DNA from: Micromonospora narathiwatensis
GTDB taxonomy: Bacteria > Actinomycetota > Actinomycetes > Mycobacteriales > Micromonosporaceae
Assembly (NCBI RefSeq): GCF_900089605.1
Contig: NZ_LT594324.1
Location: 3,100,001 to 3,164,000, forward strand
Direction: 5' to 3'
DNA length: 64,000 nucleotides
Shown piece by piece: positions 1-64,000 of the stretch (positions are counted from its first letter, which is position 1; each line of letters opens with the position of its first letter). A model generated the notes under the pieces. That model was not told the origin of the DNA. It did no database searches and saw only the letters and a program-made list of their open reading frames with translations. The position numbers were made by a program, and so were the translations under genes.

Positions 1-1
1 G

Positions 2-934
2 CTCTTCCCGAACCACGTGGTGGTGTACGCGATCATCCTCGCCCTGTGGATCCCGACCGGCGTGCCGATCAAGGCGTTGGAGGCCCTGGCCGGGCTGTTC
101 CTGGTCACCTCCTGGTTCCCGTCCGAGTCGTTCCTGTTCAACAATCTGAACGGTCCGATGTGGTCGGCGAACATCGACGTGCTCGCGTACGCGGCGTTCC
201 CGCTGCTCTACTTCCTGGTCAAGAAGATCGCGCCGAGCCGGCTGTGGGCCTGGGCGATCGGCGTGACGGCGCTGTCGGCGCTGGTCCCGGTGATCGCCAA
301 CGCGTTCCTGCCGGACCACCCGCCGTCGATGGTCGCCCCGGAGGTCTCCTGGCCGCGGCACTGGTTCGGTTTCTACTTCCCGCTGACCCGGGCGTTGGAG
401 TTCGTGGTCGGGATCCTCATGGCGCGGATCGTCCTCACCGGCCGGTGGATCGGGCTGCGCGCACTCCCGGCCTCCCTGCTGGCCGTCGGGACCTACCTGG
501 TCACCCTCGACGTGCCGATCTTCTACGGGTACACGTTCGTCCCGCTGATCCCGATGGCGCTGCTGATCCCCGCCTTCGCCACGGCGGACGTACGTGGTCA
601 GCGGACGCTGGTCAACAGCAGGCTGATGGTGTGGCTGGGCGAACGGATGTACGCGTTCTTCGTCATCCACGTCACCGTGCTGTTCATGGTGCACGCGGCG
701 TTCAGCGGCGAGAACGGCGTGGTCGGCATGTACGACCGTGTGACGTTCGACCTGGGCACCGGCATCCTCGTGTTGATCGCGACGTATCTGGTCTGCCTGG
801 TCCTGGCGTCGATCCTCTACGCGGTGGTCGAGCAGCCGATCATGCGCCGGTGGGCCCGGCCCCGACGGCGCGGCGAACCGAACGGCGGCGTGGTGGGACC
901 GCTGCCCGGCACCGCCGGCGGTCGAACGACCTGA
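2..934 (+). CDS. Acyltransferase-3 family membrane protein (5' end cut off)
   Basis: The reading frame is open from base 2, so the gene starts before the window. The visible 310 residues are almost all hydrophobic helices (about eight membrane segments) separated by short loops, with a charged Arg/Pro-rich C-terminal tail, as in OafA/NodX-type integral-membrane O-acyltransferases. The N-terminal part, which carries the catalytic His-containing motif in this family, lies outside the window, so activity cannot be judged. It runs convergent to the minus-strand operon that ends at 1164, with a hairpin at 1112-1141 between them. It probably marks the border of the enediyne locus or a sugar/lipid acylation gene; nothing ties it to the pathway. 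Confidence 0.75.
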   Translation, partial: LFPNHVVVYAIILALWIPTGVPIKALEALAGLFLVTSWFPSESFLFNNLNGPMWSANIDVLAYAAFPLLYFLVKKIAPSRLWAWAIGVTALSALVPVIANAFLPDHPPSMVAPEVSWPRHWFGFYFPLTRALEFVVGILMARIVLTGRWIGLRALPASLLAVGTYLVTLDVPIFYGYTFVPLIPMALLIPAFATADVRGQRTLVNSRLMVWLGERMYAFFVIHVTVLFMVHAAFSGENGVVGMYDRVTFDLGTGILVLIATYLVCLVLASILYAVVEQPIMRRWARPRRRGEPNGGVVGPLPGTAGGRTT

Positions 935-1111
935 GGGGGCCGGACGGCGGACCACGGCGCCTGCGGCGCCACGCGACCGACGGCGGCGATGCCGCCACGA
1001 CAGGGGTCGAGCCCGGTGCACGGGCGCGGCCCCTGTCCTCGTGCCCCGGGTCGGGCCGGGCGCCGGCCGGACGTGGGCGCCGTCACGGGTGAACGGGCCG
1101 TCGGAAACGGT

Positions 1112-1141
1112 CCGGCCGCCCGGTGGTGTCCGGGCGGCCGG
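1112..1141. terminator. 12-bp perfect hairpin between convergent genes
   Basis: Arms 1112-1123 and 1130-1141 are perfectly complementary around a 6-nt loop. It lies 22 bases past the stop of the minus-strand PPTase-like gene and downstream of the plus-strand acyltransferase, so it can end transcription from either side. There is no long T-run, as is common in high-GC actinomycetes. Confidence 0.6.
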
Positions 1142-1163
1142 TCGGTGCGGACACGAGGCAGGG

Positions 1164-1766
1164 TCAGCCGTCGGTCAGGAACGCCAGGGTCACCGGCGGC
1201 AGCTCCGACCGCCGGCGCACGACGAGGGTGGCCACCCGCAGCGTCCCGGAGACGTACACCAACCAACCCGGCCGGCGCGGCGGAGCGATCACCAGCGGGA
1301 CGCTCGTCGGCAGCCGCAGCGCCCGCAGGCAGCGCAGCACGGCGTCGGTACGACAGGCGGCGGTGTCGTGACGCTCCCCGGCGAGGCCCATCGCCTCCCG
1401 GGCCAGCGCGGCGTGCTCGGCCAGCAAGCGCTCCCAGTCACCGAGGGGACGCGGGCGTACCGCGGCGACGTCGCACGCCAGCCGGCCCGCGCCCGTCACC
1501 TCCAGCGTCAGTCCGTCGCCCGTCGCCCGCGCGGTGCTCGCCCCGTCGGGCTGCCGGCGTCGGCCGGCGGAGGCGGCGGGCACGGCGGCGGCCGGCCAGT
1601 CCACCGGGACCAGGTCGCCGGTGGGCCGCACCGTGGCGGTGAGTTCGACACCGAGCAGGTCGTGCAGCGCCGCCGTGACCGCGGACGACACCGTGGACGG
1701 CCCCGGCGGCGCGGCCGGCCGCTCCGGGAACGGTCGCGGGGCCGGCGCGATCGACGGCGCGCTCAC
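1164..1766 (-). CDS. Stand-alone protein resembling the PksE C-terminal PPTase domain, catalytic residues lost
   Basis: 200 residues, GTG start overlapping the rmlA stop by 4 bases (GTGA). The C-terminal half aligns by eye with the last ~130 residues of PksE in this same window: both share a CDV motif, an acidic Trp-containing helix after it, a conserved PGW before a beta-strand pattern, and a similar final strand. In PksE the phosphopantetheinyl transferase signature is WVAMECLQKAG; here the equivalent stretch is DAVLRCLRALR, so the metal-binding Glu and the following Lys are missing. The CDV Asp is kept. The N-terminal ~60 residues are Pro/Ala rich. The sequence supports a diverged PPTase-fold protein, probably not a working transferase; a scaffold or carrier-protein-binding role is only a guess. 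Its co-transcription with rmlA places it in the cluster. Confidence 0.6.
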   Translation of the reverse strand: MSAPSIAPAPRPFPERPAAPPGPSTVSSAVTAALHDLLGVELTATVRPTGDLVPVDWPAAAVPAASAGRRRQPDGASTARATGDGLTLEVTGAGRLACDVAAVRPRPLGDWERLLAEHAALAREAMGLAGERHDTAACRTDAVLRCLRALRLPTSVPLVIAPPRRPGWLVYVSGTLRVATLVVRRRSELPPVTLAFLTDG

Positions 1767-2827
1767 CCGGGCACCTCGATGCGACTGTGGTCGCCGGAGA
1801 CGATGCGGTAGCCGGCCTGGCGGTCACCGCATCCGACCTCGGCGGCACGGCCGATGATCGAGTCGGTCAGCCGGATCACGCCCGAGATCCGCGCCCCGTC
1901 CATGACCACGGAACCGGACAGTTCGCTGCCCCGAATCACGCAGTCACGGCCGATCGCGGTGTAGGCCCCCACACGGCTGTCCTCGATCACCGAGCCGGCG
2001 CCGACGATCGCCGGCCCCGCAAGGTGACTGCGGACGACTCGCGCACCGGGCTCGATGTGCACCCGGGGGCCGACGACGCTGAACGGGTCGACGTCCCCGC
2101 CGCGTACCGCCTCGATCGTCGCCAGCAGACGTCGGTTGCCGGCCAGGACGTCCTCGCTGTCGGCGATGTCCCGCCAGTACCCGGCGTACTCGGTGGCCCG
2201 GACGATCACCCCCTGGTCGACGAGCCACTGGACCGCGTCGGTCAGTTCCAGCTCGCCTCGCGCGCTGGGCCGGATCGCGTCGACGGCGCTGTGGATCGCC
2301 GGGGTGAGGAAGCACGCTCCGATGAGGGCGAGGTCACTGCGCGGCCGGCGGGGCTTTTCCACCAGGCGGACGACCCGGCCGTCCCCGTCCAGCTCGACCA
2401 CGCCGTACGGGCGCGGGTCGGCGACCTTCTGGACGAGCAGGTGGGCGCCGCCTCCCCGGCGGCGGAACTCCGCGGCCCCGTCGCCGAGGCCGTCGGGCAG
2501 CAGGTTGTCGCCGAGGTGGAGCAGGAAGTCGTCGTCGCCGAGGTACGGCCGGGCGACCCGCACGGCGTGGGCGAGCCCGCGCGGGGCGTCCTGCGGCAGG
2601 TAGGTGATGGTGACGCCGTGCTCGGCGCCGTCCCCCAGCGCCTGCCGGATCTGTGTCGCGTGGTCGCCGACCACCATGCCCACCTCGGTGATGCCGAGAT
2701 CGCGGACACCGCGCAGGACGTGTGCGAGCAGTGGCCGGTTGGCCAGCGGAACCAGTTGTTTGGGCAGCGCGTGGCTGACCGGCCGCAGGCGGGTGCCTGA
2801 TCCTCCGGACAACACCAGGGCCTTCAT
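1763..2827 (-). CDS. rmlA: Glucose-1-phosphate thymidylyltransferase, long form
   Basis: 354 residues, the normal length of the long (StrD/RfbA-long) class. The N-terminus has the nucleotidyltransferase signature GGSGTRLRP; PKQLVPLANRP and the LHLGDN metal site follow. The last ~110 residues form left-handed beta-helix (hexapeptide) repeats. The enzyme makes dTDP-glucose from glucose-1-phosphate and dTTP and would be the first step of the NDP-sugar branch completed by the dehydrogenase (33671), decarboxylase (34999), C-methyltransferase (31851) and N-methyltransferase (41338). The ATG at 2827 has GGGAGAAG six bases upstream. It overlaps the next gene by 4 bases. A hairpin (2863-2889) separates it from the upstream oxidoreductase gene, so it may have its own promoter. 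Confidence 0.93.
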   Translation of the reverse strand: MKALVLSGGSGTRLRPVSHALPKQLVPLANRPLLAHVLRGVRDLGITEVGMVVGDHATQIRQALGDGAEHGVTITYLPQDAPRGLAHAVRVARPYLGDDDFLLHLGDNLLPDGLGDGAAEFRRRGGGAHLLVQKVADPRPYGVVELDGDGRVVRLVEKPRRPRSDLALIGACFLTPAIHSAVDAIRPSARGELELTDAVQWLVDQGVIVRATEYAGYWRDIADSEDVLAGNRRLLATIEAVRGGDVDPFSVVGPRVHIEPGARVVRSHLAGPAIVGAGSVIEDSRVGAYTAIGRDCVIRGSELSGSVVMDGARISGVIRLTDSIIGRAAEVGCGDRQAGYRIVSGDHSRIEVPG

Positions 2828-2862
2828 GGGCTTCTCCCATCGGTTCGGGCGCCGGATCACGG

Positions 2863-2889
2863 TCGGGCCGGCCAGGTCGGCCGGCCCGA
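2863..2889 (-). terminator. 11-bp hairpin between oxidoreductase and rmlA
   Basis: Arms 2863-2873 and 2879-2889 pair perfectly around a 5-nt loop. It starts 8 bases after the stop of the minus-strand oxidoreductase gene and precedes rmlA, so it either ends the sulfur operon or attenuates read-through into rmlA. It also covers the region where an rmlA promoter would lie. Confidence 0.5.
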
Positions 2890-2896
2890 GCGTGGG

Positions 2897-3898
2897 TCAA
2901 GGCACGAGCAGGATCTTGCCGAGCGTGCGGCGGGAAGCCAACTCCTCGTGGGCCGCCGCGGCGGCCGCGAGCGGGAAGACGGCGTGGACGCGGACCCGCA
3001 GTCGACCGGCCAGCACGTCGTCGAAGACGGCCGAGGCGCGCCGGCGCACACGCTCCGGGGTGCGGTCGTAGTGGCTCAGCGACGCCTTGGTCAGGAACAG
3101 GGACCCGTACGAGTTCAGCAACTGCGGGTCGACCGGGTCGACCGGCCCGCTGGCCTGGCCGTAGAGCACCATGGCGCCGCCCGGTCGCAGGCAGGTGAGC
3201 CCGTCGGCGAAGGTGTCCCGGCCGACCGCGTCGTACACCACGTCCGCGCCCCGGCCGCCGGTGAGTTCCCGTACCCGGCCGGGGAAGGACGTGGCGCGGT
3301 AGTTGACGACGTGGTGCGCGCCGGCGGCCAGCGCCGCCGGGATCTTGTCGTCCCGGGACACCGTGCCGATGACGGTCGCGCCGAGCCCGGCGGCCAGCTG
3401 GCAGAGCACTCCGCCGACGCCACCGGCGGCCGAGTGCACGAGGCAGACGGCACCGTCGGTGAGCGGATACACGTCCGTGGTGAGCAGGTGCGCGGTCATG
3501 CCGTGGATGAGGATCGCCGCCGCGTCCGTCAGGCTCATGCCGTCGGGCACCGGCACCAGTCGCGTCGCCGGCACCACGCAGTGCGTGGCGTACGCCCCGG
3601 GCTGTCCCATCCAGGCGACCCGGTCCCCGACGGCCACGCCGGCGACGTCGGCGCCGACCCGGAGCACCGTGCCGCTGCCCTCGATGCCGGGCGTGAAGGG
3701 CAGGGACACCGGGTAGACGCCGCTTCGCTGGTACAGGTCGACGACGTTGACGCCGGCAGCGGCGACGCGGACGAGGACCTCGCCGGCGGACACCTGCGGC
3801 AGGTCGGTGTCGCGCGGCGTCAGGACCTCGGGCGGCCCGTACGCGTCCAGGACCACCCGCCGCGCCCCGGCGGGCGACGGCGGATCCCCCGTCGCCAT
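2897..3898 (-). CDS. Zinc-free MDR family quinone oxidoreductase (QOR/crotonyl-CoA-reductase-like)
   Basis: 333 residues. Typical medium-chain dehydrogenase/reductase layout: an N-terminal GroES-like domain (PGIEGSG motif near residue 90) and a Rossmann domain with HSAAGGVGG. No structural or catalytic zinc ligands are visible, as in NADPH:quinone oxidoreductases. The ATG overlaps the stop of the sulfur-carrier gene by one base (TGATG), so the two are translationally coupled. A redox step on a quinone-like, enone-like or sulfur-bearing intermediate is plausible; the substrate cannot be read from sequence. It is the last gene of the SufS, FGE-like, carrier, QOR run. Confidence 0.85.
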   Translation of the reverse strand: MATGDPPSPAGARRVVLDAYGPPEVLTPRDTDLPQVSAGEVLVRVAAAGVNVVDLYQRSGVYPVSLPFTPGIEGSGTVLRVGADVAGVAVGDRVAWMGQPGAYATHCVVPATRLVPVPDGMSLTDAAAILIHGMTAHLLTTDVYPLTDGAVCLVHSAAGGVGGVLCQLAAGLGATVIGTVSRDDKIPAALAAGAHHVVNYRATSFPGRVRELTGGRGADVVYDAVGRDTFADGLTCLRPGGAMVLYGQASGPVDPVDPQLLNSYGSLFLTKASLSHYDRTPERVRRRASAVFDDVLAGRLRVRVHAVFPLAAAAAAHEELASRRTLGKILLVP

Positions 3899-4164
3899 CA
3901 GCCGCCCGCCATCGGGGAGATGATGGTGACGACGGTGTCGGGACCGACCGTGGCGCCGACGCGCTGGTGGCGGGGGATCATGTCGTCGTCGAGGCAGATG
4001 TTGAGGTAGCGCAACGGTGTGCCGTCCGCGTCGAGCAGCCGTCGGGCGAACTGCGGATGACACGCGGCGAAGTCGCGGATGACCTCGTCCAGCGGACCGG
4101 CTGTGCCCTCGAAGTCGGTCCGGCCCTGGGGGGTCCAGACGGCGGGCACCACGATTCTGACCAT
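3898..4164 (-). CDS. MoaD/ThiS-type ubiquitin-like sulfur carrier ending in Gly-Gly
   Basis: 88 residues, ATG with GAGGAGAG four bases upstream. The N-terminal VRIVVPAVW strand, the central helix, the LNICLDDD strand and the C-terminal ISPMAGG fit the beta-grasp MoaD/ThiS/CysO fold. In this family the terminal Gly is adenylated by an E1-like enzyme and converted to a thiocarboxylate that donates sulfur. No E1-like (MoeB/MoeZ/ThiF) gene is in the window; housekeeping MoeZ serves such carriers in other actinomycete clusters. Its neighbours are an FGE-like gene, a SufS-like cysteine desulfurase and a quinone oxidoreductase, all in one direction, which argues for dedicated sulfur insertion into a product rather than cofactor synthesis. 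Molybdopterin or thiamine service is the alternative, but no cofactor genes are near. Confidence 0.85.
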   Translation of the reverse strand: MVRIVVPAVWTPQGRTDFEGTAGPLDEVIRDFAACHPQFARRLLDADGTPLRYLNICLDDDMIPRHQRVGATVGPDTVVTIISPMAGG

Positions 4165-4178
4165 GTCTCTCCTCGGTG

Positions 4179-5045
4179 CTAGGCGTCGGCCGCGCAGCGG
4201 AATCCGTGGGCGAAGCTGGACCACCCCTGGGGATCGCCGTGCATCCGCTCGCTGCAACGGACCTGGTAACGGAAGTTCATCCACGAGCCGCCCCGGATGA
4301 CGCGGTAGCGACCCATCGCCATCCGTACGGTGGGGTCACATCGGACGGTGTCGTCGTAGAGGCGGGACACGGTGGCGGTCCACTCGTAGACGTTCCCGGC
4401 CATGTCGGCGCAGCCGAAGGGGCTGTCGCCCCGTTCGGAGAAGGAGCCGACCGGCGACGTCCGGGGCACCGGGCCGTGCCGTCCGCACTCGGCCCGCCAC
4501 CACTGCTGCCAGGCCGGCAGCGAGGTCAGCGGACCGGCGTGCAGCTCGGCGGTGTTGGCCGCCTCGACGTCCCACTCGTCGCCCCACGGCCAGACGCGGA
4601 AGTCGGGGCCGCGGGCGGCGAACTCCCACTCCGCCTCGGTGGGCAGCCGCCTGCCGCACCACGCGGCGAACTCGTTGGCGTCGTTCCAGGAGACGTGGAC
4701 GACGGGGTGGTCGTCGAAGTCACGGCTCTCGGTTCCCGGGCCGCCGGGCGCGCGCCAGGTGACGCCGGCGCGCTCCGCCCAGCCCTGTTCGGTGTAGACC
4801 AGACCGAAGCCGCGCCGCTCCGCGTCCGTGCGGTAGCCGGTGTCCCGTACGAACCGGGCGTACTCGCCGACGGTGACCGGGAACCGGTCGATCCGGAACG
4901 GCGCCACGACGGTGGTCACCTGAGGGGTCTCGTCGGCGAACCACAGGCGGGGCAGCGGCTGGTCGGCGGCATCGAGCCAGTCGAGCACCCACGGCGCGGT
5001 TCCCTGCCGGAACATTCCACCCGGTATCCGGCGCATCTCACCCAT
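4179..5045 (-). CDS. FGE/sulfatase-modifying-factor family protein with one canonical Cys missing
   Basis: 288 residues. The family is clear from the N-terminal RRIPGGMF, PVTVGEYARF, HPVVHVSWNDA, RLPTEAEWEFAARG, WPWGDEWD, the DMAGNVYEWT motif and the terminal RGGSWMN...HGFRCA block. True formylglycine-generating enzymes carry two copper-binding cysteines between RGGS and GFR. Here only the one in VRCSER is present; the position before it is occupied by SWMNFRYQ. So canonical formylglycine formation is doubtful, and no sulfatase lies nearby. Relatives of this fold (EgtB/OvoA) catalyse oxidative C-S bond formation, which suits the adjacent sulfur carrier and desulfurase, but the DinB-like domain of those enzymes is absent. 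Start at 5045 has only a weak Shine-Dalgarno. Confidence 0.85.
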   Translation of the reverse strand: MGEMRRIPGGMFRQGTAPWVLDWLDAADQPLPRLWFADETPQVTTVVAPFRIDRFPVTVGEYARFVRDTGYRTDAERRGFGLVYTEQGWAERAGVTWRAPGGPGTESRDFDDHPVVHVSWNDANEFAAWCGRRLPTEAEWEFAARGPDFRVWPWGDEWDVEAANTAELHAGPLTSLPAWQQWWRAECGRHGPVPRTSPVGSFSERGDSPFGCADMAGNVYEWTATVSRLYDDTVRCDPTVRMAMGRYRVIRGGSWMNFRYQVRCSERMHGDPQGWSSFAHGFRCAADA

Positions 5046-5161
5046 CGCATCCAGCCTTCTGCCGCCGGGCGCCGTGGCCCCGGTCCGCGTCCTGGATCAA
5101 TCCTTCTGTCGGCCCCTGGCCGGTGCACCTCTCGCTGTGCCCGGCAGGTTGGTGGCGGCCG

Positions 5162-6424
5162 TCAGCGCGTCCGCCGGCCCATGCTCCGCACGGCGCCGGC
5201 CAGCGCGTCGATGTCGTCGCGGTCGGTGTATAGGTGCAGGGACGCCCGGACGGTGCCGGGCACCCCGTACCGACGGCAGACGAGCGCGGCGCAGTGGCGG
5301 CCGACCCGTACCTGGACCCCGTGGGCGTCGAGATGCCGTCCCACCTCGTCGGGTTCGAAGCCGTCGAGCACGAAGGAGATGACCCCGCCGCGGTCGGCCG
5401 TACCGGTCGGTCCGAGGATCCGCACACCCGGTACGTCGCCGAGGACGTCCAGCGCGTAGCCGGTCAGCTCCGACTCGTGGCGTCGTACCTCGGCCATGCC
5501 GACGGCGCCGAGGTAGTCGACGGCCGCGCCGAGGCCCACCGCCTGCACGATCGGCGGCGTGCCGGCCTCGAACCGGGCCGGCGGTGGCCGGAAGGTCGCC
5601 TCCGTCAGCTCCACGGCCGCCACCATGCCGCCGCCGGCGAGCATGGGCGGCAGGGCGTCGAGGAGTTCCGCACGCCCCCACAGCGCCCCGATCCCCGTCG
5701 GTCCGCACATCTTGTGGCCGGTGAAGGCGAGGAAGTCCACGCCGAGCGCCCGTACGTCGACGGGCCGGTGCGGAACGGACTGGGAGCCGTCGAGCAGCGT
5801 CAACGCGCCCACCTCACGAGCCCGCGCGACGAGCACGTCGACCGGGTTGGCGGTGCCGAGGATGTTCGACACGTGCACCCAGGCGACCAGCCGCGTCCGC
5901 TCGTTGACGATGGTGTCGAGGTCGGTCAGGTCCAGCCGCCCGTCCGCGGTCAACGGGACCGACCGCAGCGTGGCCCCGGTACGCCGGCACAGCAACTGCC
6001 ATGGCACGAGGTTCGAATGGTGCTCCATCTCGGTGACGACGATCTCGTCCCCGGGGCCCAGCCGCAGCCGGGGATCCCCGACCTGGCGGGAGTCGCGCCC
6101 GACGAAGGCGTGCGCGACGAGGTTGACGGCCTCGGTGGCGTTCCCGGTGAAGACGATCTCCCCGGGGCGGGCGCCGACGAACGCGGCCACCGACGCCCGG
6201 GCGGCCTCGTAGGCGACGCCGGCCTCCACGGCGAGGGTGTGTGAGCCGCGCCCGACGTTGGCGTGGTGTTCACCGTGGTGGCGCCGCATCGCGTCGAGGA
6301 CCTGCTCGGGAACCTGGGAGCTGCTCGCCGAGTCGAGGTACGCGAGGCGGCGTCCGGCGAGCCGGCGGCGCAGCATGGGAAAGTCCGCCCGTACGCGTTC
6401 GATTTCGTACCGCCGCCCGGTCAC
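5162..6424 (-). CDS. SufS-type class V aminotransferase, cysteine desulfurase-like
   Basis: 420 residues, GTG start with a GGGAGG Shine-Dalgarno seven bases upstream. SufS landmarks are in order: YLDSASSS, HHANVGRG, NATEAVN, EMEHHSNLVPW, the LLDGSQS aspartate, FTGHKMCGPTGIG with the PLP lysine, and near the end VGRHCAALVC followed by GTVRASL. The Cys in HCA sits where the persulfide Cys of SufS lies, so desulfuration of cysteine to feed the sulfur carrier at 3898 is likely. No other suf/isc genes are near, so this is not the housekeeping Fe-S operon. A PLP aminotransferase role on a sugar is unlikely, since sugar aminotransferases belong to the DegT/AspAT families. Confidence 0.88.
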   Translation of the reverse strand: MTGRRYEIERVRADFPMLRRRLAGRRLAYLDSASSSQVPEQVLDAMRRHHGEHHANVGRGSHTLAVEAGVAYEAARASVAAFVGARPGEIVFTGNATEAVNLVAHAFVGRDSRQVGDPRLRLGPGDEIVVTEMEHHSNLVPWQLLCRRTGATLRSVPLTADGRLDLTDLDTIVNERTRLVAWVHVSNILGTANPVDVLVARAREVGALTLLDGSQSVPHRPVDVRALGVDFLAFTGHKMCGPTGIGALWGRAELLDALPPMLAGGGMVAAVELTEATFRPPPARFEAGTPPIVQAVGLGAAVDYLGAVGMAEVRRHESELTGYALDVLGDVPGVRILGPTGTADRGGVISFVLDGFEPDEVGRHLDAHGVQVRVGRHCAALVCRRYGVPGTVRASLHLYTDRDDIDALAGAVRSMGRRTR

Positions 6425-6969
6425 CGCCGGGCCTCCCGGCCTCCGGCCCACCCGGTCGGGCGTACGGGGGCGACCCGCGTGTGGCGCCCCGGGCCGGTGG
6501 CCGGGGCCGCACACGTACCGCCCCGGACCGGTGCTCCGCCTCTGCGGGACGTGGTGGGCATCGTTTCTCCTCCGAGGTTCCTCACGGCAGGGGTGGGGCC
6601 AGGGCACGCCCGTGGCGCTCCGCCGGTGCGTCTGAGGCGACCCTGCCACCGCGTGCCGGTGTGGGCACCTCTCCCCGTGCGGGGCGGGGGGCCTTGTCGG
6701 GGCGCCGGCACGCACGATCCCGGCCGACCGTGGAGAGCATCGCGGAAGATGAATCAATGACATCGATCGGATGCAATGAGATCAGGCCCTGTCGGCAGTA
6801 GATGACTGGTGTCGGCAGGTGCACGAAGGGGGCGGGCGGCAGCCGCCCCCTTTTCTCGTGGGCAGGCGGTCGCGGGCGCGGGTCGGCGGCCGGCCGCCGA
6901 ACGGCAGACGGCCACCGCGCGTACCTCCGGACTGGCCGGACGACGCGCGGTGGCCGTGGTGGGAAGCGG
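6425..6969. other. 545-bp intergenic region upstream of the sulfur operon
   Basis: No convincing gene. The left part is the leader of the SufS-like gene. A less GC-rich patch around 6725-6800, with several ATCGAT-like elements, is the best place for its promoter, though I see no clear -35/-10 pair. A terminator-like hairpin sits at 6826-6852 behind the SgcJ-like gene. Open frames here are GC-driven shadows. Confidence 0.5.
6826..6852. terminator. 10-bp G+C hairpin flanked by A/T runs
   Basis: Arms 6826-6835 and 6843-6852 pair perfectly (AAGGGGGCGG with its complement) around a 7-nt loop, with TTTT running on from 6851 on the plus strand. The outer flanks 6822-6826 and 6856-6860 could extend the pairing. 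It lies 118 bases beyond the stop of the minus-strand SgcJ-like gene and ahead of the SufS-like gene, so it separates two transcription units. Confidence 0.6.
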
Positions 6970-7386
6970 TCAGGCGTTCCCGGCGGGGCTGTTCTGGTAC
7001 GCCGCGAGGTGCCAGGCGCCGTCGCGCTTGACCATCAGCCAGGAGGCGCGGATCGCCCGCTCCTGGGCGACGGCGGTCTCGCCGGGCAGGAGCACCCCGC
7101 CCTCGGTGAGCACGAGGGCGACGTCCGCGCTGAGGAAGCGGACGTCGATGGGCTGCCCCGTGACGTTGGTGCCCTGGTAGGGGCCGGCGAAGGCGTCCCG
7201 CATGAAGGCGACGATGGCGTCACGACCCTTGAGGTACAGGTCCGGCAGGATCATGGTGCCGTCGTCGACGAAGACCGCGCCGAAGGCGTCGGCGTCGCCC
7301 TGGGCCCAGGCCGACACGATCCGGCCGGGAAGGGCGGCCACGCCGGCCTGGTCGATCGGGCTGGGACGGAAACTTGCGCTGGTCAC
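6970..7386 (-). CDS. SgcJ/EcaC family (SnoaL-like, DUF4440) protein
   Basis: 138 residues forming one cone-shaped alpha+beta barrel domain: an N-terminal helix pair, then GDADAFGAVFVDDGTMILP, GRDAIVAFMRDAF, and a C-terminal WLMVKRDGAWHLAAYQNS strand pair. This is the SgcJ/EcaC subgroup of the NTF2/SnoaL superfamily, and homologues accompany C-1027, neocarzinostatin and kedarcidin type clusters. Its exact step in enediyne formation is unsettled; a role as binding protein or isomerase on the polyene is assumed. The GTG at 7386 has AGGAGGAG seven bases upstream and gives the N-terminus MTSASF. It follows the oxygenase gene by 35 bases and is probably co-transcribed with it. Confidence 0.85.
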   Translation of the reverse strand: MTSASFRPSPIDQAGVAALPGRIVSAWAQGDADAFGAVFVDDGTMILPDLYLKGRDAIVAFMRDAFAGPYQGTNVTGQPIDVRFLSADVALVLTEGGVLLPGETAVAQERAIRASWLMVKRDGAWHLAAYQNSPAGNA

Positions 7387-7421
7387 TGTGGTGCTCCTCC
7401 TGGGTTGGGACCGGGTGCCGG

Positions 7422-8600
7422 TCAGACGTAGAGGGTGTTCGGCTCGAGTCCGCTGAGCAGACGGCCGTACAGCTCGGTGTTCGTGTTCGGGTGCATGAGC
7501 GCGTGCAGGCTCAGCGCCTGGATGTCCCGCTGGATGCGCTGGATGGGGACGTCGAGGTAGATGGACGACCCGCCGCTGGCGTTGGCCAGCGTCTCGACGG
7601 CCTCCCGGGCCCGCTGGACCGCCGCGCCCATGTCGGCGCGCGCGAGCACCCGCTCGTGGATCGTCCACGGGGCCTGCTCGGCCGCCTTGCGGTCGACGAG
7701 CGCGGCCAACCGGTGGGCGTGGAACTGGGCCTCGTCGACCCGCATGGCCGCGTCGGCCAGCTGGAGGTGCGTGATCGGCGCCTCGCGCTGGCTGGTGTAG
7801 TTCGTGTACGTGATCTTGCGGTCGGCGAGCCGCTGGGTGAAGGCGTCCAGGGCCGCCCTGGCGAGACCGAGCGCGACGCCGACGGACGAGGCGGAGGCGA
7901 CCGGGAGCAGCGGAGCCTGGTAGATCCCGCTGGACTGGTTGGCGTGCGAGACGCCCTGCCCCTGCAGGACCGCGCCCAGCGGCAGGAACCGGTCCTGGGG
8001 CACGAAGAGGTCCTGGGCGACGGTGCTGACGCTGCCGGTGCCCTTCAGGCCGGCGGTGTGCCAGTCGTCGACGATGTGCAGGTCACTGGTGGGCACCAGG
8101 GCGAGGACCGGCATCGGCTCGGCCTCCGGCGCGATCAGGACGGCGATGACGGCCTGCCACTTGCTGTGCAGCGCGCCGGTGATGAAGCCCCACTTGCCGT
8201 TCACCACGATGCCGCCCTCGGCGGGCGCGGCCATGGCGCTGGGGCTCAGCGTCCCGCAGATGAGCGAGTCGGGGCTGGCGAACACCGTGTCCTGGACGTG
8301 GTCCGGGAAGTGGGACGCCATCCAGGTGGGGATCCAGTAGACCGAGGCCGTCCACGCGGTCGATCCGTCGCCACGGGCCAGCTCCGCGGCGACGTCGACG
8401 AGGGTACGGGTGTCGCACTCGTAGCCGCCGTACCGCTGCGGCGTCCGCAGCCGGAAGATGCCCGCCTCGGCCAGCGCGGCGACGGCGTCGTCGTGGACCC
8501 GCCGGTTCTCCTCGTTCCACGTCGCGAACTTCCGCAGCGTCGGGACGAGTTCGGACGCTCGGCGCACCAGCTCGGCGCGTCCGGGTAGGTCATTGCTCAA
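7422..8600 (-). CDS. Acyl-CoA-dehydrogenase-fold FMN-dependent oxygenase (HsaA/ActVA-ORF5 type)
   Basis: 392 residues. The fold is that of group D flavin monooxygenases: an N-terminal helical domain (LAEAGIFRLRTPQRYGG), a middle beta-domain (VVNGKWGFITGALHSKW, WHTAGLKGTGS), and a C-terminal four-helix bundle. These enzymes use free reduced flavin, which the reductase at 16997 could supply. The lack of acyl-CoA genes nearby argues against a real dehydrogenase. It probably oxygenates the core or an aromatic unit. The TTG at 8600 lies six bases from AAGGAGG and is preferred; a GTG three bases upstream is possible but too close. A perfect inverted repeat at 8699-8717 in its upstream region may control it. 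Confidence 0.82.
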   Translation of the reverse strand: MSNDLPGRAELVRRASELVPTLRKFATWNEENRRVHDDAVAALAEAGIFRLRTPQRYGGYECDTRTLVDVAAELARGDGSTAWTASVYWIPTWMASHFPDHVQDTVFASPDSLICGTLSPSAMAAPAEGGIVVNGKWGFITGALHSKWQAVIAVLIAPEAEPMPVLALVPTSDLHIVDDWHTAGLKGTGSVSTVAQDLFVPQDRFLPLGAVLQGQGVSHANQSSGIYQAPLLPVASASSVGVALGLARAALDAFTQRLADRKITYTNYTSQREAPITHLQLADAAMRVDEAQFHAHRLAALVDRKAAEQAPWTIHERVLARADMGAAVQRAREAVETLANASGGSSIYLDVPIQRIQRDIQALSLHALMHPNTNTELYGRLLSGLEPNTLYV

Positions 8601-8698
8601 CACATGCCTCCTTGAGAGATCCGGCTCGGATGAGCCGAGACAGCGGCACTCTCCGTCGCGGGCCGTCGCGGTGCCGTCGACGGTGAGCCACATTCATG

Positions 8699-8717
8699 AA
8701 CATCCGTCACGGATGTT
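8699..8717. promoter_or_regulatory. Perfect 8-3-8 inverted repeat, candidate operator
   Basis: AACATCCG, a 3-nt spacer, then CGGATGTT. It lies about 100 bases upstream of the FMN oxygenase start and 16 bases past the stop of the minus-strand AraC gene. It is AT-richer than its surroundings and could be a regulator-binding site for the oxygenase/SgcJ-like unit. A short terminator hairpin for the AraC gene is the alternative. Confidence 0.4.
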
Positions 8718-8732
8718 GCGGCGCCACGACGC

Positions 8733-9530
8733 TCACGCGGCGCGACCGACACCGACACCGCCACCCCAGCGGGATCGGCGCACGGTGGCGACGGTGCGTA
8801 CGTCCGGCAGCGCCAGGAGCATCGGCGGGTCGCAGAGCCGGGCGGGCCCGAGCCGCACGACGACGTCCAGGGTCTGCTCGGCACCGATGTGGAACGGACC
8901 GTGGCAGCCGAACAGCGCGGCCGTCTCCCGCCTGGTCCCGCCGTCGCCGCCGAGACCGGGGCCGAGGCCGTGGCAGAGCAGGTACCAGGTGCCCTCCGGC
9001 ACCTTGTCGAGCACGAAGCGGCCGGGGCCCGCGAGAGTGGCGCAGCTGACCGGGCGGCCTTCGGGTATCCGGCTCTTGAACAGACCCATGAACACCACCT
9101 CGATCGCCGCCGACGAGCAGGCGGAGACGACACCCGAGACGACCCCGCCGGCGCCGGCGGCGGCGTCGTCCGGCTCCGCCGCGGCGATGGAGCGCAGGAC
9201 GCCACCGCGCCGGCGGTACTCGGTGGGCGGCAGGCCCACGCTGCGGGTGAAGCGGGAACTGAAGGTGCCGACGCTGTTGTACCCGACATGCACGCTGATG
9301 TCGGCGACGTTCATCGACGTCGACAGCAGGAGCGACTTCGCGCGCTGCAGGCGCAGGGCCGACAGGAATCGACCTGGCGAAACGCCGGTAACCCGCTGGA
9401 AGACCCGCGTGTAGTGGAACTTGCTGAACATGGCGGCACGCGCCATGTCGTCCACGGTCAACTGCTCACCGAGGTTGTCCCGCATCAGCATTATGGATCG
9501 TTCGACAGCATCAACGAAATGGCTGCTCAT
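8733..9530 (-). CDS. AraC-family regulator with C-terminal ligand-like domain (first of two)
   Basis: 265 residues with the DNA-binding domain at the N-terminus: two helix-turn-helix units lie in residues ~10-110 (LTVDDMARAAMFSKFHYTRVF and ISVHVGYNSVGTFSSRFT...GLPPTEYR). Residues ~145-240 form a beta-rich domain (VVFMGLFKSRIPEG, GTWYLLCHGL). The same order and both halves occur in the AraC gene at 14857, so the two are paralogues. AraC regulators of this kind occur in C-1027 and related clusters. The ATG at 9530 has GGGAGGG five bases upstream. The 800-bp region in front of it is the longest non-coding stretch in the window and probably holds its control sites. Confidence 0.9.
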   Translation of the reverse strand: MSSHFVDAVERSIMLMRDNLGEQLTVDDMARAAMFSKFHYTRVFQRVTGVSPGRFLSALRLQRAKSLLLSTSMNVADISVHVGYNSVGTFSSRFTRSVGLPPTEYRRRGGVLRSIAAAEPDDAAAGAGGVVSGVVSACSSAAIEVVFMGLFKSRIPEGRPVSCATLAGPGRFVLDKVPEGTWYLLCHGLGPGLGGDGGTRRETAALFGCHGPFHIGAEQTLDVVVRLGPARLCDPPMLLALPDVRTVATVRRSRWGGGVGVGRAA

Positions 9531-10327
9531 TATGCCCTCCCCAGCCGACGACGCGCCGAATTACCGACATCTGCCACGGCGAGGAATACACAGGACTCCG
9601 GCCCGTGGAATTGTCGGGAATTCACCGGCCGCGCTCGAACAGACTCCACGCCGGTAACAATTCCTGAGATGATCTGCGGTGTACGCGGGACCTGAACCCG
9701 TTCGGTTCGGGTCGACACCTACCCCGTACGAATCCGCATCAGGAGCTGCCGCTGCCGAACCGGCCACCGCCCCGCGTACGGCGGTTCGGCGCCGGATGAC
9801 TGACGCCAGATGACGGACACAAGTATTGGCGGCCCATCTTCCGCTCCCCCTTGGACTCCGAATGTCTTCGCACTTGCGAGTGCGGTAATCCTCGCGTTAC
9901 GGAGAAGAGTCGAGCATCTTGAAAAGTGCGGTCAATCCCGCACGCTCGAAGAAGCGCGCGGTGTCGAATATCACGCCTGGCCGCCCACGGCGCCGGAAAG
10001 GCACGCCCATCACCGTGACAACGAGTCATGCGCGCGAGCGGGGATCCCCTAATTGGTCCCGGGGCGTCGCCGCCGCACGTGAACGCTGCGTTAAGGCATT
10101 CGCGTGGCGGAAGCGGGTGGACACCCCTCCGACGTAACAGAACGTGCTGCTGCGGCATACGGGATTGCCGTGTCCGACGTCCGCACGTCATCGACGGTCG
10201 GTCACCGCTTGACGGCAGCCAGCGACCGGAGGGCGAACGTCTCATTAGACAACACGTCGACGCCGATCGCCATAAGCAGTGCCGTGGGTGCTCCGGTCTA
10301 GTGCTCCGGTGCTCCGGTGCTCCGGTC
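9531..10327. other. 797-bp non-coding region upstream of the first AraC gene
   Basis: No supportable gene on either strand; the region has clearly lower GC than the flanking genes. It holds a short perfect inverted repeat (CGCACT, 4-nt loop, AGTGCG) at 9869-9884 and, at its right end (about 10298-10326), several short repeats of a GTGCTCCG element just behind unbU. It probably carries the promoter and operators of the AraC gene. Confidence 0.55.
10298..10326. repeat. Short-unit tandem repeat (GTGCTCCG-like)
   Basis: The octamer GTGCTCCG recurs in close succession, with three contiguous copies after an interrupted first one, immediately before the unbU terminator hairpin. It looks like slippage-derived simple repeat. 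Two other places in this window (42130-42255, 52317-52385) also have tandem repeats right behind a minus-strand stop codon. Confidence 0.6.
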
Positions 10328-10364
10328 GCGCCGGCCGGGACGGGCTCGCCGTCCCGGCCGGCGC
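10328..10364 (-). terminator. 16-bp perfect hairpin behind unbU
   Basis: Arms 10328-10343 and 10349-10364 pair without mismatch around the loop GCTCG. It begins 4 bases after the unbU stop, so it is a convincing terminator of the minus-strand unbV-unbU transcript. No T-run follows. Confidence 0.75.
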
Positions 10365-10368
10365 CAGG

Positions 10369-11382
10369 TCATGCCCTTGCCGGATCGGTCGCCGGCACCG
10401 GGCCGGCGAGCCGGCCACCCGTCCGCGCGGGTCGGCGGAGCCAGATGAACCACCACATGAGACCACGGGCGAGACACACGATGGTGACCGCGAAGAAGGT
10501 CGTGTAGACGACGTTGAGCGCGAGCAGGACGCCGTAGACCGCGGCGACACCGGAACCGAAGGCGAACTGGTTCCAACCCTTGGTCGGCGTGGTACCCGGA
10601 TCGGTGATCATGTAGTTGGTGAACAGGACGAAGGCCACCCCGGTCATCGGCACCAGGGCGCCCCACAGCGCCACGTCGAGCGTCCAGTGCCGGACCAACG
10701 CCTGGATCACGAAACCGCCGACCCAGCCGAGGATGAGCGGCACCTTCTTGGTGAGCATCGCGTTGAGGACGGTCCCGGAGGTGATGATGACCAGCGGAAT
10801 GACGATGCTGATCGCCTCCGGGACGTGCTCCGTGAAGTGATACGGCGGCGCGACGTTCACCCACGGGAACAGCAGCAGGGCTGCCGAGATGCCCAGGTTG
10901 GACGGGTTCATGAAGTGCCGCATCCGCCCGTTGATGGGTGCCCGGAGGATGGCCTTCTGGCCGATGGCGACCAGGACCGCGAACGCGATCGGCCAGAACC
11001 GGTCATTGGCGTAGAGCAACATGTTCGCCGCGAGGGCGGTGATGTGCGTCGGTAGCAGGAACTCGTACATTCCCCGCCATCCGCGGCCGGAGAACTCCGG
11101 CGGGCGCCGGTACGCGGCGGCGGTGATCACCTCGATCAGGATCTCCGCCGCGTAGCCGATCAGCAGCGCGAGGATGGGCCAGGCCCACGGCTGCTCGAAT
11201 CCGAGCACGGTGTAGCCGAGGATGTTGAAGATCGTCATCGACAACGCGAAGTTTCGCAGCGCGATGTAGCGCGGGTCCTTCGGCGCCGCGGGCGCCACCG
11301 GCTTCCGTACGGGCGGGTCCCCGCCGGCCCGCTCGGGACCCGCCCTGTGGACCGACCTGTCGATGGACTGCGTGCTGCTCAT
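10369..11382 (-). CDS. unbU: Enediyne core protein UnbU, polytopic membrane protein
   Basis: 337 residues. After a soluble charged ~45-residue N-terminus come about eight to nine membrane helices, as in the NQR2/RnfD-like family to which enediyne UnbU proteins belong; features include PKDPRYIALRNFALS and LTHITALAAN-like short loops. UnbU is one of the proteins that always accompany PksE in enediyne loci. Its biochemical role is unknown; the kinship with redox-pump subunits suggests membrane electron transfer or transport. The ATG overlaps the unbV stop by 4 bases (ATGA), so the pair is translationally coupled, and a strong hairpin follows the stop. Confidence 0.9.
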   Translation of the reverse strand: MSSTQSIDRSVHRAGPERAGGDPPVRKPVAPAAPKDPRYIALRNFALSMTIFNILGYTVLGFEQPWAWPILALLIGYAAEILIEVITAAAYRRPPEFSGRGWRGMYEFLLPTHITALAANMLLYANDRFWPIAFAVLVAIGQKAILRAPINGRMRHFMNPSNLGISAALLLFPWVNVAPPYHFTEHVPEAISIVIPLVIITSGTVLNAMLTKKVPLILGWVGGFVIQALVRHWTLDVALWGALVPMTGVAFVLFTNYMITDPGTTPTKGWNQFAFGSGVAAVYGVLLALNVVYTTFFAVTIVCLARGLMWWFIWLRRPARTGGRLAGPVPATDPARA

Positions 11383-13379
11383 CGCACCCTCACCTCCCGT
11401 GCCTGATCGGTGAGCATCAGGCTGTGCCAGCCGCGGGTCATCTCCCGGGTCTCGGTGTGGACCACGCCGTCGAGGTCACGCCAGGTCACCTCGACGGAGA
11501 CCGGCTGGTCGCCGATCTCACCGAGGCCGAAGAACACGTCGAAGCTGCGCTTGCCGGAGTGGCCGCCGCCGCCGTCGAGCTGGGCCAGCCGGGTACGACC
11601 GTCCGGGGTCCGGACGCGGACCTGGGCTCCGTAGGCCGGCGTCCCGATCGCCTCCGGCGACGCGGCCGGCCGGTAGAGGCGCAGACCGACGAAGTCACCC
11701 GGGTGGGCGATGGTGTTGCGGTAGAAGCTGGGTTGACCCCACTGCCGTGCGACGGCGAAGTCCTGGGTGCCGTTGCCGTCGACGTCCGCGATCGCGACGC
11801 CCCGGCTCGGCGTGTCATCGCCCATGCCCAGCTCCGTGGCGAGGTTGACGTAGCGACCGTTGCCCTCCGGCGTCCAGAACGAGATCGGTTGGGATCCGGC
11901 GATGTCGTCACCCGGCTTCGCGTTCGGCCACATGCCGGGGTTGCGCAGCATGAGGTCGTTGGCCATCGCCAGTTCCTGAAGCCAGGCCCACCTGTTGAGG
12001 CTGCCCTTGATGAAGCCGTTGGCCTGGATCACCTCGACTTCGCCGTTGTTGTCGAAGTCCGCCATCTTCGCGTCCCAACCCCAGCCCGACCAGGCGAGGT
12101 TGCGTTCGGCGGCCTCGTTCTCGTACGGCGCCCGGCCGTCGCGCAGCATCTGCCCCGCCGCCTGTGGGCTCGACGCGGTGTTGCGCCAGACGAACGTGCT
12201 CTCCTCAAGCCCCCACGAGGTGGTGATGTTGCTGACGAACGCGTCGAAGCGTCCGCTGCCGTGCAGGTCACCGAATTCGACGGACATGCCCTTGAACGAG
12301 TCGTGGCCCAGGACCAGCGACTTCGGCGTGAACGCGTCGCGCTTGCCCTCGACCAGCTCGAAGCGGATCTGGCCGGGCACGGACCGGTTGTGGAAGAAAC
12401 GGTCGTTGCCGAAGTCGTTGGCGAGGTACAGCTCCGGCAGCAGGTCGCCGTCGAGGTCGGCCGACGCCGCGCCCAGGGTCCAGCCGGTCGCCACGGCCGG
12501 GTCCAGCGCCTTCTGCTCGGTGTAGGTGACCGACGGTTGCTTGCCGCTCTGGGCGGCGGTCCAGCGCAGGATGTGCGCCCCGCCGGCGTTGCGGGCGTGC
12601 GACATCGAATGGTTCATCTGCACCCCGGCCAGCCCGTCCGGGTCCAGCACGGCCGAGTCGGGGAAGTAGTTGAAGACACCGATGTCCACGTGCCCGTCGC
12701 CGTCGAAGTCCGCCACCGCGACGGCGTTGGTGTTCCACAGCGGCCCGTGATAAACGCCGTCGCCGCCGTTGAGGTTCGGGACGAGCTCGGTCGGCCGGAA
12801 ACTCTCCGGGCTCAGGGGCGCGCCCGTGCCCCGGTTCATGAACAGCACCGGCGTACGGCCCCAGTAGTAGACGAGCAGGTCCATCCAGCCGTCTTCGTTG
12901 AAGTCGCCGGGGACGCACCCCATCGGGGCCATCGCCCCGTGCACCGGCAGCGGCGCCGGTTCGAGGACGAACGGCTGGTACACGTTTCCGCTGCCCGGCG
13001 CCGGCGTGACGATCACACTGTCGCTGCGCGTGTCGACCAGACAGATGTCGTTGGCGACACCGCTGGCGTCGAGGTCGTTGACGGCGATCGCCGCGCCGAC
13101 GGAGGACACCCAGGAGCGGATGTGGTCGTACTCGGGGTTGACCGTGCGGACGGTGCGCTGGGGCAGGCCCGGCGGCAGGACGATCGGCAGCTCCGTGAAC
13201 GAGAACTGAGCGGCCAGTCTGGATCGGTCGGTCGGGGACGCTGACGGCAGCCGTGCGAGCAGATAGGTGGAAGCCAATAGGATGGCTACCACGAGCATGG
13301 GTATCAGGCGGCGTAGAATGCCGACCGGTTGCGAGGCCAACGGCTCCCCCTCGGAATCGGCAGCGCCCTCGCGCTGCAC
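11379..13379 (-). CDS. unbV: Enediyne core protein UnbV, membrane-anchored FG-GAP/ASPIC-UnbV protein
   Basis: 666 residues. A signal-anchor helix (LIPMLVVAILLASTYLLA) near residue 35 exports the bulk of the protein. It is followed by FG-GAP/VCBS-like calcium-binding repeats with DFDGDGHVD, DLDGDLLPE, DNNGEVE and DVDGNGTQD motifs, predicting a beta-propeller. The C-terminal ~90 residues (RLAQLDGGGGHSGKRS, VFFGLGE) are the ASPIC/UnbV domain that names the family. It is part of the universal enediyne PKS cassette; function unknown. The GTG at 13379 has a poor Shine-Dalgarno. A TTG at 13340, preceded by GGGGGAG, would remove 13 residues and keep the anchor, and may be the true start. Confidence 0.9.
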   Translation of the reverse strand: MQREGAADSEGEPLASQPVGILRRLIPMLVVAILLASTYLLARLPSASPTDRSRLAAQFSFTELPIVLPPGLPQRTVRTVNPEYDHIRSWVSSVGAAIAVNDLDASGVANDICLVDTRSDSVIVTPAPGSGNVYQPFVLEPAPLPVHGAMAPMGCVPGDFNEDGWMDLLVYYWGRTPVLFMNRGTGAPLSPESFRPTELVPNLNGGDGVYHGPLWNTNAVAVADFDGDGHVDIGVFNYFPDSAVLDPDGLAGVQMNHSMSHARNAGGAHILRWTAAQSGKQPSVTYTEQKALDPAVATGWTLGAASADLDGDLLPELYLANDFGNDRFFHNRSVPGQIRFELVEGKRDAFTPKSLVLGHDSFKGMSVEFGDLHGSGRFDAFVSNITTSWGLEESTFVWRNTASSPQAAGQMLRDGRAPYENEAAERNLAWSGWGWDAKMADFDNNGEVEVIQANGFIKGSLNRWAWLQELAMANDLMLRNPGMWPNAKPGDDIAGSQPISFWTPEGNGRYVNLATELGMGDDTPSRGVAIADVDGNGTQDFAVARQWGQPSFYRNTIAHPGDFVGLRLYRPAASPEAIGTPAYGAQVRVRTPDGRTRLAQLDGGGGHSGKRSFDVFFGLGEIGDQPVSVEVTWRDLDGVVHTETREMTRGWHSLMLTDQAREVRVR

Positions 13380-13664
13380 CAGAAATGCGACTGCTCGGGA
13401 CGGTCGGTCAGTTCTGCCGCATTTCGGGGACGGCCGGATACAGCGCCCGGGAGGCGCGATCGGAGTCGTCGCCGTTTTTTACGGCAGCCAAGGATCACCG
13501 GTAGGACTCACCGGTGTTTCATCGGCTCCGGAGGGACACGTGACGTGCCCTGGGAACGATGACCGCACCATCGGAGTGGTCCCGAACCACCATCATCATG
13601 GCTGACGACCCGAATCAGTTCTTCTTGCATGTTGCGGGCCCGGCGGATCTGATCCTGATTGGTG
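13380..13664. promoter_or_regulatory. 285-bp region upstream of unbV
   Basis: No gene seen. Lying between the unbV start and the MerR terminator hairpin, it must contain the unbV-unbU promoter on the minus strand. A TTTTTTAC run around 13475 is the most AT-rich spot; I cannot define -35/-10 boxes with confidence. Confidence 0.4.
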
Positions 13665-13722
13665 ACGGCGCTGTCGGACGCGGTGGCGCATTTCGCACTT
13701 TCGTTTTGCGTCCGACAGCGCC
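13665..13722 (-). terminator. Long 16-bp inverted repeat behind the MerR gene
   Basis: Arms 13665-13680 and 13707-13722 are perfectly complementary, separated by a 26-nt AT-richer spacer with a TTTTG run. It lies 5 bases past the MerR stop on the minus strand and so is a likely terminator. The wide spacer would also fit a regulator-binding inverted repeat for unbV. Confidence 0.6.
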
Positions 13723-13727
13723 GGACA

Positions 13728-14375
13728 TCACGTCGGCTCGGCGCCGACCCGGTCAGCCGCCCGGATGAGGTGCTCGCGGGCCAGCCGCCGCAACGCGGCC
13801 ATCGCCGCCTCCAGCAGCACGACCCGCGCGATCAGGGTCGCCCGATCGTTGTCGGACTCCACGCTCGACGGCAGCGACGCGGCCTCCAGGGTGGTCAGAC
13901 ACATCGCCGCCTCGGCGTACGGCGCGAAGACGCTCACGTCGGTGTCACCGGTCAGCCGCTCCAGGGCGGTGAGCACCCGCGCCAGCGTGTGTCGGCCGGG
14001 TGAGTCGCCGGCGACCCGCCAGCCCAACACGTCGATGAAGGAATCGATCCGGGCGGCCGCCCCCTGCCGCTCCGGCATTGCCAGCAGACTCGGGTCCTCG
14101 GCGAAGAGAGCGTCGTTGATCACCGCGCAGAGGCCGGCGATCTGCAGGCCCCGGCTGTCGACCGCGTGCAGGACCTCGCGGACCGAGGCGAGACTCAACC
14201 TGCCCACCGCGGTCAGTGTGCGTATCAGCATCAGCCGGGACAGATGCCGCTCGTCGTAGTTCAGATGCCGCCCGCCGGGCGCGGTCCGACCGGGCGGAAG
14301 AAGCCCCTCCCTCAGGTAGAATTTGATGGTCGGCACCGGAAGTTCGGCACGGCGACTCAGCTCCACGATCTTCAA
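13728..14375 (-). CDS. MerR-family transcriptional regulator
   Basis: 215 residues from the preferred TTG start at 14375, which has GGTGGGA five bases upstream. In-frame ATG (14415) and GTG codons further up lack ribosome sites. The N-terminus is a winged-helix MerR domain (LKIVELSRRAELPVPTIKFYLREGL is split over helices 1-2, then GGRHLNYDERHLSRLMLI). The C-terminal ~140 residues are helical with no Cys cluster, so metal sensing is unlikely and a small-molecule effector is probable. It is transcribed away from the second AraC gene across a 480-bp region. It probably regulates the cluster, possibly in response to the enediyne or a precursor. Confidence 0.85.
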   Translation of the reverse strand: MKIVELSRRAELPVPTIKFYLREGLLPPGRTAPGGRHLNYDERHLSRLMLIRTLTAVGRLSLASVREVLHAVDSRGLQIAGLCAVINDALFAEDPSLLAMPERQGAAARIDSFIDVLGWRVAGDSPGRHTLARVLTALERLTGDTDVSVFAPYAEAAMCLTTLEAASLPSSVESDNDRATLIARVVLLEAAMAALRRLAREHLIRAADRVGAEPT

Positions 14376-14856
14376 TCGGATCCCACCGTACGTCTGGTTC
14401 ACGAGTTTGGCCGGCATTCGGCGATAGGACACTGTTGCCCGGTTGTGTCGTACGGCAGGGCTCACCCCCCTCGACCAAGAAGTCTCCCTCCACGACGAGC
14501 CGGCGCCCTCACGCACGGTGCCGGGCTTCCGCGGCCCATCCGGCGGACGGAACGCGTCGCCGCAGCACAGACCATTAGGACCGGTCACTTGCGACGGTTT
14601 TGCGGGCACCTCACCGAATCGGGCTGATAGCGCAACTATCCCTTACAGGCCGTCACATATTCGCCGGCACTCCGGGCGGCCGCGGAACGACGGGGAGTTG
14701 CCCAGGCCAATTGCGGGCGCTAGCATCTAGCCACCGCAAGATCGTGATCAATGAGGAAACCTTGAGCCAGCATATTTGCTTTTTATATATAGGCACCTTT
14801 GACGAAGCATGCCCTCGCGCTCGCTGGGCCCACTTCCGGCATCCGGGAGCGGCGCG
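14376..14856. promoter_or_regulatory. Divergent control region between MerR and AraC genes
   Basis: 481 bases without a supportable gene. The right third (about 14735-14805) is strongly AT-rich for this genome and holds the AraC promoter candidate at 14762-14791. The left part should carry the MerR promoter. Binding of both regulators here is an inference. Confidence 0.55.
14762..14791 (+). promoter_or_regulatory. Candidate promoter of the second AraC gene
   Basis: TTGAGC at 14762-14767, then a TATATATA tract at 14784-14791 giving a -10 box 16-18 bases downstream. This is the most AT-rich stretch in the window. Transcription would begin near 14797, leaving a leader of about 60 bases before the ATG at 14857. 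Confidence 0.5.
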
Positions 14857-15837
14857 ATGTTGTTGATGGGAGAAATCGCCGTGCGGCGAGCGTTGTGGGC
14901 GATGCGGGAAAGACTCGGAGAACCCCTGACAATCGACGAACTGGCAAGCGTCGCAATGTTCAGCAGATTCCATTTCTCGCGTCTCTTCAGAACGATCACC
15001 GGAATATCGCCCGGTCGTTTCCTGGCCGCCGTCCGGATCCAGGAGGCCAAACGCCTGCTCACCACCACGTCCCTGACCGTGGCGGCCATCAGCACCTCCG
15101 TCGGCTACACCAGCCTCGGCACCTTCAGCTCCCGATTTCACCGCAGCGTCGGCGTCTCGCCCGCCGCGTACCGGCACCGGCGTCTGGAACCGCCGCCGAT
15201 ACAACAGATCCGCCCCCCGCAGGGAAGCGCCGTCATCAGCGGCGAGGTACGCCCGTTCTGCCCGCGATTCGCGGCGCCCATCTTCATCGGGTTGTTCCCC
15301 GACGCCATCGCCGAGGGGGCGCCGGCGAGCTGGGCCGTCATAGACCGCCCCGGCCCGTACCGGCTCTCCGGGGTCAGTCCCGGATCCTGGTACCTCATCG
15401 CGCACTCCCTCGGCGAGTGGCGATACCCGACCGACGATCCGGACCAGATCGAGCAGGTCACCGCGGTGGCTCGGTACGGGCCGCTCCAGATCGCCGAGGG
15501 CGGCAACCTCCAGGGCGCGGAGGTGATCGTCCGCCCGCGCCGGGACGTCGACCCGCCCGCCCTGCTGTCGCTGCTCGACCTGCCCGAGGTCGCGCTGAAG
15601 GCTGCCCGGCGCTCGCCGGAGCGGGAGCGTCATCCGGCCGCCGGATCCACCGTCCTCACCAGCATCGGCAACCCGCCCCGGATCCTCAGCGACAGCATCG
15701 GTTCCGGCACGACCCGGTGCCTGCGCGGGGTCGAGAGCCGGAACTCCCGTGCGATCATGGCCAGCACGAACACGGCCTCCATCAGACCAAGGTTGCTGCC
15801 GACGCAGACCCGCGGACCCGCGCCGAAGGGAATGTAG
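14857..15837 (+). CDS. AraC-family regulator with C-terminal ligand-like domain (second), 3' end overlaps P450 gene
   Basis: 326 residues from the ATG at 14857, with GGGAG seven bases upstream; an ATG at 14809 lacks a ribosome site. The N-terminal AraC domain (LTIDELASVAMFSRFHFSRLF, ISTSVGYTSLGTFSSRFHRS) and the beta-rich domain that follows (FIGLFPDAIAEG, GSWYLIAHSL) match the paralogue at 8733 piece by piece. That paralogue ends where this one reaches about residue 255; the extra ~70 residues here lie opposite the 3' end of the P450 gene and read like antisense, suggesting a lost stop codon. It faces the core P450-PksE operon tail to tail and is divergent from the MerR gene. Confidence 0.88.
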   Translation: MLLMGEIAVRRALWAMRERLGEPLTIDELASVAMFSRFHFSRLFRTITGISPGRFLAAVRIQEAKRLLTTTSLTVAAISTSVGYTSLGTFSSRFHRSVGVSPAAYRHRRLEPPPIQQIRPPQGSAVISGEVRPFCPRFAAPIFIGLFPDAIAEGAPASWAVIDRPGPYRLSGVSPGSWYLIAHSLGEWRYPTDDPDQIEQVTAVARYGPLQIAEGGNLQGAEVIVRPRRDVDPPALLSLLDLPEVALKAARRSPERERHPAAGSTVLTSIGNPPRILSDSIGSGTTRCLRGVESRNSRAIMASTNTASIRPRLLPTQTRGPAPKGM

Positions 15838-17000
15838 GCGTACCTCGGCCGGTCCCGGGCCCGGGCCGGATCGAACCGGTCCGGGTCGAACCGCTCCGGC
15901 CGCACCCAGAACTCCCGGTGACGGTGCAGGGTGTACGGCAGGATGACGACGTCGGCGCCGGCCGGCACGTGGTAGCCGCCGACCAGGTCCGCCTCGTGGG
16001 CGATCCGTGGCAGCAGCCACACCGGCGGGTAGAGCCGCATCGCCTCCTCCACCACCATGGTCGCGTAGCGCAGGTGGTGCAGGTCCTCGTAGGTGGGCAG
16101 CCGTCCACCGAGGACCTGGTCCGCCTCCTCCCGTAGCCGCCGCCGGACCTCGGGCTCCCCGTCGATGAGGTACAGGGTCCAGCCGAGGGTGCTGGCGGTG
16201 GTCTCGTGACCGGCCAGCAGCAGCGTGACCAGTTCGTCGCGGAGCCGGTCCCGCGCGACCCGCGGATCCGACTCGCCCCGGGTGGACACGATGAGCCGGG
16301 AGAGCACGTCGTCCTGCCCGGCGGCCTGCCCCTCACGTTCGGCCACCAACTGGTCGACCACCCGCTGCAGTTCCCGCCGGGCGCGGCGGAACCGCAGCTG
16401 GCGCGGCAACGGCAGCCAGGTGGGCACCATCCCGAGCGTGGCGAGCTCGAACATCGCCTGGTCCTGCACGGCCGCGAACTCCGCGCCGATGGACCCGAAG
16501 GCACTCAGGTCGGCGTCGAGCAGGGTCCGACCCAGTACGCCCAGCGTGAGGCCGGTGAACTCGGCGACCACGTCGACCGGGCCGTCGTCGCGCCGCCGGC
16601 GGAGCCGGTCCATCAACCGCTCGGCCTCGGCGGCGATGAGGCCGGCGTGATGCGCCAGCCGTCGCGGGTGGAACGCCGGCTGGATCACCTTGCGCTGCTT
16701 GCGCCACAGCTCACCCTCGCTGGTGAGCAGGCCGTCGCCCAGGGCGCGGCGGGCGTGCACCAGGCCGATGCCCTTGCGGTAGTTGGCGGCGTTGTCGGCC
16801 AGCACGTGCTTGGCGTGGTCCGGATGGTTGAACACGTGGAGGCTCTTGTGCCCCACCGGCAGCCGGACGGCGTCGCCGTAGCGGTCGACCGCGTCCGTGA
16901 TCATGCCCAGCCGGTCGCGCGCCATCACCGCCAGCATCCGCAGCGCGGCGTGCCGGGGCGGTCCGGGCGGTGCCGCGGGTCGTCGGTCCAGCGGGCTCAT
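15630..17000 (-). CDS. Cytochrome P450 (enediyne core tailoring)
   Basis: 456 residues with all P450 landmarks: an I-helix AGHETTAST, the ExxR motif in EEAMRLYPP, the PERFDPDRF region, and the heme loop FGAGPRVCVG with the Cys ligand. The sequence is of the CYP102-like, E-class type typical of enediyne cluster P450s, which are thought to oxidise the polyene or core. It needs external electron donors, none of which are encoded here. The ATG overlaps the flavin reductase stop by 4 bases, making it the last gene of the core operon. Its 3' end overlaps the convergent AraC frame by 208 bases. Confidence 0.92.
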   Translation of the reverse strand: MSPLDRRPAAPPGPPRHAALRMLAVMARDRLGMITDAVDRYGDAVRLPVGHKSLHVFNHPDHAKHVLADNAANYRKGIGLVHARRALGDGLLTSEGELWRKQRKVIQPAFHPRRLAHHAGLIAAEAERLMDRLRRRRDDGPVDVVAEFTGLTLGVLGRTLLDADLSAFGSIGAEFAAVQDQAMFELATLGMVPTWLPLPRQLRFRRARRELQRVVDQLVAEREGQAAGQDDVLSRLIVSTRGESDPRVARDRLRDELVTLLLAGHETTASTLGWTLYLIDGEPEVRRRLREEADQVLGGRLPTYEDLHHLRYATMVVEEAMRLYPPVWLLPRIAHEADLVGGYHVPAGADVVILPYTLHRHREFWVRPERFDPDRFDPARARDRPRYAYIPFGAGPRVCVGSNLGLMEAVFVLAMIAREFRLSTPRRHRVVPEPMLSLRIRGGLPMLVRTVDPAAG

Positions 17001-17548
17001 GTCGGCACCTCCCGGTCGGGGCCGGTCGTGCCCAGCCGTCCGTTGTGGAACAGCAGGGCCTGATCCGTGGCAGGCTGCGTGTAGGAGAGCAGCCGGCCGA
17101 CGACGATCGTGTGGTCGCCGCCGTCGTACCGCCGCCACAGCTCGCACTCGAACCACGCGAGCGCGTCCGCGATCATCGGCGCGCCGGTACGCTCCCCGGG
17201 CACCGCGGCGATGCCCGTGAACTCTCCGGGGCCCACCGGCCGGCGGGAGTCGGCGAAGTACCGGGCCACCTCGGCGTGGCCGGCGGCGAGCACCGAGATG
17301 CCGAAGACCGGGGCGGCGTCGAGGCAGGTGTGCATGACGGTGCTCTTGTCGACGCAGACGAGCACGAGCGGCGGATCGAGCGAGACGGAGGTGAACGAGT
17401 TCGCCGTCATCCCGTGCGGCTGCTCGCCGCCGACGGTCACCACCGTCACGCCCGTGGCGAAGGTGCCGAACGCCCGCCGCAGCACACGACGTTCGGCCGG
17501 ATGCCGGCCCGTCGGCGAATCGGGCCGACCACCGTGCGCCGCGGTCAT
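16997..17548 (-). CDS. NAD(P)H:flavin reductase (SgcE6-like)
   Basis: 183 residues, HpaC/SgcE6 family: RRAFGTFATGVTVVTV at the N-terminus, MTANSFTSVSLDPPLVLVCV and FGISVLA in the middle, and an HTIVVGRLL strand near the end. SgcE6 from the C-1027 pathway supplies reduced flavin to the two-component hydroxylase SgcC. This one could serve the HpaB-type hydroxylase at 35991 and the FMN oxygenase at 7422. It sits between the TE and P450 genes with 4-base overlaps on both sides, so it is made together with PksE. Confidence 0.92.
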   Translation of the reverse strand: MTAAHGGRPDSPTGRHPAERRVLRRAFGTFATGVTVVTVGGEQPHGMTANSFTSVSLDPPLVLVCVDKSTVMHTCLDAAPVFGISVLAAGHAEVARYFADSRRPVGPGEFTGIAAVPGERTGAPMIADALAWFECELWRRYDGGDHTIVVGRLLSYTQPATDQALLFHNGRLGTTGPDREVPT

Positions 17549-17985
17549 GACCCGTCCGTTCGCGCGAACGGCGCCAACGCCTGGGCCAGCGCGTCCGGTA
17601 CCCGGGTGGGCGCGGTCCGGGTGTTCGGCCCCCGCATGCAGGCCACCCGCTGCCTGCCCCGGGCGACGAGCGTCTCGGCGCCCGGCCCGTCGAGGCGCAC
17701 GTAGTCGAAGCCGAACTCCACCTGGGTCTGCGCCAGGTCGACGAGCCGCATCCGCACGGACAACTCGTCGAAGGCGGTCAACTCGGCGAAGAACTCACAG
17801 TCGACCCGGAGCGTGAACAGTTTGAGATCCGCGCGCAGCTCGTCGAGCACCCGCGGCGCCCGCTCCTTCAGGAACAGCTCGCGGCACCGGCCCTGCCAGC
17901 GCAGATAGTTGACGTAGTAGACGTTCCCGACAAGGTTGGTCTCCTCGAACCCGACCACGTGCCGGTACTCGAAATACCGGGACAT
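17545..17985 (-). CDS. Enediyne hot-dog thioesterase (TEBC/E10/CalE7 type)
   Basis: 146 residues, single 4HBT hot-dog domain. The opening RHVVGFEETNLVGNVYYVNYLRWQGRCRE is spread over the first strand and helix, and the FLKERAP segment is typical of enediyne thioesterases. These release the polyene from the PksE acyl carrier domain; they lack the usual acidic catalytic residue of other hot-dog enzymes and work through an Arg/Asn/Tyr set. The ATG overlaps the pksE stop by one base (TGATG), with GGAGG seven bases upstream. PksE and TE must be made in step, which this arrangement ensures. Confidence 0.95.
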   Translation of the reverse strand: MSRYFEYRHVVGFEETNLVGNVYYVNYLRWQGRCRELFLKERAPRVLDELRADLKLFTLRVDCEFFAELTAFDELSVRMRLVDLAQTQVEFGFDYVRLDGPGAETLVARGRQRVACMRGPNTRTAPTRVPDALAQALAPFARTDGS

Positions 17986-20900
17986 CACCGGTCCTCCCTG
18001 ATCAGCAGGCCGAACACCACCGGCTCCGGGTGGTCGCGCAGCGCCGTGACGAAGGTCGCGACGGTGTTCGGCCCGGCGGTGAGGAGCACCCAGCCGGGGC
18101 GCTCGACCGGTCGTACGGTGAGGCCCCCGGCGGCCAGCGGCTCCCCCGCCTTCTGCAGGCACTCCATGGCCACCCAGACGCGGGTGCCCGCCGTGTCGCG
18201 GTCCTCGCCCCCGTCCCCGCCGGCGAGCACGGGCAGCAACTCCGCGTACGCGCCGAGCAGACCGCGCCACTCGGCCGGTGACCGGGGCACGACCGTCTCG
18301 ACGTCGCAGGCGGTCGCCGCCGACGCGACGGCGCACACCGTCACCCCGGCCCCGTGGGCGAACGACACCTCCTGGCCGCCGTCGATCTCCGGCCGGCCGT
18401 CCGCCCGGTAGCGCACCGGCCGCGTCCGGCCGGTGGCGCGCGCCAGCGCCCGGGCCGACCGGGACCGGCGTACCGCCCGGACGTCGCCGTCGGCGTCGTC
18501 GGCGCCGTCCGGCTCGACCCCGACCGCGATCTCGGCCCCGGTCAACTCCTCGACGGAGCGTTGCAGGAACGGCCCCAGCAGCGGCGCGACCCACGGTCCC
18601 CGCCCGTCGTTGCGGCGCACGGCCCGCAGGTTCAGCCCCTCCCAGCGCTCGACCACGTCCCCGTCGCCGGAGCGCAGCACCACGTCGTAGACGTAGCTGT
18701 CACCGTCCCGCGACCGCTCTACGGCGCAGTACCGGAACCGTCCCGGCCGGACCGGGCCACCCGACGTGCGGATCCGCTCGACGCTCACCGGCAGCAGGGT
18801 CGCGTTCGGGACGCAGACCTGGTTGCCGTGCATGAGCGCGTCCCGGATCCCCGGGTCGCCGAGCACCAGCGTGCCCGGGTGGAAGGGCGCGAACCAGTCG
18901 TGCTCCTCCAGCACCAGGTCGGCGTCGACCTCGCGGGCCGCGGCGTGGTGGTAGCGCAGCAGGCGCTGGAACCGCCGGCCCTGGAACAGCAGATCGCCGT
19001 AGAGGTCCGCCGCCGGCCGCAGCGGCACGTCCGGCAGGTCCGCCGGCACCGGCAGCGGCGGACCGTCGGGTACGGGCTGCCCGTCGTAACGCAGCCGGGC
19101 GCGGAAGTGCTCGGCGGCGAACCGGGTCTCGCTGCTGTGGATGGCCACCCGCACCGTGTGGGTGTCCGTGGCCACCGCGGCGATCCGGATGCGGGTCGTG
19201 CCGTCGGGCGGTACGACGATCGGCCGCAGGAACCGCGCCTCCTCGATGGCCGGGGCGGACGATCGGCCGGTGAGCGCCGACGCCACCTGGGCCATCGCCT
19301 CCATCCCGAGCACGGCGGGGAAGAGCAGGTTGCCGTCGAGATGGTGGTCGGGGAGATAGTGGTCGGCACCCGCGCTCAGGTCGACCTCCGTCACCAGCTC
19401 GACCCGGGGGTAGTGCACGAGCGGCCGTTCCAGGAACCGCAGGAGCGGCAGCTCCACCGGCTCGTAGCGCACCGTGTCGATGCCGGAGGTGCGTCCGCTG
19501 ATCACGACCACGGGTGGCACGGCCGGATCCCCGAGCAGTCGCCTGAGCAGTTCCACCCCCTGGGCGGGGGTGATCGGCGTGACGCCCTCCCGGGCCAGGC
19601 TCTCCACGACGGACAGCCGTTCGCCCATGCCCACGCCGGACCACACCGACCACTCGAGGCAGACCGCGCGGCAGCCCGGGTGCTCGTCGCCGACCGCCCG
19701 GGTCAGGTCGGCCAGCCATTCGTTGGCGGTCGCGTAGTGCGCCTCGCCCCGGAGCCCGGCACGGCCGATGATGCTGCCGAGCGTGACCAGCAGCTTCAGG
19801 CCGCCCGGCCCGACCGCGTCCAGCACGGCCCGCAGGCCGCCGACCTTGCTGGCGAAGGCACGCCGCACCGCCTCGACGTCGAGGTTGCCCAGGGCGGCCG
19901 GCTCGTTGGTGCCCGCCCCGTGCAGGACGGCGGTCACCGGGCCGAGCACCCGGGCGACCTCCTCAACGGCCGTACGGACCCGTGCCGGGTCGGTGACGTC
20001 GGCGCGGACGTAGTGCGCCACGACACCGTGGTGCGCCATCCGTTCCAGGTTCGCCGCCAGCTCGGCGTCCGTCGCCGGGTCGGACCGGCCGAGGAGGGCG
20101 AGCCGGGCGCCGGTGTCCACGGCCACGGTGAACGCGCACTCCGCCGTGATTCCCTTGCCGCCGCCGGTGACCAGCAGCACGTCCGATCCGTCCAGGGGTT
20201 GCCGGGAGTGTTCGGGGCGCGCGGGCATGGCCCGCAGCGTGGGCAGCCGCCGCACGCCGTCGCCGTCGTAGTGCGCCTCGACGTAGTGGCCGGTGCCGCG
20301 TACCTCCCCGACGACCTGCTCGATCGCGTCGGCTGTCGACGCGACGTGGACGATCGTGACGCGCAGGCGCGGCGCCTCCAGCCGTAGCGTCTTCGCCAGG
20401 CCGGCGGCTCCACGATCGTGCTGCACGAGCACGAACCGGTCGACCGGGTCACCGGCAGCCAGCGCCGCCTGGGCGCCGTGCAGCGCGAGTTCCAGGTCGG
20501 ACTCCGCGCAGCCGGGCGGCAGGCAGACCAGCACCCCGGACCCGACGTCGGCGTCCGCCAGCCGGCGGGCCAGGGTCGCCGCGAACGGATGGTCCGCCGG
20601 GGCGTACAGCCGCCAGCCGCCCGGACCGAGCGGCTCGACCGGGGCCGGTGGCGGGGCCGGGTCGAGGTCGACCGTCCAGGCGCGGGCCCAGGTCTCCGCG
20701 CCGACGACGGGCGGGTCCGACTCCGGGGCGTCCGCCGCGCCGGTGGCCCGCAGTTCCTCCAGCGTGCCGGCGAGTTCCCGGACCGAGGCGGTCGCGAAGT
20801 TCATCGGCGTACGCACCGCCGACACGCCCAGTCGCTCGGCCGCCTCGTTGACGATCTGTCCGACGGTGATGGAGCTCAGGTGCAGCTCGTCCAGGAGGCG

Positions 20901-23795
20901 GCTGTCCGGGCGTACCATCTCCAGCGGCAGCTCCGCGCGGCTGGCGGCCATGCGTCGCAGCAGGTCGACGGCCTCCTCCCCGGGTTCGCCGCCGGTGTCC
21001 GCCGGTGCCGGGTCCGCCGGCCAGGCCGGGCCGTCCGCCACGGCGACGGCGGCGCCCTGCCCGCCGGCGACGTCGGCGACGGGTGCGGCCTCGCAGGGGT
21101 TGGCCAGCACCGCCGGCGGCGCGGCGAGGTCGATCGGCCGGGCCAGGCGGTCCTCGAACAACGCCTCGGGGATCTCGGCGGCCCCTCGGGTGTACGCCAT
21201 CGCGACCACGCGCAGCAGGCTCGCGATCGACTCGTCGTCGGTGTCGAGCGAGACGGCCGGTACGTCGGTCGCGTCGGCGGCGAGACGGGACAGCACCCGG
21301 CCGGGGCCGACCTCCACGAACAGGTCGACCTCCTCGGCCGCGACGGCGGCGGCCTGGGTGAACAGCACCGGTGCGGTGATCTGCCGGTGCAGCAGCGAGA
21401 GCACGTCGGTCTCGTCCGGCAGCGGTTCGCCGGTCACCGTGGAGACGACGCGGCGGCCGACGGCGGCGAGGTCGACGCCCACCAACGTGGCGGCGAACGC
21501 GTCGGCGGCCGGCGCCACCAGCGGTGAGTGGAACGCGTGCGAGACGGCCAGCGGGACGGCGGTGACACCGTCGGCGGCGGCTCGCCGGCACACCTCGTGC
21601 ACCGCGGCGACCTCGCCGGAGACCACCGTCTGTCCGGGACCGTTGTATCCGCTGACGACGACCGGGAGCCCGTCGACGTACCGACCGACGGTCGACGGCG
21701 GGGCGCCGATTCCCGCCATGGTTCCCGAGGCGCTGTGCTGTGCCATGGCCTCGCCCCGCGACGTGGCCAGCCGCAGCAGGGTCGCCTCGTCCATCACGCC
21801 GGCCCAGTGCAGGGCGGTCAGCTCGCCGAGGCTGTGCCCGACGGCAACGGTGGCGTCGACGCCGAGCAGCGCCAGCGCGGACAGGCCGGCGGCGGACCCG
21901 GCGACGATCCGGGGCTGCGCGACCTCGGTGGCGACCGCGTCGCCGGCGGCCGGCAGCGCCGCGAGCCGGTACACGGAGTCCACGACCGGGAACCTGCGTC
22001 GCAGCGCCCCACCGCCGACGCCGCGGCCGGATCCCTGCCCCGGGAAGAGGTAGCCGATGCGGCCCCGGCCGGCGACCCGGCCCAGGAACACCTGGTCCTC
22101 GCCCGAGGCCAGGGTCTCCTGGCCCGCGTCGATGGCGTCGACGATCCGGCGGAGCTGGCGTTCGGCGTCCTCCGGGTTCAGCACCACGGCGGCGGCCCGG
22201 TACGGCAGGTCGCGCAGCTCGCCGCGCAGTGCCACGGCGAGGTCGGTGAGCTGGGCGTACGAGGCGGCGCCGGCGAAGGCGGCGAGCTGTTCCGCCCGCT
22301 CCCGCAGCGCCGTCCAGGACATGCCGTCCAGCACGAGCAGTTCGGCGTCCTGCATCCCGGCGGCCAGCGTCGCGGTCCGCGCGTCGAGCCGGCGCGGACG
22401 TCGGCTCCGCTGGTTCTCCACCACGACGTGGGTGTTGATCCCACCGAAGCCCATGGCGGTGACCCCGGCCCGCAGCGCGGCGTCGGCCGGCCACGGTTCG
22501 GCGCCGGAGAGCACCCGCAGGGTACGGTCGGCGCCGGTGAGCAGCTCGTGCGGCTCGGGGCAGCCGAGCGCCGGGGGCAGCACCTCGTGGTGCACCGCCA
22601 TGACCGCCTTGATCAGTCCGGCGATCCCCGCCGCCGCCTTGGTGTGCCCGATCATGGCCTTGATCGAACTGATCACGGCCGGTGCCGCGGCGGCGTCGGC
22701 CGTCCGCCGGGCCTGGGACAACGCCGACAGCTCCGTGGTGTCGCCCACCTTCGTCCCGGTGCCGTGCCCCTCGAACAGCGCGACCGTCTCCAGCCCGAAC
22801 CCGGCCCGCGCGTACGCCCGCTGCAACGCCAGCCGGTAGCCGCCGACCTCCGGCCGGGTGATGCCGCCCCGACCGTCCGAGGAGACGCCCCAACCGGCCA
22901 CGGTGGCGTAGATCCGGTGTCCGGCCCGCCGCGCGTCCGGCTCGCGCATCAGCACGACCATGCCGCAGCCCTCGCCCGGCCAGAACCCGTTCGAACCGCG
23001 GTCGTACACCCGCATCTCGCCGGTGGCCAGCGCCCCCGTCTTCGCGAAGCCGATGATCTCGAAGGGGTCGATCGAGAGGTCGACCCCGCCGGCGACGACC
23101 ACGTCGACGTCGCCGTCGACGAGTGACCGGCAGGCGGTGGTCACGGACAGCAGCGACGACGAGCAGGCGCCGTCGACGGTGTATCCGCCGCCCTTGAGGT
23201 CGAAGTGGTTGCAGATGCGGCCGGCGATGGTGTTCGACAGGGCTCCGGCGAGGGTGTCCTCGTCGATCGGCGGGAAGGGCCGCTTGTAGTCGGCCTCCAC
23301 GCGGTCGAGGAGTTCCCGCACCCGCCGCTCGTCCCAGTCCAGGTCGGACAGGGCGGACGCGAGCACGCGACGGACGTACGGCCAGCGCAGCCGGAGCTGG
23401 TTGGCGCGGGAGAACTCGCCGGTGAGGCTGTTGCCGACGATCACGCCGGTCCGCTCGGCCGGCAGGCCCGCGCCCATCGGGAACCCGGCGTCGGCCAGGG
23501 CCGCGGCGGCGACGTCCAGGGCCAGCCAGTGCGTCAGGTCGGTGGAGCGGTACGTGCTGCCGGCCACCCTGAAGGCGAGCCGGTCGAACTCCCAGTCCTG
23601 CAACACGGCGGCGTTGCGGGCGTAGAAGCGGTCCGGCGCGGCGGGGTCGGCCGACCAGTAGTCGGCGAGCCGCATCCGGGCGTCTGGCAGCCGGCGGAAG
23701 GCACGTCGGCCGGCGACGGCGTTCTCCCACAGTTCCCTGGGCGACGCCGCGTCCGGATATCTGCATGCCATGCCGACGATGGCGATCCTCGTCAT
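17985..23795 (-). CDS. pksE: Enediyne iterative type I polyketide synthase (KS-AT-ACP-KR-DH-PPTase)
   Basis: 1,936 residues, the normal PksE size and domain order. KS: Cys211 in DGACSSS, His344 in EGHGTG, His384 in GHTKAA. AT: Ser655 in GHSLGE with HAFHS, predicting malonyl-CoA. ACP: around residue 973 in DELHLSSI, with the Ppant serine in the HLSS unique to this family. KR: TGGGKG near 1240. DH: HHLDGNLLFP near 1500. The final ~190 residues are a built-in phosphopantetheinyl transferase (CDVE, WVAMECLQK). The enzyme builds the linear C15-type polyene that is the enediyne precursor. The ATG at 23795 has a weak GGAG; the next gene (TE) overlaps by one base. All catalytic residues I can locate are intact, so the enzyme should be active. 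Confidence 0.97.
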   Translation of the reverse strand: MTRIAIVGMACRYPDAASPRELWENAVAGRRAFRRLPDARMRLADYWSADPAAPDRFYARNAAVLQDWEFDRLAFRVAGSTYRSTDLTHWLALDVAAAALADAGFPMGAGLPAERTGVIVGNSLTGEFSRANQLRLRWPYVRRVLASALSDLDWDERRVRELLDRVEADYKRPFPPIDEDTLAGALSNTIAGRICNHFDLKGGGYTVDGACSSSLLSVTTACRSLVDGDVDVVVAGGVDLSIDPFEIIGFAKTGALATGEMRVYDRGSNGFWPGEGCGMVVLMREPDARRAGHRIYATVAGWGVSSDGRGGITRPEVGGYRLALQRAYARAGFGLETVALFEGHGTGTKVGDTTELSALSQARRTADAAAAPAVISSIKAMIGHTKAAAGIAGLIKAVMAVHHEVLPPALGCPEPHELLTGADRTLRVLSGAEPWPADAALRAGVTAMGFGGINTHVVVENQRSRRPRRLDARTATLAAGMQDAELLVLDGMSWTALRERAEQLAAFAGAASYAQLTDLAVALRGELRDLPYRAAAVVLNPEDAERQLRRIVDAIDAGQETLASGEDQVFLGRVAGRGRIGYLFPGQGSGRGVGGGALRRRFPVVDSVYRLAALPAAGDAVATEVAQPRIVAGSAAGLSALALLGVDATVAVGHSLGELTALHWAGVMDEATLLRLATSRGEAMAQHSASGTMAGIGAPPSTVGRYVDGLPVVVSGYNGPGQTVVSGEVAAVHEVCRRAAADGVTAVPLAVSHAFHSPLVAPAADAFAATLVGVDLAAVGRRVVSTVTGEPLPDETDVLSLLHRQITAPVLFTQAAAVAAEEVDLFVEVGPGRVLSRLAADATDVPAVSLDTDDESIASLLRVVAMAYTRGAAEIPEALFEDRLARPIDLAAPPAVLANPCEAAPVADVAGGQGAAVAVADGPAWPADPAPADTGGEPGEEAVDLLRRMAASRAELPLEMVRPDSRLLDELHLSSITVGQIVNEAAERLGVSAVRTPMNFATASVRELAGTLEELRATGAADAPESDPPVVGAETWARAWTVDLDPAPPPAPVEPLGPGGWRLYAPADHPFAATLARRLADADVGSGVLVCLPPGCAESDLELALHGAQAALAAGDPVDRFVLVQHDRGAAGLAKTLRLEAPRLRVTIVHVASTADAIEQVVGEVRGTGHYVEAHYDGDGVRRLPTLRAMPARPEHSRQPLDGSDVLLVTGGGKGITAECAFTVAVDTGARLALLGRSDPATDAELAANLERMAHHGVVAHYVRADVTDPARVRTAVEEVARVLGPVTAVLHGAGTNEPAALGNLDVEAVRRAFASKVGGLRAVLDAVGPGGLKLLVTLGSIIGRAGLRGEAHYATANEWLADLTRAVGDEHPGCRAVCLEWSVWSGVGMGERLSVVESLAREGVTPITPAQGVELLRRLLGDPAVPPVVVISGRTSGIDTVRYEPVELPLLRFLERPLVHYPRVELVTEVDLSAGADHYLPDHHLDGNLLFPAVLGMEAMAQVASALTGRSSAPAIEEARFLRPIVVPPDGTTRIRIAAVATDTHTVRVAIHSSETRFAAEHFRARLRYDGQPVPDGPPLPVPADLPDVPLRPAADLYGDLLFQGRRFQRLLRYHHAAAREVDADLVLEEHDWFAPFHPGTLVLGDPGIRDALMHGNQVCVPNATLLPVSVERIRTSGGPVRPGRFRYCAVERSRDGDSYVYDVVLRSGDGDVVERWEGLNLRAVRRNDGRGPWVAPLLGPFLQRSVEELTGAEIAVGVEPDGADDADGDVRAVRRSRSARALARATGRTRPVRYRADGRPEIDGGQEVSFAHGAGVTVCAVASAATACDVETVVPRSPAEWRGLLGAYAELLPVLAGGDGGEDRDTAGTRVWVAMECLQKAGEPLAAGGLTVRPVERPGWVLLTAGPNTVATFVTALRDHPEPVVFGLLIREDR

Positions 23796-23837
23796 GTTGG
23801 GCGAATCTCCGATCTGGTCGCGGTTGCGACCGCTGTG

Positions 23838-24824
23838 CTAGCGGCTGTCCGAGGCGCGGTCCTGCCCGCCGACGGCGACGTGGTCCCGGATCCAGTTCCG
23901 CCAGATCTCGTACGTCGGCGGCTCGCCGGGAAGCGACAGTCCCGGCCGGACCCGGTCGGTGATCGCCGCCGCGTCGACCGGCGACCGGCCGCAGAACAGG
24001 CGGGTGGCCGCCGCCACGTGCGGCACCACGAGCCCGGCGCGTACCCGGGCCGCGGCGGCGAACGCCGAACCCTGCGCCAGATGGGCGCGGTAGGCGCCCG
24101 CGCGGCGCCACAGCTCACGCAACTCGGTCTCGTCGGCGCCGCCGGCGTAGGTGGCGGCGAGCCCGACGCCGCTGTACAGGTCGGCCCGGCGGGACTCGGC
24201 GAACGCCTCGATGAGGCGGCTGACCTGGAGCACGTCGGCGCCGCCGACGAACCACAGGGCGCGGCCGATCCCCTGGTCGATGACCCGGGGGGCGTAGCCG
24301 CTGTCGTCGTCGACCGGCCAGGGGAACCGCTCGTGCCGGAACTGCTCGATCACGTACTTGTGCGTGTGGAAGTACGCCTGGTGGAAGCCGTACCCGTCGA
24401 GCACGAGCCACCGCAGCAGCGGGTCCGGGGCGTGCAGCCGGGACCACCGGAACCGGGGCAGCCGGGCCATCGCCCAGCCGACCCCGACGTAGGCCATGTA
24501 GATGTGTGGGTTGCCGGGACCGTCGAGGAACCGGGCCACCCGGTCGCCGCCGAAGGGCATGGCGTCGCGGATGGCCAGCCCCATCGCCGCGCCCTCGTAG
24601 GCGAAGCCACGGAAGCGCGTCGGCACCCGCTCCAGCGCCGGTTCGATGTCGACGACCCGGCTCGCCTCGGCGGCCTCGCCGTACCCCTCCAGGAAGGTCC
24701 GGCCGATCGTCTCCAGGAGGTGCCGCCCCTCCGGGGACTTGGTGTGGAAGCCCCGCACGCTCACCTGCGTCTCGCGTATGTCCGGCGTCAGGACGCTGCG
24801 ACGCAACGAACCGATGAAACCCAC
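23838..24824 (-). CDS. DUF1702 (UnbL-type) enediyne protein, copy 2
   Basis: 328 residues from a GTG at 24824 with GAGGGG upstream. It begins GFIGSLRRSVLTPD, and shares with the adjacent copy GFAYEGAAMGLAIRDAM, VGVGWAMARLP, a DGYGFHQAYF block and GIGRALWFVGG. DUF1702 proteins (UnbL) belong to the conserved enediyne PKS cassette; their biochemical role is unknown, though a role in converting the PKS product to the core is assumed from their universal presence. It lies 42 bases upstream of pksE in the same direction. Confidence 0.9.
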   Translation of the reverse strand: MGFIGSLRRSVLTPDIRETQVSVRGFHTKSPEGRHLLETIGRTFLEGYGEAAEASRVVDIEPALERVPTRFRGFAYEGAAMGLAIRDAMPFGGDRVARFLDGPGNPHIYMAYVGVGWAMARLPRFRWSRLHAPDPLLRWLVLDGYGFHQAYFHTHKYVIEQFRHERFPWPVDDDSGYAPRVIDQGIGRALWFVGGADVLQVSRLIEAFAESRRADLYSGVGLAATYAGGADETELRELWRRAGAYRAHLAQGSAFAAAARVRAGLVVPHVAAATRLFCGRSPVDAAAITDRVRPGLSLPGEPPTYEIWRNWIRDHVAVGGQDRASDSR

Positions 24825-24925
24825 AGTTACCCCTCAGGTGGTCAGCGTCGACCGGACGGACCGGGTCCGACCGGTCCGCCTGCGGCGACGTGGGTGGCGG
24901 CGGGGCGGTCGCCCGCCGGGGATGC

Positions 24926-25927
24926 TCAGGACCCGGGCGCGCCCGCCGGCTCGGCGTCGAAGTGCGCGCGTACGCGCCGGCGCCACACCTCGTACGCCGG
25001 TTCGCCCCGCGAGGCCGGGAGGCCGCCGACGGCGACCTCGTCGGCCAGCGCCGACGCGGCGGCGACCGGAAGGCCGGTCAGCGCCACGACGGTCTCGTCG
25101 GTGTGCGGCGGCACGGCGCCCGAGAACGTCCGCGCCCGGGCGGCGAAGACCGCGCCCTGCGCCAGGTGCGATCGATACCCGCCGGCGCCGCGCCGCAGCG
25201 ACGTGAGCCCGGCGCTGTCGCAGCCGCCGGCGAAGGTGGCCGCCAGCCCGACACCGGCCCACAGGTCGGCCTGCCGTTCGCCGGCGAAGCGGCCGACCGC
25301 CGTCGTCACGTCGTCGGGGCGGCCGGCGTGGACGAACCACAGGGCCCGACCGATCCCCTGGTCCACGGCCCGCATGAAGTACTCCGGCGCGTCCTCCCAC
25401 GGGTACGGCCGGGGCCGTTCCTGGCCGCCCACCCAACGGTCGACGTCGAAGTAGGCGAGGTCGAAGCCGTACCCGTCGACGGCGAGCCAGCTCATCGTCG
25501 GGTGGTACGGCACCCCGGACAGGTCCGGTACGATCCGGCGCCACAGCGGCCGGGGCAGCCGTGCCATGGCGAAGCCGATGCCGATGTAGTTCAGGAAGAT
25601 GTGCGGGCGCCCCGGCCCGGCGAGCAGGTCCCGGGCACGGCTCGTGCGGTACATCGACATCGCGTCACGGATGGTGAACGCCATGGTGACGCCCTCGTAG
25701 GCGAAACCGCGCAGGTACGGGTCGACAAGTGTCAGGCGGCGCTCCGCCTCCCACAGGTCACACGGCCCGATGCCCCACTCGAAGCCGCACACGACGGCCT
25801 GCGGGATCGCCTCCAGGTGCCGCGTCGCGGCCGACGAGCCGACGGGAAACCGCCGTTCGGTGAAACCGACCTGCCGCAGTGACGGGGCCAGCACGTGACG
25901 ACGTAGCGAACCGACGATGGTGGGCAT
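24926..25927 (-). CDS. DUF1702 (UnbL-type) enediyne protein, copy 1
   Basis: 333 residues. The start is an ATG at 25927 with GGAG six bases upstream. The protein opens PTIVGSLRRHVLAP and has the family blocks GFAYEGVTMAFTIRDAM, IGIGFAMARLP, DGYGFDLAYFD and GIGRALWFVHAG. It is clearly paralogous to the gene at 23838 yet far from identical, so the two are an old duplication with likely different roles. It is the first gene of the core operon (two DUF1702 genes, pksE, TE, reductase, P450), and its upstream region must hold the operon promoter. Confidence 0.9.
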   Translation of the reverse strand: MPTIVGSLRRHVLAPSLRQVGFTERRFPVGSSAATRHLEAIPQAVVCGFEWGIGPCDLWEAERRLTLVDPYLRGFAYEGVTMAFTIRDAMSMYRTSRARDLLAGPGRPHIFLNYIGIGFAMARLPRPLWRRIVPDLSGVPYHPTMSWLAVDGYGFDLAYFDVDRWVGGQERPRPYPWEDAPEYFMRAVDQGIGRALWFVHAGRPDDVTTAVGRFAGERQADLWAGVGLAATFAGGCDSAGLTSLRRGAGGYRSHLAQGAVFAARARTFSGAVPPHTDETVVALTGLPVAAASALADEVAVGGLPASRGEPAYEVWRRRVRAHFDAEPAGAPGS

Positions 25928-26235
25928 CGCTCCCGCTCTCCTACCGAGGTCGACCGGTCACCGTCAGCTATCGACGGCCGTTCCATCGTCGGTCAACCGG
26001 GAGGGGGAGTCTTCTTCCGCTGTGCCCAGTCACCGGGACCGAGCAGGCGACGGCCGCTCGACCGCCGGCCCTGGCGCGGCGGGTACGCCGGTCAGGACCG
26101 CACAGCGGGAGAGGACGACGTCGAGCCTCGTCGGCAGGCTGAATTCGCGACCTCCCCCGCGCGTGCCCGTCCTGCTGCGCCGTCCTCACGGCGCGACGGC
26201 CGAATTGGGGGCCACGCCAAGCCGTAAGGACAATG
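25928..26235. promoter_or_regulatory. Divergent control region between the core operon and the GMC-oxidoreductase operon
   Basis: 308 bases with no gene seen. It must drive both the minus-strand pksE operon and the plus-strand operon starting at 26236, so it is the most important control region of the locus. I see no clear consensus boxes. Confidence 0.5.
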
Positions 26236-27063
26236 ATGGAAAAGTCCAACGTGTTCGCCGATCTGGCGGACGACTGCGCGGAACTCGACCGGTTGCTCGC
26301 CACGCTGGGCCCCGACGACTGGGCCCGGCCGACCCCGGCGCCGGGCTGGGAGATCCGCCACCAGGTCGCGCACCTGAGCGCGGTCTTCCGGATGGCCGCC
26401 GTCGCGGCCTCCGACGCCCCGGCGTTCCGGGCCCTGATGGAGCAGCTCGGCGACGACTTCGACGCCAACGTGACCGCGGCGCTGTCCCGCTACCTGGACG
26501 CCGGGGCGGCGGCGCTGCGCGGGCGCTGGCTCGAGGAGTGGACCACGGCGGTGGAGGCGCTCGCCGCCGTACCGGCCGGGCAGGTCGTGCCCTGGCTCGT
26601 CCGCCCGCTGCCGGCGCCGATCCTCGCCGCCGCCGGGATGATGGAGGTGTTCGCCCACGGCCAGGACATCGCCGACGCCCTGGGCGTACGGCGGGAGCAC
26701 ACCGACCGGATCCGGCACATCGTCGACTTCGCCGTCCGGACGTGGGACTTCGGCTACCTCAGCCGCAACCAGACGCCGCCGGAGCGGGGGTTCCGGTACG
26801 AGCTGACCGCGCCGTCCGGCGAGCTGTGGACGCACGGCCCGGAGGGCGCCGAGCTGATCCACGGTCCCGCCGTCGACCTCTGCCTGCTCGTCACCCGCCG
26901 ACGGCACCGGGACGACCTCGCGCTGAGCGCGTCCGGCGCCGACGCCGACCACTGGCTGGACATCGCCCAGGCGTACCGCGGGCCGGCCGGCCCGGGCCGG
27001 CGACCGGGCCAGTTCGACCCGCCCGCGGCCGGCGCGTCCGGCGGCACCGGGGGGACGCGCTGA
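26236..27063 (+). CDS. DinB/mycothiol-dependent maleylpyruvate-isomerase-like protein (TIGR03084 type)
   Basis: 275 residues. The N-terminal four-helix bundle has the metal-site helices of the mycothiol maleylpyruvate isomerase family: LATLGPDDWARPTPAPGW, EIRHQVAHLS with a conserved His, and MEVFAHGQDIADALG with two more candidate ligands. A C-terminal beta-rich domain (residues ~165-250) completes the TIGR03084 layout. Members often use mycothiol to add thiol to or isomerise electrophiles, so a step on the enediyne core or detoxification of it are both plausible. ATG 26236 is five bases from AAGGA; an ATG three bases earlier also exists. It is coupled to the next gene by a TGATG overlap. Confidence 0.78.
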   Translation: MEKSNVFADLADDCAELDRLLATLGPDDWARPTPAPGWEIRHQVAHLSAVFRMAAVAASDAPAFRALMEQLGDDFDANVTAALSRYLDAGAAALRGRWLEEWTTAVEALAAVPAGQVVPWLVRPLPAPILAAAGMMEVFAHGQDIADALGVRREHTDRIRHIVDFAVRTWDFGYLSRNQTPPERGFRYELTAPSGELWTHGPEGAELIHGPAVDLCLLVTRRRHRDDLALSASGADADHWLDIAQAYRGPAGPGRRPGQFDPPAAGASGGTGGTR

Positions 27064-27629
27064 TGGCCGGGGCCACGTCGGTCGATCCGGTACGGACCGC
27101 GACGCTGGAGGCCTTCGCCGACACGATCATCCCCGGCGCCAAGCGCTTCCCCGAGGACCGCGCGATCGCCGGTGTCGTGGACGACCCCGGCGCGGTGGAG
27201 GCGGGCGCGCTGGAGCTGCTCGCGCACTCCGCGCTGGGGCTGGCCGAGGCGCTGGACGGCATGGCGGGGTTGCTCAACATGCACGCGCAGAACCACGCCC
27301 GGGCCAGGCAGCTCCTCCTCGACCCGGCGGTGCCGCCGTTCGTCGCGCTCGACTTCGACGCCCGGACCGCCCTGGTCCAGGAGCTGACCGATCCGTCGCA
27401 CCCGGAGCGGGAGGTGTGGTTCGGCGTCGCCCTCTTCTGCACCATGGCCTTCGACAGCGCCCCGCACCTGTCCACCGTCGACGCGCTCGAACAGGGGCAC
27501 GTCGGCCTGACCGTCCTCGGCTACCGCAGCCCGGACGGGGACGGGCTGTGGCGCTTCCCGCGCTTCTCCTACCAGCGGCAGCTGGCCACCGTCCACCCGC
27601 AGACCACGGCGACAGGAAGCCCGGCATGA
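27063..27629 (+). CDS. DUF5987-like small partner of the GMC oxidoreductase
   Basis: 188 residues. The N-terminal TLEAFADTIIPGAKRFPEDRAIAG resembles the gluconate-dehydrogenase small-subunit pattern (ADTIIPG) that precedes GMC oxidoreductases; the rest is helical with HPEREVWFGVALFCTMAFD and a final PRFSYQRQ. In many actinomycetes such a protein is encoded directly in front of a GMC flavoprotein, as here, where start and stop codons overlap on both sides. It probably acts as a subunit or chaperone of the oxidoreductase at 27626. No signal peptide is visible. Confidence 0.75.
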   Translation: MAGATSVDPVRTATLEAFADTIIPGAKRFPEDRAIAGVVDDPGAVEAGALELLAHSALGLAEALDGMAGLLNMHAQNHARARQLLLDPAVPPFVALDFDARTALVQELTDPSHPEREVWFGVALFCTMAFDSAPHLSTVDALEQGHVGLTVLGYRSPDGDGLWRFPRFSYQRQLATVHPQTTATGSPA

Positions 27630-29263
27630 CCAGCATCGAGCAGACCGACGTCGTCGTCGTGGGCAGTGGCTTCGGCGGCGCGATCCCCGCGTACCACCTC
27701 GCCGCGGGCGGGGCCCGGGTCGTGGTGCTGGAGCGGGGACCGTGGCTCGCCAGCGACGAGTTCGACCACGACTTCCTCCTCGGCTCGTCGTACACCCGGA
27801 TCTTCGACTTCACCGTCGGCGACGGAATGAGCGTGCTCGCCGGCAACTGCGTCGGCGGCGGCAGCGTCGTCTACTTCGCCACGATGCCCCGCGCGCCCCG
27901 GTTCGTCTTCGAGCGCAGCGGCAGCCTCGGGCGGCGGATGTGGCCGGCCGCGATCAGCCGGGACACCCTGGACCCGTGGTACGACGTGGTCAGCGGCGCG
28001 CTGCCGGTGACCGAGCAGTCCTGGAACGACGTGCCTTTCGCCGGCGGCCTCTTCGCCGCCGCCTGCCACCACGCCGGACGTACCGCGAACCCCGTCCCGT
28101 CGGCGATCGACAAGCCGCGCTGCACCAACTGCAACTGGATGATGGCCGGCTGCCGGTTCGACGCCAAGCGGTCCCTGCTGCTGAACTACCTGCCCGCCGC
28201 GCTGGCCCACGGCGCGCAGATCCGGCCGCTGCACGAGGTGCAGCGGCTGTCCCGGACCCCGGAGGGCGGCTACCGGATCCACTACGACGTGATCGACGAC
28301 GAGGACTACCGGGTCACCCGGGGCGGCGGCGTGATCGAGGCGAAGATCGTGGTGCTCGCGGCCGGCGCCGGGGCCACCCCGGTCATCCTCCAGCGCTCGA
28401 CGGCCGACCTGGGCGCCATGCCGGCGGCCGTCGGCCGCTACTTCTCCGGCAACGGCGAGCGGCTGAACACCGCCGTGGTGAACGACGAGCGGGCCCGCGA
28501 ACTGCTCGGGCTCGACCGGGGTGACGGCACGGCGTACGAGGCCTACCAGATCGGCAAGGGCCCGTGCGTGGCGACCTGGGACAAGCTCGACGCGTCGCTG
28601 CCCGAGTACAGCCGCTACTCCCTGGAACAGCTGTACTTCCCGCCGGGCCTGGGCACCGTACTCGCCCAGGTGCCCGGCGCCACCGGGCCGACCTGGTTCG
28701 GCCGGGAGAAGAAGGAGATGCTGCGCCGGTGGCGCTCCTGGCTGACCGTCTTCGCGATGACCGAGGACGACAACGAGGGCGTCTTCGGCGCCCCGCCGGC
28801 ACGCGGAAACGCCGAGCGGATCGCCCAGCAGATGCTCGGACGCGGATCGCTGCGCTACGACCCGACGGAGAACACGCTGCGCGGCTGGGCCGAGTCCGAC
28901 GCCGACGTCCGGGACATCCTGGAGCGGGACGGGCTGGCCCGGGTACGGCCGTGGACGAACGACCAGGTGGGCGCGTACACCGTGCACCCGTTGTCCTCCT
29001 GCCGGATCGGAGACGACCCGGCGACCTCCGCCTTGGACGACCGGCACGAGCTGCGCGACCACCCGGGCATCTTCGTCACCGACGGCTCGGCGGTCCCGGG
29101 GGCGCTGACCGTCAACCCCGCCCTGACCATCGCCGCGCTGGCCGAACGCGCGATCCCCGGCCTGGTCCGCGCCGCGCAGCAGCGGGGCGTCGCCGTCACG
29201 TACGGCGCCCCGTCCCCCGACGGCAGCCGGACGACGGCCGTGCCTCCGCCACGGGACGCGTGA
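27626..29263 (+). CDS. GMC/cholesterol-oxidase-like FAD oxidoreductase (SgcE9-like)
   Basis: 545 residues. FAD-binding GSGFGG at residue ~13, LERGPW, and GNCVGGGSVVY are followed by a Cys-rich loop (CTNCNWMMAGC). The C-terminal GMC active-site region contains VHPLSSCRIGDD with a conserved His, then FVTDGSAVPGALTVNPALTI. Enzymes of this type recur among the conserved nine-membered enediyne genes and are thought to oxidise the core. It is coupled to the DUF5987-like gene by ATGA. No Tat signal is seen, so it acts in the cytoplasm. Confidence 0.9.
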   Translation: MTSIEQTDVVVVGSGFGGAIPAYHLAAGGARVVVLERGPWLASDEFDHDFLLGSSYTRIFDFTVGDGMSVLAGNCVGGGSVVYFATMPRAPRFVFERSGSLGRRMWPAAISRDTLDPWYDVVSGALPVTEQSWNDVPFAGGLFAAACHHAGRTANPVPSAIDKPRCTNCNWMMAGCRFDAKRSLLLNYLPAALAHGAQIRPLHEVQRLSRTPEGGYRIHYDVIDDEDYRVTRGGGVIEAKIVVLAAGAGATPVILQRSTADLGAMPAAVGRYFSGNGERLNTAVVNDERARELLGLDRGDGTAYEAYQIGKGPCVATWDKLDASLPEYSRYSLEQLYFPPGLGTVLAQVPGATGPTWFGREKKEMLRRWRSWLTVFAMTEDDNEGVFGAPPARGNAERIAQQMLGRGSLRYDPTENTLRGWAESDADVRDILERDGLARVRPWTNDQVGAYTVHPLSSCRIGDDPATSALDDRHELRDHPGIFVTDGSAVPGALTVNPALTIAALAERAIPGLVRAAQQRGVAVTYGAPSPDGSRTTAVPPPRDA

Positions 29264-29295
29264 ACGATGCGCCGGACCAGCACAGGAGAACGCCC

Positions 29296-30399
29296 ATGGG
29301 CACACTGCTCGCCCGGCTGACCCGCCGGGTGACCCAGAGCCACATCGAACACCTGAGCGCTGTCCCGGCACGGGCCGCTCCCGGTCTGGTCCGGCACGTC
29401 TACCGGCGGCTCGAGCGGGAGTTCGGCCTGCTCGCGCCGCCGGTCACGCTGCACGCCGCCGCGCCTCCCCTCCTCGCCGCCTGCTGGTTGATGCTGCGCG
29501 AGGCGCTGCTCGCCGACGGCCCGGTCGGTCGGGACACCCGGGAGGCGGTGGCGGCGGCCGTCTCCCGGGCCAACCGCTGCCCGTACTGCGTCGAGGTCCA
29601 CGGCAGCGCGCTGCGCGGGCTGCTGCGCGGCCCGGACGCCGACGCGGTCGCCGACGACCGGCTCGCCGAGATCACCGCGCCACGGCTGCGTGAGGTGGTC
29701 GAGTGGTTCCGGCACGGCGGCGACGCCCCGGGCGTCCGCCCGCCCCGGCTGGACGCCACCGAACTCGCCCAGCTCATCGGCGTCGCGGTGCTCTTCCACT
29801 ACCTCAACCGGATGGTGAACGTCTTCCTGGCGCCCTCGCCCCTGCCGGTCGGGCTCCCGCCGGCCGCGACCCGGGCGGCGCGCTGGCTGGCCGCCGTGAC
29901 GATGGGTCGCCTGGCCCGCCGGGGCGGCGACGCGGGGGCCGACGTGGACCTGCTCCCGCCGGCCCCGGTACCGCCGGACCTCGCCTGGGCGGCGGCCGAC
30001 ACCACCCTGGCCACCGCGTTCGCCCGGGCCTGCGCCGCCGTCGACGAGGCCGCGGAGCAGGCGGTGCCCCCGTCCGTACGGGGGCTCCTGCTCGACCTGC
30101 TGGCCGGACCGGCCGGGCTGCGGGCGGTGGCCGACCGGGCCGCGCTGGAGGCGGCGCTCGACGAACTGCCGACGGAGGACCGGGCGGCGGGGCGGCTCGC
30201 CCTGACCGTCGCGTTCTTCTCGTACCGGGTCACCGACGCGATGGTCGCGGGCTACCGCCTCGACGAGCCCGCCGACCGCCGGCTGCTGGAGCTGGTCTCC
30301 TGGGCCAGTCTCACCGCGGCCCGGGCGGCCGGGTCGCACCTGCACGCGGCGTGGCACGACGGTCCCGGCGCACCGCCGGCGGAAGGGCGGGCCCGGTGA
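29296..30399 (+). CDS. AhpD-like/carboxymuconolactone-decarboxylase-fold protein with CxxC
   Basis: 367 residues, ATG with AGGAG eight bases upstream. Residues ~90-110 contain the AhpD redox site CPYCVEVHGSALRG (C-x-x-C-x-x-x-H). The protein is twice the usual AhpD length; a second, CxxC-less helical half (VDEAAEQAVPPSVRGLL, VAFFSYRVTDAMV) looks like a repeated fold. Homologous genes occur with the GMC oxidoreductase in nine-membered enediyne clusters. A role in thiol/peroxide protection or core chemistry is inferred. Its stop overlaps the antiporter GTG by 4 bases. Confidence 0.8.
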   Translation: MGTLLARLTRRVTQSHIEHLSAVPARAAPGLVRHVYRRLEREFGLLAPPVTLHAAAPPLLAACWLMLREALLADGPVGRDTREAVAAAVSRANRCPYCVEVHGSALRGLLRGPDADAVADDRLAEITAPRLREVVEWFRHGGDAPGVRPPRLDATELAQLIGVAVLFHYLNRMVNVFLAPSPLPVGLPPAATRAARWLAAVTMGRLARRGGDAGADVDLLPPAPVPPDLAWAAADTTLATAFARACAAVDEAAEQAVPPSVRGLLLDLLAGPAGLRAVADRAALEAALDELPTEDRAAGRLALTVAFFSYRVTDAMVAGYRLDEPADRRLLELVSWASLTAARAAGSHLHAAWHDGPGAPPAEGRAR

Positions 30400-31724
30400 G
30401 GCTCGACGTGATCCCGCCGCTGGGCGCGGATTCCCTGCTCGTCCTGCTGGTCGGCCTCGCCGCGCTGCTGCTGGTGGCCCGGGTCCTCGGCCGCCTGGCC
30501 ACACTGGTCGGTCTGCCCACCATCGTCGGCGAACTGCTCACCGGGGTGCTGCTGGGCCCCTCCCTGCTCGGGCACCTGTATCCGCAGGCGTCCCGGCTGC
30601 TCCTGCCCTCCGAGGCCGGGGACATGCACCTGATCGACGCGGTCGGGCAGCTCGGCGTCCTGCTGCTCGTCGGCATCACCGGCACACACCTCGACCTGGG
30701 CCTGCTGCGCGACCGTCGGCGCACCGCGGTCACCGTGAGCCTGTCCGGGCTGGTGCTGCCGCTGCTGTGCGGGGTCGGTCTCGGCCTGGCCCTGTCCGCG
30801 CCCGCCGGCGACGGGCGGACGGAACGGACGTTGTTCGCCCTGTTCCTCGGGGTGGCGATGGGCGTGACCGCGCTGCCGGTGATCGCCAAGACCCTGACCG
30901 ACATGGGCCTGCTGCACCGCACCGTGGGTCAGCTCATCCTGATGGCGGGCACCGTGGACGACGCCGTCTGCTGGTTCCTGCTGTCGCTCCTGGCCGCCGC
31001 GGCCACGACCGGGCTCACCGCCGGCTCGGTGGCCGTCTCCGTAGCCGCCCTGGCGGGCTTCGCCGTCGTCGCGGCGACCGTCGGCCGGGTCGCGGTACGG
31101 GCGGTGATGCGCCGCGCCGCGCGGTCGCCCGACGCGGGCCCGACGGTCGCCGCGACCGTGGTCATCGTGCTGATCGGCGCGGCGACCAGTCACGCCCTGG
31201 GCATGGAGGCGGTGCTCGGGGCGTTCGTCGCGGGCCTGCTCGTCGGCACCCCGGACCCGGCGAAGCTGGCGCCGCTGCGGACGGTCGTGCTCACCGTCCT
31301 GGCGCCGATCTTCCTGGCCAGCGCCGGCCTGCGGATGGACCTGACCGCGCTCGCCGACCCCGGCCTCGCCTGGACGGCGCTGGCCGTCGTCCTCGTCGCC
31401 ATCGGGGGCAAGTTCTGCGGCGCGTACGCCGGCGCCCGACTGAGCGGGCTGTCGACCTGGGAGGGGCTTGCCGTCGGCGCGGGCATGAACGCCCGGGGCG
31501 TGGTCGAGGTCATCGTGGCGTTGGCGGGCCTGCGGCTGGGCATCTTCGACGTCGGCATGTACACCGTCGTCGTCCTCGTCGCCATCGTGACCTCGGTGAT
31601 GGCGCCGCCGATGCTGCGGGTGACGCTCGGCCGGGTGCGGGTCGACGCCGAGGAGCAGCGACGGCGACTGCGCATCGAGGGACCGGATCCGGTGCCGGCG
31701 GCCCGGGCGTCGCCGTCGCCGTAG
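30396..31724 (+). CDS. Kef/CPA2-type cation:proton antiporter
   Basis: 442 residues, about 12 membrane helices. The family patterns are LPTIVGELLTGVLLGPSLLG near the N-terminus, GTVDDAVCWFLL with the two acidic transport residues in helix 5, and NARGVVEVIVALAGL near residue 365. There is no C-terminal TrkA domain. Related antiporter genes sit in several enediyne clusters and are assumed to help export or self-protection, but ion homeostasis is the only activity the sequence supports directly. The GTG overlaps the AhpD-like stop by 4 bases, so it ends this operon, followed by two hairpins. Confidence 0.88.
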   Translation: MRLDVIPPLGADSLLVLLVGLAALLLVARVLGRLATLVGLPTIVGELLTGVLLGPSLLGHLYPQASRLLLPSEAGDMHLIDAVGQLGVLLLVGITGTHLDLGLLRDRRRTAVTVSLSGLVLPLLCGVGLGLALSAPAGDGRTERTLFALFLGVAMGVTALPVIAKTLTDMGLLHRTVGQLILMAGTVDDAVCWFLLSLLAAAATTGLTAGSVAVSVAALAGFAVVAATVGRVAVRAVMRRAARSPDAGPTVAATVVIVLIGAATSHALGMEAVLGAFVAGLLVGTPDPAKLAPLRTVVLTVLAPIFLASAGLRMDLTALADPGLAWTALAVVLVAIGGKFCGAYAGARLSGLSTWEGLAVGAGMNARGVVEVIVALAGLRLGIFDVGMYTVVVLVAIVTSVMAPPMLRVTLGRVRVDAEEQRRRLRIEGPDPVPAARASPSP

Positions 31725-31735
31725 ACACCGCGCCC

Positions 31736-31768
31736 CGGTCGCGGACCGTCCCGGACGGTTCGCGACCG
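31736..31768. terminator. Hairpin after the antiporter operon
   Basis: Arms 31736-31749 and 31755-31768 pair over 14 bp with a single G-T wobble around a 5-nt loop. It lies 12 bases after the antiporter stop, between convergent genes. Confidence 0.65.
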
Positions 31769-31805
31769 TCGCCGTGGCCGGCCGTCGCGTCGGCATGGCG
31801 GGGCC

Positions 31806-31833
31806 GTGGCGGCCCGCCGCCGCGGGCCGCCAC
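31806..31833. terminator. Hairpin after the C-methyltransferase gene
   Basis: Arms 31806-31816 and 31823-31833 pair perfectly (11 bp) around a 6-nt loop, 18 bases beyond the minus-strand C-methyltransferase stop. Together with 31736-31768 it insulates two convergent units. Confidence 0.65.
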
Positions 31834-31850
31834 TCCGGCGGGACGGTCGA

Positions 31851-33095
31851 TCACACGATGTGTACGTGCGGGACGTAGAGGATCCAGCGACCGCCCTGCT
31901 CGACGAACCGGCGCTCCTTGGCCATGATCTCCTCCGCGTGGTTCCACGCGAACAGCAGCGCGTAGTCGGGATACGGGTCCGCGAACGCCTCGTGCGGTCG
32001 TACCGGGATGTGCGCGCCCGGGGAGAGCCGGCCCTGCTTCTCCGGGGTGGTGTCGCAGATGTACGGCACGAGGTCGGGCCCGATGCCGCAGTAGTTGGTG
32101 ACGGTCGCGCTCTTGGAGGTGGCGCCGTAGCCGACCACCCGCCGCCCCGCGCCACGCAGGTCGGTCAGCAGCGCCACCAGGTCCGCGCCGATGCGGTCGA
32201 TCTGCCGGCCGAAGCGGGCGTACGTGTCGTGCTCGCCGAGGCCGTACCGGGCCTCGTCGTCGATCATCCGGGCCACGCTCGGCCGGCGCGGACGGGCCCC
32301 GGGGCGGGCAACGGTGTAGCGCAGCGACCCACCGTGGATCGGGATGTGCTCCACGTCGACCAGCTCGAAGCCGAACCGGGCCACCATCGCGTCCACCGCG
32401 CGCACCGAGAACAGGTAGAAGTGCTCGTCGTAGATCTGATCGAAGTACGCGTACTCGACGATGTCGGCGACGTACCGGTCCTCGAAGACGAAGATCCCGT
32501 CCGGCGTGAGCAGGCGGTCGACCCCGCGGAACACCTCGTCGATGTCGGCGATGTGGCTGATGGTGTTGGCCGAGAAGACGACCTTCGCCGGGCCCCGCTC
32601 GGCCCGGATCGCGGTGGCGGAGCGCTCGTCGAAGAAGTCGACCCGGACCTCGACGCCGTGGGCGGTCGCCGCCTGCGCGGCGCCGGCCGACGGGTCCACG
32701 CCGAGGTGCCGTACACCGGCCGCGCCGAGCGTACGGAGCAGCAGCCCGTCGTTGCAGCCGATCTCGACGACCAGGTCACCGGGGCCGGTCAGTTCGGTGT
32801 CCCGCAGCCGACCGGCCACCGCCTCGAAGTGGCGGCGCAGCCCGTCCGAGGTGGACGACCGGTACGGGTAGTCGGCCCGGAACATGTGGTCGGTCGGCAT
32901 GGCCTCCAACTGTTGGACCATCGCGCAGTCGGCGCAGATGCCGACGGCCAGCCGGAAGAACCTCTCCGCGCCGACGTCCCGCGGCCTGAGGAAGGCGTTG
33001 GAGACCGGCTGCCGACCGAGGTCCACCCATTCGCGTACCGGCCCCGCGCAGATTCGGCACGCCGGGGCGGCTGACACCAGCTCGCGGCTATTCAC
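31851..33095 (-). CDS. NDP-sugar C-methyltransferase (TylCIII/EvaC type)
   Basis: 414 residues, GTG start with GAAGGAG upstream. The N-terminal zinc-binding domain is visible as CRICAGPVREWVDLG with a second Cys pair (ICADCAM), as in TylCIII. A SAM domain follows (VVEIGCNDGLLL, GVDPSAG), then the conserved YDEHFYLFSVRAVD and GATSKSATVTNYCG blocks. Such enzymes C-methylate NDP-4-keto sugars, normally at C-3, after forming an enediolate. Here the likely substrate is the keto-pentose from the decarboxylase at 34999, transcribed divergently. A C-methylated pentose would recall madurosamine of maduropeptin. Confidence 0.92.
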   Translation of the reverse strand: MNSRELVSAAPACRICAGPVREWVDLGRQPVSNAFLRPRDVGAERFFRLAVGICADCAMVQQLEAMPTDHMFRADYPYRSSTSDGLRRHFEAVAGRLRDTELTGPGDLVVEIGCNDGLLLRTLGAAGVRHLGVDPSAGAAQAATAHGVEVRVDFFDERSATAIRAERGPAKVVFSANTISHIADIDEVFRGVDRLLTPDGIFVFEDRYVADIVEYAYFDQIYDEHFYLFSVRAVDAMVARFGFELVDVEHIPIHGGSLRYTVARPGARPRRPSVARMIDDEARYGLGEHDTYARFGRQIDRIGADLVALLTDLRGAGRRVVGYGATSKSATVTNYCGIGPDLVPYICDTTPEKQGRLSPGAHIPVRPHEAFADPYPDYALLFAWNHAEEIMAKERRFVEQGGRWILYVPHVHIV

Positions 33096-33576
33096 GTCGT
33101 CAGGCTCCTTCGTGGTGTCGCACCCCTCGGCCCGCCCGCGTCGTCGCCGTACCCGGGAACGGTCGGCCGGGGCGACGGCGCCGGTCGGTGCGGGCCCGCC
33201 GCGCCGGAGGTCGTCGGCGGCCGGCCCGCCGGTGCCGATGGTGCTGGAGGCGGCCCTTCCGCCAACGGCCATCGTCGCGACCGGCGCGGGGCCGGGGCAC
33301 ATCTCAGCGTGCTCGACCGCGCGGGCCGGGACGCGGGCCCACCTCGACGCCGTCGGGCCAGCCGGTGGCCGGACGGGTGGGCACGGAGAGAGATGCCGGT
33401 GCAGGTGATCAGCGACAGGATCGGTGGCATCGGGCGGGACGCAGCGCATCCCAGATCACCGACCCACAGGCTGAGGCCGATGGCTGTCGATCCCGCCGCG
33501 TTCCCTCCCGGTCCGGCGTTGCGGCAACAGCGCCGGACCGGGAGTTGATCTTTGTAGCGAGGGTGAGGAGACGAGC
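33096..33576. promoter_or_regulatory. Divergent control region with leader hairpin, C-methyltransferase / sugar-dehydrogenase operon
   Basis: 481 bases without a supportable long gene. The right part holds a 14-bp hairpin (33505-33544) followed by an AT-richer stretch and the small frame at 33577. Promoters for both directions must lie here. Confidence 0.5.
33505..33544 (+). promoter_or_regulatory. 14-bp leader hairpin ahead of the sugar-dehydrogenase operon
   Basis: Arms 33505-33518 and 33531-33544 pair perfectly around a 12-nt loop that can itself fold. It stands 33 bases ahead of a 33-codon frame and 127 ahead of the dehydrogenase start, with TTGATCTTTG after it. It could be an attenuator or an upstream terminator. 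Confidence 0.45.
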
Positions 33577-33678
33577 ATGCCCAGTGCCACCACACCGGTC
33601 GACTCGCCGGATCCGCCGGGCCACCCGGCGACCGGAGCCGCCGGGCGCCGGACCGGGGAGGAGGACCGGCGTGGCTGA
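33577..33678 (+). CDS. Possible 33-residue leader peptide
   Basis: ATG at 33577 with a good GGTGAGGAG ribosome site, 33 codons, rich in Pro, Gly, Arg and Thr. It ends 8 bases inside the dehydrogenase gene, so translation of one would couple to the other. No similarity is recognised. It follows a hairpin, an arrangement that allows translation-linked control. It may equally be a chance frame. Confidence 0.3.
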   Translation: MPSATTPVDSPDPPGHPATGAAGRRTGEEDRRG

Positions 33679-35002
33679 GCCGCACACCGTCGCCGTCGTC
33701 GGCATGGGCTACGTCGGCTCCTGCGTCGCGGCCACGCTCGCCGACCGGGGGCTCTCCGTCATCGGTGTCGACACCGACACCGACCTGGTGGCCCGCCTCA
33801 ACCGCGGCGCCACCCCACTGGCGGAGCCGGGACTGGCCGACCTCGTCGCGGCCGGGATCGGCAACGGCCGGCTGCGGGCGACGACGGACCAGGACGCCGT
33901 CGCCGACGCCGACGTCGTCCTGCTCACGGTCGCCACCCCGGTACGGCCCGACGGGTCACTGGACGACGACCACCTGCGGGCGGCCTGCGCGGCGCTGGGC
34001 AGGAGCCTGCGCGCCGGCCAACTGGTGGTCCTCAAGAGCACCGTCCCGCCCGGCACGACGAGGGACCTCGTCCGGCCGTTGCTGGAGTCGAGCGGTCTGC
34101 GGGCCGGTACCGACTTCGCCCTGGCCTTCGCGCCCGAGCGGCTCGCCGAGGGAACGGCGTTGCACGACCTGCGGACCCTCCCGGTCGTCGTCGGCGGCAT
34201 CGACCCGCACAGCACGCGGGTCGCCGCGGACTTCCTGCGCGGCGCGCTCGGCGCCGACACGCTCCCGCAGGAGTCCCTGGAGGCCGCCGAGATCGTCAAG
34301 CTCGCCGACAACTGGTGGATCGACCTCAACATCGCCCTGGCCAACGAACTGGCCATGTTCTGCGACCTGTACGGGGTCGACGTGCTGGACGTGATCAGCG
34401 CCGCGAACTCCATCCCGAAGGGGAACGGAAACGTCAACATCCTGCGACCGAGCGTCGGCGTCGGCGGCTCCTGCCTGACCAAGGATCCCTGGATGGTGTG
34501 GCAGTCCGCGCGGCGGCACGGGCTGGAGATCACCACCGCGCCGGTGGGCCGCGAGGTCAACCAACGCATGCCCGGCTACACCGCCCGGCTGGTCCTCGAC
34601 GACCTCGACGCCCGCCGGGTGCCCCCGTCCGAGGCGACGGTGGCGGTGCTCGGCCTGGCCTTCAAGAACGACACCGGCGACCTGCGAGCCACCCCGACCC
34701 GGGCGGTGGTGGAGGCGCTGCTGGCGGCCGGCGTCCAGGTAAGGATCCACGATCCGCTGGTCGATCCGGCACGGGCCCGCGAGATCTTCGGCCTGCCGGT
34801 CACCGCCACCGTCGAGGAGGCCGTACGGGACGCACACTGCGTCGCCCTGCTGGCCATGCACCGGGACTTCGCGGCCCTCGACTTCGCCCGACTGCCCGTC
34901 GCCGAGTCCTGCCTCGTCCTCGACGGCCGCGCCTACCTGCCCAAGGAGAGGATCGCCATGCTGGAACGCCTGGGCTACACCTACCGCGGGGTCGGCCGGT
35001 GA
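33671..35002 (+). CDS. NDP-glucose 6-dehydrogenase (CalS8-like)
   Basis: 443 residues, GTG start with a GGGAGGAGG tract upstream. Rossmann motif VVGMGYVGSCVA at the N-terminus; STVPPGT; AEIVKLADNWWIDLNIALANEL in the central helices; catalytic Cys in GGSCLTKD; C-terminal NAD/substrate domain with GLAFKNDTGDLR. It oxidises NDP-glucose to NDP-glucuronate in two NAD-dependent steps. Calicheamicin CalS8 does this on dTDP-glucose, and the presence of rmlA in this window makes the dTDP form likely here too. The stop overlaps the decarboxylase GTG by 4 bases, matching consecutive steps. Confidence 0.92.
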   Translation: MAEPHTVAVVGMGYVGSCVAATLADRGLSVIGVDTDTDLVARLNRGATPLAEPGLADLVAAGIGNGRLRATTDQDAVADADVVLLTVATPVRPDGSLDDDHLRAACAALGRSLRAGQLVVLKSTVPPGTTRDLVRPLLESSGLRAGTDFALAFAPERLAEGTALHDLRTLPVVVGGIDPHSTRVAADFLRGALGADTLPQESLEAAEIVKLADNWWIDLNIALANELAMFCDLYGVDVLDVISAANSIPKGNGNVNILRPSVGVGGSCLTKDPWMVWQSARRHGLEITTAPVGREVNQRMPGYTARLVLDDLDARRVPPSEATVAVLGLAFKNDTGDLRATPTRAVVEALLAAGVQVRIHDPLVDPARAREIFGLPVTATVEEAVRDAHCVALLAMHRDFAALDFARLPVAESCLVLDGRAYLPKERIAMLERLGYTYRGVGR

Positions 35003-35994
35003 ACGCCCCCCGGGTCGTCGTCACGGGCGGCCACGGGTTCGTCGGCAGCCACCTGGCGGAGCGGCTGGTCACCGCGGGGGCCGACGTCACCGTGCTCGAC
35101 AGCGGCGACCCGCCGCCGCACCTGGACCTGCTGCGCCGCAACGCCCGGCACGTCCGGGGCGACGTCCGGGACCCCGACGGGCTGGCGGCGGCGATCACCC
35201 CCGACGTGGACGTGGTCTACCACCTCGCCGCGGCCGTCGGGGTGGACACCTACCTGGACAGCCCGCTGGACGTCATCGACGTCAACTTCGTCGGGACGAA
35301 GCGGGTGCTGGAGCGCGCCACGCTGGTCGACGCCCGCGTCGTGGTCGCCAGCACCAGCGAGATCTTCGGCAAGAACCCGGCGGTGCCGTGGCGTGAGGAC
35401 GCCGACCGGGTGCTCGGGCCGACCACCGCCCAGCGGTGGTGCTACTCCACCAGCAAGGCCCTCGCCGAGCACCTCACCTTCGGGTTCGTGCAGCAGCACG
35501 GCCTCGCCGCCGGCGTGGTCCGCTACTTCAACGTCTACGGTCCCCGGCAGCGGCCGGCGTACGTGATCAGCCGCAGCGTGCACCGCGCGTTGAACGGCCG
35601 TCCGCCGATCGTCTACGACGACGGCCACCAGACGCGCAGCTTCACCTACGTCACCGACGCCGTCGAGGGCACGATCCTCGCCGGGGCCAGCGAACAGACC
35701 ATCGGCGAGGCGATCAACATCGGCAGCATGCGCGAGACCACGATCGCGGACGCGGTCGCCCTCGTCGCCGCCGTGACCGGGGCCGACGGCGACGCCGTGG
35801 CGGTCGACACCGCCGAGCAGCTCGGCACGGGATACCAGGACCTGCCGCGCCGCATACCCGACGCCAGCCGCGCCCGGATGCTGCTCGGGTGGAGCGCGGA
35901 GACCGAACTCCGGGAGGGCCTGACCCGCACCGTGGAGTGGGCACGGGCCAACCCGTGGTGGCTGTCCCGGCCCGACACCGGAGCCGGCCGGTGA
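34999..35994 (+). CDS. NDP-glucuronate decarboxylase/UXS-like SDR epimerase (CalS9-like)
   Basis: 331 residues, extended short-chain dehydrogenase: NAD motif [10 protein letters not shown] at the N-terminus, a [15 protein letters not shown] block, catalytic Ser/Thr in [13 protein letters not shown] with the Tyr-Lys pair, and [12 protein letters not shown]. Context and the HLAAAVGV pattern favour UDP/dTDP-glucuronate decarboxylase over 4,6-dehydratase or 4-epimerase: it follows a 6-dehydrogenase gene with an overlapping start codon. The product would be an NDP-4-keto-pentose or NDP-xylose for the aminopentose of the final molecule. Confidence 0.88.
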
Positions 35995-37535
35995 GCCCGG
36001 CCACGCGGCCGCTGACCGGGGACGAGTACGTCGAGACGCTCCGCGACGGCCGGGCGGTCTACCTGCACGGCGAGCGGATCCGGGACGTCACGAGCCATCC
36101 CGCGTTCCGCAACCCGGTGCGGATGACCGCCCGGCTGTACGACGCGCTGCACGCCGAGGAGCACCGGTCCGTGCTCACCACGGCCTGCGACGCACCGGGC
36201 AGCGACGGCTACACGCACCGGTTCTTCACCACCCCGCGCAGCGCCGACGACCTGGTCGCCGACGAGCGCGCCATCGCCGCCTGGGCCCGGATGAGCTACG
36301 GCTGGCTGGGGCGCAGCCCGGACTACAAGGCGTCGTTCCTCGGCACCCTGGGCGCCAACGCCGAGTTCTACGAGCCCTTCGCCGACAACGCGCGCCGCTG
36401 GTACCGGGAGTCGCAGGAGAAGGTCCTCTACTGGAGCCACGCCATCGTCCACCCGCCGGTGGACCGCTCGCGTCGTCCGGACGAGGTCGCCGACGTGTTC
36501 GTGCACGTGGAGCGGGAGACCGACGCCGGCGTGGTGGTCAGCGGCGCGAAGGTGGTGGCGACCGGGGCGGCCCTGACCCACCACACGTTCGTCGCCCACT
36601 ACGGCCTCCCGGTGGCCCGGCGGGAGTTCGCGCTGGTCGCGGCCGTGCCGACGGACGCGCCGGGCGTACGGCTGATCTGCCGCCCGTCGTACACGGCCAC
36701 CGCGAACGTGATGGGCAGCCCGTTCGACTACCCGTTGTCGTCCCGGCTGGACGAGAACGACACCATCCTCGTACTCGACAAGGTCCTCATCCCGTGGGAG
36801 AACGTCTTCGTCTACGGGGACCTGGCCAAGGTGCAGACGTTCGCCGGCCGGTCCGGGTTCACCGAGCGGTTCACCTTCCACGGCTGCGTACGGCTCGCGG
36901 TGAAGCTGGAGTTCCTGGCCGGTCTGCTGGCCAAGGCGCTGGAGACGACCGGCACCGCCGACTTCCGGGGCGTGCAGAGCCGGCTGGGTGAGGTGCTGGC
37001 CTGGCGCAACCTGTTCCAGGGGCTGGCCGGCGCGGCGGCCCGCGACCCGGTGCCGTGGCACGGCGGCTCCGTCCTGCCCAATCCCCGCTACGGCCTGGCC
37101 TACCGGTGGTTCATGCAGGTGGGGTACCCCCGGGTACGGGAGATCGTGCTGCAGGACGTGGCCAGCGGCCTCATCTACGTCAACTCGGGTACGGAGGACT
37201 TCGCCAGCCCCGAGGTGCGCCCGTACCTGGACCGGTACCTGCGCGGCTCGCAGGGGGTCGAGGCGGTCGACCGGGTGAAGGTGATGAAGCTGCTGTGGGA
37301 CGCCGTCGGCTCGGAGTTCGGCGGCCGGCACGAGCTGTACGAGCGCAACTACGCCGGCAACCACGAGAACACCCGGGTCGAGCTGCTGTCGGCGGCGATC
37401 GCCGGCGGCGACCTGGAGCGGTGCAAGGCCCTCGTCGACGCGTGCCTGGACGAGTACGACCTGGACGGCTGGCGGGTGCCCGACCTCACGTCGTACGAGG
37501 GCCCGCGGCCGTTTCGCGGCCCCGGCGCCGGTTGA
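35991..37535 (+). CDS. Two-component FAD hydroxylase, HpaB/SgcC type
   Basis: 514 residues, HpaB (4-hydroxyphenylacetate 3-hydroxylase) family: [15 protein letters not shown], the [19 protein letters not shown] block, [18 protein letters not shown], the WENVFVYGD segment and a C-terminal helical bundle ending [11 protein letters not shown]. SgcC of C-1027 hydroxylates C-5 of a chloro-beta-tyrosine tethered to a free PCP, using reduced flavin from SgcE6. All partners are present here (aminomutase 45228, halogenase 43659, PCP 50233, reductase 16997). The gene sits at the end of the sugar operon with a 4-base overlap, away from the rest of the beta-tyrosine genes. Confidence 0.92.
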
Positions 37536-37551
37536 CCGTAGGGCCGCCGAA

Positions 37552-37586
37552 CGGGTGCCGCCACCGGTGACCGGTGGCGGCACCCG
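37552..37586. terminator. 16-bp perfect hairpin between convergent operons
   Basis: Arms 37552-37567 and 37571-37586 pair without mismatch around a 3-nt loop. It lies 16 bases after the SgcC-like stop and 18 beyond the minus-strand ligA stop, so it serves both directions. Confidence 0.8.
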
Positions 37587-37604
37587 CGCGTACGGGAAGC
37601 CGGC

Positions 37605-39773
37605 TCAGCCGTCCGCGAGGATCGCGGCGGCCGCCTCGGCGTCCCCGGAGTCGTGGGCCGTGACCAGGGCGGCGAAGCGTTCCGCCGGCATGACGCGTAC
37701 CCCGAGGGTGGCGGCCTTGTCGGCCTTGGAGCCCGCGCCCTCGCCGACGACGACCAGGTCGGTACGGGCGGAGACCGACGAGGACGCCGTCCCGCCCAGC
37801 CGCTCCACCGCCTCGTTGCCCTCGTTGCGGGTCAGCCCCGGCACGGCGCCGGTCACCACGACCCGCATCGGCGCGCCGTCGGGCCGACGCAGCGGCCCCG
37901 GCCCGGACGCGGCGGGCGCGACGTCGGCCCCGGACGCATCGGTCCCGGTGCCGCCGGCGGGACGGGCGGCGTCCGGCTCGACCATGTTGACGCCGCGCGC
38001 GACCAGCTTGTCGATCAGCGGGGTCAGTTCCACGAGGTCGGCGGCGATGGTCGCGGCCCGTTCCGGGCCGATCCCCTCCACCTGCTGGAGTTCCGCCACG
38101 CCCGCGTCGAGCAGCGCCCGCATCGAGCCGAAGTGCCGGGCGATCCGACGGGACAGGGCCCGCCCGGTCATCCGGACGCCGAGCCCGATGAGCACCCGCG
38201 ACAGGGGGCGTCGGGTGGTCGCCTGGATGCTCGCGACGAGCTTGGCCGCCGAGATCTCGCCCATCCGGTCGAGGGTGACCAGCCGGGCCGGGTCGAGGTC
38301 GTACAGGTCGGCCGGATCGGTGACCATTCCCGCGGCGACCAGCCCTTGAATGATCTTGTCGCCGAGCCCTTCGATGTCCATCGCGTCCCGGGTGGCGAAG
38401 TACGCCAACGCCTCGTGCGCGCCGCAGGACCGTCCGCGCGCGCACCGCCAGCGCTTCTGCGTACGGTCCAGCGGGCCGTCGCAGCGGGGGCAGGTCACCG
38501 GAGCCTCGTACGGGGTCGAGGCCGGGTCGCGTTCGTCGAGCTTGGCGCCGGTGATCTCGGGGATGACGTCGCCGGCCCGGCGGACGAAGACGACGTCGCC
38601 GACCCGGACGTTGCGCCGGGTCAGGTCGTCGAAGTTGTGCAGCGTCGCCGACGTGACGGTGACGCCGCTGATCTGCACGGGTTCGAGCACGGCCACCGGC
38701 GTGACCACCCCGGTGCGGCCGATCTGCACCTCGATCCCGAGCAGTCGGGTGGTGCGGGTGTCGGCGGGGAACTTGCAGGCGATGCCCCAGCGCGGCGCCC
38801 GGCTCGACGACCCGGCCAGCTCCCGGTCCTGCGGCAGGTCCGCCTTGACGACCGCGCCGTCGACGCCGTACCCGAGGGTGCCGCGCGCGGTGCGCAGCGC
38901 CTCCACCGCCGCGACCGCCTCGTCGACGGTGGCGCAGGCCGTCATCCCGCCGGTGGCGGCGGTGGTCGTGACGCCGAGGTCGGCCAGGGCGGCCATCTCC
39001 ACGGAGTGGGGCACCGGGCCGGCCGCGTCGGCCACCGCCCCGCGCACGCCGTAGGCGATGAACGACAGCGGCGCGTCGTAGGCGCGTCCCTCGGCACGGA
39101 GGGTGCCGGCGGCGGCGCTGCGCGGATGCGCGAACGGCGGCTCACCGTGCCCGGTACGCATCTCGTTGGCCACCACGAAGTCCGCGTCGGTCATGAAGAC
39201 CTCGCCGCGGACCTCGATCGTCACCGGCCGGGCGAGCTGCCCCGGCAGTCCGACCGCCCGCCGCGCCTGGCCGGTCACGTCCTCCCCGGCCCGGCCGTCG
39301 CCCCGGGTGGCGACCCGCGCCAGCCGGCCCTCGACGTACCAGGCCGCGATGGCGAGCCCGTCGATCTTCGGCTCGACCACGAGCCCGGCGGCGGGACGGC
39401 CGAGCAGCTTCTCCAGGCGGCCGGCCCACCGGCGCAGCTGCTCCTCGCCGAAGACGTTGTCCAGCCCGAGCATCGGCTCGCTGTGCGGCACGTCGCCGCC
39501 GGCCGCCACCCCAGCGGCGACCAGGTCGGTGGGGGAATCCGCGGGCTTCCAGTCCGCCCGGAGCGTCTCGGTGGCCGCGACCCGAGCCAGCAGCGCGTCG
39601 TAGGTGGCGTCGTCCATCAGCAGGTCGCTGCCGTTGTGGTACGCGGCGGCGGCGGCGCGGACCGCGGCGAGCGCCTCGGTGTAGCCGGCCCGTTCGGCGA
39701 AGGGGGTAGCCGCCTCGGCGTCCACGATCGGCGGGTCGGCCGGCGACGACGGCGTGGTCCAGGTGTCGGTCAT
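37605..39773 (-). CDS. ligA: NAD-dependent DNA ligase
   Basis: 722 residues, full LigA layout: domain Ia (DDATYDALLARV), adenylation site VEPKIDGL with Lys136, RGDGRAGEDVT, EVRGEVFM, OB fold, a four-Cys zinc finger (CPRCDGP...CARGRSCG), helix-hairpin-helix domain (VEGIGPERAATIA) and a C-terminal BRCT domain. Nothing suggests inactivation. DNA ligase is an odd member of a biosynthetic cluster; since enediynes cut DNA, a self-protection role in sealing nicks is attractive but unproven. It follows the glycosyltransferase gene in the same direction, though a hairpin (39799-39837) lies between. It could also be the housekeeping copy that happens to lie here. Confidence 0.95.
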   Translation of the reverse strand: MTDTWTTPSSPADPPIVDAEAATPFAERAGYTEALAAVRAAAAAYHNGSDLLMDDATYDALLARVAATETLRADWKPADSPTDLVAAGVAAGGDVPHSEPMLGLDNVFGEEQLRRWAGRLEKLLGRPAAGLVVEPKIDGLAIAAWYVEGRLARVATRGDGRAGEDVTGQARRAVGLPGQLARPVTIEVRGEVFMTDADFVVANEMRTGHGEPPFAHPRSAAAGTLRAEGRAYDAPLSFIAYGVRGAVADAAGPVPHSVEMAALADLGVTTTAATGGMTACATVDEAVAAVEALRTARGTLGYGVDGAVVKADLPQDRELAGSSSRAPRWGIACKFPADTRTTRLLGIEVQIGRTGVVTPVAVLEPVQISGVTVTSATLHNFDDLTRRNVRVGDVVFVRRAGDVIPEITGAKLDERDPASTPYEAPVTCPRCDGPLDRTQKRWRCARGRSCGAHEALAYFATRDAMDIEGLGDKIIQGLVAAGMVTDPADLYDLDPARLVTLDRMGEISAAKLVASIQATTRRPLSRVLIGLGVRMTGRALSRRIARHFGSMRALLDAGVAELQQVEGIGPERAATIAADLVELTPLIDKLVARGVNMVEPDAARPAGGTGTDASGADVAPAASGPGPLRRPDGAPMRVVVTGAVPGLTRNEGNEAVERLGGTASSSVSARTDLVVVGEGAGSKADKAATLGVRVMPAERFAALVTAHDSGDAEAAAAILADG

Positions 39774-39798
39774 CTGGGGCGGTTGCCTCCTCGATCGG

Positions 39799-39837
39799 CC
39801 GTCAGCCCGCCCCCTGGGAGCGGAGGCGGGCTGACGG
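39799..39837 (-). terminator. 13-bp hairpin between glycosyltransferase and ligA
   Basis: Arms 39799-39811 and 39825-39837 are perfectly complementary around a 13-nt loop. Placed 15 bases after the glycosyltransferase stop and 25 bases before ligA, it may end the biosynthetic operon or reduce read-through into ligA. Confidence 0.55.
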
Positions 39838-39852
39838 GAAGCGTGGGGATGT

Positions 39853-41271
39853 CTATCGCCGGTTCCGCGCGTCCTGGGCGAGGCTTTCGAGGACCGACAC
39901 GACGTCGTTCGGGCTCGGCATGGCCCGCCAGACATCATAGATCGCGTCGGCGCCCCGCTGGTAGGACGGATCGGTGAGCACCGCCTCGATCGACTCCCGC
40001 AGCTCCGCCACCGACTGGGTCTGGTGGTTCAGCCGCACGCCGGCGCCGCGCGAGACGACGTAGTTCGACACCGGGGTCGCCTCGAGCTTCTTGGCCGGCA
40101 TCACCCAGCGGACGGTGGGCTCCTGCTCCCGCTCCTCCGCCTCGCGCACACCGTACTCGACGCCGGAGCGGTAGATCCCGGTGTCGTCGGGCGCCTCCTC
40201 CGGGGTCTCCTCCTCCACCCGCAGCATGATCGATTCCAGGGTGTCGCAGACGAGCTGCGGCACCCGGCTGGCCACGGCCGCCTGGAAGGTACCCAGGCCA
40301 CCGTGGTGGATGACCGCCGAGCAGGTCGGCAGGATCTGGTTGAGCGGCAGGTACTCCATCGTCCGCACGTTCGGCGGCGGGGTGTACCCGTCCAGCTGCA
40401 CGTCGTTGAGGGTGGCGACGACCTCGACATCGAGGTCGGCGAGGGCGTCGAGCAGCATCGGCGCGCGGTTCCAGTCGCCCCGGATGAAGCGCCGGTAGGA
40501 CTCGCCGAGGGTCAGGCAGATCCGCGGTCGCTGCGGCGGCTCGCGCAGCCAGTCCGGCACCGGCTCGGCGCCGTTGTAGGGCACGTACCGCAGCGGGACC
40601 TTGCGGGTCCGGGTCGGCAGGCCGAGCCCGGGCGGCGCGGTGTCGAGGGTCCACTGCCCGACCAGCAGTTCGTCGTCCAGCTCCACGCCGTAGCGCTCGG
40701 CGAGGGGACGCACCAGCGCGGCGAGCGGATTCGGGTCGAGGCCGGCCGCGACGAGGGCGTCCCGGCCGGCGGCGAGGCGGTCGAGGCTCCAGCCGGACGG
40801 GTCGTACGCGAAGACGAGCCGGGCGTGCGCGGCGCCGCAGACCCGGGCCGCGACCGCGCCGGCCGCCTGGGTGAGGTCCCAGATCACCAGGTCCGGTCGC
40901 CAGGTGCGGGCGTAGTCGATGAGGGCGTGGGCCTCGGGGCGGTCCGGGCGCAGATAGTCGGCGGTCGGGGTGAGCAGGTACTGGAAGAAGAGGTACCAGT
41001 ACTCGCGCTCCTCCGGGTTGAGGCCGAGGGCGTCGGCGTACCGTTGGGCCTCCTCGGCCCCCTTCGGCTCCAGCGGGTCGTCGCTGATGCGGGCGGCCCA
41101 GGAGGCGTCGCCGAGCGGGACCGGGGTCAGGCCGGTGGCGGCGATCCGGTCGGCGAAGCCGCCGAAGGACGCGAGGCGTACCTCGTGGCCGGCGTTCTGC
41201 AGCGCCCAGGCGGTGGGCACCATGGGATACAGGTGGGCGATCGACGGGTCGATGGCGAACAGGACACGCAT
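39853..41271 (-). CDS. GT1-family glycosyltransferase (CalG/SgcA6 type)
   Basis: 472 residues, GT-B fold. The N-terminal acceptor domain starts with RVLFAIDPSIAHLYPMVPTAWALQ split by a helix; the C-terminal NDP-sugar domain has the VIHHGGLGTFQAAV donor-binding motif. This family attaches dTDP-deoxysugars in antibiotic pathways, so it is the candidate for fixing the aminopentose to the core. It is ~70 residues longer than usual; the excess is an acidic insertion after the donor motif (EEETPEEAPDD ... EEREQEPTVRW), followed by the usual C-terminus. The ATG at 41271 has GGGAGAG upstream. Confidence 0.92.
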   Translation of the reverse strand: MRVLFAIDPSIAHLYPMVPTAWALQNAGHEVRLASFGGFADRIAATGLTPVPLGDASWAARISDDPLEPKGAEEAQRYADALGLNPEEREYWYLFFQYLLTPTADYLRPDRPEAHALIDYARTWRPDLVIWDLTQAAGAVAARVCGAAHARLVFAYDPSGWSLDRLAAGRDALVAAGLDPNPLAALVRPLAERYGVELDDELLVGQWTLDTAPPGLGLPTRTRKVPLRYVPYNGAEPVPDWLREPPQRPRICLTLGESYRRFIRGDWNRAPMLLDALADLDVEVVATLNDVQLDGYTPPPNVRTMEYLPLNQILPTCSAVIHHGGLGTFQAAVASRVPQLVCDTLESIMLRVEEETPEEAPDDTGIYRSGVEYGVREAEEREQEPTVRWVMPAKKLEATPVSNYVVSRGAGVRLNHQTQSVAELRESIEAVLTDPSYQRGADAIYDVWRAMPSPNDVVSVLESLAQDARNRR

Positions 41272-41337
41272 GTCTCTCCCTCGCAAGCGGTCGGGTCAGG
41301 ACGTGGGGACGGTGCCGGGCGCGGGTCGGGTCACCGG

Positions 41338-42048
41338 TCAGCGGCGTACGCCGACCAGCAGCGGCCGCCCGGCGAGGCCGGTGGGGAGGAAGTCGGCGGC
41401 GCACCCCGCCGCAGCCAGCGCGCTCAGGTGCTCGCGCCGGCCGAACGCCCGCAGCAACCGCGTGTCGGCGACGTGCCGTACGCCGTCACCGTCGGCCACC
41501 AGGGCGTGCTGTTCGACGCGGTGGGCGCCGTCGCGGGGTACGCCCCGCGCGATCCGGGTGACCGTGCGGCCGTCGTCGCCGCGCGTCAACGCCTCGCTGG
41601 CCGTGCGGCGGATCGGCACGTCGGGCATCCAGAACGGCGCGATCAGGATCAGCCCGCCGGGGGCCAGGTGCCCGGCCAGGGCCCGCAGCGCCGCGCGGTA
41701 GCCGGAGAGTGGGTACTGGGCCAGCGCGTCGTGCAGGCAGGTGACGACGTCGTAGCGGCGGCCCAGGTCGAGGTCCGGCAGGCCCGTCTCGTGGATCGTG
41801 GTGCCGGGCAGCGCGTGCCGGGCGGCGGTCGCCATCGCGGCGTCGACGGCGACCCCCTCGGCGACCGCGAGGTGCGGGCCCAGGTGCCGCAGGTGGTCGC
41901 CCGCGCCGCACGCCACGTCGAGCAGGGACGTGGCGTGCGGGTGGCGGGCCCGGATGACCCCCAGCAGCGCCTCGGCCTCGGCGGCGGGGTCGCGGTTGTC
42001 GTCGGCGTGGAGCAGGTCGTAGAACGTGGACTGTGCCTCGGCGGGCAT
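41338..42048 (-). CDS. Aminosugar N-methyltransferase (DesVI/TylM1-like)
   Basis: 236 residues, class I SAM fold: LLDVACGAGDHLRHL (motif I), TIHETGLPDLDLGRRYD, GGLILIAPFWMP, and a C-terminal GRPLLVGVRR. The residue pattern is that of the DesVI/TylM1/SgcA5 group that methylates amino groups of NDP-aminosugars, once or twice. This implies an amino group on the pentose, yet no sugar aminotransferase is in the window. The ATG at 42048 has GGAGG five bases upstream; a GTG two codons earlier overlaps the ribosome site. It precedes the glycosyltransferase gene by 66 bases. Confidence 0.88.
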   Translation of the reverse strand: MPAEAQSTFYDLLHADDNRDPAAEAEALLGVIRARHPHATSLLDVACGAGDHLRHLGPHLAVAEGVAVDAAMATAARHALPGTTIHETGLPDLDLGRRYDVVTCLHDALAQYPLSGYRAALRALAGHLAPGGLILIAPFWMPDVPIRRTASEALTRGDDGRTVTRIARGVPRDGAHRVEQHALVADGDGVRHVADTRLLRAFGRREHLSALAAAGCAADFLPTGLAGRPLLVGVRR

Positions 42049-42129
42049 CGTCACCTCCGGTCAGGGTCGGCCCGGTACGACGTCGGCTTGCCGTGCGCAC
42101 CGGCTCATCGTCGTGTCGCCCGGCGACGC

Positions 42130-42255
42130 GGGCGTGGTCGGCATTGCCCGCCGGTCAGGCGGGCGTGGTCGGCATTGCCCGCCGGTCAGGCGGGCGTGGT
42201 CGGCATTACCCCGCCGGTCAGGCGGGCCTGGTCGGCATCGCCGCGCCGGTCAGGC
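42130..42255. repeat. Four tandem 31-32-bp repeats, each able to form a hairpin
   Basis: Copies at 42130-42160, 42161-42191, 42192-42223 and 42224-42255; the first two are near-identical, the last two carry a few changes. Each contains or abuts GCCCGCC, 5 nt, GGCGGGC, a 7-bp hairpin. The rightmost copy includes the stop codon of the condensation-enzyme gene, so the array looks like repeated duplication of the gene's 3' end plus terminator. Confidence 0.85.
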
Positions 42256-43662
42256 GGGCAGTGCGCGGTCCAGGGTGTCGCGGTAGCCGGCCACCAGCGC
42301 GGCCACGGTGTCGGCCCGGAACTGGCTGCGGCAGTAGCCGACGCTGCCGACGATCCCGCCCGCCGCGTCGAACTCCACCGCCCACAGCGCGCCGTCGGGG
42401 ATCTGCGAGCCGCGCTCCTGCGAGCGCAGCCGCCGCCGCATCGCCCGGTACGTGAGGTCACCCACGCGCTGGTCGACGGCCATGAACGGGGACTGGACCA
42501 GCTGGAACACGCACGAGGCGTGCTCCTCGCCGGCCGCCGCGGCCATCAGCTCGGGCGCCACCCCGAGCAGGTCCACGAACGGGATCTCGTGCCGGTACGC
42601 CGCCAGGCACGCGCCCCGGACCCGGTCGACCAGGTCGGCGAAGTTGTCCGCTCCCCCGGTCCGGACCCGCAGCGGCAGCAGGTTGAAGAACGAGCCGACC
42701 ATGTCGAGCGTCCACGCCGGGCGACGCCCCGGGGTGAAGGTCGGCATGACCACCTCGTCGAGCCCGGCGGTGTCGGCGAGTTGCCGCACGTACGCCGCGG
42801 CCATGACCATGAACGGCGTACAACGTCGGCTGGTGGCGTACGCCTGCACGCGCCGGCGCAGGTCGTCCTCGTGGTGGAACCGGTACCAGGCGGTGCCGTC
42901 GGGCCGCTGCGCGCCGCGTGGCCGGTCCAGCCGGATCGGCGTGACCGCCGCCCCGCGCAGCCGCTCGGCCCAGTACGCGCGGGCGGCGGCGACGGCGGGG
43001 GTGCCCGCCGCCGCGCGCTGCCAGCGCACGTACTCCCGGTACTGGCGCACCGGAGGCAGCTCCGGTGGCCGCCCGGCGCGGCGGGCGGTGTAGCAGAGCG
43101 CCAGGTCCCGCAGCACCACCTGGATCGACCAGCCGTCGACCCCGGTGTGGTGGGCGGCGAGCACGAGCACCGCGTCGTCGGCGGCGAACCGGCCGAGCAC
43201 CGCCCGCAGGGTGGGGTTGTCGTCCATCGGCACCGGCCGGGACTCCACCTCGTTGAGCAGGATCTCCGCGTGTCGCTCCCGGTCGGCCGGGGCGAGGGGC
43301 AGGTCCTCGACGTCGAGGCGGGGCGGCCGGGGTGGCCGTACCCGTTGGTGTGCGTTCCCGGGCGCCCGGACGATCGAGGTCCGCAGCGCCTCGTGCCGCT
43401 CGACCACGTCGGCGAGCGCGGCCCGGAGCGCCCCGACGTCGAGCGGGCCGGTGACCCGCCAGCCGCCGACGATGGTGTAGCGCGGGCCGAACGGTCCCGC
43501 GTCGTCCCCACCGTCGACCATGCGCAGGAAGTCCTGTTGGCGGGAGAGCGGGAAGGGCTCGTCCGGCCCGGACGGCGGCTCGGGCGGGTGGCCGCCGGCG
43601 GTCGTCGCGTCGTCCGGCAGCGTCCACAGCGACGTCGCCGGGCCACGCTCGTCCCGTGTCAT
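42250..43662 (-). CDS. Free-standing condensation enzyme (SgcC5-like)
   Basis: 470 residues, single NRPS C domain. The active-site motif is intact: AAHHTGVDGWS (HHxxxDG). Other C-domain blocks are PLSRQQDFLRMV at the start and DMVGSFFNLLPLRV late in the protein. SgcC5 of C-1027 condenses the PCP-bound beta-tyrosine with the enediyne core to form an ester; this is its expected partner here, acting on the PCP at 50233. The ATG overlaps the halogenase stop by 4 bases. The stop codon lies inside the tandem repeat array at 42130-42255. Confidence 0.93.
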   Translation of the reverse strand: MTRDERGPATSLWTLPDDATTAGGHPPEPPSGPDEPFPLSRQQDFLRMVDGGDDAGPFGPRYTIVGGWRVTGPLDVGALRAALADVVERHEALRTSIVRAPGNAHQRVRPPRPPRLDVEDLPLAPADRERHAEILLNEVESRPVPMDDNPTLRAVLGRFAADDAVLVLAAHHTGVDGWSIQVVLRDLALCYTARRAGRPPELPPVRQYREYVRWQRAAAGTPAVAAARAYWAERLRGAAVTPIRLDRPRGAQRPDGTAWYRFHHEDDLRRRVQAYATSRRCTPFMVMAAAYVRQLADTAGLDEVVMPTFTPGRRPAWTLDMVGSFFNLLPLRVRTGGADNFADLVDRVRGACLAAYRHEIPFVDLLGVAPELMAAAAGEEHASCVFQLVQSPFMAVDQRVGDLTYRAMRRRLRSQERGSQIPDGALWAVEFDAAGGIVGSVGYCRSQFRADTVAALVAGYRDTLDRALPA

Positions 43663-45194
43663 GCCCCGGGCACCCGCGGCGCCGGCCCGGGGGCCGGGGC
43701 CACCGACTCCGACCGGCGCCACCGCATCCCGTCGGCGGACGGGACGAGGCCGCCGCCTCGGATGGGGCGCTGCTCGTCGACGTTGCCGCCCAGCGCCGCC
43801 TGGGTCTGGACGCGGACGCCCTCCTTGAGGACCTCCTTGAGCATCGACGCGCCGAGCAGGTTGCGGTCCTCCCCCGCCTCGGCGACCGGGCCCTGGACGA
43901 CGTCGGCGAGCTCCCGGAACGCCGCCTTCCGCTCGCGCAGGTAGGAGTCGGCGTCGACGAACGCGCGTTCGTCGGAGCCCGCGCCGCCGACCAGTTGCAC
44001 GAAGGCCTGCACGTCGCTGGCGACCCGGTCGTCGCTGACCCGCTTGGCGGTCCAGAAGTACGAGTCCTCGTCCTGCTGCATGTCGTAGAACGCCACCAGG
44101 AAGTCGTGGAAGAGTCCGTACTCGCGCCGGTACCGGGCCTCGAACTCCGCGAGGACGGTCGCCTCGTCCAGGTCCCCGGCGAGGACGCTGTTGATCGAGC
44201 GGGCGGCGAGCAGCGCGCTGAACGTCGCCAGATGCACGCCGGAGGAGAAGACCGGGTCGATGAAGCACGCCGCGTCGCCCACCAGCAACATGCCGGGCCG
44301 GGAGAAGGTGTCGCGGATGTACGAGTAGTCCTTGCGGATCCGCACCTCGCCGTACGGTCCGCTCGTCACCCGGGTGGCCTCGGCCAGGTACTCGGCGATC
44401 AGCGGGCACTCGCTGATGAGCTGGCGCAGCACGGTCTCCCGGTCGCCCTCCCGGACGCGGTCCAGCGCCTCGGGACGCAGCACCGCCCCGACACTGGTGA
44501 GGTTGTCGCTGAGCGGGATGTACCAGAACCAGCCGCCGGAAAAGGCGGCGGCGAGGATGTTGCCGCTGTTGGGCTCGGGGAGCCGCTTGCCACCCTCGAA
44601 GTAGCCGAACAGGGCGAGGTTGCGGAAGAACTCGGGATAGTGCCGCTCGCCGCCGACGCGGTTGTGGATCCGGCTGCGGTGGCCGGAGGCGTCCACGACG
44701 TACCGGCTGCGCAGTTCCTGGCGTACGCCGTCCTCGTCGTCGAAGCGGACGCCGCACACCCGCCCGTCCTCCTCCAGCACGTCCACGACCCCGCAGCGCT
44801 CGCGTACCGTCACGCCCTTGCGGCGGGCGTTGTCGAGCAGGATCTGGTCGAACTTCATGCGCTCGACCTGGTACGCCGTCGCCCCGTCGCTGGCGAACTT
44901 CGGCGAGATCGCGAAGGCGAACGTCCAGGGCTCCGGGTTGCGTCCCCAGCGGAACGTGCCGCCACGCTTGACGGGGAAACCGGCGTCGGCGAGTTCGTCG
45001 GCGACGCCGATCAGCCGGCAGATGCCGTGGATGGTCGAGGGCAGCAGCGACTCCCCGATCTGGTACCGGGGGAAGGTCTCCTTCTCCAGCAGCAGCACCC
45101 GGTGTCCCTGCATCGCCACGAGGGTGGCGACCGTCGACCCGGCCGGTCCCCCACCGACGACCACGAGGTCGTAGTCGAATCCGTCGTCGTTCAC
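43659..45194 (-). CDS. FAD-dependent halogenase (SgcC3-like)
   Basis: 511 residues. FAD motif VVVGGGPAGSTVA at the N-terminus, LLLEKETFPRYQIGESLLPS, and the halogenase-linked GGWFWYIPLSD motif; FSRPGMLLVGDAACF binds FAD. The variant type B halogenases with this pattern chlorinate phenols held on carrier proteins; SgcC3 chlorinates beta-tyrosine on SgcC2. The C-terminal ~120 residues are the helical extension of the group. GTG start with AAGGA six bases upstream. It lies between the aminomutase and the condensation enzyme in one operon, so a chlorinated beta-tyrosine unit is expected. Confidence 0.93.
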   Translation of the reverse strand: MNDDGFDYDLVVVGGGPAGSTVATLVAMQGHRVLLLEKETFPRYQIGESLLPSTIHGICRLIGVADELADAGFPVKRGGTFRWGRNPEPWTFAFAISPKFASDGATAYQVERMKFDQILLDNARRKGVTVRERCGVVDVLEEDGRVCGVRFDDEDGVRQELRSRYVVDASGHRSRIHNRVGGERHYPEFFRNLALFGYFEGGKRLPEPNSGNILAAAFSGGWFWYIPLSDNLTSVGAVLRPEALDRVREGDRETVLRQLISECPLIAEYLAEATRVTSGPYGEVRIRKDYSYIRDTFSRPGMLLVGDAACFIDPVFSSGVHLATFSALLAARSINSVLAGDLDEATVLAEFEARYRREYGLFHDFLVAFYDMQQDEDSYFWTAKRVSDDRVASDVQAFVQLVGGAGSDERAFVDADSYLRERKAAFRELADVVQGPVAEAGEDRNLLGASMLKEVLKEGVRVQTQAALGGNVDEQRPIRGGGLVPSADGMRWRRSESVAPAPGPAPRVPGA

Positions 45195-45227
45195 GTCAGT
45201 TCCTTTCGATTGCCGCGCGCCGGCCGG

Positions 45228-46838
45228 TCACCGCAGAACCACGTCGGCGCGCAGGACGGCGTCGAGCAGGTCCGCGCGGCCCAACGCGGCCGCCACGGCG
45301 GCGATGTCGTCGGCCATGTAGCGGTCCTGGCGCAGGGTGGGCGCGAGGGAGCGGGTGAGTTCGTACGCGGCGCGGCCGGCCTTGCTCAGGCCCGCGTACC
45401 GGCCGGCGACGTCGACCGCCTGGGCCGCGGCCAGCAGTTCCACGGCCAGGATGGCGTCGTTGTTCGTCAGGACCCGCCGGGCGTTGCGGGCGGCGATCAG
45501 GCCCATGCTGACGATGTCCTGGTTGTCCCCGTTCGAGGGGATGCTGTGGATACTGGCCGGGCCGATCGTGCGGTTCTCGGCGACGAGCGCGGTGGCCGGG
45601 TACTGCGCGCCGGCGAAGCCGCTGTTGAGCCCCGGTTCGCCCATCACCAGGAACTCCGGCAGGCCGTAGCTGAGATGCCGGTTGAGCAGCCGGTTCGTCC
45701 GCCGCTCGGAGATCACGCCGAGCTGGGTCAGCGCGATGGTGACGTAGTCCATGGCGAACGCGACCGGCTGGCCGTGGAAGTTGGCGCCGTGGAAGACCTC
45801 ACCGCTGCCGAAGAAGAGCGGGTTGTCGTTGGCCGAGTTCAGCTCGACCTCGACGGTCGCGCGGGCGTGGGCGAGGGTGTCCCGTACCGCGCCCAGCACC
45901 TGCGGCACCGCCCGCAGCGAGTACGCCTTCTGCATGTAGATGTTGGTCCGCTGCACCGCCTGGTCGTGCTGCCACTCGTCGGCGAGCTGCTGGCGCAGGG
46001 CGGCGTGCGAGACGGTGAGACCGCTGCCGTCCAGCAGCGCCCGCATGTTCGCGGCGGAGTCGATCTGGCCCGGGTGGGGACGCGCCAGGTCGTGGCCCTC
46101 GCTGAGGAACGGACCGGTCGACCCCTGCAGGGTCTCGATCACCAGCGCGGCCACGATCTCGGCCTGGCGGACCTGCTCGATCGCCCGGCCGAGCACCAGC
46201 GCGCCCAGCCCGGTCATCGCGGAGGTGCCGTTGATCAGGGCGAGCCCCTCCTTGAACCGCAGGTCCATCGGCTCGATGCCGTGGTCCCACAGCACCTCCC
46301 GCGTCGGCACCGACCGGCCGTCGCGCAGCACGTAGCCCTCACCGAGCACGGTGCTGGCGATGTGCGACAGGGGCGCGAGGTCGCCGCTGGCGCCGAGCGA
46401 GCCGATCTCGGGGATGGCGGGCGTGATGCCGAGGTTCAGGTAGAGCTCCAGCCGGGTGATCAGCTCGGGGCGTACGGCGGAGTAGCCCTTGGCGAGGGCG
46501 TTGAGCCGGGTGGCGAGGACGGCCCGGGCCTCCACCTCGGAGAAGCACGGCCCGACGCCGGCGCTGTGGCTGCGGACCAGGTTGGTCTGGAGTTCCACCT
46601 CCTTGGTGTGGTCCACCAGCATGTAGATCATCTCGCCGTATCCGGTCGTGACGCCGTACACCGGGATGCCCTGCCGGACGATGTCCTCGAACCGCTGGCG
46701 GCTGCTGGCCGCCCGGGCCAGGGATCCCGCCGGCACCACACAGGGCGTGCCTCGTTCGGCCACCTGCCGGACCCCGTCGATCGTGAGGCCCGCGCCGTCG
46801 AGGACCACCGGTGTCGCGCCGCTGTCGATGTCAGCCAT
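45228..46838 (-). CDS. MIO-dependent tyrosine 2,3-aminomutase (SgcC4-like)
   Basis: 536 residues, close to SgcC4. The Ala-Ser-Gly triad that forms the 4-methylideneimidazol-5-one cofactor is in GSLGASGDLAPLSH. The catalytic Tyr region is VYGVTTGYGEMIY near the N-terminus, and NSANDNPLFF and MGLIAARNARRVL follow. SgcC4-type enzymes turn L-tyrosine into (S)-beta-tyrosine; ammonia lyases are close relatives, but the neighbouring NRPS, PCP and halogenase settle the role. The ATG at 46838 overlaps the end of the NRPS gene by 8 bases; upstream in-frame codons would lie inside that gene. Confidence 0.95.
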   Translation of the reverse strand: MADIDSGATPVVLDGAGLTIDGVRQVAERGTPCVVPAGSLARAASSRQRFEDIVRQGIPVYGVTTGYGEMIYMLVDHTKEVELQTNLVRSHSAGVGPCFSEVEARAVLATRLNALAKGYSAVRPELITRLELYLNLGITPAIPEIGSLGASGDLAPLSHIASTVLGEGYVLRDGRSVPTREVLWDHGIEPMDLRFKEGLALINGTSAMTGLGALVLGRAIEQVRQAEIVAALVIETLQGSTGPFLSEGHDLARPHPGQIDSAANMRALLDGSGLTVSHAALRQQLADEWQHDQAVQRTNIYMQKAYSLRAVPQVLGAVRDTLAHARATVEVELNSANDNPLFFGSGEVFHGANFHGQPVAFAMDYVTIALTQLGVISERRTNRLLNRHLSYGLPEFLVMGEPGLNSGFAGAQYPATALVAENRTIGPASIHSIPSNGDNQDIVSMGLIAARNARRVLTNNDAILAVELLAAAQAVDVAGRYAGLSKAGRAAYELTRSLAPTLRQDRYMADDIAAVAAALGRADLLDAVLRADVVLR

Positions 46839-49800
46839 GCTCGTCTTCCCATCGTTCTGGTTGGCCGGCGGCGCCCGGAGCGCCGCCGGCGGTCGGATCG
46901 CCGTTGCCGGCGGTCGCCGCCCGCACCACCGCCGCCATGCCGGCCACCGTCGGCGCGGCCAGGAGGTCCCGCAGCGGTACGTCGACGCCGAAGCGTTCCG
47001 CGAGGCGGTGGGCGAGTCGGACAAGTAGCAGCGAGTGGCCGCCCGCCGCGAAGAAGTCGCCCCACCCGTCCGCCGGTGCGGTCGGGAGCAGCTCGGCCCA
47101 GACGCGCCCCACCGCGCCCTCGATCGGGCCGCGTCCCCTGGGGCCGCCGTCGCTGACGGCGCGGGGATCCGGCAGTCTCGCCCGGTCGACCTTGCCGCCG
47201 ATGTTGCGCGGAATCCGGTCGAGCGGGGCGAAGACGGTGCGGTGGCTCACCGGCCCGTACCGCCGTCGCAGGTGTGCTCGCAGCGACGCCACGAGCGCCG
47301 GCCAGTCGGCGTCGTCGCGGGGCGCCACGAAGACGACCAGCCGGCTCACCAGGCCGTCCGGGTCGGTCACCGGCGACGCGGCGCAGTCGGCGACGAGGCC
47401 GTGCTCGGCGAGCGCCGCCTCCACCGCCGCGAGTTCGAGCCGGTGCCCGGCGAGCTTGACCTGGTGGTCCCGGCGGCCCACGTGTTCCAGTTCGCCGTCG
47501 AACCGCCGCCGCCCGAGGTCGCCCGTGCGGTACCAGCCGGCGGTCGCGGCGGCGGCCGGCGGCAGGCCCCGCAGCGGCCGGAACGGAACGTCGTCCGGCC
47601 CGCGCCCGGCCGCGTCGGGCAGGTAGCGGGGCACGGCGTACGGGCTGCGGACGACGATCTCACCGGTCACGCCGGCGGGGCAGGGGCGGTCCCGCCCGTC
47701 CACGACCAGCACCTGCCGGCCGGGTATCGACCGGCCGACCGGCACGCGTTCGCCGGGCACCGGACCCACGATCTCGTACGCGCTGGCCGCGACCGTCTCG
47801 GTCGGACCGTACAGGTTCCACAGTCGGGTTCCGGTGAGCGTGTGGCGCAGTCGGTTCGCGAGGTCGGCCGAGAGGGACTCGCCCATCAGGAACAGGTGGG
47901 TCAACCGCGCCGGTACGGCGTCGTCCCGTTCGAGCACCGTCGCCAGTTCCCGGGCGAAGCTGGGTACCGTCTGCAGCATCGTGACGCGTTCCCGGTCGAG
48001 CCATCCGAGGAAGCGCTCCGGGTGGACACGGACGCGATCCGGCACCGGAACGAGCGTCGCACCGCAGATCAGGGCCGCGAAGACCTCGCACAGGGCCGGG
48101 TCGTGCTCGACGGCGGCCCACTGCGCGACGCGGGCGCCGGGGTGCAGGTCCCCGGTGCGGGCCAGCCAGGTGGCGAACTGCGCGAGCGCCGCGTGGGTCT
48201 GGACGATCCCCTTCGGTCGTCCCGTGGAGCCCGAGGTGAACGCGACGTAGGCGGCCGTCCGCGCGGCCGGCTCCGGCGGAAGCGGGGCGGGGTCCACCGG
48301 TCGCGGGGCCGGGTCCACGGTGAGGACCGGGCCGCGCCGGTCGGACCGGTACCACTCGGCCACCCGGTCCTCGGCCGGGTCGCCGGCGACCAGCAGGGCG
48401 GCGGGCCGCAGGTCGGCCAGCACCGTCCGGGCCCGGTCCCCCGGGTCGCCCGGGCTCAGCCAGGTGAAATGGCCGCCGGCGCGCAGGACGGCCAGGGACG
48501 CGGTCACCAACGCTGGCCCCATGGGCAGGCGCAGGGCGACGGCACGGCCCGCGAGCGGGACCCGGTCCGCCAGCCACGCCGCCAGGTCCGACGCCCGGGC
48601 GACCAGCTCCGCGTACGTGAGGCTCTCCTCCTCGCCCCGGACGGCGACCGCCTCCGGGAAGCGCTCCGCGCAGTCGTCGATGAGCGCGGTCACCGGCCGG
48701 CCGGACGGCGGCGCGACGGCCGTGGCGTCCGCGGCGCGTACCGCGGTGGCCAGGTGCCGGGGGTCCTCCAGCGGCAGGTCGGCGAGCGGGAGGTCGGGGT
48801 CGCGGACGGCCGCGGTCAGCACGGTGCGCAGGTGGGCGAGGACGCCCTCGGCGTCCCGGGGTGCCATCCCGTGGGTGCGGAACGCGAGCGTGCCGGCGAG
48901 GGTCGCGGTGGTCGCCGCGACGGTGAGCAGCAGGTCGACGGGGAGCACCCCGGCGCGGGACGGCAGTTCCCGGACGTTCGCGCCGGCCAGCCGCAACGGC
49001 GCCGGCGGAGCCTCGGCGGCGAGCACCGCGTCGCACAGGGGCAGCCCGTCGGGAGGCCGGGGTGGGTTGACCGCGCGGACGAGCCGCGGGAAGGGCGGGT
49101 GCCGTTCCTCGGCGTCCCGCCGGCTGCGTGCCACCCGCCGCAGATGCGTCCGGAACGTCGCGTCGCCGGTGAGCCGGCCGACGACCGGCAGGAGGGTGGA
49201 GAGCGGGCCGACCGCGCTCTCCTGGCCGGGCCCGCGCAGGTCGTGTGGCAGGGCGACGGTCACGCTGTCGTCGCCGGCGTGGCGGCCCAGCACGACCTGG
49301 AACGCGGCCAGCACGACCGTCGGGACGGCGACGCCCTCCGCCCGGGCGAGGGCCTGGACGGCCGCCCGGGTCCGCAACCCCCAGTCGAAGGTCACCTCGT
49401 CCGCCGCCGCCGCCGTCGGCGCCGCGGCGGGCGGCGGGTCGGTCGGGCGGACGCCGTCGGAGGGGTCCGGGTCGGGGACGGCGGACCACGGGGCGGCCGG
49501 CGCGACACTGCCGGAGGCGGGAACGGACGACGGGTCGCGGCGGGCCGGGGACGACACCGCGGCGGTGGCCAGGAGCGCGTCGGCGTACGCCGCCGAGAGG
49601 TCGGCGGCCACGACGGACATCGACGGGGCATCCGCGACGGCCTGGTGCGCGGTGAGCACGACGCGGTGGTGCCGGGGGGTGACCCGCAGCACCGTCAGCC
49701 GGGCGAGCGGGCCGGTGTCGAGGTCGCCGGGCGGTGCCGGCGCCGCGGCGTCGCGGATGTCCCACCTGGCGAACGCGTCGGCGCGGGCGGGGCCGATCCG

Positions 49801-50046
49801 TCGGGCGGGTCGACCGTCCACGGTGGGCAGCGTGGTCCGCAGTGCCCGGTGCCGGTCGAGCACGGCGTGCCAGGCGGCGCGCAGGACGTCGACGTCGAGG
49901 TCGCCGTCGACCCAGTACGACCGGTGCAGGGTCAGTACGCGGGCGTCCGGGTGCAGCTTGTCGAGGAACCAGACGCCGTCCTGCACGGCGGCGACGTCCG
50001 GGGTCAGCTCGGGCGTCGGCGGTGGCGGTGGGGCGTCGGTCGTCAC
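46831..50046 (-). CDS. NRPS with degenerate C domain, adenylation domain and carrier domain (SgcC1-like)
   Basis: 1,071 residues. Residues ~10-440 form a C-like domain in which the HHxxxDG site reads AHQAVADA, so it is probably inactive. The adenylation domain (~470-960) has TSGSTGRPKG, NLYGPTETVA, WYRTGDLG and the A10 lysine in GGKVDR. The last ~80 residues are a carrier domain with an intact serine (GGHSLLLV). In C-1027 a similar discrete enzyme activates beta-tyrosine and loads a separate PCP; here an extra built-in carrier exists beside the free one at 50233. A ~60-residue Pro/Ala-rich linker interrupts the C-like domain. The GTG at 50046 lacks a strong ribosome site. Confidence 0.92.
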   Translation of the reverse strand: MTTDAPPPPPTPELTPDVAAVQDGVWFLDKLHPDARVLTLHRSYWVDGDLDVDVLRAAWHAVLDRHRALRTTLPTVDGRPARRIGPARADAFARWDIRDAAAPAPPGDLDTGPLARLTVLRVTPRHHRVVLTAHQAVADAPSMSVVAADLSAAYADALLATAAVSSPARRDPSSVPASGSVAPAAPWSAVPDPDPSDGVRPTDPPPAAAPTAAAADEVTFDWGLRTRAAVQALARAEGVAVPTVVLAAFQVVLGRHAGDDSVTVALPHDLRGPGQESAVGPLSTLLPVVGRLTGDATFRTHLRRVARSRRDAEERHPPFPRLVRAVNPPRPPDGLPLCDAVLAAEAPPAPLRLAGANVRELPSRAGVLPVDLLLTVAATTATLAGTLAFRTHGMAPRDAEGVLAHLRTVLTAAVRDPDLPLADLPLEDPRHLATAVRAADATAVAPPSGRPVTALIDDCAERFPEAVAVRGEEESLTYAELVARASDLAAWLADRVPLAGRAVALRLPMGPALVTASLAVLRAGGHFTWLSPGDPGDRARTVLADLRPAALLVAGDPAEDRVAEWYRSDRRGPVLTVDPAPRPVDPAPLPPEPAARTAAYVAFTSGSTGRPKGIVQTHAALAQFATWLARTGDLHPGARVAQWAAVEHDPALCEVFAALICGATLVPVPDRVRVHPERFLGWLDRERVTMLQTVPSFARELATVLERDDAVPARLTHLFLMGESLSADLANRLRHTLTGTRLWNLYGPTETVAASAYEIVGPVPGERVPVGRSIPGRQVLVVDGRDRPCPAGVTGEIVVRSPYAVPRYLPDAAGRGPDDVPFRPLRGLPPAAAATAGWYRTGDLGRRRFDGELEHVGRRDHQVKLAGHRLELAAVEAALAEHGLVADCAASPVTDPDGLVSRLVVFVAPRDDADWPALVASLRAHLRRRYGPVSHRTVFAPLDRIPRNIGGKVDRARLPDPRAVSDGGPRGRGPIEGAVGRVWAELLPTAPADGWGDFFAAGGHSLLLVRLAHRLAERFGVDVPLRDLLAAPTVAGMAAVVRAATAGNGDPTAGGAPGAAGQPERWEDEHG

Positions 50047-50232
50047 GCAGCAAGTCTCGGCGGGTGCCGGTGAGCGGGCATCTCTCGACGTGCGCGGTGG
50101 CGACCGGCCCCGCGTGGACGTCCGGCGACGGCCTCGGCGGTCTCCCGGGATGCGCAAACGCAGAGATGCGCGCCACTGCCCGCGCCACCCAGGATGACCG
50201 CAGAGCCGAGCGCAAGCTGAAAGAGAGTGACC

Positions 50233-50511
50233 ATGAACGAGGCCCCGGGAACCGTCCCCACCCCGCAGGACCCGCCCGCGCTGGAGCTGCGGATCGGCGC
50301 CATCTGGCGGGACGTGCTCGGCGTCCGGGACGACGTGCCCCCGGACGCCACCTTCCTCGAGTTGCAGGGGCAGTCGATCTCTGCCGTTCGTATCGCCGGA
50401 CGGATCGAGGAGGAACTCGGCATCGAGGTCGACGCCGCCGTCCTGTTCGAGGACCCGGATCTGCCGACCTTCATCGATCTGGTGATGAGACGCGCCCGGT
50501 CCGGGCGCTAG
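50233..50511 (+). CDS. Free-standing peptidyl carrier protein (SgcC2-like)
   Basis: 92 residues, one PCP/ACP four-helix domain: IWRDVLGV in helix 1, the Ppant site LQGQSISAVR with the serine near residue 48, and VLFEDPDLPTFIDLV in helices 3-4. It is the expected tether on which beta-tyrosine is chlorinated, hydroxylated and passed to the condensation enzyme. Transcribed divergently from the NRPS gene over a 186-bp region. An in-frame GTG two codons upstream also exists. Confidence 0.92.
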   Translation: MNEAPGTVPTPQDPPALELRIGAIWRDVLGVRDDVPPDATFLELQGQSISAVRIAGRIEEELGIEVDAAVLFEDPDLPTFIDLVMRRARSGR

Positions 50512-50665
50512 CCGACCGTCGGGGTCCGGGCGTCCCCGGACCCCGGTGGCCGCGTGGCTGGCGCGGCTGCGGCGGGTCGTCGGCGGCTGGCCGCGGGCAT
50601 GCCGTCGCGTGGCGCGCGGATCGGCTGCCCTGGGCGACGGCGCGACTGGAGGAGGAGGAACGAGG

Positions 50666-50869
50666 GTGCTGGCCATCAGGCTCTACGACATCGAGACCGG
50701 CCATGTCCAGACGCTGACCGAGGTGACGGACGTGGCGAGCGCCGACCGGTGGTTGGAGCAGTTCGCCGCCGGCGGGATCGGCACCAACGACGTCGTGTAC
50801 GTCGTGGAGGGTGCGCCCCGGGTCGCCGTGCTGCACCTGCGGGAGCCGGAGGCCGGCATGGCGGCCTGA
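50666..50869 (+). CDS. Conserved-looking small protein of unknown function
   Basis: 67 residues, GTG at 50666 preceded by a strong GGAGGAGGAACGAGG ribosome tract. The predicted beta-alpha-beta pattern (LAIRLYDIETG, SADRWLEQFAAGG, DVVYVVEG, VAVLHLREPE) is well organised and uncharged regions alternate normally, so it looks like a real folded protein, but I recognise no family. It lies 154 bases after the PCP gene in the same direction and is followed at once by a strong terminator. A helper of the carrier protein is a guess only. Confidence 0.6.
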   Translation: MLAIRLYDIETGHVQTLTEVTDVASADRWLEQFAAGGIGTNDVVYVVEGAPRVAVLHLREPEAGMAA

Positions 50870-50923
50870 GCGGGTCGGCCCGATCCTCCATTGTGGATCG
50901 ACCGGCCCCTGCGCGTAGACGTG

Positions 50924-50959
50924 GCGGCCCACCGAGAATCATCGGTCGGGCCGCTTTTT
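50924..50959 (+). terminator. Rho-independent terminator with T-run
   Basis: GCGGCCC at 50924-50930 pairs with GGGCCGC at 50948-50954; an inner ACCGA/TCGGT pair lengthens the stem, and TTTTT follows at 50955-50959. It ends the PCP/small-protein unit. A smaller hairpin (50881-50900) precedes it. Confidence 0.8.
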
Positions 50960-51018
50960 CGTTCCCGTGATCGCGACTTCGACCCGGTGGGGCACCGCCC
51001 GGGGGTCCGGATGGATCA

Positions 51019-51047
51019 TTGACGGCCATCTGCGTCTTACATAGGAT
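51019..51047 (+). promoter_or_regulatory. Consensus-like vegetative promoter of the secreted hydrolase
   Basis: TTGACG at 51019-51024, 17 bases, then TAGGAT at 51042-51047: an excellent match to the actinomycete HrdB/sigma-70 pattern. Transcription would begin near 51054, leaving a ~125-base leader. Constitutive expression would fit a protective enzyme. Confidence 0.65.
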
Positions 51048-51178
51048 CGGCAATATCGGCAGAACTTGTCACATAAGACCGCATCCTACGTAATCGGGTT
51101 CTGCCTCTTCCGCGCGCGGAGACAGCTGTACCACCGGATCGGCGCGCTCGCCCCTCGACGATCAGCGAAAGGGACCCC

Positions 51179-52231
51179 ATGACACTGTCCGTACTGCGCC
51201 GTGGGCGACGGCGGCCCGACGGCGGCTCGCCCCGCCGGACGCGCTCGTTCATAAGCAAGGCGATCGCCTCCGTCGCGGCGGCCGCGGCGGTGCTCTTCGT
51301 CGGAGCGTCCTCGTCCGCCGCCGCGGACCCGTACGCCGAGCCGCTCACCGGCCGGGCCAACTTCAGCTCGTCTTTCCAGCACGGCATGGTGCGCGTCGAC
51401 GGCGGCCAGCTCCACTACGTCAAGGGCGGCTCCGGCCCGGCGCTGGTGCTGCTGCACGGCTGGCCGCAGACCTGGTGGGCGTGGCACAACGTGATGCCGG
51501 CCCTCGCCCGCAACCACACCGTCATCGCGTTCGACCTGCCGGGCCTCGGCGACTCCAGCTCCTTCGCGACCGGGTACGACAAGGTGACCACCGCGAAGCG
51601 GATCCGCCAGGCGGTGAACGCCCTCGGGCACCGGCAGGTGTCGATCCTGGCGCACGACGTCGGGGTGCTCGTCGCCTACCCGTACGCGCGGGAGTTCCCG
51701 AACGAGGTCACCCGGATCGCGGTGCTCGACTCGACGCTGTCGGGGTTCGGGCTTGAGGACGCCTACACCCTGAGCTTCCACTTCCTGTTCAACGCCGCGC
51801 CCGCGCCCATCCCCGAGCGGATCCTCGACGACAAGGACGTGCCGACCTACCTCGGCATGATCTTCGACTTCAGCGTCAACCGCGCCGCCATCGACCGGGA
51901 GGTCTACTACCGCTTCTACCGGGACCCGGCCGACCGGACCGCCGGCTACAACTACTACCGGGCGTACGCCGGGGACGCGGAGAACAACCGGGCGAACGCG
52001 TCCCGGCGGCTGACCATGCCGGTCCTGGCGATGGGCTCGGCGGCCACGTTCGGCCCGGCGGTGGCGGGGTCGTTCCGGCAGGTCGCCGACGACGTACGCG
52101 AGGTCGTGGCGCCCGACTCGGGCCACTTCATCCCCGAGGAGAACCCGCAGTTCCTGGTCTCCTGCGTGAACCTGTTCACCGGTGTGACGGCCACCCCGCC
52201 GTCTGCGGACCTCGCCAACTGCGCCGCCTGA
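51179..52231 (+). CDS. Secreted alpha/beta hydrolase, epoxide hydrolase-like
   Basis: 350 residues. The N-terminus (basic run, then SVAAAAAVLFVGASSSAAA) is a signal peptide, cut probably after AAA near residue 43. The mature part has the epoxide hydrolase/dehalogenase pattern: LLHGWPQTWWAWHNVM with the HGxP oxyanion motif, AHDVGVLVAYPYA with the nucleophile Asp, and PDSGHFIPEENP with the catalytic His. Cytoplasmic epoxide hydrolases act on the enediyne core in related pathways, but they are not exported. This one may open the epoxide or neutralise released drug outside the cell. ATG with AAAGGGA upstream and a good promoter. Confidence 0.85.
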   Translation: MTLSVLRRGRRRPDGGSPRRTRSFISKAIASVAAAAAVLFVGASSSAAADPYAEPLTGRANFSSSFQHGMVRVDGGQLHYVKGGSGPALVLLHGWPQTWWAWHNVMPALARNHTVIAFDLPGLGDSSSFATGYDKVTTAKRIRQAVNALGHRQVSILAHDVGVLVAYPYAREFPNEVTRIAVLDSTLSGFGLEDAYTLSFHFLFNAAPAPIPERILDDKDVPTYLGMIFDFSVNRAAIDREVYYRFYRDPADRTAGYNYYRAYAGDAENNRANASRRLTMPVLAMGSAATFGPAVAGSFRQVADDVREVVAPDSGHFIPEENPQFLVSCVNLFTGVTATPPSADLANCAA

Positions 52232-52254
52232 TCACCCCGCGCCGGGCGTGAACC

Positions 52255-52297
52255 CGACCCGGCCGCCACGCGCCAGCCGCGCGTGGCGGCCGGGTCG
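52255..52297. terminator. 18-bp perfect hairpin between convergent genes
   Basis: Arms 52255-52272 and 52280-52297 pair perfectly around a 7-nt loop, 24 bases after the secreted hydrolase stop. It lies ahead of the repeat block behind the FAD hydroxylase gene and can serve both strands. Confidence 0.75.
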
Positions 52298-52316
52298 CGT
52301 ATCCGGCCCGCCGGCA

Positions 52317-52385
52317 CCGGTCAGCCGACCCCGCCCCGGAGCACGCCGGTCAGCCGACCCCGCCCCGGAGCACGCCGGTCAGCCG
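52317..52385. repeat. 29-bp tandem repeat at the 3' end of the FAD hydroxylase gene
   Basis: Two complete copies (52317-52345, 52346-52374) and a third, partial one that runs into the gene and contains its stop codon (52379-52381). As at 42130-42255, the 3' end of a minus-strand gene and the bases after its stop have been duplicated in tandem. Confidence 0.8.
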
Positions 52386-54133
52386 GCCTCGTCCGGTGCG
52401 TGGGGCGGCGCGAGGTCCGCCGCCCGGCGCGGCCACTGCGCCACCAGGTCCAGGCGGGCCGAGACGAGGGCCAGGTGGATCCGGCCCGGCCAGGCGTCGA
52501 CGGCCGGATCCCGGCACAGGTCGGTCGACCAGTCCATCGGCACACAGCCGGCGACCACCAGGCCGGCCTCCGTCCGGATCCGACCGCCGAACTCGACGAG
52601 GCGGTCCCACCACCCGGCCCGGCCGGGAAGCAGCAGCACGCCGTCCACGCCCCGGCGGCGTAGCGCGGCCACCTCGCGCAGCGCGTCGTCCTCGGCCACC
52701 GGGTCCGGCGCCGCCAGGGCCACGAACCGCAGCGCGTGCGGTCCCGGGGCCAGCAGCCGCCCCGGCGCGCCCGCCGCCCACCCGCCGTCCACCGGCCGGG
52801 GCCCGCCCGGCGACGGTTCGAGCCACCCGGCCGGTACGAGACGTGGCCCGTCCCCGCCGGACGGGCCGGACGCGGATGCGCCGACGCCGACCAACCGGTG
52901 CGGCAGGCGTGACCCGCGCGCGGTGAACGGCTCGGCGACAGCGTGCCGGGCGGGGGCGTCCGGGTCGACGCCGGCGGCCCGCCGGTACACCGTTTCGGCC
53001 TCGGCGATCCGCGTCGGGCAGCGCCGCCGCAGACCGAGGTGGCTGACCGCCGTCGTGCGGGTGATGAAGTGCATGCCGAACTGGGCCGGCGGCAGGTGCA
53101 TCCGCCGCCCGTACGTCTCCCACCACCGCATGCTCGGCCCGGCCAAACGCTGCACCCGCGCCACCGCCGGCCGCCGGTCCCGCTCGTACGCGTCGAAGGC
53201 GGCGGTGACGGTGTCGTGCTCGCGCAGCGCGCCGGCCAACGCCATCGCGTCGGCGAGCGCCATCGTGGTGCCGGACGCCACGGTGAAGTGGGCGGTGTGC
53301 GCGGCGTCGCCGATGAGCACCCGGTTGCCGTCCGACCAGCGCCGGTTCGTCACGACGTCGAACCGGGACCAGCGGCTCCGGTTGCTGACCAGGCCGGCGC
53401 CGAGGTGGCCGGCGAAGACGTCGTCCAGCAGCGCCAGCCCGGCCGGGCCGATCTCGCCCGGCGCCCCGCCGGCGCGGTGCGCCGCGTCGAGTCCGGCCCG
53501 GCGCCAGGTACCGTCGTCGAGTTCCACCACGACGGTGCTCAGGCCGCCGCCGCAGGAGTACGCGTGGGCGGCCATCGGTCCGTGCTCGGTGGGGACGAAG
53601 AACATGGTGGCGGCGTCGCCGAGATCCGCGGTGGTGCCCAGCCAGATGTAGCGCGCGGCGCCGGTGTGCACGGTCGTGCCGAACGCCGCCGCCCGCGCCG
53701 TACGGTGGACCGAGCGCGCCCCGTCCGCGAGGACGACCACGTCCGCGTCCAGTTCGTCGGCGCGGGCCTGGCGTCCGTGGTGGACACGCGCGCCGGCGGC
53801 GCGCGCCTCCTCGGTCAGGACGGCCAGCACGGCGCCGCGGGAGACGGTGACGACCGGGAAGCCGTCGTATCGCAGCCGCCCGCCGGGCAGCCGCAGCTCC
53901 ACACCGGACAGCGGCCGGGCGACGCGACCGATCCGGTCGGCGACGAGGGGATCGTGGCCGGCCAACTGCCGCATCGTCCGGTCCGACAGGGCGATGCCGA
54001 AGCCGCCGGCCCCGCCGGGATCGCTGCGCTCGTAGACGTCGATCTCCGCCCCGGGCCAGGCGCGGCCGAGCAGCCGGGACAGGAAGAGCCCGGCGGGGCC
54101 GGCACCGATGATCGCCACCCGCGTCGCGCCCAT
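52379..54133 (-). CDS. FAD-dependent aromatic hydroxylase, salicylyl-CoA/anthraniloyl-CoA monooxygenase-like
   Basis: 584 residues. Class A flavoprotein: IIGAGPAGLFLSRLLG at the N-terminus, YERSDPGGAGGFGIALSD typical of the salicylyl-CoA 5-hydroxylase/anthraniloyl-CoA monooxygenase group, VVLADGARSVHR, and GDAAHTAHFTVASGT. The ~200 C-terminal residues after the flavin domain are an extra region, TIM-barrel-like by family analogy (VDGVLLLPGRAGWWDR). It probably hydroxylates the aryl-CoA derived from the 55582 PKS and 60768 ligase. ATG with GGGAG upstream. Divergent from the methyltransferase across 332 bases. Confidence 0.85.
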   Translation of the reverse strand: MGATRVAIIGAGPAGLFLSRLLGRAWPGAEIDVYERSDPGGAGGFGIALSDRTMRQLAGHDPLVADRIGRVARPLSGVELRLPGGRLRYDGFPVVTVSRGAVLAVLTEEARAAGARVHHGRQARADELDADVVVLADGARSVHRTARAAAFGTTVHTGAARYIWLGTTADLGDAATMFFVPTEHGPMAAHAYSCGGGLSTVVVELDDGTWRRAGLDAAHRAGGAPGEIGPAGLALLDDVFAGHLGAGLVSNRSRWSRFDVVTNRRWSDGNRVLIGDAAHTAHFTVASGTTMALADAMALAGALREHDTVTAAFDAYERDRRPAVARVQRLAGPSMRWWETYGRRMHLPPAQFGMHFITRTTAVSHLGLRRRCPTRIAEAETVYRRAAGVDPDAPARHAVAEPFTARGSRLPHRLVGVGASASGPSGGDGPRLVPAGWLEPSPGGPRPVDGGWAAGAPGRLLAPGPHALRFVALAAPDPVAEDDALREVAALRRRGVDGVLLLPGRAGWWDRLVEFGGRIRTEAGLVVAGCVPMDWSTDLCRDPAVDAWPGRIHLALVSARLDLVAQWPRRAADLAPPHAPDEAG

Positions 54134-54465
54134 GTTCTCCCGCACCGTCCGTCGCCTGTGGGTGGGCCGGTACCGCGCCGTCTCCCGCAACGGACGCGGC
54201 CCGGCCCGATCGGAATCGTGGCAGCCGCCGGCCGCCGGCCGCATCTTCCGTGATGCGCACCGGACCGGCGCGTCGGCCGCCGGGGCGGGCGGCCGCCGGG
54301 GGCGTCGGGGCAGGCCGCCGGCCCGGGCGTCGGGCGTCACCGACGCGGCGCACTCACGAAGGTGCCCGGCACCGGCCGCCCCGATCACGATCGGTTCGTC
54401 CCCGCAGCCCGCCGCGTCGCCGGCGCGTACGGCCGGACTCCCCGAGCCTGGCCGAAAGGAGAACC
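54134..54465. promoter_or_regulatory. Divergent control region of the aromatic-acid cassette
   Basis: 332 bases between the FAD hydroxylase (minus) and the methyltransferase (plus). Very GC-rich; no gene and no clear promoter boxes visible. Promoters for both directions must lie here. Confidence 0.4.
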
Positions 54466-55512
54466 ATGGGCACCGATCGGCACGTGGCGATGACGGAGGC
54501 CGACTACCTCCGGCTGCTGGTGCACGGCACGACCGCGTTCGAACTGCTCCGCACCGCCCTGGAACTCGACCTCTTCGAGCACCTGGAGCACGCGGGCGGG
54601 ATGACCGTGCGGCGGCTGTCGGAGGCGCTGGGCATCGAGGAACAGCCGGCCCGCGTCATGCTGCTCGGGCTCTGCGCGCTGCGGCTGGTCGACAAGCGCG
54701 GTGCGGCGTACGTCAACGCCGACATGACCCGCCGGAAGCTGCTCCGGTCGAGTCCCCGGTTCCTCGGTCCGCTGGTCGACGTACAGGCGAAGGTGATCAA
54801 CCAGGCGCTGCCCGACCTCGCCGAGGCCGTACGCCGGGACACCAACGTCGGCCTGCGGCACCTGCCCGGCCCCGGGTCCACCCTGTACGAACGGCTCACC
54901 GCCCACCCGGAGTTGCAGCACGTCTTCTACGCGAACATGGGCGACGCCTCGCGCAAGGCCCTCGCCCCGCTGTTGGACAGCTACGACTTCAGCGGCATCC
55001 GGCACGCGGTCGACGTGGGCGGCGGTGACGGCACCAACGCCGTCCACCTCGCCCGGCGCTACCCGCACCTCACGGTCACCGTCTTCGACCAGGAGAGCGT
55101 CACCCGGCTGGCCGCCGACCGCATCGACGACCCGGACCTGCGTCGGCGGGTCCGCTTCCACGCTGGCGACATCATGACCGAGCCGCTGCCCGAGGGCGCC
55201 GACGCCGTGCTCGTGTTCCACATCTTCGAGATCTGGTCCCTCGAACGGAACACGGAGCTGCTGCGCCGGTGCCGGGCGGCGCTGCCGGACGGCGGGGTCT
55301 GCCTGATCTACAACTTCGTCTCGAACGACGAGGGCACCGGTTCGATGAGTGCCGGGCTGGTGTCCCCCTACTTCCTCACGCTCGCCTCCGGCGAGGGCAT
55401 GGCGTACTCGGCCGGGGACATGGAGCGGGCCGCGCTCGACGCCGGCTTCTCCCACGTCGAGCGGTACGAGGGCCTGGGATTCAGTCACGCACTCGTCGTC
55501 GGCCGCCGATAG
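54466..55512 (+). CDS. SAM-dependent methyltransferase of the aromatic acid (O- or C-)
   Basis: 348 residues, small-molecule methyltransferase family with N-terminal dimerisation winged helix (LRTALELDLFEHLE, MTVRRLSEALGI) and C-terminal SAM domain: VDVGGGDGTNAVHLARRYP, VFDQESV, FHAGDIMTEPLP. Homologues in neocarzinostatin (NcsB1) O-methylate the naphthoate; in maduropeptin a related enzyme is reported to methylate the salicylate ring carbon. The sequence does not decide between O and C. ATG with AAAGGAG six bases upstream. It is followed 69 bases later by the PKS and is probably co-transcribed. Confidence 0.87.
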   Translation: MGTDRHVAMTEADYLRLLVHGTTAFELLRTALELDLFEHLEHAGGMTVRRLSEALGIEEQPARVMLLGLCALRLVDKRGAAYVNADMTRRKLLRSSPRFLGPLVDVQAKVINQALPDLAEAVRRDTNVGLRHLPGPGSTLYERLTAHPELQHVFYANMGDASRKALAPLLDSYDFSGIRHAVDVGGGDGTNAVHLARRYPHLTVTVFDQESVTRLAADRIDDPDLRRRVRFHAGDIMTEPLPEGADAVLVFHIFEIWSLERNTELLRRCRAALPDGGVCLIYNFVSNDEGTGSMSAGLVSPYFLTLASGEGMAYSAGDMERAALDAGFSHVERYEGLGFSHALVVGRR

Positions 55513-55581
55513 GGCGCCGCCCCGGCCGCGCACCGGCCACCGCGTCCGGTGCGCTCGCGACGCGTCAAGGAGAGAGCCCTC

Positions 55582-58500
55582 ATGACCTCATCCGAACCCA
55601 TCGCCATCGTGGGCATGGCCTGCCGGTTCGCCGGTGACGTCGATTCACCCGACCGGTTCTGGGCGTTGCTGCGCGACGGCCGGGACACGGTCGGCGAGAT
55701 TCCCGACGATCGCTGGAGCTGGTACGCCGGCCAGAGCCCGGAGCACGCGGAGGCGGTGGCGGGGGCGACCCGGCGGGGCTCCTTCCTGACCGACATCGCC
55801 GGCTTCGACGCCGACTTCTTCGAGATCACGCCGCGCGAGGCGGCGCTGATGGACCCGCAGCAGCGCATCGTGCTGGAGCTGGCCTGGGAGGCGCTGGAGC
55901 ACGCCGGGATCCCGCCGAGAGGACTGGCGGGCAGCGACGCGGGCGTGTTCATGGGAGTCGGCACGGACGACTACGGGCGGCGGCTGCTGGAGGACCTGCC
56001 CCGCGTCGAGGCGTGGACCGGCATCGGGGGCGCCTACTGCGCCGTCGCGAACCGGGTGTCGTACGTGCTGGACCTGCACGGGCCGAGCATGACCGTGGAC
56101 ACCGCCTGCTCGTCGTCCCTGGTCGCCATCCACCTGGCCGCCCAGGCGCTGCGGGCCGGCGAGTGCGACCTCGCCCTCGCCGGCGGCGTGCTGGTGATGG
56201 CGGCCCCCGGCCTGACCCTCGTCCTCGACGCGGCCGGGGCCACCGCGCCGGACGGGCGCTGCAAGTCCTTCGACGCCGCCGCCGACGGTTACGGCCGTGG
56301 CGAGGGCGGCGGCGTCGTGGTGCTCAAGCGCCTCGACGACGCCCGCCGCGACAACGACCGGATCCTGGCCGTCGTCCGCGGCAGCGCCGTACGGCAGGAC
56401 GGGCGCACCAACGGCATCATGGCGCCGAACGGGCCGGCGCAGGCGGAGCTGATGCGCCGGGCGTGCCGGGACGCCGGCATCGACCCGCGGACCGTCGACT
56501 ACGTCGAGGCGCACGGCACCGGCACCCCGGTCGGCGACCCGCTGGAGGCGGGCGCCCTCGCCTCGGTGTTCGGCGCCGGGCGGCCCGCCGACCGGCCGCT
56601 GCTGATCGGGTCGGTCAAGCCGAACATCGGTCACCTGGAGGCCGGCGCGGGCGTGGCCGGCGTGATCAAGACGGTGCTCGCCCTCGGGCACGGCGAACTG
56701 CCGCCGAGCCTGCGCGTCGCCCACCCCAACCCCGCCATCGACTGGGAGAGCGCCGGGCTGCGGGTGGTGACCGAGGTGACCCGGTGGCCACGGGAGGACG
56801 ACGCGCCCCGCCGGGCGGCGGTCTCCGGCTACGGGTACGGCGGCACCATCGCCCACCTCGTCATCGACGGACCCGAGCCGCCGGTGGACCGGGACCGGGA
56901 ACCCGAACGCGCCGGGCCGCGCCTGTACCCGCTGTCGGGCGCCGCCCCCGCCGCGCTCCGGCAGTACGCCGACCGCCTCGCCGACCGCCTCGCCACCGAA
57001 CCGGGGCCGGACCTCACCGACGTGGGCCACACCCTCGCCCGCCGGCGCGGCCACCTGCCCCACCGCTGCGCCGTCGTCGCCGACGGACGGGCCGACCTGG
57101 TCCAGCGGCTGCGGGCGTACGCGGAGACCGGGCGCGGTGGTGTCTCCGGCGTGACGCCGTCCGGCGGCGAGCGCGGGGTCGTCTGGGTCTTCTCCGGGCA
57201 CGGCTCGCACTGGACGGGCATGGGCCGCGACCTGATCGCCGACACCCCGGCGTTCGCGGAGGTGTTCGACCGGCTCGACCCCGTCTTCCGCGCGGAACTC
57301 GGGCTGTCGCCGCAGGCGGTGCTGTTCGACGACCGACCGCAGCCGGTGGACGTGATCCAACCGATGATCTTCGCGGTCCAGGTGGCGCTCGCCGCGACCT
57401 GGCAATCCCTCGGGTTGCGCCCCGCCGCCGTCATCGGCCACTCCGTGGGCGAGATCGCCGCGGCGGTGACCGCCGGGATCCTCACCCTGGAACAGGGTGC
57501 GCGGCTGGTCTGCCGCCGCTCCCTGCTGCTGCGGCAGGTCGCCGGCGCCGGCGCGATGGCCATGGTCGACGTCGACGCCGACGAGGCGGCCCGGCGGCTG
57601 GCCGGGCGCGACGACGTGGTCGTGGCCATCACCGCGTCGCCCGGCTGGTCCGTGCTCTCCGGCGACGCCACGGCGGTCGCCGCGCTGACCGCCCGGTGGC
57701 GCGACGACGGCGTGCGCGTACTGGCGGTCAACTCCGACGTCGCGTTCCACAGCCCGCACATGGACCCGCTGCTGGACGCGCTGCGGGCCGCCACGGCCGA
57801 CCTTCCCCCGACCGAGGCGCGGATTCCGGTCTACACGACCGCGCTCGCCGACCCGCGCTCGGCCGCGCCCCGGGACGGGGCCTACTGGGCGACGAACCTG
57901 CGCGGCACGGTCCGCTTCGCGCAGGCGGTCACGGCCGCCGCCGAGGACGGCCACCGGCTCTTCCTGGAGGTCTCCGCGCACCCGGTGGTCGCCCACTCGG
58001 TCAGCGCGACCCTGGACAGCCTGCCGGTCGGCGACGCCCGCGTGGCGTACTCGCTGCGCCGTGGCCAACCCGGGCGCGAGGTCCTGCTGACCAACCTGGG
58101 TGAGCTGCACTGCCACGGCGCGGCTGTGGACTGGTCGGCGCTGTGGCCCGACGGCGACGTCGTGGACCTGCCCACCGTGGCCTGGCAGCGCCGGCGGCAC
58201 TGGGCGGCGGAGCCGCCCGCCCCGGCCGCGGTGGCGAAACGGCACGACCGGGCCGCCCACACCCTGCTCGGCGGTCGCACCGTGGTACGCGGGGCCGCGC
58301 CGGCTGACGTCTGGTCCACCCGCCTCGACCGCGGCTCGCGCCCCTACCCGGGCGAGCACCCGGTCCGAGGTGTGGAGATCATTCCCGCCGCGGTGCTGCT
58401 GAACACCTTCCTCGCCGCCGCGTCCACCGGCCGGGGCTGGGTCGACCTGGCGGACGTCGCCCTGCGGGTGCCGGTCAGCGTGACCCGCCCACGGGAGGTC

Positions 58501-60771
58501 CAGGTGGTCCGTCAGGGCGAGACGCTGCGCCTGAGTTCCCGCATCCTCGACGCCGCCGGCGACGAGGACGAGGGCTGGGTGACGCACACCGCCGCCACCG
58601 CCGACACCCACGCGGGCCTGCCCGCCCGCGCCGACGTGCCGACCGAGGTGACGGAACCGCTGGGCGAGGGCTTCGTGGTCGACCGCCTGGGCGCGCTCGG
58701 CGTCGCCGCGATGGGCTTCCCCTGGGCCGTCCGCCGCCTCGGCCGTACCGCCGACGGCCTCGTCGCGGACGTCGACACCGGGGACGGCGACGCGACCGTA
58801 CGCGGCTGGGCGGCCGTGCTCGACGCCGCGCTGTCGATCGCGTCGGTGGTCTTCCCCGGCCCGGCGGTCCTGCGCATGCCGGCACACATCGAACGGGTCA
58901 CACTGTCACCGGCGGCGCCGAATCGGGCCCGGATCGCCGTACGCCGTCGGAGCGGCGACGTCGTCGACGTGGAGATCGTCAACTCGTACGGCGAGGTGGC
59001 CGGTCGGCTCACGGGCCTGCGGTACGGCCGGCTCGACCTCGACGTCGAGCACCTCGGCGACGCGGCCGGCCTCGTGCACGAGATCGCCTGGCGGCCCGGG
59101 CCGCAACCGGCCGGCCGCGCACCGGACGCGGTGGTCCTGGTCGGCCCGGTCACCGCGCTGGGCGACGGGTTGGCCGCGCGGCTGGACCGCCTCGGGGTGC
59201 CCTGCCGGCACGTATCCGACCCGCGCGACCTCACCGACGGCGAGCTGACCGACGGCCACGCGATCCTGGTGGTGCCCGCCGACGCGCACGCCGGCGACCT
59301 GGCCGCGGCGGTCGCCGCGAACGCCTGGCTGCTGGCCCGGACCGCGCGACGACTCGCGGCGGTCCGGTCGGCGCGGCCGGCCCGGCTGTGGTGCGTGACC
59401 CAGGGCGTCCTGGCCTGCGCGGACCGCGACACCCTCGGGCACGCCGCCCTGTGGGGGCTGGGCCGGATCGTCGGCGGCGAGCGCCCCGAGATCTGGGGTG
59501 GGGTCGTCGACGTCGGGGCCGCCCCGGCGGACCTGTCCACGCTCGTCGCGCTCGTCGCGGCGGGCCACGGCGAGGACGTGGTCGCGGTACGCGACGGGGA
59601 GGTCCTGGTGCCGCGCCTGCGCGCCGCCGCCGACGGACCGGACGCGCCGTCGCCGCTCTGCCGGCCCGACGGCACGTACCTGATCACCGGTGGGCTGGGC
59701 GCGCTCGGCCTGGAGGTGGCGTCCTGGCTCGCGTCGCGCGGCGCCCGCCGGATCGTCCTGGCCGGTCGCCGCGGCCTGCCCGACCGCGAGGCGTGGGACC
59801 GGGTCACCGACCCGGGGCAGCGGGCGGCCGTCGAGGCGGTCCGGGCGCTGGAGCGGGCGGGGGTCACCGTCGCGGTGGTGGCGCTGGACGTCGCCGACCC
59901 GGACCAGGCCGCGCGGCTGCTGCGGCCCGCCGCCCTCGGGCTGCCGCCGGTACGCGGGATCGTGCACGCCGCCGGCGTGCTGGACGACCGGACGGTCGAC
60001 GCGCTCGACGAGGAGTCACTGCGCCGGGTGCTCCGGCCGAAGGTGACGGGCGCGCTGACCCTGCACACGCTGTTCCCGCCGGGCAGCACCGACTTCTTCG
60101 TCCTCTTCTCCTCGGCGGGCCAACTGCTCGGCCTGCCCGGGCAGGCCAGCTACGCGGCCGGCAACGCCTTCCTCGACGGCCTCGCCCGGCACCGACGCGC
60201 GGCCGGCGACGGCGGGGCGCGGAGCATCCTGTGGACGTCCTGGCGCGGGCTCGGGATGTCCACCTCGGCCGCGGTCATCGACGCCGAACTGGCCGCCCGG
60301 GGCACCGCCGACGTCAGCGCCGCCGAGGCGTTCTCCTCGTGGGAACGGGTGCAGCGGCACGACCTGGGCGAGGCGGTGGTGCTGCGGGTGCTGCCGGAGT
60401 CGGCGGGCGGCCGTCGTCCGCCGCTGCTCAGCGAGTTGCCCACCGGCGCCGGCGCGGACCCCGCCCCGGAGGCCGCCGCCCCGTCCTGGGCGGGCCTGGA
60501 CGGGGCCGCGCTGCACGCCCACCTGCGGCAGCGGATCAGCGAGCAGGTCGCGGACGAGACGCGGCTGCCCGCCACCGAGGTCGACCCGCACCGCCCGCTG
60601 TCGGAGATGGGCCTGGACTCGGTGATGACGACGCGCATCCGGTCGGCGCTGGAGCGGGAGTTCCAGCTCGCGCTGCCGGCGACCTTGCTGTGGGACCAAC
60701 CGACGGTCGGCGCGATCGCCGAGTACGTCGCCACCCGACTGAAGACCACCGGCACGGAAGGGGCCGAATGA
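55582..60771 (+). CDS. Iterative type I PKS for an aromatic acid (6-methylsalicylate/naphthoate synthase type)
   Basis: 1,729 residues, the MSAS/NcsB size. KS: Cys176 in DTACSSS, EAHGTGTPVGDP, NIGHLEAGAG. AT: GHSVGEIAAA and VAFHS, malonyl type. DH-like domain: His in YPGEHPVRG near residue 930. KR: TGGLGALGLEVASWL near 1370. ACP: MGLDSVMTTRI near 1680. No thioesterase or methyltransferase domain. The presence of a KR separates it from orsellinate synthases; whether it makes 6-methylsalicylate (four units) or a naphthoate (six) cannot be read directly. The ATG has AAGGAGAG upstream. The ligase gene overlaps by 4 bases. Confidence 0.93.
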   Translation: MTSSEPIAIVGMACRFAGDVDSPDRFWALLRDGRDTVGEIPDDRWSWYAGQSPEHAEAVAGATRRGSFLTDIAGFDADFFEITPREAALMDPQQRIVLELAWEALEHAGIPPRGLAGSDAGVFMGVGTDDYGRRLLEDLPRVEAWTGIGGAYCAVANRVSYVLDLHGPSMTVDTACSSSLVAIHLAAQALRAGECDLALAGGVLVMAAPGLTLVLDAAGATAPDGRCKSFDAAADGYGRGEGGGVVVLKRLDDARRDNDRILAVVRGSAVRQDGRTNGIMAPNGPAQAELMRRACRDAGIDPRTVDYVEAHGTGTPVGDPLEAGALASVFGAGRPADRPLLIGSVKPNIGHLEAGAGVAGVIKTVLALGHGELPPSLRVAHPNPAIDWESAGLRVVTEVTRWPREDDAPRRAAVSGYGYGGTIAHLVIDGPEPPVDRDREPERAGPRLYPLSGAAPAALRQYADRLADRLATEPGPDLTDVGHTLARRRGHLPHRCAVVADGRADLVQRLRAYAETGRGGVSGVTPSGGERGVVWVFSGHGSHWTGMGRDLIADTPAFAEVFDRLDPVFRAELGLSPQAVLFDDRPQPVDVIQPMIFAVQVALAATWQSLGLRPAAVIGHSVGEIAAAVTAGILTLEQGARLVCRRSLLLRQVAGAGAMAMVDVDADEAARRLAGRDDVVVAITASPGWSVLSGDATAVAALTARWRDDGVRVLAVNSDVAFHSPHMDPLLDALRAATADLPPTEARIPVYTTALADPRSAAPRDGAYWATNLRGTVRFAQAVTAAAEDGHRLFLEVSAHPVVAHSVSATLDSLPVGDARVAYSLRRGQPGREVLLTNLGELHCHGAAVDWSALWPDGDVVDLPTVAWQRRRHWAAEPPAPAAVAKRHDRAAHTLLGGRTVVRGAAPADVWSTRLDRGSRPYPGEHPVRGVEIIPAAVLLNTFLAAASTGRGWVDLADVALRVPVSVTRPREVQVVRQGETLRLSSRILDAAGDEDEGWVTHTAATADTHAGLPARADVPTEVTEPLGEGFVVDRLGALGVAAMGFPWAVRRLGRTADGLVADVDTGDGDATVRGWAAVLDAALSIASVVFPGPAVLRMPAHIERVTLSPAAPNRARIAVRRRSGDVVDVEIVNSYGEVAGRLTGLRYGRLDLDVEHLGDAAGLVHEIAWRPGPQPAGRAPDAVVLVGPVTALGDGLAARLDRLGVPCRHVSDPRDLTDGELTDGHAILVVPADAHAGDLAAAVAANAWLLARTARRLAAVRSARPARLWCVTQGVLACADRDTLGHAALWGLGRIVGGERPEIWGGVVDVGAAPADLSTLVALVAAGHGEDVVAVRDGEVLVPRLRAAADGPDAPSPLCRPDGTYLITGGLGALGLEVASWLASRGARRIVLAGRRGLPDREAWDRVTDPGQRAAVEAVRALERAGVTVAVVALDVADPDQAARLLRPAALGLPPVRGIVHAAGVLDDRTVDALDEESLRRVLRPKVTGALTLHTLFPPGSTDFFVLFSSAGQLLGLPGQASYAAGNAFLDGLARHRRAAGDGGARSILWTSWRGLGMSTSAAVIDAELAARGTADVSAAEAFSSWERVQRHDLGEAVVLRVLPESAGGRRPPLLSELPTGAGADPAPEAAAPSWAGLDGAALHAHLRQRISEQVADETRLPATEVDPHRPLSEMGLDSVMTTRIRSALEREFQLALPATLLWDQPTVGAIAEYVATRLKTTGTEGAE

Positions 60772-62414
60772 TGATCGAGGACGGACTCGTGCCCTGGCCG
60801 GAGGACCTGGCGTACGCCTACCGCACGGCGGAGTGCTGGCGTAACCGCCCGCTGGGGGCGTACCTGTGGGAGTGGGCCGACCGGTGGGGTCAGCAGGTCG
60901 CGGTGGTCGACGGCGATCGGCGGCTGACCTACCGGGAGTTGGCCGAGCTGGCCGACGGCCTGGCGGAACGCCTGCGCGAGCACGGGCTGCGCCACGGGGA
61001 CAGCGTGCTGGTGCAGCTACCGAACTGCTGGGAGTTCGTGGTCGTCATGTTCGCCTGCTTCCGGCTGGGCGTGGCCCCGGTGCTGATGCTGCCGCAGCAC
61101 CGCGAGCACGAGCTGTCCGCGATCGCCGCGCACGTGGGCGTCCGGGCGCTGGTGGTGCCGGACACGTGGCGCGACTACGACCACCAGGCGCTGGCGCACC
61201 GGGTGGCGGCGGGCCTGCCGGGGCGGACGGCCGTCTTCGTGGTCGGCACCGGCTCCCAGGCCCCGAGCGTGGACGTGCGGCACCTCGTCCACGCCGAGGG
61301 CGACGTCGAGGCGCGGCGGCACCGGCTGGACGGTCTCGCCCCGTCCGGCTCCGACGTGGCGCTGTTCCTGCTCTCCGGCGGCACCACCGCCGTACCGAAG
61401 GTCATCGCCCGCACCCACAACGACTACGAGTACAACATCCGGCGGTGCGCGGACGTCTGCCGGTTCGGCCGGGACACGGTGTACCTGGCGGTGCTGCCGG
61501 TCGGGCACAACTTCCCGCTGGCCAACCCCGGGGTGCTTGGGACGCTGTACAGCGGCGGCCGGGTGGTCCTGCTGCCCTCGCCCCGCCCGGACGCGGCGTT
61601 CGCCGCCATCGAGGCGGAGCGGGTCACGGTCGCCTCCGTGGTACCGGCGATCGCGGTCAGGTGGATGGCGGCCGCCGTCGGCGGCGATCACGACCTGTCC
61701 AGCCTGCGGCACGTCCACGTCGGCGGTTCCATGCTCTCCCCGCAACTCGCCGAGGCCATCGGCCCCGCTCTGGGGTGCGAGGTGCAGCAGGTCTACGGGA
61801 TGGCCGAGGGCCTGGTCTGCTACACGCCGGTCGGCGCGCCTCCCGAGATCGCGCACGGCACCCAGGGGCGGCCGATCAGTCCCTTCGACGAGTTGGTGGT
61901 GGTGGAGCCCGGGACCGGCCGGCCGGTGCCGGCCGGCGCCGTCGGCGAGCTGCTCACCCGCGGCCCGTACACCCCGCGCGGCTACTACCGCGCTCCCGAG
62001 CAGAACGCCGTCTCGTACACCGCCGCGGGCTGGTACCGCACCGGTGACCTCGTCCGGGTCACGCCGGCGGGCGACGTGGTCGTCTGTGGACGGATCAAGG
62101 ACGTGATCAACCGGGCGGGTGAGAAGATCTCCGCCGGTGAGGTCGAGACGCTCGCGCAGGAGCTGCCGGAGATCGCCGAGGCGGCGGCGATCCCCGTGCC
62201 CGACCCCGTGGTCGGGGAGCGGGTGTGCCTCGTCGTCCGGCTGCAACCCCGCCGGAGGCTGACCCTCGACCGGCTGGCCGCGGCGCTGACGGCGCGGGGC
62301 CTCGCGGCGTTCAAGGTGCCGGAGCGTCTCGTGGTGCTGGACGCCCTGCCGCACACCCCGGTCGGCAAGCCGGACAAGAAGGCGCTGCGGCTGATGCTGC
62401 GGCGGGAGGCGTAG
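60768..62414 (+). CDS. Aryl acid:CoA/AMP ligase (MdpB2/NcsB2-like)
   Basis: 548 residues, ANL superfamily: LSGGTTAVPKVIARTHNDY (P-loop), YGMAEGLVCYT, GWYRTGDLVRV, GRIKDVINRAGEKIS, and the catalytic Lys in TPVGKPDKKAL. The residue pattern resembles 2,3-dihydroxybenzoate-AMP ligases, which activate salicylate-type acids. It would activate the product of the neighbouring PKS as CoA thioester for hydroxylation, methylation and transfer to the core or sugar. ATGATG at 60768/60771 overlaps the PKS stop, with GGAAGGGG just upstream. In a sulfur pathway the same adenylate could react with a thiocarboxylate. Confidence 0.9.
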   Translation: MMIEDGLVPWPEDLAYAYRTAECWRNRPLGAYLWEWADRWGQQVAVVDGDRRLTYRELAELADGLAERLREHGLRHGDSVLVQLPNCWEFVVVMFACFRLGVAPVLMLPQHREHELSAIAAHVGVRALVVPDTWRDYDHQALAHRVAAGLPGRTAVFVVGTGSQAPSVDVRHLVHAEGDVEARRHRLDGLAPSGSDVALFLLSGGTTAVPKVIARTHNDYEYNIRRCADVCRFGRDTVYLAVLPVGHNFPLANPGVLGTLYSGGRVVLLPSPRPDAAFAAIEAERVTVASVVPAIAVRWMAAAVGGDHDLSSLRHVHVGGSMLSPQLAEAIGPALGCEVQQVYGMAEGLVCYTPVGAPPEIAHGTQGRPISPFDELVVVEPGTGRPVPAGAVGELLTRGPYTPRGYYRAPEQNAVSYTAAGWYRTGDLVRVTPAGDVVVCGRIKDVINRAGEKISAGEVETLAQELPEIAEAAAIPVPDPVVGERVCLVVRLQPRRRLTLDRLAAALTARGLAAFKVPERLVVLDALPHTPVGKPDKKALRLMLRREA

Positions 62415-62472
62415 CGGCGCCCTCCGCCACCGGTCGGGAGATCGCTGGAGATTTTTTCCCGGAGACCGCTCA

Positions 62473-62500
62473 TTCACGGTCCGCACGGTCGTCATAACAG
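62473..62500 (+). promoter_or_regulatory. Candidate apoprotein promoter
   Basis: TTCACG at 62473-62478, 16 bases, then TAACAG at 62495-62500. It is a moderate match to the vegetative consensus about 150 bases ahead of the apoprotein start, with the AGAGCGCTCT palindrome directly after it. Confidence 0.45.
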
Positions 62501-62502
62501 TT

Positions 62503-62512
62503 AGAGCGCTCT
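62503..62512. promoter_or_regulatory. Palindrome AGAGCGCTCT, LacI-type operator candidate
   Basis: Perfect 10-bp palindrome with the AGCGCT core common to LacI/GntR-family operators in actinomycetes. It starts 2 bases after the putative -10 box of the apoprotein promoter, an ideal repressor position. No LacI gene is in the window. Confidence 0.4.
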
Positions 62513-62652
62513 TGATGCGACGTCGACGGACGTCAATACGCCACGACACGGGTGCACGTTGCCGTTCCGTCGCGTCGCGTCACGCCGCTCCCACGGGAGC
62601 GAAACGACCGGTCCTGCCAGAACTGTGTCTCGTCAGGGAAATGGAGTCCTAC

Positions 62653-63111
62653 GTGTCCGTCAGGAACTGGAAGCGCACCATGCCCGCCCTCGGCATCGCC
62701 GCCGTGGCGACCCTCGGCCTGACCGCCGCCGCCTCGGCACCGGCCGCCGCCGCCCCGAAGAAGCCCGTCGCGGCCGTCCCCACGGTCACCGTCACCCCGT
62801 CGACCGGACTGGCCGACGGACAGGTGGTGACCGTGCGGGCCAGCGGCCTCCGGCCGAGCACCGTCTACCACATCGGCGAGTGTGCCATCGTCGGCGAAGA
62901 CCTGCCCTGCAACGGCGCCGAGACCATCCACGTCGCGTCGACCGCCACCGGCACGCTGTCCGCCAGCCTGCCGGTGCGGCGGGTCTACCAGGGCACGCTC
63001 GGCCCGGAGGCGACGCCGTGGGGCACCGTCGACTGCGGCAAGATGCCGTGCGGCATCGGCATGTTCAACGACCTCGGTGAGGGCGCCGGCGTCGGGATCT
63101 CGTTCCGGTAG
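62653..63111 (+). CDS. Enediyne apoprotein (neocarzinostatin family), secreted
   Basis: 152 residues. GTG at 62653 has GGAG six bases upstream; an ATG at 62641 is also possible but poorly spaced. The signal peptide has RNWKR, a hydrophobic core (ALGIAAVATLGLTAAA) and APAAAA before the cut. The mature domain follows the neocarzinostatin/C-1027 pattern: PTVTVTPSTGLADGQVV, GECAIVGEDLPCN (first disulfide pair), VRRVYQGTL, TPWGTVDCGKMPCGIG (second pair), and GVGISFR at the end. It binds and stabilises the enediyne chromophore and carries it out of the cell. This gene identifies the cluster as a chromoprotein enediyne. Confidence 0.96.
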   Translation: MSVRNWKRTMPALGIAAVATLGLTAAASAPAAAAPKKPVAAVPTVTVTPSTGLADGQVVTVRASGLRPSTVYHIGECAIVGEDLPCNGAETIHVASTATGTLSASLPVRRVYQGTLGPEATPWGTVDCGKMPCGIGMFNDLGEGAGVGISFR

Positions 63112-63610
63112 TTAGCGTCTGACGCTGTGCCGGGTCGCGGCGCCGCGACCCGGCACAGCCTTTTCCAGAATCCCGCCGAGGGCGGCCCCCGAAAGGGAAT
63201 CTGAAGCGTCGCCACAATTCTCGGAAACTGCGGACGCATAATGGCTACGGGGATCCGGCCGGATGGTTACGGCCACCATTCCCCGTTCACCACCGGCGGC
63301 CGACCGCCTCCCGTGCCCCGACCGCGCGCCCATTGCCGTACGCGTATCGCGGTCGGCGCTCCCGCGCATCCACAAAGGTGCCCGCCCGCACTCCTGGTTC
63401 TACGGTCGACTGACGGCTCGTCATCCGCGCACCGATGCAGCCCGGCCGATCCACGGCCGGCCACACGGATCACCCGGCGGCCCACCTCACCACCTCCGGC
63501 GAACACGTCCGGCCGATCTCACGCCTCCGCCAGCCGACGGGATCACCGGGGCGTCCTGCCCACGGGATGGGCTGGATCGGTGCGTCCATCGCCCGATCCA
63601 GGAGGTTCAC
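63112..63610. other. Intergenic region after the apoprotein
   Basis: About 500 bases without a supportable gene. It begins with the apoprotein terminator (63124-63164), contains an AT-richer stretch near 63175-63245, and ends with the ribosome site of the next gene. The open frames on both strands show no family pattern. Confidence 0.5.
63124..63164 (+). terminator. Strong terminator of the apoprotein gene
   Basis: Arms 63124-63139 and 63144-63159 form a perfect 16-bp stem with a 4-nt loop, followed by CTTTT. It starts 13 bases after the stop. The strongest terminator in the window, fitting a highly expressed gene. Confidence 0.88.
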
Positions 63611-64000
63611 ATGCGCTCAACACGACACGGCACCCTCGACGTACCCGGTGCCCGGCTGTACTTCGAGGTCCGCGGCTACGGTCCGCCGCTGCTGTGCATC
63701 CCCACCGGCAACGGCGACGCCACCCCGTTCGGGCCCCTGGCGGACGCCCTCGCGGCGCACCACACGGTGATCACCTACGACCGTCGCGGGTTCTCCCGGA
63801 GTCCGGTCTTCGACCCGGTGGAGGACCACCGGCGGGTCCGCGTCGACGCCCAGGACGCACGGCTGCTCCTCGACCACCTCTGCGACGAGCCGGCGGAGGT
63901 GTTCGGCACCTGCTCGGGTGGCATCGTGGCGCTGGCCCTGCTGCAGGCCCACCCGCACCGGCTGCGCACCGTGGTCGTCCACGAACCGCCCCTGGCGTCG
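63611..64000 (+). CDS. Alpha/beta hydrolase, 3' end cut off by window
   Basis: ATG at 63611 with GGAGG five bases upstream; 130 codons are visible and the frame runs off the edge. GTLDVPGARLYFEVRGYGPPLL, the ITYDRRGFSRS block and the nucleophile elbow FGTCSGGIV with the expected Ser fit the alpha/beta hydrolase family. No signal peptide. The role is unknown; it may be part of the enediyne locus or the first gene beyond it. Confidence 0.8.
   Translation, partial: MRSTRHGTLDVPGARLYFEVRGYGPPLLCIPTGNGDATPFGPLADALAAHHTVITYDRRGFSRSPVFDPVEDHRRVRVDAQDARLLLDHLCDEPAEVFGTCSGGIVALALLQAHPHRLRTVVVHEPPLAS

Follow-up and report, generated by a model that had tools for sequence, protein, structure and literature searches.

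The stretch of 64,000 nucleotides from Micromonospora narathiwatensis that we analysed (the window) carries a predicted enediyne gene cluster, and near its left end lie genes for a cysteine desulfurase (SufS), a protein of the formylglycine-generating enzyme (FGE) fold, a sulfur carrier, and an MDR oxidoreductase. The features relevant here are:

1763..2827, minus strand: rmlA-type glucose-1-phosphate thymidylyltransferase, MdpA1-like (TIGR01208, 347.1 bits, cut-off 320.25)
2897..3898, minus strand: MDR-family (quinone reductase-like, zinc-binding) oxidoreductase (PF00107/PF08240)
3898..4164, minus strand: CysO-like MoaD/ThiS sulfur-carrier protein, 88 aa (PF02597, 19.7 bits; family profile to CysO, 3.1e-11)
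4179..5045, minus strand: CalU17-subfamily protein of the FGE fold, lacking the Cys pair that binds copper in FGE (PF03781, E 2.8e-62)
5162..6424, minus strand: SufS-type cysteine desulfurase (TIGR01979, 504.7 bits, cut-off 475.1)
11379-13379: E5/UnbV, neighbour of pksE
17545-17988: E10, neighbour of pksE
17985..23795, minus strand: enediyne polyketide synthase pksE (KS-AT-KR-DH domains)
23838..25927, minus strand: two DUF1702 proteins of the E2/E3 type (PF08012, 444.8 and 438.6 bits)
31851..33302, minus strand: sugar C-methyltransferase, MdpA4-like (PF08484)
33671..35002, plus strand: NDP-glucose dehydrogenase UGDH, MdpA2-like (PF03721)
34999..35994, plus strand: NDP-glucuronate decarboxylase-type epimerase UXS, MdpA3-like (PF01370/PF16363)
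39853..41271, minus strand: glycosyltransferase, EryCIII-like (PF06722, PF21036)
62641..63111, plus strand: neocarzinostatin-family apoprotein (PF00960, 8.3e-27)

The gene set E3/E4/E5/E/E10 together with E2 marks a nine-membered enediyne cluster, as far as this is set out in the available part of PMC5181780. Its counterparts in the window are the two DUF1702 genes, UnbV, a gene at 10369-11382, pksE, and E10. Going by position, we take the two DUF1702 genes to be E2 and E3 and the 10369-11382 gene to be E4. Judged by its genes, the cluster is of the nine-membered type, maduropeptin-like and equipped with an apoprotein.

As a sequence-only reading of this DNA had placed them, the SufS, FGE, carrier, and MDR genes all lie on the minus strand at the coordinates above, with family matches that fit. 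That reading had also described their starts as coupled, which holds for the carrier stop and MDR start (one-base overlap, TGATG) and for the FGE and carrier genes (14 bases apart) but not for SufS and FGE, which are separated by 116 bases. All four genes are present, but the run does not end with them: it continues downstream on the same strand into rmlA, an NDP-sugar synthetase gene that had been left out.

The desulfurase assignment stood, since the protein exceeds the TIGR01979 cut-off and has Lys238 (PLP) and Cys378 (persulfide) at the catalytic positions, residues kept in 7/7 of the cassette SufS proteins aligned. The window carrier ends in SPMAGG, and a Gly-Gly end was found in all 65 carriers aligned (the window's and 64 chosen among 120 listed). 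The single sequence falls under the gathering cut-off of PF02597 (ThiS; 19.7 against 22.5 bits). A profile built on 17 such carriers matches CysO (3dwg, 3.1e-11) and 4n6e_B (4.9e-10), the latter structure being presumably CysO together with the 2-thiosugar enzyme BexX. Because of these matches we regard the carrier as a genuine gene and not a chance ORF, and with the Gly-Gly end they support a carrier of the CysO kind. Among 120 FGE relatives listed, two are FGE-ThiS fusions, and both pass PF02597. The whole genome has one ThiF match above cut-off, a ThiF-plus-rhodanese protein (MoeZ-type E1) 1.6 Mb from the cluster, in agreement with the suggestion that a housekeeping MoeZ is open to borrowing.

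The FGE-fold protein has 288 aa, with the FGE-sulfatase domain (PF03781) spanning residues 3-285 and no other Pfam domain. Its closest solved relative is CalU17, which comes from the calicheamicin cluster (PDB 6vqp, 7ml6, 7msy; 2.4e-114). The residues that we take to be the FGE copper-site Cys pair are absent at that position from all 24 sequences aligned, where the window block reads RGGSWMNFRYQVRC; a true formylglycine-generating enzyme was thus rejected. The sulfoxide synthases EgtB, OvoA, and SenA carry an N-terminal iron-binding DinB domain, and an EgtB-like enzyme was rejected because a Pfam scan of the 288-aa protein found no such domain. The AlphaFold model was of middling quality (mean pLDDT 67) and was therefore not used for any active-site argument.

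Although the four genes had been treated as a block, only part of it is constant. In 22 loci (the window, A. harenae L003, and 20 fetched), the FGE and carrier genes are adjacent in every case; MDR adjoins the carrier in 10, and rmlA comes after MDR in 7. SufS is absent in two close relatives, G198 and G220, in which the sugar genes stay, and none was found beside the FGE gene in A. harenae, G053, G075, and G341. Because SufS is missing in the two close relatives, the conserved unit is the FGE-carrier pair and not the four genes. Nor is the set peculiar to this locus, since the pair occurs in 12 nine-membered-type genomes among the 354 searched and also in calicheamicin-type clusters.

The tie to enediyne loci was borne out. 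In searches at E 1e-85, which reach only relatives above about 50% identity, 18 of the family's 354 genomes had the FGE. The enediyne marker DUF1702 is present in 146 of the 354; these include all 18, and the 208 that lack the marker include none (Fisher 6.2e-8, kinship ignored). Tested for pksE, all 20 genomes with the FGE had it, and the divergence of the FGE follows that of pksE (Mantel r 0.92, 0/5000 permutations; 20 pairs from 19 genomes, the two copies in G149 being paired by type). A profile search of contigs from many genomes with the FGE alignment returned mostly generic FGEs, with close relatives at 2 of 80 loci.

An ordinary housekeeping sulfur operon was rejected on the 0/208 count. 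More broadly, the cassette could be a passenger, or a housekeeping operon, that lies beside the cluster by chance, and in 4/20 genomes linkage to the matching pksE is either missing (G149) or not seen because the two lie on different contigs (G075, G053, and G626). We consider such chance proximity highly improbable, as no genome without the marker carries the FGE, the gene order is shared across two genera (g1 and g4), and the Mantel correlation is strong. A block far from enediyne genes in a relative had been named as evidence against the proposal. This is partly the case in G149, where 3.9 Mb separate the block from the nine-type pksE, although its neighbours there still belong to the same peripheral pathways.

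Set against the maduropeptin (mdp) pathway as given in the available parts of PMC10951976, the window cluster has counterparts in rmlA, UGDH, UXS, the C-methyltransferase, glycosyltransferase, iterative PKS, CoA ligase, aminomutase, halogenase, and apoprotein, but it has no DegT aminotransferase and it carries SufS-FGE-carrier-MDR. No PF01041 (DegT) match was found in the window, the nearest being a class I/II gene at 3091378 in the left flank (23 bits). DegT genes occur in 8/8 ten-membered-type loci and 1/12 nine-membered-type loci. With no DegT gene in the cluster and SufS the sole class-V PLP gene among the window genes scanned, SufS might fill the sugar aminotransferase role of MdpA5, which we assume to be of the DegT family, leaving the carrier and FGE unrelated. 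This is very unlikely, as SufS scores above its family cut-off with the catalytic Cys kept, and its loss in G198 and G220 beside retained sugar genes better fits a replaceable desulfurase. The absence of DegT is no proof of a thiol, and the sugar could remain a hydroxy-sugar.

As to the sulfur acceptor, the ligase at 60768, one of the two candidates proposed from the sequence, is disfavoured because it adjoins the aromatic iterative PKS, a position that fits the ordinary activating ligase of that enzyme. The other candidate, a sugar, gained circumstantial evidence. UGDH and UXS occur together in 17/21 FGE-positive loci and 0/11 FGE-negative enediyne clusters (Fisher 1.1e-5; 16 loci and 3.4e-5 when only the FGE's own stretch is counted for the second copy of G149), a comparison with few controls and unequal spans (40-120 kb for each control against 20 to 320 kb for each FGE-positive genome). 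The two were not found together in the seven control clusters G056, G286, G271, G156, G334, G335, and G282, nor, against the sugar, in the FGE-positive nine-type loci G010, G018, G053, and G075 within the spans covered. The order in A. harenae is UGDH-UXS-FGE-carrier-MDR, and the rmlA-UGDH-UXS run of G341 comes right after a desulfurase-like gene (35% to the window SufS).

Alternatively, the sulfur that the pair supplies may go into the enediyne core or into a trigger group, which in ten-membered types is the allylic trisulfide, and into no sugar. Such a role would suit a pair that is found with nine- and ten-membered types and follows pksE divergence, and the trisulfide-installing enzymes are called unknown in the accessible text of PMC4851618. 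However, the pair-free ten-membered clusters G177 and G268 keep genes like those of G235 (SufS-like, 64%; class-V PLP under our CalS4-like label, 68-69%), so the pair separates from these sulfur candidates and accompanies UGDH/UXS instead; it also sits among sugar genes in G149 and A. harenae. We therefore find delivery to the core or trigger unlikely. The CalS4-like PLP protein (our own label, the CalS4 sequence itself not being the reference) occurs in 23/354 genomes, and it was rejected as a sulfur marker as all four of the pair-free ten-membered clusters fetched (G177, G268, G057, and G152) also have it and the one copy aligned is without the desulfurase Cys.

In the route that we tentatively favour from these sequences, SufS, or a housekeeping desulfurase where SufS is missing, would supply persulfide sulfur, and the single MoeZ-type E1 would adenylate the carrier, yielding a thiocarboxylate at its C-terminal glycine. 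The CalU17-type protein would be the carrier's dedicated partner, binding it once loaded and moving its sulfur onto a biosynthetic intermediate, most likely the NDP-4-keto-pentose expected from rmlA, UGDH, UXS, and the C-methyltransferase. The product would be a 4-thio sugar where maduropeptin has a 4-amino sugar, a counterpart of the calicheamicin 4-thiosugar, with MDR contributing a reduction. Gene content, synteny, co-occurrence, conserved residues, and FGE-carrier fusions are the basis on which we infer carrier loading, sulfur transfer, acceptor, and product. That the carrier acts in sulfur transfer for the cluster product is quite probable and, provided it does, the sugar is a reasonably likely acceptor. 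It is possible, if doubtful, that CalU17-type proteins form a new class of carrier-dependent thiolation enzymes, which would pass sulfur from a dedicated CysO-like thiocarboxylate to C4 of an NDP-4-keto sugar.

Against a thiosugar, the FGE-fold protein has no nameable catalytic residue pattern, and to our knowledge there is no sulfur in maduropeptin or in any other nine-membered enediyne characterised so far. The pair might put no sulfur into the product and instead serve a thio-cofactor, a ubiquitin-like protein tag, or an FGE-fold oxidation regulated by the carrier. The structural neighbours include PvdO and ToxD, so the fold alone leaves the chemistry unfixed, and SufS can be missing. We hold a sulfur-free role to be improbable, given that SufS keeps its Cys in 7/7 copies, that a CalS4-like protein of at least 90% identity (calicheamicin type) occurs in six genomes, each of them FGE-positive, and that calicheamicin bears a thiosugar and a trisulfide, as stated in the portion of PMC4851618 at hand.

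In that 2016 text, sulfur entry into calicheamicin-type enediynes is called unknown, with calE4, calS4, and calE6 as candidates; the FGE-carrier pair, unnamed in the part available and kept with both ring-size types, adds a two-gene candidate. It is a concrete and testable candidate for sulfur addition in enediyne antibiotics, and a thiosugar route predicts sulfur in one group of nine-membered enediynes. If true, this would be an undescribed chromoprotein enediyne group with a 4-thio-3-C-methyl-pentose replacing the maduropeptin amino sugar, and one module would account for the thiosugar of calicheamicin-type enediynes.

Related systems share parts of this arrangement. The carrier family is that of the Mycobacterium CysO-CysM-MoeZ pathway, which makes cysteine, whereas the window carrier lies next to an FGE-fold gene within an enediyne cluster. 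The BE-7585A 2-thiosugar system likewise uses a CysO-like carrier and a MoeZ-type E1 outside the cluster, with MoeZ taking part. There, as the available text of PMC4784017 describes, the thiazole-synthase homologue BexX works with borrowed housekeeping carriers, whereas the window carrier is dedicated and its partner FGE-fold. No ThiG/BexX-like homologue was found among the Pfam-scanned window genes (part of the ORFs). Paulomycin also has a desulfurase within a glycosylated natural-product cluster (Pau30/Pau31, MoeZ-like plus desulfurase), as described in the part of PMC4425429 available. It has its own E1 and no carrier of its own, the reverse of the window. In the open-licence PMC literature we found no paper naming CalU17 and nothing on an FGE-fold/carrier pair in enediyne clusters. 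The calicheamicin cluster shares the FGE-fold subfamily, and a carrier beside a near CalU17 relative was seen in G169 (602 bits to CalU17; carrier of 88 aa ending LAGG); the window differs in that its cluster is nine-membered and of the apoprotein type and that SufS and MDR genes lie alongside. In six calicheamicin-type loci, an NDP-hexose 2,3-dehydratase gene comes after the carrier.

The four genes that the sequence-only reading had grouped as a sulfur-carrier cassette in an enediyne locus were all present, all on the minus strand, and were followed in the same direction by rmlA:

5162-6424, minus strand, SufS-type desulfurase
4179-5045, minus strand, FGE-fold protein (CalU17-type; FGE below)
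3898-4164, minus strand, CysO-like sulfur carrier of 88 aa with the C-terminus SPMAGG
2897-3898, minus strand, MDR oxidoreductase
1763-2827, same direction as the cassette, rmlA (above the cut-off of TIGR01208)

The SufS and FGE genes are separated by 116 bases and the FGE and carrier genes by 14, the MDR start overlaps the carrier stop (TGATG), and rmlA lies 69 bases past the MDR gene. The surrounding genome is a single contig of 6.61 Mb.

The window also contains pksE (the enediyne polyketide synthase gene), E10, a flavin reductase, a P450, two DUF1702 proteins and an UnbV protein, which mark an enediyne cluster. E2 and E3 are both DUF1702 proteins, in agreement with the copy numbers in this analysis. 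The two DUF1702 copies point to the nine-membered kind, since E2 is described as a nine-membered marker in PMC5181780. The remainder of the cluster matches the maduropeptin plan described in PMC10951976, with sugar genes (rmlA, UGDH, UXS, C-methyltransferase and glycosyltransferase), genes for a tyrosine-derived acid (tyrosine 2,3-aminomutase above the cut-off of TIGR03832, halogenase, HpaB-type hydroxylase, NRPS and condensation proteins), an apoprotein gene, and aromatic-acid genes comprising a CoA ligase and an iterative PKS:

55549-60771, iterative PKS with KS-AT-DH-KR-ACP domains, directly followed by the ligase at 60768

A 337-aa protein (10369-11382, minus strand) has no match in Pfam or NCBIfam, adjoins UnbV in most pksE loci examined and is E4 by position. 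An NAD-dependent DNA ligase gene within the cluster (37605-39773, minus strand), kept in four other genomes (G172, G250, G198 and G220; 84-95%), possibly serves repair of self-inflicted DNA damage. An MDMPI (mycothiol-maleylpyruvate-isomerase-type) protein (26233-27063, plus strand) is common to most nine-membered-type clusters seen, including 6/7 of those without FGE.

Among 354 Micromonosporaceae genomes, 146 carried DUF1702, and all 18 with FGE were among them, against 0/208 of the others (Fisher 6.2e-8, uncorrected for kinship). All 20 FGE-bearing genomes had pksE, which in 16 lay on the same contig as the FGE-carrier pair, within ~40 kb; in G075, G053 and G626 the two were on different contigs. 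FGE distances tracked pksE distances (Mantel r 0.92, 0/5000 permutations; 20 pairs from 19 genomes, unlinked pairs included and the two FGE copies of G149 matched by type to its two pksE). By our own type labels, based on DUF1702 copy number and gene content, 12 of the family FGE genomes were nine-membered-type; six loci (G162, G169, G224, G235, G239 and, in G149, the second copy) were classed as calicheamicin-type from their gene order and iterative PKS, and G324 and G742 had further ten-membered-type loci. The FGE of G169, the only one of the six compared with CalU17, matched it at 602 bits. The dedicated carrier and its CalU17-type partner are a real module, confined within the genomes searched to bearers of enediyne genes.

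In G149, the second FGE copy lies ~230 kb from a ten-type pksE and the first 3.9 Mb from a nine-type pksE. The SufS-FGE-carrier block stands among halogenase, C-methyltransferase, UGDH, UXS, HpaB, NRPS and aminomutase genes, and therefore the nine-membered cluster seems to be split, with core and peripheral genes 3.9 Mb apart (C1:777831 and C1:4648470). A third, lone carrier ending in LAGG (C1:4601680-4601946; 2781-3047 of locus L157), without FGE, directly precedes an NDP-hexose 2,3-dehydratase match (78%), with a ten-membered-type pksE nearby.

The carrier family profile matched CysO (3.1e-11) and 4n6e_B, and the Gly-Gly end was found in 65/65 aligned carriers (the window's and 64 chosen of 120 listed). 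Lys238 and Cys378 were kept in 7/7 SufS proteins. A single ThiF protein encoded in the genome scores above cut-off; it lies at 4739945 and, like MoeZ, has a rhodanese domain. Given these features, the predicted components for a carrier thiocarboxylate are present, the E1 presumably being borrowed. The copper cysteines of FGE were absent from 24/24 aligned FGE partners (the window's and 23 chosen of 120 listed) and the DinB domain from the window partner. Judged from sequence, the pair likely functions in sulfur delivery.

The sequence-only reading had proposed the ligase at 60768 or a sugar as acceptor; four lines of evidence point to the sugar, and a thiosugar would be our best guess at the outcome. 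The gene after MDR was rmlA in 7/22 loci, and A. harenae (locus L003) has the run UGDH-UXS-FGE-carrier-MDR. In G341, rmlA, UGDH and UXS come immediately after a desulfurase-like gene that retains Lys and Cys (35% to the window SufS), all four pointing the same way. UGDH and UXS occurred together in 17/21 FGE-positive loci (G626, 20 kb, omitted) versus 0/11 enediyne clusters lacking FGE, of which seven were nine-type and four were ten-type (Fisher 1.1e-5; unequal spans, uncorrected for kinship). The count is 16/21 (3.4e-5) when the UGDH and UXS assigned to the second G149 copy, which lie with the ten-type pksE and away from FGE, are disregarded. DegT sugar aminotransferases were found in 8/8 ten-type loci versus 1/12 nine-type (G053), a count that leaves out A. 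harenae (20 kb, none there). According to PMC10951976, MdpA5 aminates the maduropeptin sugar; the window has no match to PF01041, and this amination step seems to be absent from its predicted pathway. Against a sugar acceptor, G010, G018, G053 and G075 carry the pair without UGDH and UXS in the spans examined.

The FGE-carrier pair adds to calE4, calS4 and calE6, the sulfur candidates of calicheamicin named in the accessible part of PMC4851618. A class-V PLP protein of G235 that we labelled CalS4-like (12019-13329 of locus L138) keeps the Lys and not the desulfurase Cys; if it is CalS4, 'cysteine desulfurase' is a doubtful label for the latter. In ten-type clusters, the pair parts from the other sulfur candidates: SufS-like and CalS4-like genes are retained in G177 and G268, and FGE, carrier, UGDH and UXS are all missing there.
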